A stretch of 25,993 nt of DNA. Origin: a virus. The position numbers and the translations under genes are program-made. Every line of letters begins with the position of its first letter. Within the stretch, counting starts at the first letter, position 1. The stretch spans positions 1 to 25,993 of IMG/VR virus record IMGVR_UViG_3300032278_002452, one strand, 5' to 3'. Under the pieces are notes generated by a model, which saw nothing but the letters and a program-made list of their open reading frames with translations, was not told the DNA's origin and searched no databases. Below, piece after piece: positions 1 through 25,993 of the stretch.

Positions 1-921
1 ATAGCCGCGATACAAGCCATCGCGATACTTAAGACTAAAATTATAAAACCTATTCCCATCGAGCGGAATAACACCACGAAGCCGATCAGTCGTCCTACAG
101 TTTGTCTGGATTCCCTTATCCGTTATCATCTCCCAGCTTTTAGTGCCACTAGTAACACCAGTTGAAACAGGGTGAACAAGATTTGGATTAGCATTCGCGA
201 ATTCATATGTTAGTTCATTCGGACATGGATTATGATCCACAAATAGTCCGGTCCTAAACATCCAACTATCGTCATGTCCAGCAGTCAGATCAGGCCTAAA
301 AGTATCAGCGGGACCAGCCGTTGGATCATTGGGTGCCAAACCAGCAGAAAGGATCGTGTTCATCGCTGCTCCGATCACTGAAAAATCTGCCCACACCATC
401 GCCACGCACGGCTCTGGAACCCATTGCCTCAAACTGCCATGTGGAACAGTCAGCCACCAAGAATGGCACTCGTGAACAGGCTCGCTTTGATCCTCATTAT
501 CAACAGCAACAGATGCAGCATCTGGTGTAACACCAGCATTAGAATAACCATCCTCTTGGAAATCATAAAAGAACGACCTCCCCGGAGAACCTAGAAGCTC
601 TCGGAGTGGACTCTTAAGAGACCCTGCAAGGATCGATGCCGGTAGATCATGCAGTGTTCTATAACCTGATACGTCCCAGTCATTTGCGTTTCTGGACTTT
701 GACCTATGTACCGCTACATCAAGAACCTCACGAGAGGCGGTAGTAATAGAAACAACCCTACCGCCAGTCCACCTACGAATCAGGTAACGATCAAAATCAC
801 TATCCTTAAATTCCGATTCTGTGACCTGCTCCTTAAGGAGCGTATCAATAGCAGCTAAATTAGTATCAATAACATCAACTATCAAAGAACCAGCCGCGAC
901 TGTACCAAGCGTGATCGCCAT
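1..921 (-). CDS. Virion/appendage protein, 3' end beyond window (partial)
   Basis: This reading frame starts at ATG 919-921 and stays open for 307 codons to the window edge, so its C-terminus is missing. It follows a good SD (AGGGGAG) and its ATG shares one base with the stop of the preceding gene (TAATG), so it is the next cistron of the late operon. The first 45 residues look helical and charged, then the chain becomes rich in Gly, Asp, Trp and aromatic residues, as in beta-rich surface proteins. I recognise no family. Its place after the tail nozzle genes suggests a tail spike, fibre or other appendage; that role is inference from position. Confidence 0.75.
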   Translation of the reverse strand, partial: MAITLGTVAAGSLIVDVIDTNLAAIDTLLKEQVTESEFKDSDFDRYLIRRWTGGRVVSITTASREVLDVAVHRSKSRNANDWDVSGYRTLHDLPASILAGSLKSPLRELLGSPGRSFFYDFQEDGYSNAGVTPDAASVAVDNEDQSEPVHECHSWWLTVPHGSLRQWVPEPCVAMVWADFSVIGAAMNTILSAGLAPNDPTAGPADTFRPDLTAGHDDSWMFRTGLFVDHNPCPNELTYEFANANPNLVHPVSTGVTSGTKSWEMITDKGIQTNCRTTDRLRGVIPLDGNRFYNFSLKYRDGLYRGY

Positions 922-1715
922 TATACTCCCCTATTCCTATTCACAATCCAGATCCTTCCACGGCAATGGTGGCTCAATTCATCAATAGTATGATCGGTTA
1001 CGCGTATCATTAAAGTCCACCAAGGGATAGCTGTCACAATAGGTGGAATAAGAACCGGCACGCCCTGCCCATCGTATCTCTGAATAATGGGAGCCATCGT
1101 CATCACGGTTCGCTTAGTGTATGCAGAGTTAGGGAACCACCCCTCGCCATTATGTCCGGCCCCTCCAGTATCAACATGCGTCCACGGGTGAACCTGACGA
1201 AGCTCCCAAATCGCTCCTGTACCTTTCCCCTCACCGCCCTGCATATGGCCAAGCGTTCTCACCGATTGACCATCAGCCGGAAAGATATTAAATGTAATAT
1301 TATCAAACGAATAGCCAATCGCAATATCAATGTGCCCCTCACGACACGTTCCGCTATGCTCTAGCTCAGCATATACACAGCCGTAGACACTGCCGTCGTC
1401 AATGGTGCCTGTTGGCTGATACCTGAGCCGAAGGTTTGTCGGATACCATGTGTTGCTGGCTGCGAAATTAAACGTGTTCTTAAACCCATAGTGACCGCCG
1501 GGAAAATCAGCCCGCGTCCTGTTTGACAACTCATGCCACAAGAACGGCACGGGAGGCTGTTGTAGATGTCTGTATCTAATGGACGATTGTCTGATTTGTT
1601 CCGCATCAAATTTGGTTGTATTGACAGCAGTTGTGACATCGCCAAAGCGTGTGTTTATTTCTGCTCGCTTCACCGCCTTTTCGGAAAGAACAGTAGTATA
1701 GAAAAACTTAGACAT
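921..1715 (-). CDS. Putative tail/appendage structural protein (264 aa)
   Basis: Complete 264-aa protein, ATG at 1713-1715 overlapping the upstream stop as TAATG, with AGGAG about 12 bases upstream. Residues 10-50 form a charged, probably helical segment (KRAEINTRF, then FDAEQIRQSSIRYRHL), followed by a beta-rich, aromatic body. The N-terminal pattern resembles that of the next upstream gene (1715-2407), which suggests that both attach to the same virion site by related N-termini. No enzymatic motif is visible. Late-operon position after the tail nozzle gene supports a virion role, perhaps a fibre or head-tail appendage. The exact function is unknown. Confidence 0.8.
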   Translation of the reverse strand: MSKFFYTTVLSEKAVKRAEINTRFGDVTTAVNTTKFDAEQIRQSSIRYRHLQQPPVPFLWHELSNRTRADFPGGHYGFKNTFNFAASNTWYPTNLRLRYQPTGTIDDGSVYGCVYAELEHSGTCREGHIDIAIGYSFDNITFNIFPADGQSVRTLGHMQGGEGKGTGAIWELRQVHPWTHVDTGGAGHNGEGWFPNSAYTKRTVMTMAPIIQRYDGQGVPVLIPPIVTAIPWWTLMIRVTDHTIDELSHHCRGRIWIVNRNRGV

Positions 1716-2407
1716 TATCTAATGATTCTCCTAACAACAAGTGTAGCATTTTTTATAACCCAATCCTCTTTCTTCTGATTTGCGGTATCCCTTGGATCGA
1801 ACGGGTAATCTCCAGCAGATGAATTGTAAATAAGTGTCAATCTAGTATTACCAGCCGGAACAATCGCAGCAAAACTGCCAGACATGGTATGGACCATAGG
1901 TGCAGTAGTTTCTTCACCCTCGGAATCTAGCTCTTGAAGATCAAAATCCAAACGAGCTTGTGCGTTTCCAGCAGCAGAACTCCATGGCCAATCAAACTCC
2001 ATCAAATCTGATCCGCCCCAATACATAACTCCATTGAGTGACGGACAAAGAATAATAAGCTTTGCATCAGTTGTTGTACCATATGGAGCAGAGTTGTTCA
2101 GCGTATGAACATTGCAAGACCAGTCTACAACAACCTCAGTATAATCTGGAAATGTGATATCTACAGCAACAGAAGCAATAAGTCTCCTCATCCCAACAAA
2201 ATGAAAATTATTTCTTTTGTCATCGTCATTCCAAACAAACTGCATCCACGAAGAAGATTTGGTATTCCTTCTTCTAATAGACTTTCTCGCAATTGAGTAA
2301 TCTCTAAGATCGTTCATCTCCTGAGCTGCTTGAAGAAAATCCTCCTCTAATCTTCGTCGATCAAGACTAGCACCAGCATTCAAAAAATGTCTTCTAATCG
2401 GGAACAA
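1715..2407 (-). CDS. Putative tail/appendage structural protein (230 aa, TTG start)
   Basis: The 230-aa frame begins with TTG (2405-2407), supported by a strong SD (AAGGAGAAGG) just upstream; there is no better ATG. The start lies inside the end of a 47-aa gene (2394-2537), so initiation is probably coupled to it. Residues 10-45 are charged and helical (DRRRLEEDF, then MNDLRDYSIARKSIRRR), and the rest is beta-rich without catalytic motifs. It ends in the TAATG junction with the next gene. The N-terminal layout resembles the 264-aa neighbour, so the two may be distant paralogues that dock on the same tail part. Virion function is inferred from context only. Confidence 0.75.
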   Translation of the reverse strand: MFPIRRHFLNAGASLDRRRLEEDFLQAAQEMNDLRDYSIARKSIRRRNTKSSSWMQFVWNDDDKRNNFHFVGMRRLIASVAVDITFPDYTEVVVDWSCNVHTLNNSAPYGTTTDAKLIILCPSLNGVMYWGGSDLMEFDWPWSSAAGNAQARLDFDLQELDSEGEETTAPMVHTMSGSFAAIVPAGNTRLTLIYNSSAGDYPFDPRDTANQKKEDWVIKNATLVVRRIIR

Positions 2408-2537
2408 TGACCTTCTCCTTTTTCTTGAACGGTGGAAGACCTGCGAGCTTTAAAACTAACTGCAACTTATGACGCGGAAGATTGGATCCATTACGTTTCA
2501 GAACAAGTACCTCATCTCTATTCTTCTTCAGTTTCAT
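2394..2537 (-). CDS. Small basic protein (47 aa) between tail nozzle and appendage genes
   Basis: This 48-codon frame (ATG 2535-2537, TAG 2394-2396) fills the gap after the 685-aa nozzle gene. Its ATG overlaps that gene's TGA as ATGA, and its 3' end overlaps the next gene's TTG start by 14 bases. It has no SD of its own, which fits coupled translation. The product begins MKLKKNRDEV and is strongly basic (runs such as FKKKEK). It has no recognised domain. Precise packing between two real genes with both overlaps is the main evidence that it is translated. It could be a minor virion protein or an assembly factor; neither is shown. Confidence 0.6.
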   Translation of the reverse strand: MKLKKNRDEVLVLKRNGSNLPRHKLQLVLKLAGLPPFKKKEKVIVPD

Positions 2538-4591
2538 TTAGTCGGCGGCTTTGATGGTTGTGTGTACACAAGACCCAGAGCCTTAATCCTTACAGGATGT
2601 CCTTGGCTGCTATCATCCTGCCCAAACGTCACATCTATTACATGGGACATACCAGATACAGTTTGTTCGATGTATGGCACCATCCAAAAGTCGCCTGGGG
2701 CAAGCCACTTGGGCTCTTCCTCCCATGTGTGCTTTGGGTGATTCCAGTGGGCGTGTGGGTATGTTCTTCTCTGGATCTGCCCTGTGCTCGGATAGGCGGT
2801 CCCCTGTCCAATCCTCGCTGTAAATCTATCCTCACTCCTCACATCAACTCTAACTTCAGCAATAGAAGATGGTTCCATTAGAATCCTCATCTCCTTCAAT
2901 GTCTTGTTTGATCCGAGCCCGTCAGGCGAAAGTCCAACAGTAACAAATCTAGCATCTGGAAAAGTGTCACCTCTAAAAAGAACATACACAGAATTATCTA
3001 CGCCAATTATTTCCTCATTCCATGAACATAAGTCCCACAAAGATTCTCCTATAACATACCATTGATTGATGGCAAAGTTATACATAATAATAACATTATT
3101 TTCAGAGCTAATGTGGTCCTTTCTAATAACCAAATAATACCAATTATCGATCACGATTGCATTGTGAATGAAGTTGGTATTATCCATGTAAATTGATCTG
3201 ATGTAGTATGGCTCATTAACAAACTTATGATCTACACCATCATAAAATCCAAACCCCTTGTTCCAAAGCCCGAATACAGCTCCATCGCCAACGGCAACAA
3301 ACGAGCTTCCGTACATAGATCCATTTTCGATGTCCTGCTCAAGCCTTGCGATCAGGCCAGTTGTTTGCTGCTCATAGAAAACCTCAGTGGAGGTTTCACC
3401 GATTACAAATAACCTATCCCCTGCGGGAACAAGGGCCGTTGCATGCGAGTATGGGGTAAGCTCCTGGGTTGCGCGGAATTGTCCGAAGAACCCTAAGTCT
3501 GAGTATCTCACCTGCATATTATCATCGCTTACAAGAAAAACTCTTCCTGCCCAGGAACAGCCAATTGATGCGGATGGTGGAGGTGTAACGTCTAGGTCCA
3601 TGACAGATTGAAGAACCAAGGAAGCATCACTCAGCTTAGAAGTATGCCTCGCCTGTGCGGTATTAAGCTGTGCATGTTCAATGTAATAAATAGATGGAGT
3701 CCCTATTGGGGCATCGGATGCAAGATTAAGCTGTCCTGTTCTGCCGACATTAACTCCTGTAACATGGTGGTCAACTTTTGGATTATCCCAAACAATCGTC
3801 ATTACCAACCTATGCTCATCTCCATATGTTCCAGCAGGATTAGTCCAGCTTCCACTTAATGCTTGCCCTGCATCTATATTAGGGCAAAATTGGACTGGCG
3901 ATGGCGTCGACGCCCTCCCCTTATTTCCGTACCGATCAACAAACTGGCATCTCAACTTTGTATCGTACCTGGCACCGGCTGTCGCACCAGCATCCTGGGT
4001 ATACGCAGGGACATATTCATCTCCATAATAAGATCGGTTCTTCCATCCATATGGATTATTGGAGAATCTGTACCCACCAAGAGGGTCCATAATCTCAACC
4101 CATGGTGGAGTTGGAACCTCATTAACGCCTAGTGGTTGAATTGAATCCACGCCATCCCAGATCAACGGGATGTCACCCTGGTTAACGATGACCATCTTAC
4201 CGTCATGAATAAACAATGTCGGAAAGTATTTGCCGTCCCGCTCCACTCCAGTAAGGGTATATAAAATCCTGGATCCGTTTCCCTCCACTGTTCTAACATT
4301 CGGACCTTCTACAAAAACAATATGATCGACACCAAGGAAGTCCGTGAATGATGCTACTCTTGTATATTCATTGCTAATAGATGGAGGATCAGCACGAAAA
4401 TTTGTATCCGGGGCAGAGTATCCGGCATCTCTAACAAAAAGATCGACTTTACCAGGATAGTTAATTAGATAGCCATCGAGAGTTGGATAGAAATTGATCG
4501 TCCCTTCATCGAAATGAATCTTTGTGGACTGCTCTCTTTCCGACAGACCCGCCAGAAAGAACATCGCAACTTCTCTATCGTTAGCTGGCAT
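2534..4591 (-). CDS. Tail nozzle / DNA-stabilisation-like protein (P22 gp10 / T7 gp12 type)
   Basis: Complete 685-aa protein; ATG 4589-4591 in a TAATG junction, with GGAG upstream. The N-terminus contains the pattern typical of this group (INFYPTLDGYLINYPGK, about residues 31-47). It is followed by repeated beta-blade segments such as LFIHDGKMVIV, RVFLVSDDNMQVRYS and RLFVIGETSTEVFY, as expected for a propeller-like tail tube hub. In the P22 and T7 families this protein forms the lower tail tube and retains packaged DNA. The preceding gene looks like the adaptor on which it would sit. Assignment rests on pattern, length and gene order, not on an alignment. Its 3' end is coupled (ATGA) to the 47-aa gene. 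Confidence 0.7.
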   Translation of the reverse strand: MPANDREVAMFFLAGLSEREQSTKIHFDEGTINFYPTLDGYLINYPGKVDLFVRDAGYSAPDTNFRADPPSISNEYTRVASFTDFLGVDHIVFVEGPNVRTVEGNGSRILYTLTGVERDGKYFPTLFIHDGKMVIVNQGDIPLIWDGVDSIQPLGVNEVPTPPWVEIMDPLGGYRFSNNPYGWKNRSYYGDEYVPAYTQDAGATAGARYDTKLRCQFVDRYGNKGRASTPSPVQFCPNIDAGQALSGSWTNPAGTYGDEHRLVMTIVWDNPKVDHHVTGVNVGRTGQLNLASDAPIGTPSIYYIEHAQLNTAQARHTSKLSDASLVLQSVMDLDVTPPPSASIGCSWAGRVFLVSDDNMQVRYSDLGFFGQFRATQELTPYSHATALVPAGDRLFVIGETSTEVFYEQQTTGLIARLEQDIENGSMYGSSFVAVGDGAVFGLWNKGFGFYDGVDHKFVNEPYYIRSIYMDNTNFIHNAIVIDNWYYLVIRKDHISSENNVIIMYNFAINQWYVIGESLWDLCSWNEEIIGVDNSVYVLFRGDTFPDARFVTVGLSPDGLGSNKTLKEMRILMEPSSIAEVRVDVRSEDRFTARIGQGTAYPSTGQIQRRTYPHAHWNHPKHTWEEEPKWLAPGDFWMVPYIEQTVSGMSHVIDVTFGQDDSSQGHPVRIKALGLVYTQPSKPPTK

Positions 4592-5883
4592 TACGGTCTC
4601 CAGTGGAACCAGAAGTCAAGCTCATCATAGCCCGCTCCCAGGTCTGGCATCCTACGATAGTCTCTGGATTCACCAATCCCAGGATCTTCGGCAGAAGCAG
4701 ACCGGCTACCACGGAGCAAATAAGCCATCTGCTGTCTAAACTGAACTACAGCGAGCCTGAACGATTGCGGATCTTTATTTTGCATTTCGGCAAATTTATG
4801 AAATCCAAACCGTAGAAGCTCGAGGACTTCATTGTTGCGTCCAAGATTAACATACTCGTTCGCCTCTGGTCTTTGGCCCCAATTATCCAAAAAGTTAACT
4901 TCCAGAGGATAAACAGCGTCAGGTGCAGGTCTAAAGTCAACCTTTGTTGTCGGACCCTCATACCACTTCTCATTATTTCTCAATGCTGGATCAAGAAAAG
5001 TATCTTGAATAAATGAGGCTGCGCTTGTGGGATCCTTTTCACCGACAAAATACATTGGCACTCTTGCTCGAGTGGGGCCAACCTGTGATCGAAACAATCT
5101 TACAGGGTAAGAGTTGCCAACTACAAGATTAGTTGCGCCATACCTGAATGTTGGGCGCTGTCCTGCTGTTGCAGTATATGTAAAGGTTGGTCCTGGAGGT
5201 CCATACTGACCACTTTCCTTATCAAATGCAGCCCAAAAGTATTGATACTCTCCACCAGTGAATGCACCACCCGCTGACGATACAAACTCTGGCGCTTCTT
5301 GTGTACGAGGAAGAGTAGAGTTATCGTCACATCTATATACAATCGGCAATCCGCTATCTGCAAAACGATTATTATAAAAGAAATCTCTATCGAAATCATC
5401 ATCTGTAGCAGATGGCTTCTTCAATCCGTTCACGTTCACGTTCTTAATAGATGAAGTCTTATAAACGTGATCGGCTCTAACCAATGTGAGGTTTGTCACA
5501 CCAGTTGCATTAGTTGTGTGAATGGGTTTATCGAAAGTTATTCTCGCCGCGCCACCGAACGCGCTAATCTCGATAGCTTTGTAAATTCTGTTATCTTCGA
5601 TCCAATACCTTCCAGTATTGTTCCAATCGAATCCGGCTACAGCCGCAGTACTCCCGGTAACAAAGTTGTTCCCCGCGACCCATGTGTAAGTATTGGTCGG
5701 GTCGGCTATAGGAGCGAATGTCACATGCCCCTCTCTTCTCCAATTCCACGCCCATTTCTGTTCGCGAATGAGACGATACAGCTCCTCGAACCAAATATAA
5801 AATACGTCTGCCCCCATCTGCTGTCCAACAGCATCTTGGAGGAGTTCAATAATTTCACCGGTTTTCATTGTGGGGTTAGACAC
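4591..5883 (-). CDS. Head-to-tail adaptor / tail tubular A-like protein (430 aa)
   Basis: I place the start at GTG 5881-5883, because GGAGGAAG lies just upstream at the right distance. An in-frame GTG at 5911-5913 would add 10 residues but has no SD and falls inside a hairpin. Near the N-terminus is a helical stretch with the Trp-rich element EELYRLIREQKWAWNW, common near the start of short-tail adaptor proteins. A long beta-rich domain follows, then a C-terminal helix-containing part. Gene order (capsid proteins, this, tail nozzle) fits a T7 gp11 or P22 gp4-like connector ring. It is coupled by TAATG to the nozzle gene. Family membership is inferred. Confidence 0.65.
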   Translation of the reverse strand: MSNPTMKTGEIIELLQDAVGQQMGADVFYIWFEELYRLIREQKWAWNWRREGHVTFAPIADPTNTYTWVAGNNFVTGSTAAVAGFDWNNTGRYWIEDNRIYKAIEISAFGGAARITFDKPIHTTNATGVTNLTLVRADHVYKTSSIKNVNVNGLKKPSATDDDFDRDFFYNNRFADSGLPIVYRCDDNSTLPRTQEAPEFVSSAGGAFTGGEYQYFWAAFDKESGQYGPPGPTFTYTATAGQRPTFRYGATNLVVGNSYPVRLFRSQVGPTRARVPMYFVGEKDPTSAASFIQDTFLDPALRNNEKWYEGPTTKVDFRPAPDAVYPLEVNFLDNWGQRPEANEYVNLGRNNEVLELLRFGFHKFAEMQNKDPQSFRLAVVQFRQQMAYLLRGSRSASAEDPGIGESRDYRRMPDLGAGYDELDFWFHWRP

Positions 5884-5901
5884 AATCTTCCTCCAAGGTG
5901 C

Positions 5902-5927
5902 GCCTGCCCCCACAATTGAGGGCAGGC
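5902..5927 (-). other. Intergenic hairpin upstream of adaptor gene
   Basis: An 8-bp perfect stem (GCCTGCCC/GGGCAGGC) with a 10-nt loop lies between the capsid-surface gene and the adaptor gene. It has no T-run in either direction, so it is more likely an attenuator, RNA-processing or mRNA-stability element than a full terminator. Confidence 0.45.
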
Positions 5928-5946
5928 AACACAGTTATTATCAGGA

Positions 5947-6606
5947 TCAGGTTCCGCGTCGGAACCTCAAAGGCAAGTTAAGAATAGCCGCCTTGAGGCC
6001 TGCGCCAGCCGATGCGACCTGCACAGAACCGACAGCGAGACCGTGGAGCGTTCCAGCGATATCGTTATCGTTGTTATAGCCAGCGCTGGGAGCGGCGCAG
6101 TTCTGCACCTCTCCAGAGTTGGCGCACTTGATCAAGCGCCCAGCAGTAGAAGTGCCGGAATAATCAAGCGGGACATTACCACGACGACAAACCCAAATCG
6201 CATCGCCAGCCGCAAGCGCGGTAACAATGTAAGATACATTTGGGTTATCATTGGTTCCGCTATAATACGGACCAATCATCATGCCAGCAACTGCGTCTGC
6301 TGTATCGGCAGCTGCATTAAAAGCGCCGTCCCATCCGATCAACCTACCCTCACTTGTTGCAACAGCAAGTGTGGTAAACGTAGTTGCAGCAGGCTGCACA
6401 TAGAGAATAAGCTCCATGTAAATCTTGCCGAGTACAGCGTCGTTATAGACAACCTTTCGAGATTCATTGCCCAACAGATAGAGATCTGAGGTAACTTGGT
6501 TCGTACTCATCAGAGCCAATTCGGCTGCGGTGATTACGACATTGGGTGGCTTGAGCTTGGATGAAGGTCCAAGATCAGTCCACGCCCTATGATCAGTGAA
6601 TTGCAT
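5947..6606 (-). CDS. Putative capsid decoration or head-fibre protein (219 aa)
   Basis: Complete 219-aa protein, ATG 6604-6606, with a strong SD (AAAGGAGT) that overlaps the end of the upstream gene. The chain is rich in Ala, Thr, Val and Gly. A segment near residues 125-165 reads as alternating strands (YIVTALAAGDAIWVCRRG, then AGRLIKCANSGEVQ), the style seen in capsid-bound proteins that follow the major capsid gene. No signal peptide or membrane segment is seen. Location two genes downstream of the major capsid gene supports a capsid-surface role. It could instead be a neck protein; I cannot separate these from sequence alone. Confidence 0.6.
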   Translation of the reverse strand: MQFTDHRAWTDLGPSSKLKPPNVVITAAELALMSTNQVTSDLYLLGNESRKVVYNDAVLGKIYMELILYVQPAATTFTTLAVATSEGRLIGWDGAFNAAADTADAVAGMMIGPYYSGTNDNPNVSYIVTALAAGDAIWVCRRGNVPLDYSGTSTAGRLIKCANSGEVQNCAAPSAGYNNDNDIAGTLHGLAVGSVQVASAGAGLKAAILNLPLRFRRGT

Positions 6607-6617
6607 AGTTTACTCCT

Positions 6618-7055
6618 TTATGCAACAGCTCGGTACGAAATCGATACCGAGGCTGTGAGTGCGGCTGCGGTTTTGCAAGTAGAACGAACGGAAATCCTAG
6701 TGTTTGCCGCTATCTTTTTGCGAATAGGGATGCTGACCGAATTAGTATTAGCCACATGGGTAATAGTAGTCCGTACAGATGCAATTACAACCTCAGCAAG
6801 GGCGAGACCTGTTGCAACATCAAGCAAGAAAGTATCAACGTTGGAGGTCGTCTCAATGACGAGAGCCTCCAGCCAGATATCATGCGTGATTGTTAGAACA
6901 GGAACGACCTCAGCAAAGGCACCAGTGCGGTCCCAAGCTGAGCCGTCAGAGGTTGCAACAACTGCATCAGCTGCTACAGGATAGACAGACAATGTTCCTG
7001 AAAGAGAATCTTCCAGGTTATCGAATGCTACCTTACTAGATAGTGCGTTAAACAT
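6618..7055 (-). CDS. Small virion protein after the capsid gene (145 aa)
   Basis: I choose ATG 7053-7055 (MFNALSSKVAFDNLED). It lies one base after the capsid gene's TAG and has GGGAG upstream. A longer in-frame extension to 7208 would run backwards through the capsid gene and lacks support. The 145-aa product is dominated by short Val/Ile/Thr/Ser strands (VVPVLTITHDIWLEALVIETT), consistent with a beta-sandwich. It lacks cysteine pairs apart from one late Cys and shows no catalytic motif. Position between the major capsid protein and a decoration-type protein suggests capsid cement or an accessory head protein. The function is inferred. Confidence 0.65.
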   Translation of the reverse strand: MFNALSSKVAFDNLEDSLSGTLSVYPVAADAVVATSDGSAWDRTGAFAEVVPVLTITHDIWLEALVIETTSNVDTFLLDVATGLALAEVVIASVRTTITHVANTNSVSIPIRKKIAANTRISVRSTCKTAAALTASVSISYRAVA

Positions 7056-7056
7056 T

Positions 7057-8166
7057 CTACCACGTCTCCCACATTGCTCCACCAGAGCTATCAGAAACTC
7101 CGTGGTCGGACATGCGGAACAAGCCGAGGTTGAACGAATCCACCATCCATTGCGTCTGCTGGAGCTGACGATACGGGGTCCGAGGTGCCAAGGCGCGCTG
7201 ACGAACATTCGGGTTCACGATCATGAACATACCACCGTTCAGATCAAGAATGTTATCAGTCGCGACCTCTTCAAGGTCACCATCGAGCTTCACATCATCG
7301 TCTCCACCTGTCTTCTGCGAATCAAACTTCTCATCGATATGGAGGCAATATACCTCATCGGCGGGGCAGTTTGGATCCCAGCTAACCCAATGGCCATCGA
7401 ACATGAAAGAACGAACGCCATAGTCGGCATCCTGTCGATCAGTGATCAAATGGTACGGAGTACTCATTTCCAACATCGAACGTCGAATATTAGAGAATGT
7501 ATTACGAGTGGTAATAATGTCACTCGGAATAAGAGTACCAATTGTACACGCATCAATCAGCTGAAGCAGAGCAAGGATACCAGCAGGGAGGTTTGTACCA
7601 GCAGCAACTGTGCCAAAATTAGCAGTCAATTGCACATACTGGTTACGCCACCATGCAGATGTAGCCTTGTTCACTCCGCCAACGGTTTGCACCTGAGCAA
7701 CAGGTGCAGCCGTTTCAATGATCAATCCGAGACCATCAGGCTGAGAGCCGCCGAGCCCGTTGAAGACCGCGCTGGAAAGCGCGCGCTTCTGAGACACAGC
7801 AGCTTCCATCGTCTTGAAATCAAGAAGATCGAAAAGCGCCTGAGCGTTGCCCTCGTTCTCCCAGAGATCAAAAACATCGAAGCCAAGCGGCGTGGCGATG
7901 TATTTGTTCGTCCAGTAGGACAGAGCAGTTTGTGATGCACTGGTGTCAGGAAGCACGTCTCCGCGCGTCATCCACTTGCCCATGGTCGGAGGACCAAGCC
8001 ACAAGGGGACTTCCTTAACATCATAGCAGTTTACTACCTGCGCCGTCTTAACAAATCGACGGTACAGATAGCTCTTACGAAGTTCCTGAGCTACTAGTTT
8101 CTTGGAACGATCTTCTAGAGTTCGCACAAGATCAAACAGCTCAGTATATTGCTGTCGAACACCCAT
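7057..8166 (-). CDS. Major capsid protein
   Basis: Complete 369-aa protein, ATG 8164-8166, with a strong SD (AAGGAG). It directly follows a scaffold-like gene, the usual order portal, scaffold, capsid. Internal sequence is typical of major capsid proteins of the HK97-fold type: a helical N-terminal arm (residues 8-40), then the FNGLGGSQPDGLGLI region (135-150) leading to VGGVNKATSAWWRNQY (162-177). The 'nGlG...GGv.r...WWRN' arrangement is one I recognise from many phage capsid genes. An acidic insertion (GGDDDVKLDGDLEE) lies near residue 290. No cleavage site is evident. It assembles the icosahedral shell around the scaffold. Confidence 0.88.
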   Translation of the reverse strand: MGVRQQYTELFDLVRTLEDRSKKLVAQELRKSYLYRRFVKTAQVVNCYDVKEVPLWLGPPTMGKWMTRGDVLPDTSASQTALSYWTNKYIATPLGFDVFDLWENEGNAQALFDLLDFKTMEAAVSQKRALSSAVFNGLGGSQPDGLGLIIETAAPVAQVQTVGGVNKATSAWWRNQYVQLTANFGTVAAGTNLPAGILALLQLIDACTIGTLIPSDIITTRNTFSNIRRSMLEMSTPYHLITDRQDADYGVRSFMFDGHWVSWDPNCPADEVYCLHIDEKFDSQKTGGDDDVKLDGDLEEVATDNILDLNGGMFMIVNPNVRQRALAPRTPYRQLQQTQWMVDSFNLGLFRMSDHGVSDSSGGAMWETW

Positions 8167-8182
8167 TTTTAGGGCTCCTTAT

Positions 8183-8935
8183 TTAAATTAGATCACGTTT
8201 GCCATTCAAAATGGCATTGTACAATTCTGGGTTGTTCTGCTGAAGGATTTCAGCAGTACGTGGAGCCCGACCAGGACGTGTTCGCCTTTCGTTCTGCGGG
8301 ATTGAGGAGGTCGCATCAACGACGTCATTGCCTTCAACGTCAGTTGGCCTCCTATTTTTAAGGCTGGTCTCGAATCCCTTAATGCTAGCATCGCCATGCT
8401 GCTGGAGAATCGCCTCCTGCCTATAAAGTAGTAGAAGATCTCTTGCTGTGAGTCCTCCATTCAAAGTTTTACTTACATAATCTCTAAAACCGTCAACCTC
8501 TTCCTCTGATGCAAATGCAACTGTTGCGCTACCAAATTGTTGTGGTCCGCTAACAGTGTCGAGCATCGATTGCCTGAAAGCATCGATTCTAGTGTTTCTC
8601 TGTCGTGACTGCTCCTGGTCCTCCCACATCCTCATCGCCTGTTCTTTTGTGAGAGTCTCATCTCCGTCACTCAAATCTTGATGTTGCGATCTGACACGAT
8701 TGTCTTCAAGCTGCTTATCGAGGTAATCCCTGAGCCGCCTTCCTGCCTGAGCCTCTTCAGAAGATCGGTTCCTTTTCTGAATCGCGTCATACAGCTTACG
8801 ATCTGTATCAGACAAAGTATCTGGACTGCCGTCCCAATTAGAAGCATCAAAGCCACTAGATTCGGTTGCATTGCTAACCTCGTTAGATTGTTGTGGGGCA
8901 GATTCAGTCTGCGGTGTCAATGATTGTTCGCTCAT
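8183..8935 (-). CDS. Capsid scaffolding protein
   Basis: A 250-aa, highly charged and Gln/Ser/Asp-rich protein with no cysteine, starting at ATG 8933-8935 with GAGGAAG upstream. The first 40 residues are low-complexity and acidic, the middle (about 60-140) is helical with coiled-coil character (AIQKRNRSSEEAQAGRRLRDYLDKQLED), and the C-terminus is basic (ERRTRPGRAPRTAEILQQ). This composition, together with its place directly before the major capsid gene, is typical of scaffolds, whose basic tail binds the coat protein. It overlaps the end of the zinc-ribbon gene by 32 bases. It has no protease motif, so it is probably not a protease-scaffold fusion. Confidence 0.75.
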   Translation of the reverse strand: MSEQSLTPQTESAPQQSNEVSNATESSGFDASNWDGSPDTLSDTDRKLYDAIQKRNRSSEEAQAGRRLRDYLDKQLEDNRVRSQHQDLSDGDETLTKEQAMRMWEDQEQSRQRNTRIDAFRQSMLDTVSGPQQFGSATVAFASEEEVDGFRDYVSKTLNGGLTARDLLLLYRQEAILQQHGDASIKGFETSLKNRRPTDVEGNDVVDATSSIPQNERRTRPGRAPRTAEILQQNNPELYNAILNGKRDLI

Positions 8936-9356
8936 TTATTTCTTCCTCGGTGATGTAAGCAGACGAAGCCTGCCCTTCTTTATTCTGATCTTCCCACTTA
9001 CGGACAAGCGGATGATCTCTGTACTTATTAGGAATCGTAGGCGCTGGCGCCTCGCGAATGTCCGTACCCTCTTCACAAATGACGAGATTATTGTCTGAAA
9101 GATGTTGGTCATAATCCTTCTTGCTCTCGAAGTTAATCATCTTTCCATTGGATCCCCTAATGTTGGAACGCATCGGAAAGTTTTCATTTTGGATCTTAAG
9201 GCTGTAGTTTCTGCTAGGAAGATAAATAGTCTGATACTTCCAATCCTTAGCATCACAAATCGGACAATGGATATCTGGCGGAATCTTGCGATCAGCTACG
9301 CTACGAAATTCATCTTCCTCGTAGGTACAGGTTTTACAAATATACGTGTAAAGCAT
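8904..9356 (-). CDS. FmdB-like zinc-ribbon protein in the head operon
   Basis: A 150-aa protein; ATG 9354-9356 overlaps the portal stop as TAATG. Residues 1-34 form a zinc ribbon with C7, C10, C31 and C34 (YICKTC, then CPICDA), the arrangement of the small FmdB-type regulators often found next to phage portal genes. The remainder (40-150) is charged and unrecognised. Its 3' end runs 32 bases into the scaffold gene, so the two are coupled. In other phages such proteins are of uncertain role; assembly chaperone or regulator are both possible. Zinc binding is predicted from the four cysteines. Confidence 0.7.
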   Translation of the reverse strand: MLYTYICKTCTYEEDEFRSVADRKIPPDIHCPICDAKDWKYQTIYLPSRNYSLKIQNENFPMRSNIRGSNGKMINFESKKDYDQHLSDNNLVICEEGTDIREAPAPTIPNKYRDHPLVRKWEDQNKEGQASSAYITEEEINERTIIDTAD

Positions 9357-11221
9357 TACGACTGCTGCCTCAACCCGGCAGTCAGATTGGCAAGATCAGG
9401 AACGCCCTGATCTCCGGCGAACCGCTCAGGATGCTCCAGTCCTCCCATAGCTTCCTCTCCAGTCTGGCCACCCTGCTGAGCGCCTTGAGGAGCGCCTTGA
9501 GGCATAAGCTGCTGTAGATCCTGCTCCTGGAGTGTCTCTGGTGGCATATCAAACCTGATACGAATCATCTCAGACAGCTCTCTCCAGTTCCACTGCCGAA
9601 CAAGCAGGCGCTCTGGTGTTGGGTCCATCATAAGAAGGCGCAAAAATTGAACCATTACCAACTGCTCTTCTGTACCAGCAGGAGGTGCCATGTCGCGCAC
9701 GTCTATATTATAACTGTACGATGTAGTAAAATCATTCACCCCAGGCTCAAGCGTAGCAACCTGCGTTCCGAAGGTAAATCTCCGAGAGCGGTACAAGGAA
9801 AAGATGCCCACAAGATGCATTATTTTGATGACGATTTCTCTTGCGGCCCTACCAATCAACTGACGCATCGCGTTAGTGTGCAGGCTGGTGGATTCCAGAA
9901 GTGCCTCGGTTTGTCTTGCGGTGATACGCTTAGCTGGAATACCACGGTCAAGGTCACTCATCGAAGATGCGCCCTGAGCTAGCTTATTAAATAGCTCGAG
10001 GAACCTAACAACCTCAAAATTCAAACCGCTACCATCATAGGGTTTAATCTGGGATGGGTCACCCTGTGCTTTGACTTCCCCTCGATACTTTGGATTGAGA
10101 AGTTTTTTGACTTCCTCTGGGTCTAGGCTTGCACCAGCACCAACGACAAGTTTCTGGTTGAGGCTTTCGTACAACCTGTCACCAATTGATTCGATGCCAA
10201 CACTGTACCAGTCTGCATATGGCTGCAAGTCTTGAACGATTGTTGTATCCCAAATTTTACGACTCTTATGAGTCTTAATCGGCACCAACGGAATAAGCCC
10301 ACCAAAAGGATTCGGTGCAGATTTAATTACTACATCATGGTAACCAAGCAAGTGAACAAGATACCAGTTTGCGTACTGAGGATTATTCCTGTCTCTCCTG
10401 ATATGTGTTACAGCGATAAGGACTGGCTCTTCAATAAAATCCGCCCCAGGCACCTGATCAGTAATCTTCTTCCACTTCGTTCTAAGAGAGACATCCTTCA
10501 CATTGATGTTTGTGATGAGCTTCAGCTCTTGCTTAGAAAGCAAAACCAATTTGGTAATGTACTCTGCATCCGCAATCTTATATGTGTCCTTTGGAACAAC
10601 AACCATAAACGGGCTTACTTCTTTTAGCCACGGCATCCCTAGCTCAGGATCGAATGGAGGAGGAGGGGCCTCCTCTGAAGCTGTCTCCAATTCAGGTGGT
10701 GGCTGGAATGGATCAAAATGCTCAACATTGGCAATGTCTGGGCCAAGGTCGGCTGCGACCTCTGCTTCCGTCGCAGGCTCCCACCTATCCTCGGTCTCGC
10801 CAAAGTCAGCCGTATTATCAGAACGATAAAGAACAGAGCGCATTGGATCAAAGTTATGCTGGTCAAGCGTGTGACCAACCTCAATCCAACCAGTACATGA
10901 CCACGTTGATGTGACTGTTGCGCTCATAAGGTGGTGACGAAGATCTATAATCCTGGTTATAGCGTTTGCGGTAACCTCGAGATCGGTAGCATGTCCACTA
11001 TAATCTGGATGATCTGATCTTACTTTGATTGTGGGATTACGAACGATCAGCCTCGCTTGAATCGCATTCACAAACTCTTGAACAAGATTACCATTAAGCT
11101 GGCCACGCTCAGCATTTCTAATAGTGTCCCGGTTGGCTGTCCACTTTCGATCAAAGTTATTGATACGGTATTCAAGATCCTTAATGATCCTCTCATCCCA
11201 AGATTTAACGTCTATTGCCAC
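9356..11221 (-). CDS. Portal protein
   Basis: Complete 621-aa protein starting at GTG 11219-11221, immediately after the terminase TAG, with AGAGGTGG upstream. Length and helix-rich character fit the ring-forming portal through which DNA is packaged. Recognisable elements include an N-terminal WDERIIKDLEYRINNFDRKW helix, a central FGGLIPLVPIKTHKSRKIWDTTIVQDLQPYADWY segment leading into the long clip/stem helices, and KRITARQTEALLESTS near residue 440. The tail is Gln/Gly/Pro-rich and disordered (about 560-621). An acidic proline-rich insertion (about 160-190) is unusual. Position directly after large terminase is the strongest support. Confidence 0.85.
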   Translation of the reverse strand: MAIDVKSWDERIIKDLEYRINNFDRKWTANRDTIRNAERGQLNGNLVQEFVNAIQARLIVRNPTIKVRSDHPDYSGHATDLEVTANAITRIIDLRHHLMSATVTSTWSCTGWIEVGHTLDQHNFDPMRSVLYRSDNTADFGETEDRWEPATEAEVAADLGPDIANVEHFDPFQPPPELETASEEAPPPPFDPELGMPWLKEVSPFMVVVPKDTYKIADAEYITKLVLLSKQELKLITNINVKDVSLRTKWKKITDQVPGADFIEEPVLIAVTHIRRDRNNPQYANWYLVHLLGYHDVVIKSAPNPFGGLIPLVPIKTHKSRKIWDTTIVQDLQPYADWYSVGIESIGDRLYESLNQKLVVGAGASLDPEEVKKLLNPKYRGEVKAQGDPSQIKPYDGSGLNFEVVRFLELFNKLAQGASSMSDLDRGIPAKRITARQTEALLESTSLHTNAMRQLIGRAAREIVIKIMHLVGIFSLYRSRRFTFGTQVATLEPGVNDFTTSYSYNIDVRDMAPPAGTEEQLVMVQFLRLLMMDPTPERLLVRQWNWRELSEMIRIRFDMPPETLQEQDLQQLMPQGAPQGAQQGGQTGEEAMGGLEHPERFAGDQGVPDLANLTAGLRQQS

Positions 11222-13306
11222 CTACCACCTCTCGATCCCATTTGCAGCCATAGCAGCTGCAAATTCATTTAGTACAGGCTTGGGCTCAGGTTCAACCTGT
11301 GCTCGAATAAGAACACCTCGCTCGATATAAATCATATTCCAACAAAGAGACTCTGCGATAATGATATCATCATGAGCACCCTTCCGGGCCTGGATCTTAC
11401 CCTTGCTATCAATGATTATCTCATTCATCTCAGCAACAAGCTCTTTGAAGCCCGGTCTTTCTGGGTTCTCTCTATAGGATGCACGCAGCGCATAAAGCAT
11501 CGGGTGCCGATTACTAGCAGTAGTAACGGTCCACGCACGGTCGAGGATTGGCCCCTTGCCTGGAGTGTAATAGATATTGTAATACCCGGTCTGTTTAAAC
11601 ATGGACCAAACAACCTGCCCTGGACCGTTGCGCTCACAGTTAACCATGGCGTTGTTATAAAGACAGGCGAGAAGCAGCAAGGGGAGGGCCGCCTCTTCTG
11701 GTTTGATTCTATCCCTAAAGAGTGCGACGGTTTTGCCAACAGAATCCTTAACAACGAAAACCGTATAGTCGTAATCTGTTGCGCCTGCTTCATTAACTGA
11801 TTGCTTGCCCTCGGCAATATCCCCGCCGATGTAATACTTCTCATCTTTCTCTGGCATAACCCTAATCGCCAGCGAGCCGTATGGAACAGGGACAACCGAG
11901 GGCTGGTAATCACCAAACGGGTACAATCTTAAAGGATCATTGTTGCCATTATTATCAACAAGATTGCCAGTAAGTATAGGAAGCTCGACTGCACTTTGAC
12001 ATTTTTCAATTTCTTCAAACGAGAAAAACTTTCCGCCAACCATCTGCCAAGCATGTCGTGGGGATGTTGGGTACTCCTGATCGAAGACAGCACGGTCACC
12101 ACTGAAAGCATTTTTGATCTTTGACCTACGCCAATATGTCTGTGCTGGAGACAATTCATATCTATGTGAGAATTCTTCTTCTGTTAACAGAATCTTTCCT
12201 GCTGCATCAGTTTCAGAGATCTCTACATCATCATTAATATAAATGAAGTTACCTTCAGTATTGTAGCACTTTTCGGGTGGGTCTGTTTTGTATTCATCAG
12301 AGATATACCATGGAAGGAATATCGGTGTCGCATCAGCCTTTCCTTCTACTACACGATGCCACCTGTAGTAAAAACCGTTCACGCCTTCGGCTGTTGATTC
12401 ATCTACATATATGGTGTGGCGTTTCTCAGGTAGGCCGGGAACGATAGAAGCGTCGATCTGGCGGTCGCGCCCTCGGGGCCACTTTGGTTTCTCTGAGCAG
12501 TGAAGTATGCTAATGTGTTCAGAGGTTCCTGGGTTCGGTGCTTCTGCTGATTCAAACAGGAACCGGGACATGTTCTTCAGCTCAAGCACTTTACTGCCAC
12601 GACGCTCGATGCCTGGAAGATCGGGGAAAAGCTCAGTCATCTTCTCTAGCCAACGGAGAATGATCTGACGCTTTTCGTTAAGGTGATCGCCCTTATCAAT
12701 GATGATCATTGCTGTCAGCCCTGGGTTCTGAACCAGCAGCCAGAGCCAGAATGCCATCAACAAGGTTGTTACACCTAGCTGGCGTGACTTGAGAATGATC
12801 ACACGAACAGGAATATCGTTCAACCATTGATCGAGCAGGACTGCGGCAACCTTGCGCTGTCCTTGATTGAGCACCATCGGCCCAAAGCCGCCATCGGGAG
12901 CGTGTGGGCTCAACCCAGGGCGATAGGCAATCTCAAGAACCATCTTACAGAAGTAAGGAAACTCTGCGTATATCCTTCCAATAACATCTTCTGTTGGTTC
13001 AATAGCAGCAGGGATTCTCTTGGAGACAACCTTTTTAGATTTATCATCTTTCGGCGTTAGAGCACTAGCTGCCTCCAGCGGCGACATTCCTGTCTTGCTT
13101 AGGAAGAGAGCGGTTGCCTGTTGTTTAATGACGGCTTCATCCCACTCAGTCCCGGAAAGGACAAGCAGCTCTTTTATAGTATCAATACGACCCTGGACCT
13201 CTTCATAGCTATCCTTAGACTGCATAGAGCCGGACTGCTTATACTCTAAATCGTGAAACAAAAGCTGGGCTGTTTCAGCAACAAGTAGGTCTGTTGAGAG
13301 ATTCAT
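11222..13306 (-). CDS. terL: Terminase large subunit (packaging ATPase-nuclease)
   Basis: A 694-aa motor protein with both expected domains. ATPase: Walker A-like ILKSRQLGVTT (about 171-181) and a Walker B/catalytic-glutamate element ISILHCSE (265-272). Nuclease, RNase H-like: YYIGGDIAEG (D496), NCERNGPG (E558) and GAHDDIIIA (D646, D647). The first 100 residues are an extra helical, Lys-rich segment, longer than in minimal terminases. ATG 13304-13306 overlaps the small-subunit stop as ATGA. It cuts and pumps concatemeric DNA into the prohead through the portal encoded next. The set of motifs makes this the most secure call in the window. Confidence 0.95.
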   Translation of the reverse strand: MNLSTDLLVAETAQLLFHDLEYKQSGSMQSKDSYEEVQGRIDTIKELLVLSGTEWDEAVIKQQATALFLSKTGMSPLEAASALTPKDDKSKKVVSKRIPAAIEPTEDVIGRIYAEFPYFCKMVLEIAYRPGLSPHAPDGGFGPMVLNQGQRKVAAVLLDQWLNDIPVRVIILKSRQLGVTTLLMAFWLWLLVQNPGLTAMIIIDKGDHLNEKRQIILRWLEKMTELFPDLPGIERRGSKVLELKNMSRFLFESAEAPNPGTSEHISILHCSEKPKWPRGRDRQIDASIVPGLPEKRHTIYVDESTAEGVNGFYYRWHRVVEGKADATPIFLPWYISDEYKTDPPEKCYNTEGNFIYINDDVEISETDAAGKILLTEEEFSHRYELSPAQTYWRRSKIKNAFSGDRAVFDQEYPTSPRHAWQMVGGKFFSFEEIEKCQSAVELPILTGNLVDNNGNNDPLRLYPFGDYQPSVVPVPYGSLAIRVMPEKDEKYYIGGDIAEGKQSVNEAGATDYDYTVFVVKDSVGKTVALFRDRIKPEEAALPLLLLACLYNNAMVNCERNGPGQVVWSMFKQTGYYNIYYTPGKGPILDRAWTVTTASNRHPMLYALRASYRENPERPGFKELVAEMNEIIIDSKGKIQARKGAHDDIIIAESLCWNMIYIERGVLIRAQVEPEPKPVLNEFAAAMAANGIERW

Positions 13307-13626
13307 TCTTCTTCAATATCGTCGTGTGAAACTATAATCCTTGTATCGACCGACATGCGCTTATGGGCGATTTCTGCCGGTCTTCTGAAACTCGTTGTCT
13401 TAGGTGCAAGGCCTAATTGACCACCATTCATTGCGTCATAGAGCATCGCGCCGCGAAGCGTATCCTCTGGAGTGGTCTTTTCCGTGCGTGACAATAAGTT
13501 ATTGTTTTTGTCGAATTTTTCTGTTACAGTCTTTCCTTTTATAACCTGAGCCAGTTGTTCTGCAATACTCTCAGGAGTAACCTCAAGGTCTGTAAGAGCG
13601 TGCAGAATTCGATCTTTAAAAGTCAA
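13303..13626 (-). CDS. Putative small terminase subunit (107 aa, TTG start)
   Basis: A 107-aa acidic/basic mixed protein directly before, and ATGA-coupled to, the large terminase gene. It has a helical N-terminus (DRILHALTDLEVTPESIAEQLAQVI) and a Gly-rich mid-part (AMLYDAMNGGQLGLAP) of a kind seen in phage small-terminase genes. No classical helix-turn-helix is obvious. In frame the first usable codon is TTG 13624-13626 (an ATT precedes it); an upstream in-frame TAG prevents any longer start. The strong GGGGGAGGGG lies rather far upstream and can pair with bases around the previous gene's stop, so expression may depend on coupling. Assignment rests mainly on position. Confidence 0.6.
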   Translation of the reverse strand: MTFKDRILHALTDLEVTPESIAEQLAQVIKGKTVTEKFDKNNNLLSRTEKTTPEDTLRGAMLYDAMNGGQLGLAPKTTSFRRPAEIAHKRMSVDTRIIVSHDDIEEE

Positions 13627-13637
13627 AATAGCGTCGC

Positions 13638-13742
13638 AGCCCCTCCCCCACTATCACCGAGGCTGAGGGTAAGATCGTGGTTTCCTAACAAGAATGGGAG
13701 GCACACTGTTTTGTTCTTTCCCTGTGGGATAATGGAGGGGCT
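13638..13742 (-). promoter_or_regulatory. Long-range stem masking the SD of the small terminase gene
   Basis: On the minus strand AGCCCCTCC (13742-13734), starting at the A of the upstream gene's TAG, is fully complementary to GGAGGGGCT (13646-13638), which contains the SD of the next gene. A ribosome ending at TAG would open this stem, a classical layout for translational coupling. The mechanism is inferred from sequence. Confidence 0.45.
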
Positions 13743-14379
13743 ACGACGCCAAAAGAGTATAAGTAAACTTTGTCCATGTAGGATTATGCACCACCTGCGA
13801 TTCGCAAAGAGACATAAAATAATCAAATTCATTAGGATCAGCAAATACCTGACAGCCCGCTGAGGCTAGATTGTTGCTAACAGCTATAGTGTGGGATGTG
13901 GCGCGATGGATGTTAATGCCGAAGTAGCCCTCAACTTCCGTATCGGGCAGTATATCAATTGTATCATCTTTATCCGCGTCGCGCCACACCCTGACAGGCC
14001 CATTGTTTTGTACAAGTGCCTCGTACTGCCCCCGATGTCTCCCAATAGAGTAACACGAACGATACTGGCCAGGACAGAGTATGGCGGTACCGTTCGGGTT
14101 GATGGGAGTCTCTAGGAAGCCAACACCTGGGTCTGTCGTAATCTTAAAATATCTTGCTACCCAACCATGCTCATCGCGATATGCAACGGCAAGAGTATCG
14201 TCAAAGTCTCCAGCTTGCAAATTCTCGGAGCGCAGACCTATAATGTTTAGATTATAGAACCCGCCGAGGAAGATAGCATAGCCAGCCTCCTCAACGCGCT
14301 TCAAAATTTCTGGAATTTGGTTTGTCATAGCAGTAAGAGAGCGCCATGAGGTATTATGACGGCGATCATGGTTCCTCAT
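13741..14379 (-). CDS. Putative peptidoglycan-active enzyme with SAGC motif (212 aa)
   Basis: Complete 212-aa protein, ATG 14377-14379, with AGGGA upstream. A central GQYRSCYSIGRHRGQYEALVQ region leads to GYFGINIHRA (H158) and then SAGCQVF (S173-C176). A histidine followed about 15 residues later by S-x-G-C resembles the active site of L,D-transpeptidase (YkuD)-like enzymes, and phage proteins with 'FGINIHR...SAGCQVF' are, to my knowledge, associated with cell-wall work. Substrate and fold are not established here. It has no signal peptide. Its place in the packaging operon, before terminase, suggests either an endolysin or a virion cell-wall enzyme. The first 17 residues (His/Arg-rich) could be an extension, as a second Met lies at residue 18. 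Confidence 0.6.
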   Translation of the reverse strand: MRNHDRRHNTSWRSLTAMTNQIPEILKRVEEAGYAIFLGGFYNLNIIGLRSENLQAGDFDDTLAVAYRDEHGWVARYFKITTDPGVGFLETPINPNGTAILCPGQYRSCYSIGRHRGQYEALVQNNGPVRVWRDADKDDTIDILPDTEVEGYFGINIHRATSHTIAVSNNLASAGCQVFADPNEFDYFMSLCESQVVHNPTWTKFTYTLLAS

Positions 14380-14381
14380 GA

Positions 14382-14447
14382 CGAGCGTTCCCTACAAACA
14401 CTTGGACTATTTGGGTCGTCCCAAACCCTCCCTAGCAGGTCCGCTCG
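14382..14447 (-). promoter_or_regulatory. Leader stem-loop just before the SAGC-enzyme start
   Basis: The spacer before the ATG at 14379 can fold: outer stem 14382-14387 with 14442-14447 (CGAGCG/CGCTCG) and a perfect inner hairpin at 14410-14425 (TTTGGG/CCCAAA, 4-nt loop). On the minus-strand mRNA the outer stem occupies the bases between the SD (AGGGA) and the ATG, so it may limit initiation. Confidence 0.4.
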
Positions 14448-14449
14448 CA

Positions 14450-14851
14450 TCAATCGCCAAACCGATGCTGCATGCTGGTCTTTGGGTCTTGCACAGTCGA
14501 CTGTGGGTCTCCGTTTACGTTAACCTCCGGTTGGATACCCGAAGACGCCCCATCTTGTAGGAGATGAGTAAAAACGCCCTCGTATTGAGAGCGAACCGTT
14601 GTTAGAAATTGGTCAAAATCTTCTTCTGAAGTCTCGTCAAGTGAATAATCGAATTCAAAATCTTCTCTAAGTTTCAAAATCCAGTAATGCAGCCTTACCA
14701 TTACTTCCGCCACATTAGTTTCAGGGGTGAACCAACGGTCGGATTGATTCACCAATGCGTGTCGCTGGTCGACTTCAATGGGTCTATTCAAGAGCAAAGC
14801 CATAACGAGTGGCAAAGTTGCAATCTTTGCTCTGTGAGAATCGTTAGCCAC
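14450..14851 (-). CDS. Unknown first protein of the late operon (133 aa)
   Basis: The 133-aa frame starts at GTG 14849-14851 behind GGAGG, about 20 bases downstream of the predicted late transcription start, so it is the first cistron. I do not recognise it. It is acidic, has a hydrophobic patch near residues 10-22 (IATLPLVMALLLNRPI) too short and polar-flanked for a sure membrane helix, a helical centre with many aromatic and acidic residues (VRLHYWILKLREDFEFDYSLDETSEEDFDQF), and a disordered Gln/Pro/Asn-rich tail. Being first in an operon of packaging genes, it could be a regulator, a packaging accessory factor or a second small-terminase candidate; none is demonstrated. Confidence 0.7.
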   Translation of the reverse strand: MANDSHRAKIATLPLVMALLLNRPIEVDQRHALVNQSDRWFTPETNVAEVMVRLHYWILKLREDFEFDYSLDETSEEDFDQFLTTVRSQYEGVFTHLLQDGASSGIQPEVNVNGDPQSTVQDPKTSMQHRFGD

Positions 14852-14867
14852 GATAGGGGGCCTCCAT

Positions 14868-14903
14868 GTGTCTTAATATAAGACGTATAGGGGCGCATGT
14901 CAA
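14868..14903 (-). promoter_or_regulatory. Late operon sigma70-type promoter
   Basis: On the minus strand TTGACA (14903-14898) is separated by exactly 17 bases from TATATT (14880-14875). The -35 is perfect and the -10 has five of six consensus bases. Transcription would start near 14868, giving a very short leader before the GGAGG and GTG of the 133-aa gene. A 25-bp element related to two others in this region lies about 20 bases upstream of the -35 and could bind an activator or repressor. Confidence 0.8.
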
Positions 14904-14923
14904 TAGATAATTTGACTATTTTT

Positions 14924-14948
14924 TTCTCTAGTAATTACAAGTAGTTAG
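14924..14948 (+). repeat. 25-bp element, copy 1, near late promoter
   Basis: Matches 16982-17006 at 22 of 25 positions, with shared core TTCTCTAG, AATTACA and TAGTTAG. On the minus strand it lies just upstream of the late -35 box, consistent with a binding site for a phage regulator. Confidence 0.65.
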
Positions 14949-15160
14949 CGCCGTTATACCCCATATTGGCGGATCAGGGCTAGGGGTGGGTGGGCAACAC
15001 GTGATAACATAGCGAATCCTTGAGTCAACATATCGCGATGAGGGTGCAGCTTCATAGATCATGGGGGTCTCGAGGCAAGGGGATCGCAGGCCTTGTAGAG
15101 CGTCGCGCTTCACGTGTTACCTTAGCCTTGCTCTTGCTCCGTCAACACCGCCGTCATCAC

Positions 15161-15220
15161 TTGGCACGGATGTTGCACACACTGCAATATCCGTGCCAAC
15201 ATGTTGGCATGGATCTTGCA
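15161..15220 (+). repeat. Triple 17-bp repeat (direct, inverted, direct)
   Basis: Three copies of a 17-mer with consensus TTGGCAYGGATVTTGCA: 15161-15177 (plus), 15183-15199 (minus) and 15204-15220 (plus). The first two form a 17-bp hairpin with a 5-nt loop and one G-T position, which would be a G-U pair in plus-strand RNA. The second and third are joined by the perfect palindrome GCCAACATGTTGGC (15196-15209). Iteron-like binding site and alternative RNA fold are both possible. Confidence 0.7.
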
Positions 15221-15303
15221 TCCCCCCGATAGATAAAGAGTCGTCTCATACTTTCTTGTACATCGTTCTAATTATTTGTACCGTGATCTCAGGTAGTTAC
15301 GAC

Positions 15304-15407
15304 CGTGACATTCATGTCGTGATCAGAAGTCAATGATATCAAGTAGTTAGAGATACCACGACATATTTGTCTTGCGTAGATTCAACGACCGTGACTCAAA
15401 TGTCACG
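15304..15407. promoter_or_regulatory. Three GAC-N6-GTC dyad sites
   Basis: Imperfect palindromes at 15304-15321, 15357-15374 and 15390-15407 share GAC-N6-GTC flanked by C/G-rich ends (for example CGTGACTCAAATGTCACG). Start-to-start spacings of 53 and 33 bases are near five and three helical turns, so a dimeric DNA-binding protein could occupy one face. Confidence 0.45.
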
Positions 15408-15531
15408 ATTTGGTCGATATACACTTTGTTTACTGAATAGTCATTCACCGATTTCTCCAACAATATCAGCTACTTGACTTTTTGGCACGCCAGTTGCAAT
15501 GTAGTTTGCCGACCACGTTCCAGTGGCGACA

Positions 15532-15547
15532 GACCAGGGTTTCCTGG
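15532..15547 (+). other. Short hairpin ACCAGG/CCTGGT
   Basis: Perfect 6-bp stem with a 4-nt loop, at the start of the hairpin-rich stretch. The next hairpin follows at 15557-15592 (AGATCGG/CCGATCT, perfect 7 bp with a long loop). Confidence 0.4.
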
Positions 15548-15812
15548 TAGGTAACAAGATCGGTGAACAAAGGAATGGTATAACTCCGATCTGAAATGCA
15601 GAGGTCCGATCCAAGTGGAAAGGTCCGTGTTAGCGACAGTTGTTCTACGGTTCAACGGCTGACATCCCTCTGATCCGAAAGTTTGCAGCAGGGCACAGGT
15701 CCGGTTCGTGTGACGACAGGTACGCATAGGCGACAACTGTTACGGGTTCGCGGTGACGGGTTCTGAAGTGCGACAAGTAAGTAGGGATAGGTCCGACTAC
15801 ATTTGGTGGAAT

Positions 15813-15832
15813 GTTACACGGTACAGTGTAAC
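15813..15832. promoter_or_regulatory. 20-bp dyad (7-bp perfect arms)
   Basis: GTTACACGGTACAGTGTAAC is palindromic at 18 of 20 positions. It could be a hairpin of the putative structured RNA or an operator for a dimeric regulator. Confidence 0.45.
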
Positions 15833-15957
15833 TTAGAGTAGGCCTCTGGTCCGCGCAGAGACATAGTATTGTTCTGGGTAAAGACCAGCTACCTGTGTAT
15901 ACGACCGCCAGGTCCACGGGATTCCAACGACCCTCTAAGTCAACGGAAGTACAACGA

Positions 15958-16097
15958 CCGCACCAACTGATTGGAACGAACAACGTGTGCGGCTATATGC
16001 AAACCAAAGTGACTGACACTGAAGTCCTTTGCAAGGGGTTGGCAGCCCTGAGCCAGTGTTGAACAGAGCGTGTGGCAGCGTGACTGGGTCACTTTGG
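15958..16097 (+). ncRNA. Structured RNA domains upstream of the main domain (candidate)
   Basis: Two nested units are seen. CCGCAC (15958-15963) pairs with GTGCGG (15987-15992) around a CCAA/TTGG hairpin. CCAAAGTGAC (16004-16013) pairs perfectly with GTCACTTTGG (16088-16097), enclosing ACACTG/CAGTGT (16016-16021 with 16054-16059) and an AGGG/CCCT hairpin. Density of pairing suggests one RNA with the domain at 16129-16317. Confidence 0.4.
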
Positions 16098-16128
16098 ACA
16101 TTCGTTCCCCCTCTTGATCAGCCTTGGT

Positions 16129-16317
16129 GCTGGTCATGGGTGAACAGAGCCCTAACGGGACATGCAGACAGTCCGCGAAAGCGGTCACCGCCTGCTGCTA
16201 CCGACCACAAGTGCAAGGACTTCCCCAACGCACGCAGAGGTGTGGTGCCTCTGCGTACATGAAGCCCTGTTGTTACATGGATCAACAACCCGCTAACTCT
16301 GTTCGCCCATGACCAGT
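16129..16317 (+). ncRNA. Candidate structured non-coding RNA domain
   Basis: Bases 16130-16149 pair with 16297-16316 in a continuous 20-bp helix containing one U-G (16141 with 16305), and 16129-16317 adds another G-U. A CGGG/CCCG helix continues after an internal loop. Inside lie CCGC-GAAA-GCGG (16173-16184, a GNRA tetraloop), a perfect 9-bp hairpin ACGCAGAGG/CCTCTGCGT (16232-16256) and GTTGTT/AACAAC (16269-16289, competing by one base with the closing helix). The G-U positions would be A-C mismatches in minus-strand RNA, so a plus-strand transcript is favoured. I recognise no named RNA family; large phage RNAs such as GOLLD or ROOL are possible comparisons. Confidence 0.55.
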
Positions 16318-16335
16318 CCTAAGACTGACTTAGGG
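16317..16335 (+). other. Hairpin between the RNA domain and the 160-aa gene
   Basis: CCTAAG (16318-16323) pairs with CTTAGG (16329-16334) over a 5-nt loop, with a flanking U-G. It directly follows the candidate RNA and precedes the SD of the next gene. No T-run follows, so it is not a typical terminator. Confidence 0.4.
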
Positions 16336-16357
16336 TCTGATCAACAGAGGGTGCTAT

Positions 16358-16840
16358 ATGTGTGAACAAGCAAAATGGCAACGGCGACCGGGCGGGATCT
16401 CCCGCAGAAACGGGGACCATAATGCCGTAAACAGGTCAGAGTTGTTCGGCTTGTCAAGTAGCTTTCCCAATGCGGATCGACTCCGTGTTGGCAAGCGTAC
16501 CTCCAAGGCGGCCCTCTCTACCACACCCAACAAGGTTCCAAAGTTTGCGGTCACTGAAGCTGCAAAGCAGAACAAAGTGATCAAGGCTGCGGGCTTGGGT
16601 AAGCAACTGGTCTGTGTTGCACAGAATGAAGATGAAAACACCTGTATTTACGTGGAAACGCGTGACCACAGTTGTGAACCAATCCGTGTACAGATCCGTT
16701 CAAAGAAAGGCGCAATGTGTGCAAGGGGTGAAATAACCCTTGGACCCGGTCAAGGCATGTGTCTGGGCTGGGAACAGCGTCTTGCAGACAACGTTCAGGA
16801 ATGCATCTCTGCGTACAAAGCAGGGAAGCAAGCCGCCTGA
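16358..16840 (+). CDS. Unknown basic, cysteine-containing protein (160 aa)
   Basis: The only long frame in the control region. ATG 16358-16360 follows AGAGGG at a suitable distance. The first 55 residues are Arg/Asn/Ser-rich and low in order. Residues 60-160 look like a genuine folded domain (KQLVCVAQNEDENTCIYVETRD, then IRVQIRSKKGAMCARGEITLGPGQG), with about seven cysteines spread out rather than in CxxC pairs, so a metal site is not evident. I do not recognise it. It is isolated from both operons, follows a structured non-coding stretch and is followed by a strong hairpin. A regulator or an early host-directed protein is possible. A shorter real start cannot be excluded. Confidence 0.55.
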   Translation: MCEQAKWQRRPGGISRRNGDHNAVNRSELFGLSSSFPNADRLRVGKRTSKAALSTTPNKVPKFAVTEAAKQNKVIKAAGLGKQLVCVAQNEDENTCIYVETRDHSCEPIRVQIRSKKGAMCARGEITLGPGQGMCLGWEQRLADNVQECISAYKAGKQAA

Positions 16841-16862
16841 CGTCGGGGCTAATACATAGCTC

Positions 16863-16892
16863 ACCGCCCGTGGGGTCGAACCGACGGGCGGT
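16863..16892 (+). terminator. Strong hairpin after the 160-aa gene
   Basis: A perfect 9-bp GC-rich stem (ACCGCCCGT/ACGGGCGGT) with a 12-nt loop, 22 bases after the stop codon. There is no T-run, so termination might be weak or factor-dependent; mRNA 3'-end protection is an alternative. Confidence 0.45.
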
Positions 16893-16914
16893 CGGGTATG
16901 TAGTAGTTACAGCT

Positions 16915-17006
16915 ACTTACAGCCGAGAGAAAAGTCGCCAGGGCCAAGGCGCATAAAAACAGGGTAGCCCTCTAAAAGGTATTCTCTAGCAATTACAGTT
17001 AGTTAG
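16915..17006 (-). repeat. 92-bp element, left copy (inverted)
   Basis: Outer 29 bases (16915-16943) match the reverse complement of 17195-17223 at 28 of 29 positions. Inner 34 bases (16973-17006) match the reverse complement of 17132-17165 at 26 of 34. The spacer is 29 bases in both copies but differs in sequence, which suggests an old duplication under selection at its ends. Confidence 0.75.
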
Positions 17007-17131
17007 ACTGTTAGGCTGTCGAACAGACCGCACACATGAGTCAACAGTGTGTAATCACAACGGCACTGATACGCGGGACCGGTCACTATTGAAGTGCAGC
17101 CGTGATTTATAAATCCAGTAACTAACGTCTA

Positions 17132-17223
17132 CTAACTACCTAATATTACTAAAGAAATCCTTTTATGACTATTGTTATTATATGTGTGGTCGACCCCTGG
17201 CGACTTCTCTCTCGGCTGTAAGT
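17132..17223 (+). repeat. 92-bp element, right copy
   Basis: Mirror partner of 16915-17006. Read on the plus strand it begins CTAACTAC, ATTACTA, AAGAAA and ends with a 29-base block (17195-17223) that points toward the early genes. The AT-rich middle includes TTGTTATTATATG but no good -35/-10 pair. A divergent pair of phage-specific promoters or regulator sites is a reasonable inference. Confidence 0.7.
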
Positions 17224-17249
17224 GCCTGAAATTACGGCACTTTATTTCC

Positions 17250-17283
17250 GCCATTGACGCGTCAAGTACGTGTCTCTGATAAC
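17250..17283 (+). promoter_or_regulatory. Weak early promoter with palindromic operator
   Basis: TTGACG (17254-17259) could be a -35 box with GATAAC (about 17278-17283) as a weak -10 at 18 bases. The -35 sits inside TTGACGCGTCAA (17254-17265), a perfect 12-bp palindrome well placed for repression. The promoter itself is uncertain. Confidence 0.35.
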
Positions 17284-17296
17284 ATAAGGGGCTACC

Positions 17297-17548
17297 ATGA
17301 TCACGCTACAAGAAGCTCTTGATTGGGCTATTGAAGAAGTCGAACAAGACACACCGCAGATCAATGTGCAGAATCCAGACGGTACTTGGCACATTGAAGG
17401 CAAAGTCATCTACGGTGCGGGCGGTGTCAACCGTTACTTTATCCGTGAAAATGAAGTCACGTTCTCTGCGCGGCATTGTTATCCTGACTCAAAGTATGGC
17501 GCAGAGGTCTTGTGCAGAGCTGTAAACGCTGGGTTTACAATAGAGTAG
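17297..17548 (+). CDS. Unknown small acidic protein (83 aa), first early gene
   Basis: An 83-aa frame with ATG 17297 preceded by AAGGGG at a good distance; the leader ends GGGGCTACC-ATG, close to but not the same as the repeated leader of later genes. The protein starts MITLQEALDWAIEEVEQ (helical, acidic) and continues as short strands (GKVIYGAGGVNRYFIRENEVTFSARH). It has two cysteines and no recognisable domain. Its TAG stop overlaps the beginning of a possible pseudoknot and is followed by a terminator-like hairpin, so it may form a separate transcription unit. Function unknown; as first early gene it may act on the host, but that is only position-based. Confidence 0.65.
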   Translation: MITLQEALDWAIEEVEQDTPQINVQNPDGTWHIEGKVIYGAGGVNRYFIRENEVTFSARHCYPDSKYGAEVLCRAVNAGFTIE

Positions 17549-17556
17549 TCGGAGTC

Positions 17557-17605
17557 GCGGGTGCCCGACAAAGGTCAGCAAACTGACCACACCCGCACAT
17601 TTTTT
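17557..17605 (+). terminator. Terminator-like nested hairpin with T-run
   Basis: GCGGGTG (17557-17563) pairs with CACCCGC (17590-17596) around a perfect GGTCAG-CAAA-CTGACC hairpin, followed after three bases by six Ts (17600-17605). GTCGG (17548-17552) with CCGAC (17565-17569) offers a competing or pseudoknot stem, so the element may be conditional. Confidence 0.5.
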
Positions 17606-17802
17606 AGGGCGCCTCCTACGGTTAGGTAAATCTTCCCCGTGCGATCCTTCTTGGATGTATTCGACAATGACGTCACTTGAACCCAAGAAGCAATGCAGGA
17701 ATGTTCAAGCGTTTGCAGCGTTAGTTACATGAAAGCAGGAGCGGGGATAGCTGGCTGCAATCAGCGACAAGAGAGGTCGGTTCGAGTCCGACAGCGCCCC
17801 TC
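17606..17802 (+). other. Structured spacer with tRNA T-arm-like hairpin
   Basis: This spacer contains an 8-bp stem CTTCTTGG/CCAAGAAG (about 17646-17689), a GCTG/CAGC hairpin near 17751-17766, and GTCGG-TTCGAGT-CCGAC (17776-17792), which has the stem length, 7-nt loop and TTCGA core of a tRNA T arm. It is followed by AGCGCCCC. No matching acceptor strand or anticodon arm was found at tRNA distance, so it is not called a tRNA. Confidence 0.4.
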
Positions 17803-17830
17803 GTTTACCGCCAACAATAGGGAGCCAGCA
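17803..17830 (+). promoter_or_regulatory. Repeated leader element, copy 1
   Basis: Contains CCAACAATAGGGAGCCAGC, ending one extra A before the ATG at 17831. The AGGGAG part is the ribosome-binding site; the conserved bases before it are not needed for that alone. Confidence 0.8.
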
Positions 17831-18010
17831 ATGGAAACACCATTCAAACTTGACAACAGGACTGAATGTCCGAAATGCCAGGTGAATCCTCTACGCGCAC
17901 CACTTGTATTCAACGCAACCGACCCAGCAACTGGGAAGTATTGGTGTGTGACATGCGACAAGAGCGCAACAAGTGCACGGATCAACGACGTGTTTAGAGG
18001 ACGTTTCTGA
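17831..18010 (+). CDS. Small zinc-ribbon protein (59 aa)
   Basis: The repeated leader fixes the start at ATG 17831; a longer in-frame extension to 17693 would cross the structured spacer and has no SD. The 59-aa product has C13-x2-C16 and C39-x2-C42 (TECPKCQ, then WCVTCDKS), a complete four-cysteine zinc ribbon occupying most of the protein. The C-terminal tail is basic (SARINDVFRGRF), which would allow nucleic-acid binding. Early-region phage proteins of this size often modify host transcription or nucleases; here no specific partner can be named. It is separated from the next gene by a structured spacer. Confidence 0.75.
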   Translation: METPFKLDNRTECPKCQVNPLRAPLVFNATDPATGKYWCVTCDKSATSARINDVFRGRF

Positions 18011-18135
18011 GCTAAGTAGTGAAAACCACCTCGGGGCGCTACTTAGCCAGTGCATTGTGTCACTGTGTGGGCTGAAAGCAGGATCGCATCCTGTTAGTAG
18101 GGACGTCATACACAATGGAAAATAAAACGCCCCGA
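18011..18135 (+). other. Candidate H-type pseudoknot in spacer
   Basis: Stem GCTAAGTAG/CTACTTAGC (18011-18019 with 18039-18047, 9 bp perfect) starts right after a stop codon. The last eight loop bases TCGGGGCG (18031-18038) are complementary to CGCCCCGA (18128-18135) and abut the stem's 3' strand, as in coaxial H-type pseudoknots. CAGTG/CACTG and CAGGAT/ATCCTG hairpins lie between. Confidence 0.45.
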
Positions 18136-18243
18136 TGCTTCACACGGCTGTACTCCGGTCACCTGTGTGGATAAGACCCCTGCCGGAGGACGGAGCGCCC
18201 ACACCCGTCACCTGAAACCGATGCATCGTGTATGTGGGCCATC
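18136..18243 (+). other. Hairpin cluster before the 52-aa gene
   Basis: CTCCGG/CCGGAG and GCCCACA/TGTGGGC stems, the latter enclosing the perfect palindrome CGATGCATCG, fill this part of the spacer. GTCACCTG occurs twice. No promoter motif is seen. Confidence 0.35.
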
Positions 18244-18268
18244 TTTACGCCAACAATAGGGAGCCAGC
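18244..18268 (+). promoter_or_regulatory. Repeated leader element, copy 2
   Basis: TTTACGCC followed by AACAATAGGGAGCCAGC, directly before ATG 18269. It lacks one C relative to copy 3. Confidence 0.8.
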
Positions 18269-18427
18269 ATGGGCGACACACATGACTTGTGCGAAAAGTA
18301 TCTTATATATCTTCTGAACACACTCAAGGAAGCCGGAGTCGTGGGGAAAAGCAGGACGCTCGACGAGTTTGAAAGTCAAATGACTGCACTATTTAAGTGT
18401 AGAGATAAGAGTTACCGCCAACAATAG
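18269..18427 (+). CDS. Unknown small protein (52 aa) ending inside the next leader
   Basis: A 52-codon frame beginning exactly at the ATG served by leader copy 2 (MGDTHDLCEKYLIYLLNTLK). It is helical and mixed-charge, with two cysteines (C8 and C44) and no recognised domain. The frame has no stop before the next leader; it ends at the TAG within AATAGGG of copy 3, so its last residues (SYRQQ) are encoded by leader sequence. This means that ribosomes ending here sit on the next gene's SD, favouring re-initiation. The precise fit of leader and ATG is the main evidence that it is expressed. Function unknown. Confidence 0.65.
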   Translation: MGDTHDLCEKYLIYLLNTLKEAGVVGKSRTLDEFESQMTALFKCRDKSYRQQ

Positions 18428-18436
18428 GGAGCCAGC
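18411..18436 (+). promoter_or_regulatory. Repeated leader element, copy 3
   Basis: GTTACCGCC followed by AACAATAGGGAGCCAGC, directly before ATG 18437. It also supplies the stop codon of the upstream 52-aa gene. Confidence 0.85.
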
Positions 18437-18649
18437 ATGACTAAAGAACAACTTGCTGCACTTGGATACGGCACTGTTCTGAGCCACAGTAAGCTCAAGG
18501 ACAGTGGTGGCAATCCTGTGCTTGCACGGGTCAATGGTAAGATGCAGGTATGGAAGACAAGACCGGAAGACTTCAAGCTACCAATGAAGCACGGACTATA
18601 CAACTACTTCTATATTACGCCGACTAATGCTCACCTATGGAGCAAGTAG
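18437..18649 (+). CDS. Unknown small basic protein (70 aa)
   Basis: A 70-aa frame starting at the ATG of leader copy 3. It reads as a compact domain: helix (MTKEQLAALGYG), then strands (TVLSHSKLKD, VLARVNGKMQVWKTRPEDFKLPMKHGLYNYFYITPTN), basic overall and rich in Lys and aromatic residues. The pattern 'ARVNGKMQVWKTRP' is suggestive of a small beta-barrel or SH3-like fold, but this is impression, not alignment. There are no cysteines. It ends just before a compact pseudoknot. No function can be assigned. Confidence 0.7.
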   Translation: MTKEQLAALGYGTVLSHSKLKDSGGNPVLARVNGKMQVWKTRPEDFKLPMKHGLYNYFYITPTNAHLWSK

Positions 18650-18660
18650 AGTTACGCACA

Positions 18661-18708
18661 CCGGACGCACCCCTCCCGTTGCGTGCCGGAAACAAGCGAG
18701 TACGGGAG
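18661..18708 (+). other. Compact H-type pseudoknot candidate
   Basis: Stem 1 pairs CCGGACGCA (18661-18669) with TGCGT-G-CCGG (18680-18689, one bulge). Seven of the ten loop bases, CTCCCGT (18673-18679), pair perfectly with ACGGGAG (18702-18708) and abut stem 1's 3' strand. The 12-base linker (18690-18701) makes this sterically reasonable. Confidence 0.5.
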
Positions 18709-18717
18709 AGCGGAGTG

Positions 18718-18762
18718 GCGCGTGCCCGCTAAGCATGTACTAAATGTATCATGCACACGCGC
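18718..18762 (+). other. Two-tier hairpin before the 132-aa gene
   Basis: Outer stem GCGCGTG/CACGCGC (7 bp perfect, 18718-18724 with 18756-18762). The inner stem is GCATGTAC with GTA-T-CATGC (18733-18740 with 18746-18754, one bulged T). It ends four bases before the repeated leader. Confidence 0.5.
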
Positions 18763-18765
18763 ATA

Positions 18766-18791
18766 GTTACCGCCAACAATAGGGAGCCAAC
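18766..18791 (+). promoter_or_regulatory. Repeated leader element, copy 4
   Basis: Identical to copy 3 except for CCAAC instead of CCAGC before ATG 18792. Confidence 0.85.
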
Positions 18792-19190
18792 ATGGCAGTA
18801 TATGAGCAACTAATCGTCGTGGCACAGTGCCCTGATGGTGGTTCTTTCATGATCATCAAGAAAGAGCACTTTGAAGAAAAGTATGGTGCCTACGAACCAT
18901 TCATGGTCGCTCTGTACGTTGCACGTGCAGCAGCTTTACATACCTGGGCTCGGTCTGCGCCGATCAGAGTGTACGCAGTCAACCCTGCGGATGGTGGGCA
19001 ACCGATTGCAGTGTATCGTTTCACATACATGCAACTGACACGACCACACTGGTCAATCCCAAGCTACCATCCACATGCAAAGGACTACAATGCAGAGGAT
19101 GAATGGGATTATGATGCTGATGTGCGTGCTGCGCAGATTGAAGAGATTGAACAGCCACGACTACCCGGATGGGTAAAGGGAGAGGAGTAG
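18792..19190 (+). CDS. Unknown protein (132 aa)
   Basis: Complete 132-aa frame with its start fixed by leader copy 4. The N-terminal part alternates strands and helix (YEQLIVVAQCPDGGSFMIIKKEHFEEKYG, then FMVALYVARAAALHTWARS), the middle is a hydrophobic strand pair (IRVYAVNPADGGQPIAVYRFTYMQL), and the C-terminal 40 residues are acidic (DYNAEDEWDYDADVRAAQIEEIEQ). I recognise no domain. The acidic tail could mimic DNA or bind a basic partner, as some early phage proteins do, but this is speculation from composition. It overlaps nothing and is followed after two bases by the 58-aa gene. Confidence 0.7.
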   Translation: MAVYEQLIVVAQCPDGGSFMIIKKEHFEEKYGAYEPFMVALYVARAAALHTWARSAPIRVYAVNPADGGQPIAVYRFTYMQLTRPHWSIPSYHPHAKDYNAEDEWDYDADVRAAQIEEIEQPRLPGWVKGEE

Positions 19191-19192
19191 CT

Positions 19193-19369
19193 ATGAAAAT
19201 AGAAACATTAGAAAAGCTATATAACAAACTAAGTGTCGAGGGTCATATACCCATCGAGATGACGTTCGATGAATTCCTCAAGCAAGATAGGAAACGTCAA
19301 TGGTATCAGTTTCACAGGTGCCGTGCCCTAACCGAGATCGAACGAGAATGGCGGGCACAAACCGGCTAA
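19193..19369 (+). CDS. Unknown small basic protein (58 aa)
   Basis: I take ATG 19193 (MKIETLEKLYNKL), two bases after the previous TAG, with GGAGAGGAG just upstream, rather than an in-frame ATG at 19169 inside the previous gene. The 58-aa product is basic and helical (FDEFLKQDRKRQWYQFHRCRALTEIEREWRAQTG), with one cysteine. Its size and charge resemble small nucleic-acid-binding proteins, but no motif confirms this. It is translated together with the 132-aa gene. The following 138 bases carry a promoter for the next unit. Confidence 0.65.
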   Translation: MKIETLEKLYNKLSVEGHIPIEMTFDEFLKQDRKRQWYQFHRCRALTEIEREWRAQTG

Positions 19370-19408
19370 GTACCTGAAATTATTAGGGAAAATAGTCGAA
19401 TTATTTTC

Positions 19409-19437
19409 TTGACACGGTACTGCTACCGCGTTAAGAT
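19409..19437 (+). promoter_or_regulatory. Early sigma70-type promoter with palindrome in spacer
   Basis: TTGACA (19409-19414), 17 bases, TAAGAT (19432-19437). The spacer holds CGGTA-CTGC-TACCG (19415-19428), a perfect inverted repeat directly after the -35, where a repressor would block polymerase. Transcription would start near 19444, about 60 bases before the GTG of the 213-aa gene. Confidence 0.7.
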
Positions 19438-19507
19438 ACTACATGGTCACGGGCTATTGTGGCACGCGGCTATATAACCGAGGTCAATCACTACCAAAGG
19501 AGGTAAT

Positions 19508-20149
19508 GTGGCCAATCTAAATGTAGAGGGTGTCGATGAGCGCGTACTGAGCGTGCTTGGTTACGAGCATGTCGGAGATCAGATCAGTGAAGAGGTATTC
19601 CAGGGTAACCTGGAGCTTGTCACTGAGAAGCCCGGCTTTGTTGAGGCATTGGAAGCAATGCGAGAGAACCAAGATACGCAGGCAATGTATCAGTTTGTCA
19701 TCAGCCAAGGACGTACACAGATTGAAGCGCTCATCGCAATGAGTGTCTCGTCTGGTATGCTCAGCAAGGCTGATGTTCGATCTGCTGCTAAGATCAGTAC
19801 CGCACGCACGCCGAAAGAGCGTCCGTGGTACAAGGACGTCGCTTCTGTTCTTATGGCAGCAGCGCACGAGGCCATCCAAGCCGCGTACCTTGAGAACCGT
19901 GACGCTTGGCGTGAGCAGTACGCTGAAGAGACTGTTGCTGATGATCTTGAGCATTTCCTCAAGGCTGTCGGCAAGAGCACGCTTGGCGATAGGGTCGACG
20001 GATATGTCCACCCTGATTCTGGTAAGGAATGTGCAACGTCACTATTCTACCGAATCGACGTGAACACACCGTCCCGTAACGGCACCAAGAAAGCCGAGAA
20101 GGACACCAATGGTGTGACCGATGAAGAGGCAGCCGACGCTCAAGCGTAA
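19508..20149 (+). CDS. Unknown acidic helical protein (213 aa)
   Basis: Begins at GTG 19508-19510 behind AAAGGAGGTAAT, the strongest SD in the early region; the overlapping ATG at 19506 is out of frame and stops at once. First gene after the 19409-19437 promoter, so probably well expressed. The product is almost wholly helical and acidic (NLELVTEKPGFVEALEAMREN, then VASVLMAAAHEAIQAAYLENRDAWREQYAEETVADDLEHFL), with one Cys near residue 176 and a disordered Lys/Glu/Asp tail. I recognise no family. A scaffold-like, single-strand-DNA-related or host-directed role is possible. It is followed by a hairpin with a short T-rich tail. Confidence 0.75.
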   Translation: MANLNVEGVDERVLSVLGYEHVGDQISEEVFQGNLELVTEKPGFVEALEAMRENQDTQAMYQFVISQGRTQIEALIAMSVSSGMLSKADVRSAAKISTARTPKERPWYKDVASVLMAAAHEAIQAAYLENRDAWREQYAEETVADDLEHFLKAVGKSTLGDRVDGYVHPDSGKECATSLFYRIDVNTPSRNGTKKAEKDTNGVTDEEAADAQA

Positions 20150-20164
20150 GCGCTCTTCCATGTC

Positions 20165-20200
20165 CTGGGCAAGACTGTATCTAAACTGCCCGGCTCTTTG
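20165..20200 (+). terminator. Weak terminator-like hairpin after the 213-aa gene
   Basis: CTGGGCA (20165-20171) pairs with TGCCCGG (20187-20193), including one U-G, followed by CTCTTTG. The T-tract is short, so termination is probably partial. Confidence 0.4.
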
Positions 20201-20217
20201 TCGATGGCTCTGAGACA

Positions 20218-20258
20218 CTAACCCTGAGACCAAGTGCCGGTTAGAGATTGGATGGCAT
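20218..20258 (+). other. Possible H-type pseudoknot in spacer
   Basis: Stem CTAACC/GGTTAG (20218-20223 with 20239-20244). The last five loop bases GTGCC (20234-20238) abut the stem and can pair with GGCAT (20254-20258, one G-U). It is weaker than the other candidates but has the same layout. Two further 5-bp hairpins follow at 20265-20297. Confidence 0.35.
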
Positions 20259-20308
20259 AAGTCACTCGGACAATCTCCGAGCGGGTGTGAAGCCCGCAAC
20301 CTGCTAAT

Positions 20309-20328
20309 ACATCTACCACGGTAGGTGT
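20309..20328 (+). promoter_or_regulatory. Hairpin directly upstream of leader copy 5
   Basis: ACATCTAC-CACG-GTAGGTGT forms an 8-bp stem with one U-G, followed by TCTTTC and then the SD. It could act as a leaky terminator or protect the mRNA 5' end. Confidence 0.45.
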
Positions 20329-20333
20329 TCTTT

Positions 20334-20349
20334 CAAATAGGGAGCCAAC
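20334..20349 (+). promoter_or_regulatory. Repeated leader element, copy 5 (short)
   Basis: CAAATAGGGAGCCAAC directly before ATG 20350; only the 3' half of the element is kept. Confidence 0.7.
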
Positions 20350-20817
20350 ATGACAGAGATTACTTGTCCTAAGTGCGGTGAGACCGTCGGCAGCGTTGCA
20401 GATAGCAGCTCGGCGTCGTTCTTTCACTGCGGAAAGTCAGTCCCGACAGACTCTTACCCCGACCTTGATCTGATCAGGTACGGCGGGTTGACTACAGGCA
20501 AAAAGTATACTGCGCTGCGTCAGACCATCAGGTGGTTGGAGTCTAAAGAGGACGAACACAGGCGGCTCGTTAGGTATCTGATTGATGCGCGTGCTGCGTT
20601 AGCTGAGGTCGTCAAGATCCAAGACGCATCTACAGCGCATGGTATCCACGAGGACGGAGGCAAGCTGCGCCTCAACGCATCTCAGAAGAAGAAGATCGAG
20701 ACTGTTAGAGAGATACTAAGAGTCCACGCCACTAACAATGGGATTGCCGCCACGCTTGACAACGCAGATGACCTGCGAGCATACTGCAAAGAGCATAGCC
20801 TCCCTGAGATGGTGTAG
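20350..20817 (+). CDS. Zinc-finger-containing unknown protein (155 aa)
   Basis: A 155-aa protein whose start is set by leader copy 5. The N-terminus has C6-x2-C9 (TCPKCGE) and HC at 26-27 (FFHCGK), enough for one zinc site. The rest is helical and basic: a coiled-coil-like segment from about 55 to 100 (LRQTIRWLESKEDEHRRLVRYLIDARAALAEVVK) and a Lys-rich stretch (NASQKKKIETVREIL). No known family is recognised. Nucleic-acid binding is plausible from charge and zinc motif. It opens a tightly packed run of genes leading to the helicase, so it likely belongs to that operon. Confidence 0.75.
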   Translation: MTEITCPKCGETVGSVADSSSASFFHCGKSVPTDSYPDLDLIRYGGLTTGKKYTALRQTIRWLESKEDEHRRLVRYLIDARAALAEVVKIQDASTAHGIHEDGGKLRLNASQKKKIETVREILRVHATNNGIAATLDNADDLRAYCKEHSLPEMV

Positions 20818-20819
20818 CT

Positions 20820-21092
20820 ATGGCTGATATCTCTCATGACACAGTAGCGACTATCCTTGGGTATGCCGCACCAGATGGTGTACCTGATGAAGCCATGTTA
20901 GAGCTGGCTGGGAAGTTTGCTGAATTCTTTGAATGGAAAGACGAATCATTCAATAGAGCAATCTTCCTGAAAAATGTAGAGTATGAGCAGGGCCTCGCTC
21001 AATACGAGCTAAAGAAGGGTGACTATGAGGGCCTGCATTGGTACGGAAAATCTAATCGCTGGCCTCGAGGGAGTGATGATGGCAACGTGTGA
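20820..21092 (+). CDS. Unknown acidic protein (90 aa)
   Basis: ATG 20820 lies two bases after the previous stop; the SD is weak, so coupling is likely. The 90-aa product is acidic and helical in the middle (DEAMLELAGKFAEFFEWKDESFNRAIFLKNVEYEQGLAQYEL) with an aromatic-rich end (LHWYGKSNRWPRG). It has no cysteine and no recognised domain. Its 3' end overlaps the start of the next zinc-ribbon gene by 14 bases. Function unknown. Confidence 0.7.
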   Translation: MADISHDTVATILGYAAPDGVPDEAMLELAGKFAEFFEWKDESFNRAIFLKNVEYEQGLAQYELKKGDYEGLHWYGKSNRWPRGSDDGNV

Positions 21093-21285
21093 ACGATGCG
21101 GTGACCAGGAAAGCATGGTCAATATTATCAAAGAGCCTGGGCCTGCCATCCTTTTCCTGTGTGGTGGATGCAAGGACGACCTTGCTAACTGTAACATCGG
21201 TAGGGTTGTCAAGACCCACGCTGGAAAGAGACTGCGGTTTGATTTTAGAAACGACTTTGTATGGAAGGGATTGAACGATGTATAG
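21079..21285 (+). CDS. Small zinc-ribbon protein (68 aa)
   Basis: I choose the second of two adjacent ATGs (21079-21081), which is five bases after GGAG; longer in-frame starts lie inside the previous gene. The 68-aa product has C4-x2-C7 and C28-x2-C31 (TCERCGD, then LCGGCKD), a classical zinc ribbon. It is followed by a basic tail (RVVKTHAGKRLRFDFRNDF) that could contact nucleic acid. It overlaps the previous gene by 14 bases and a possible 24-aa frame at its end. The specific role is unknown. Confidence 0.7.
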   Translation: MATCERCGDQESMVNIIKEPGPAILFLCGGCKDDLANCNIGRVVKTHAGKRLRFDFRNDFVWKGLNDV

Positions 21286-21352
21286 AGAAAGAAACTGGCG
21301 CTGGTATCGTTGGAAGGCAAACGTCTGGAGGATGTATGGGAATAAAACATAA
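21278..21352 (+). CDS. Possible Trp/Arg-rich microprotein (24 aa)
   Basis: ATG 21278-21280 overlaps the previous gene's stop, with AAGGG eight bases upstream, a better site than that of the longer alternative frame. The 24-residue product MYRERNWRWYRWKANVWRMY... contains five Trp, five or more Arg and several Tyr, unlike its neighbours. It ends at TAA 21350-21352, inside the start of the 151-aa gene. Composition resembles membrane- or nucleic-acid-active peptides. Evidence is the SD and the overlap alone, so it may be chance. Confidence 0.35.
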   Translation: MYRERNWRWYRWKANVWRMYGNKT

Positions 21353-21791
21353 TCTATATCGTGATCAATATCACACCACGCACCAACACGATGGTGCATC
21401 AGCTGTGTATGCTGGGTGGGATGCGAACGCTGTGCTCATCTGTATGTGTACTGAGCAGTCGGACGCTGAGCTGATCTCTGCGCTACTCAATAGGTGGACA
21501 GACATCATCTCGATGTTCAAGTGTATTGAGACTGCGTGGCGCGATGCCGAGGCTGGATGCAGGGCGAATCAAAGATCCACTATGCTATGGCAACTCAATG
21601 GTATGCTTAGCTCGATGCACTCGCATTGCGTATCTATTATGAATGGCATAAATAACACGCTTAACTTTGGTGAGGTAAGGATACATAAATCCAGAGTCGT
21701 CGGCGCGGGGAGAGTATCTTTCGATATTGATCCAAACGAACACGGACAGCACTGCGATGAGTGGTGCGAGTGCAACGAGGAGGAAGAATGA
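21336..21791 (+). CDS. Unknown Cys/His-rich protein (151 aa)
   Basis: Start at ATG 21336 (MGIKHNLYRDQYHTTHQHDG), supported by GGAGG four bases before; an in-frame ATG at 21261 has no SD and lies in the previous gene. The product has a His-rich start, an ICMC element, a helical central part (AELISALLNRWTDIISMFKCIETAWRDAEAGCRANQ) and an acidic C-terminus with CDEWCEC. Scattered Cys and His could bind metal, but no standard spacing is complete. It is coupled by ATGA to the next gene. Family not recognised. Confidence 0.65.
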   Translation: MGIKHNLYRDQYHTTHQHDGASAVYAGWDANAVLICMCTEQSDAELISALLNRWTDIISMFKCIETAWRDAEAGCRANQRSTMLWQLNGMLSSMHSHCVSIMNGINNTLNFGEVRIHKSRVVGAGRVSFDIDPNEHGQHCDEWCECNEEEE

Positions 21792-21982
21792 CACAAAGTA
21801 TATTTGGATGGAGCCTCCCGCCCGGTGTCACCACCCTACCGGGTGAGGATGAACCAGACACAAGACGGTGCGAGGTGTGCGAGGAAGACGTATACTGGGA
21901 GGACGCTATCTCAGTCAACGACACCACTACTGATGGTGAGGCGTACCTGTGTATCGAATGTGCTAAGACTAATCTACTTTAA
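21788..21982 (+). CDS. Small zinc-ribbon protein (64 aa)
   Basis: ATG 21788 overlaps the previous stop as ATGA and follows GAGGAGGAAGA, so I reject an in-frame start at 21761. The 64-aa chain carries C28-x2-C31 and C55-x2-C58 (RCEVCEED, then LCIECAK), a four-cysteine ribbon with an acidic 23-residue loop. The N-terminal 20 residues are Pro/Gly-rich. It is one of several similar-sized ribbon proteins in this operon, though sequences differ outside the cysteines. Function unknown. Confidence 0.7.
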   Translation: MTQSIFGWSLPPGVTTLPGEDEPDTRRCEVCEEDVYWEDAISVNDTTTDGEAYLCIECAKTNLL

Positions 21983-22005
21983 CCCGATACCTTAAGGAGG
22001 TACAC

Positions 22006-22347
22006 ATGCCGGAAGCTAAGGGCCTAACACTACTCGGAGGAAATGACGATCCAATCTTTGGTGAGTTGTCTAGCAGTCATGTTCTTCTCGTTGAAAACGA
22101 GGGCTCATGCTGGGATCCCGACGAGTACCGCAAGGCAGGTGCCATCGAGATCAGTCTCAACACACACTTCACTACGTTTGCTATCGCTGTGCTTGTGCAT
22201 CTGTTGTACGACACTGATGACACACTGCCTGATCCATACACAGTGATGGGTTGGATTTGGTTGGAGTCTACTACGCTGATAGCCCTGCGTGAGGCTGGTC
22301 AATCAGTTGACTACTGTGCAGCATGGTTGAGAAAAGAGAGAGGTTGA
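22006..22347 (+). CDS. Unknown protein (113 aa)
   Basis: Complete 113-aa frame with a strong SD (TAAGGAGGTACAC). The N-terminal half is mixed and acidic; the segment IEISLNTHFTTFAIAVLVHLLYDTDDTL (about 48-75) includes a hydrophobic stretch that looks more like a buried helix than a membrane span because charged residues follow at once. The end (ESTTLIALREAGQSVDYCAAWLRKERG) is helical. No known domain. It directly precedes the helicase gene, whose SD overlaps its last codons, so it may be a helicase partner; that is inference from position. Confidence 0.7.
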   Translation: MPEAKGLTLLGGNDDPIFGELSSSHVLLVENEGSCWDPDEYRKAGAIEISLNTHFTTFAIAVLVHLLYDTDDTLPDPYTVMGWIWLESTTLIALREAGQSVDYCAAWLRKERG

Positions 22348-22348
22348 G

Positions 22349-25093
22349 ATGAAATGTATCAGATGCGACCGCACCCTAAGAGGTGGCGCGTTCTGTCAGG
22401 AGCATGACGCTCCTGACAGGTGGCGCTATGTCGAGTGGGGGTTGGGAGCTGATGAAGAGAAAGCAGACGAGCTGCTTGTTAAAATTAGGCGGCTCGTCTG
22501 GTGGGATGTGTCGGATGACGACGTGCTATCGGCCAATGATATAGAAGACATCTTGTCTGAGAATAAGAACCTCGCAAACATACGTCTTGTTACAAGATGG
22601 ATGCACGCAAGTGGACATAGCAACTGGGCATCAGCACTTAACGAGCATGATAGGAATGCGATGAAGCTCGACATCAAGCCGGGCTCATCGTTTACATTCA
22701 CTGCCGAGGTGCCGAGAGAATATGGCATAGCAACCAGAAAGCTCACGAGCCTCAGCGTAGGTAATGAGCCCGGCACATACAGACAGGTGTTCAACCGTAT
22801 CGACTGGGACAAATTCCTTGCGATAGCGGAGGAGTACTACCCTGAAACACTGATACCTGAGATGAAAATCCCGGTAGTTGAGCCGGGTGACATGCGCCCG
22901 GCATATGATGATCAATGGACCTGTCATGTCGCCATTAATAGGGGGCAGATTGTTGGAGGCAAGTGGATCAGTACGGTGAAGCAAGAGATACTCAGGTTCG
23001 ACCAGTTTTTCACGGGCTCCTCACGTACTAAATATAGAATCGACAGTGTGTGGGGTGGGTGGAGAATGATAGCACCGGCTACCATTGAGAATCTTATGCG
23101 ACTGATCAACCAATCAGACCAACCACTGGAGACTAAGTGGGAGGCATCGGTTGAGATAGGTAGAATTAAAGGGACTCAACAGGTGAGCATGGAGTCATTC
23201 CAGTGGAGACTCAATACCAAACAATACGCCGATGGCTCACCGCATCGGTATGCCTATGTTGAAGAGAACAATCCACTATCGCTCATACCTAAGCGTACAA
23301 AGATTGGTGAGCAGTGGGATGAATATGTAAACGAGTACCAACTGTTCTCGCAACAAAAGATTTGCGCTGAAGTTGCATGGGCTCACAGACGGATTGGTTT
23401 GTGGCTCGATATGAGGCTAGGTAAGACGCTGATTGCACTGGCTGTGGCCAAGCGAGCAATGAGAGATGGGCTGATCGACAGGGTGCTGGTTGTGTGTCCC
23501 GTGACCAACCTGTATGACCCTTGGATACCAGAGACAGCAAAGCAGAGGTTCGAGATGTACTGCTGCGACGGCACAAGAGAAGAGGATGTCGCAGCGTTTG
23601 GTGACGATGAAATTCAAGTCTTTATGATCGGCTATGAGAAGCTGAAGAATCGTCTTGAGTACATGCAGTCTGAATGGGATATGGAGCGACTGTGTGTCAT
23701 CATGGATGAAACCAGTGCCATCAAGAACCCACAAGCCAAGAGGACTAAAGCCTGCATTGATCTATGCGAGCACCCTAAGTTTGTGCTTGCGCTCAACGGT
23801 ACACCCATGGAGCAGGGGCCAGCTGACATCTGGGCACAACAATTCTGCCTTGACCGTGGACGTACATTCGGTGTGACGTTCGGTGAGTTTGAGCGCCAGT
23901 ACCTACGAAGGGACCACACTAATAAGCTAAGGCTACTCAAGAACAAGCAACCCGTATTTGAAATGATGCTCGCTGCCTCCTCTATGCGATACATTCGCAG
24001 CGAGGGTGACCAGTTTAAAGGCAAGGATAAAAACTTCAGGTACATTACCATACCACCCACAGAGGAGATGGTCTTATCAACCAACAGGATCATTAAGGGT
24101 GTGCAGATAGAAAACTCTGGAGACATGCAGGCTATCAAGAGCTGCATTCTTGTGGTGTATGGTCACCTCAGAGAAGTTGCTGCTGGGTATGATAAGTTTG
24201 AAGAGGTTGAGGCTAGCGGTGTCTATCAGCGCAGACGACACCAGACTGACGGTAAGATTACATGGGTGCGGACATTCTGTAAGAGCAACCCAGGACATCC
24301 GATGGTACTCTATACAGAATTCAGTGAGTCTGAGGACAGGCTAATGGAGATGCTCGATAGAGAAGGTATCACCTACGCATCGCTACGACCTAAGTATGGG
24401 TCACCGTACCCACCAGCTAGAAGGATGGAGGAAATTAATAAATTCAACAGCGGCGAGGCAAGAGTATTCATATGTAAAAACTCACAGGCGAGGGGCATCA
24501 CTCTTAATAGACTTGATGCTGTTGCCGACGGCATTGGTACATACCCATCCATTGTGTACATGCAACCAGCATGGAGCCTTGGCTCATGGAAGCAAAGCCA
24601 AGATAGATGTGTCGGTGTCGACAAGGCAACCGGACGAAACATCGCTACGATGGTATATGTTCTTGTGATCCAAGGATCAATTGAAGAGAAGATAGTAAAG
24701 GCGTTGCGATCCAAACAGGCTGTTGCAGAAACACTGCTTAAGGATGCTGGCCGTGGTGGCTATACCAATCCGTTTGAGGAAATGGATATGAGTGGTGGCG
24801 ATGGCGAGGGTGATGAGCTGTTCGATGCACAGGATTACGAGGCACGGTATGTCCTCGAGCTGCCACCGCAGAAGCCACTAACTGAGCAGATGATTAGAAA
24901 GGCTGGCGCTAGGTTGATAGCCAAGCGACTAGGAATTTCAATCAGAGTTGCTAGTCAACGACCGTTGCCGCTTGAAGCAGTGTTCCTATTGAGTAAGCTT
25001 ACCAATGATGGTGAGTCTGATAAGATAAGGGAAGCACTAGCCAGCGATAATGTTATTCAAATTACAAAGCTAGCCGAGGCTAAAGAAGAATGA
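22349..25093 (+). CDS. SNF2-type superfamily 2 helicase with N-terminal zinc knuckle (914 aa)
   Basis: The largest protein here. Helicase core: motif I DMRLGKT (about 354-360), motif Ia-like VLVVCPVTNL, motif II DETSAIKNP (453-461, DETS in place of DEAH), motif III LNGTPMEQG (482-490). The C-terminal lobe contains ARGITLNR and SWKQSQDRCVG (motifs V-VI). This layout is that of SNF2/Rad54-like DNA translocases used by phages in replication or recombination. The first 20 residues hold C3, C6, C16 and H19, a zinc knuckle. Residues 20-330 match no domain I recognise. ATP hydrolysis and DNA translocation are inferred from motifs. It ends ATGA-coupled to the next gene. Confidence 0.88.
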   Translation: MKCIRCDRTLRGGAFCQEHDAPDRWRYVEWGLGADEEKADELLVKIRRLVWWDVSDDDVLSANDIEDILSENKNLANIRLVTRWMHASGHSNWASALNEHDRNAMKLDIKPGSSFTFTAEVPREYGIATRKLTSLSVGNEPGTYRQVFNRIDWDKFLAIAEEYYPETLIPEMKIPVVEPGDMRPAYDDQWTCHVAINRGQIVGGKWISTVKQEILRFDQFFTGSSRTKYRIDSVWGGWRMIAPATIENLMRLINQSDQPLETKWEASVEIGRIKGTQQVSMESFQWRLNTKQYADGSPHRYAYVEENNPLSLIPKRTKIGEQWDEYVNEYQLFSQQKICAEVAWAHRRIGLWLDMRLGKTLIALAVAKRAMRDGLIDRVLVVCPVTNLYDPWIPETAKQRFEMYCCDGTREEDVAAFGDDEIQVFMIGYEKLKNRLEYMQSEWDMERLCVIMDETSAIKNPQAKRTKACIDLCEHPKFVLALNGTPMEQGPADIWAQQFCLDRGRTFGVTFGEFERQYLRRDHTNKLRLLKNKQPVFEMMLAASSMRYIRSEGDQFKGKDKNFRYITIPPTEEMVLSTNRIIKGVQIENSGDMQAIKSCILVVYGHLREVAAGYDKFEEVEASGVYQRRRHQTDGKITWVRTFCKSNPGHPMVLYTEFSESEDRLMEMLDREGITYASLRPKYGSPYPPARRMEEINKFNSGEARVFICKNSQARGITLNRLDAVADGIGTYPSIVYMQPAWSLGSWKQSQDRCVGVDKATGRNIATMVYVLVIQGSIEEKIVKALRSKQAVAETLLKDAGRGGYTNPFEEMDMSGGDGEGDELFDAQDYEARYVLELPPQKPLTEQMIRKAGARLIAKRLGISIRVASQRPLPLEAVFLLSKLTNDGESDKIREALASDNVIQITKLAEAKEE

Positions 25094-25461
25094 ATCCACA
25101 TTGGAACAACACAGTATTTCTTATCCATAAGCGCTGGCTAGCTGGTGCTGCGACTAAGTATACGCCGCACTCAACAAAGTTTCAACAGCAATTGTTCGAG
25201 CACGCAACGACTGACCACCGCCAACTATACGACTTGTTGAGGACGCTTCTTCCAACAGAAGAAGAATTAACAATCCACCTGGACAAGCTAGGCAAATGGT
25301 TCCTGAGACAGGATGTATGGAGCGAGCATAAACATAGAAGGATGGTAACAAGATCATTAAACAGATACATGAACGATTCCAAGTCAAACAAATCACTTCA
25401 ACTGCTAGCGATTGTAGCTAGCTACGAGTATACCAATGCATGGAAAGTACCCACTAGATGA
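25090..25461 (+). CDS. Unknown basic helical protein (123 aa)
   Basis: Starts at ATG 25090 overlapping the helicase stop as ATGA, so it is co-translated. The 123-aa chain is basic, His- and Leu-rich and helical throughout (FQQQLFEHATTDHRQLYDLLRTLLPTEEELTIHLDKLGKWFL, then HKHRRMVTRSLNRYMNDSKSNKSLQLLAIVASYEY). It lacks cysteine. Its end overlaps the nuclease start by 26 bases. Being enclosed between helicase and nuclease genes, it may be a loader or a DNA-binding partner; no motif proves it. Confidence 0.7.
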   Translation: MNPHWNNTVFLIHKRWLAGAATKYTPHSTKFQQQLFEHATTDHRQLYDLLRTLLPTEEELTIHLDKLGKWFLRQDVWSEHKHRRMVTRSLNRYMNDSKSNKSLQLLAIVASYEYTNAWKVPTR

Positions 25462-25993
25462 GGTCCACTACTCGGACCTCGCAGTTTATAGAGAGTGCCC
25501 AGCCAAGTTTAAGTACATGGCAGATGGAAGGTCCAAGACTAGCTCTCAGTATATGCTTCTCGGGAGTGTGTTTCACATGGCAGTACAGGACTGCGTGCTG
25601 AACAACGCGAGTGCTGGGTGGTTGCGCGATGCTCAGTGCCATGAGTATTGGATCGATCAGTTTGATACTGTTAGTTTCCTGCATCCTGGTGATGCCTATG
25701 AGGGTGTAGACGAAGAGGTCATCAAGGACTGGGCTCACAAATTCGTCAACCCAAGCACATACTATGGTGAGACGATTGGCTCACTAGTTAAGAATCTGTG
25801 CGACTGGATACGCGTTGGGTTCGGAGCAGAAGTCATAGCATCAGAGCTTGAGTGGAGGGTCGATGGTGAACCACCATATGGTGGCGCGTTGGACCTACTG
25901 CTGAGAGATAAGGGTAACAGGAGAATCATTGCAGACGTAAAGACCAGCGGGCTATGGAATAGACTCCTTGTTGATAAGTCTGTGACCAAGCAA
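25436..25993 (+). CDS. RecB/Cas4-like PD-(D/E)XK nuclease (N-terminal part, cut by window)
   Basis: Frame from ATG 25436-25438 stays open for 186 codons to the window edge. Residues 12-30 (YSDLAVYRECPAKFKYMAD) form the helix with a conserved Cys-Pro seen at the start of RecB/AddB/Cas4-type nucleases, and LLGSVFHMAVQD (41-52) is the usual G-x3-H element. The catalytic region follows: ALDLLLRD (D153) and then IIADVKTSG (D167-x-K169), a clear PD-(D/E)XK active site. Only one of the cysteines expected for an iron-sulphur cluster is visible; others may lie beyond the edge. Together with the helicase it suggests a DNA end-processing pair. The start has only a weak SD. Confidence 0.85.
   Translation, partial: MHGKYPLDEVHYSDLAVYRECPAKFKYMADGRSKTSSQYMLLGSVFHMAVQDCVLNNASAGWLRDAQCHEYWIDQFDTVSFLHPGDAYEGVDEEVIKDWAHKFVNPSTYYGETIGSLVKNLCDWIRVGFGAEVIASELEWRVDGEPPYGGALDLLLRDKGNRRIIADVKTSGLWNRLLVDKSVTKQ

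Follow-up and report, generated by a model that had tools for sequence, protein, structure and literature searches.

A strongly folding non-coding element ahead of the first early gene in an uncultured tailed phage: a candidate structured leader

Phage leaders and intergenic hairpins such as the lambda N leader and those of the T7 early mRNA are processed by RNase III, and cis-antisense RNA pairs over the ribosome-binding site in CopA/CopT and OOP. Robo-Therm RNA thermometers are 5' leaders that occlude the ribosome-binding site, one of them also in a Caudoviricetes phage (PMC11182007), and GOLLD and ROOL are large, ornate phage RNAs, the 3' region of GOLLD being universally conserved (PMC12286853).

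Here we analyze a 25,993-base viral contig from an uncultured tailed phage (the window, i.e., the whole stretch of DNA studied), in which a strongly folding element lies directly upstream of the first early gene. Like the RNase III-processed phage leaders, the locus has long double-stranded RNA upstream of the first early gene, with cleavage putative here, and, as in CopA/CopT and OOP, both strands form complementary stem-loops over a gene start, although no minus-strand promoter was found. The element also resembles ribosome-binding-site-occluding leaders and RNA thermometers, in which a helix within a structured, little conserved 5' UTR sequence likewise holds the Shine-Dalgarno sequence (PMC11182007); their hallmark, a base-paired Shine-Dalgarno sequence, is predicted for the element as well. 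However, the present domain is far larger, has a long-range (215-nt) outer pairing and sits inside an ∼850-nt leader, and its regulation is a prediction. With GOLLD and ROOL (PMC12286853) it shares the character of a large non-coding structured RNA candidate in a phage, but it has no Rfam match even at a permissive threshold, no conservation across relatives and no tRNA gene in the record (ARAGORN), a neighborhood that holds for GOLLD and ROOL often, not always. In our judgment, the element is a further example of structured phage leaders and not a new class. The features of the locus are as follows.

7057-8166, leftward: major head protein
11222-13306, leftward: terminase
15162-15219: cluster of three sigma-54-like sites besides that at 15483, by sequence (15162, plus; 15184-15198, minus; 15205, plus, one mismatch)
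15304-15321 and 15390-15407, with a weak copy at 15357: palindromic activator-site-like repeats CGYGACAT-NN-ATGTCRCG, by sequence
15337-15349: IHF-like site between the palindromes, by sequence
15483-15497, plus: exact sigma-54 consensus match, by sequence, giving a probable leader start at ∼15509
15973-16107, plus: weaker folded stretch adjoining the element, closed by GGAACGAA/TTCGTTCC (z -1.5, not significant)
16107-16128, plus: left side of the outer extension, by fold; in plus RNA, the CCCUCU found within 16107-16121 is the pairing partner of the Shine-Dalgarno sequence
16129-16149, plus: 5' arm of the closing helix, by pairing and fold
16150-16296, minus: interior, in minus RNA a nearly fully paired three-way junction by fold, above chance only with G-U pairs
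16173-16184: GNRA hairpin by sequence, with 4-bp stem (CCGC-GAAA-GCGG; GAAA loop on plus, UUUC loop on minus)
16232-16256, both strands: 9-bp perfect hairpin ACGCAGAGG/CCTCTGCGT by sequence and fold, longer on minus through U-G pairs
16297-16317, plus: 3' arm of the closing helix, by pairing and fold
16318-16351, plus: right side of the outer extension, by fold, ending on the Shine-Dalgarno sequence AGAGGG (16346-16351)
16358-16840, plus: first early gene, encoding 160 aa that match nothing in the databases; Shine-Dalgarno sequence in the outer helix
16903-17235: sister structure after the first early gene, by fold (333 nt; 41-nt arms, 88% complementary; z ∼-9)
22349-25093, rightward, early: helicase
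from 25436, rightward, early: exonuclease

Fold, extent and coding content of the element

The original prediction had the ends of 16129-16317 pairing over 20 positions, two of them G-U on the plus strand; we count 21 consecutive positions (16129-16149 with 16297-16317), made up of 19 Watson-Crick pairs and two G-U pairs on plus, at 16129/16317 and 16141/16305. In the comparison with dinucleotide shuffles that the same prediction proposed, the 189-nt stretch folds at -84.3 kcal/mol on the plus strand (z -6.0) and at -105.8 kcal/mol on the minus strand (z -8.1), and on neither strand do any of 200 shuffles fold as well. The closing arm is the top plus-strand long-range duplex of the whole window (-48.0, against a mean of -19.3 and an sd of 4.6), and the inverted repeat of the element ranks second in length across the 26 kb. 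Inside it, the predicted GNRA and 9-bp hairpins are both present, but the interior stems (16150-16296) are jointly no stabler on plus than those of shuffled sequences.

Codon-usage scoring finds no inner ORF coding, in agreement with what had been proposed: ORFs inside the element score ∼0 or below, and most long genes score 0.14-0.35. The expectation that the element belongs to no known family is likewise borne out by Rfam, which gives nothing at the gathering threshold across the window and, at permissive thresholds, nothing within 14850-16400 (E up to 5) or within 16050-16420 (E up to 10), GOLLD, ROOL and OLE included; a lone sub-threshold match sits elsewhere, at 20093-20150. ARAGORN reports no tRNA or tmRNA, and no intrinsic terminator (a G+C-rich stem followed by a T run) is found at the element on either strand. 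These results support a strongly folding, non-coding stretch without a match to a described family, and to that extent the proposal of a discrete, undescribed plus-strand RNA domain stands; the argument for the plus strand does not (see below), and the free-standing character of the domain is at most putative: it takes in the Shine-Dalgarno sequence of the gene that follows, a long leader surrounds it, and three relatives that carry the corresponding region yield no detectable homologue.

The element also reaches past 16129-16317 to 16107-16351 (245 bases), directly upstream of the first early gene, and the plus fold of this longer interval has a z of -6.3 (0 of 600 shuffles as good). Positions 16107-16121 and 16337-16351 pair around a short side hairpin, and the outermost helix joins CCCUCU-UGAUCAG to CUGAUCA-AC-AGAGGG; this helix is bulged, and an ungapped helix scan missed it. 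Scored as a nested addition, the outer extension is equaled in 47 of 2000 shuffles on plus and in 16 of 2000 on minus (i.e., it is better than 97.6% and 99.2% of them).

Control region, leader and relatives

A non-coding divergent region of ∼1.5 kb runs from 14851 to 16358, and every gene downstream of the element up to the end of the record is on the plus strand. The core of the sigma-54 promoter consensus is TGGCAC-N5-TTGC; with at most one mismatch, it occurs eight times in the window against 1.8 expected, and four of the eight lie in the divergent region (three exact and one with a single mismatch, all in 15162-15497). Judged by this core, the sites of the divergent region qualify as candidate sigma-54 promoters; they could also be operator sites of one regulator. 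All right-pointing sites of the region are upstream of the element. The first three sites are set as direct and inverted repeats, an arrangement unusual in a phage control region. Palindromes of the form CGYGACATNNATGTCRCG stand upstream of a sigma-54-like site both in the window (15304-15407) and in the relative G002 (L123:2841-2972) and are possibly activator sites.

With a start at ∼15509, as the site at 15483 suggests, the untranslated leader would cover the ∼850 nt before the ATG at 16358. The fold of its 5' part (15509-16106) is unremarkable (z -0.5). This part carries AGGTCCG four times (15602, 15621, 15697 and 15789), always on plus; the window has seven copies against 2.1 expected. 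The notion of the whole leader as one ornate RNA was set aside, the 821-nt fold reaching a z of only -2.0 on plus and -2.7 on minus.

In the predicted ensemble of the plus transcript, the Shine-Dalgarno sequence AGAGGG is closed, with A16346 unpaired at ∼0.28 and the other positions at ≤0.03; this holds for every leader start tested, from 15509 to 16109, and the sequence opens once only 16310 onward is present. Measured against the whole leader, the Shine-Dalgarno duplex is unremarkable by itself, and since 182 of 1000 shuffles equal it we dropped the pairing as stand-alone proof. Occluded ribosome-binding sites are also predicted for several other genes of the record.

Neither DNA similarity to any of 50,697 phage records nor prophage relatives in bacterial genomes were found, and scans with single proteins (those of gene 16358, the endolysin-like gene, the terminase and the helicase) gave no close relative. 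A degenerate terminase pattern followed by two alignment scans yielded relatives, all uncultured viral contigs: L122, L126, L127, L128, L129 and L130, with terminases ∼69%-72% identical, and the more distant L143 (44%) and G002 (42%-44%). Three of these, L130, L126 and G002 (terminase identity 69%, 69% and 42%), carry the whole divergent region and the first early gene, and all three keep the order of sigma-54-like site, non-coding leader (657, 1181 and 934 nt, respectively) and first early gene. L130 and G002 have exact sigma-54-like sites, and the leaders of L130 and L126 are directly preceded by one-mismatch sites. The sites are clustered in L130 too; G002 has a single exact one. Beyond the promoter, the leaders of the window and the three relatives have no detectable sequence in common, and the element itself has no match in the three. 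Because close relatives lack its sequence, we regard the element as a fast-changing control element and not as a conserved RNA family. The predicted folds of L126 and G002 also have the first gene's Shine-Dalgarno sequence paired; in L130 its pairing is only partial.

Under our preferred, still tentative reading (probability roughly 0.4), the element acts in cis within the early leader, evolves fast and conceals the ribosome-binding site of gene 16358. Computation gives the fold and how far it reaches, the pairing of the Shine-Dalgarno sequence in the predicted ensemble, a leader without coding signal and the conserved layout; the promoter, the transcript and the translational switch are what we infer. 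The plus-strand transcript would begin at ∼15509, at the sigma-54-like promoter at 15483; within it, 16107-16351 would fold as one closed domain at the 3' end of the ∼850-nt leader, with the outermost helix covering the Shine-Dalgarno sequence of gene 16358-16840, and translation of the first early protein would likely stay blocked as long as the helix is neither opened nor cleaved, which could come about through RNase III acting on the 21-bp helix, through a protein or through the kinetics of translation and transcription. The leader reading draws on the strong fold, the paired Shine-Dalgarno sequence, the nested extension, the lack of coding signal, the plus-strand genes downstream, the right-pointing sites upstream and the kept layout; against it stand the plus interior (z -0.6), the better fold of the minus strand, the ordinary Shine-Dalgarno duplex, the partial pairing in L130 and the lack of a sequence homologue, which limits our judgment most. 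If the leader reading is true, the first early gene would be under two controls, an activator-requiring sigma-54-type promoter and a start-site-hiding leader, and phage takeover could be tied to host physiology. In a literature search of partial coverage, no paper turned up on early phage promoters driven by sigma-54.

Strand preference and alternative readings

From its two G-U pairs, the closing helix had been taken to show selection on plus-strand RNA; the folding data do not bear this out, as stability that depends on G-U pairs is exceptional only on the minus strand. With G-U allowed, the interior (16150-16296) is ordinary on plus (150 of 600 shuffles as good) and folds at -68.3 kcal/mol on minus (z -4.2, 0 of 600); with G-U forbidden, both strands are unremarkable. 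The energy gained through G-U pairs on minus is -26.4, against a shuffle mean of -12.0, and a gain as good is seen in none of 600 shuffles on minus and in 253 of 600 on plus. Over 16107-16351, where the minus fold reaches -133.7 kcal/mol (z -9.4), the same minus signal is present in weaker form. For these stretches, at most one in 600 shuffles equals the G-U gain, and on minus only. The minimum free energy structure has 78 pairs on minus, 13 of them G-U, and 65 on plus, four of them G-U, and the minus-plus energy difference has a z of -2.7 to -3.7. The G-U signal belongs to single-stranded minus RNA, or possibly to single-stranded minus DNA, and should not be over-read, because it comes from one sequence and because similar z-scores turn up at a few other places in genome-wide 200-nt scans, the helicase gene among them.

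These minus-strand folds, G-U gains and pair counts, together with the better score of the outer extension on minus, are what would be expected of a minus-strand RNA running from ∼16351 down to 16107 as a three-way junction, antisense to gene 16358 at its leader and ribosome-binding site and acting either as a cis-antisense regulator or as a free phage ncRNA. We hold such an RNA to be somewhat unlikely: no minus promoter-like site lies just upstream of 16351 (the sole one in 14300-17300 is at 14903), there is no minus-strand gene to the right, both G-U pairs of the closing helix turn into A-C mismatches on minus, and the leaders of the three relatives show no consistent strand preference at the position of the element. 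Location and Shine-Dalgarno pairing favor the cis-acting plus leader, and the G-U signature of the interior favors minus. If true, the minus-strand RNA would be a new phage antisense RNA. A more specific picture is distinctly unlikely: a ∼245-nt minus RNA that forms a three-way junction and is antisense to the ribosome-binding site of gene 16358. In that picture the phages are a little-studied group whose early region appears to depend on sigma-54-type promoters, and the largest inverted repeats in the record flank the first early gene.

Alternatively, the inverted repeat may act at the DNA level, as a protein-binding or replication-origin palindrome or as a single-stranded DNA structure, the RNA fold being a by-product. 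Even with G-U forbidden, 16107-16351 folds well on both strands (z ∼-6.5 each); gene 16358-16840 is flanked by the three longest inverted repeats in the record, one on its left (16118-16328) and two on its right (16849-16906 and 16903-17235), repeats of a kind typical for control DNA occur in the divergent region, and the cumulative GC skew changes direction near 14-15 kb. However, the arms are 147 bases apart, far beyond usual operators, and a role in double-stranded DNA does not explain why the interior is ordinary without G-U pairs and the minus strand exceptional with them, so we think this reading unlikely. An inserted small non-autonomous mobile element (MITE-like) or its relic is very improbable, since the long imperfect terminal inverted repeats and their absence at the same place in relatives are set against a single copy in the record where multiple copies are expected, a right end coinciding with the Shine-Dalgarno sequence, no flanking target duplication among the direct repeats, and arms unrelated to those of the nearby sister element.

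The first early gene and structures beyond the element

In the window, L130 and L126, the protein at the first-early-gene position is short and its N-terminus basic; the three are only ∼20% identical, and homology of the gene-16358 protein with its counterparts is not proven. Its AlphaFold model (mean pLDDT 47.5) was set aside. The sister structure at 16903-17235, whose arms are unrelated to those of the element, has counterparts in L130 (1446-1780) and L126 (2435-2839), where large stable folds directly follow the first early gene (z -4.5/-7.3 and -8.1/-5.6, respectively) and have a common 3' sequence, TAAGTnnnTGAAATtA...TTGACnnGTCAA; it is perhaps better suited to covariation analysis than the element.

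Further repeats and hairpins mark the early region. A gene-start module, CGCCAACAATAGGGAGCCARC-ATG, is repeated before several early genes (17803-17832, 18242-18271, 18410-18439, 18765-18794 and 20336-20356). Hairpins resembling a tRNA T-arm (e.g., CCCGGGTTCGATTCCCGGG), in which ARAGORN finds no complete tRNA, lie just upstream of early genes at 17770-17800 and at L123:3950-3985, 4325-4366 and 4692-4732 and are possibly RNA processing signals. Two strong, perfect-looking hairpins are found at the start of the helicase gene (22377-22500; plus z ∼-8 in a 200-nt window), and in L130 two long, near-perfect hairpins (425-560) stand between early genes, with a z of -10.5 for 400-626.
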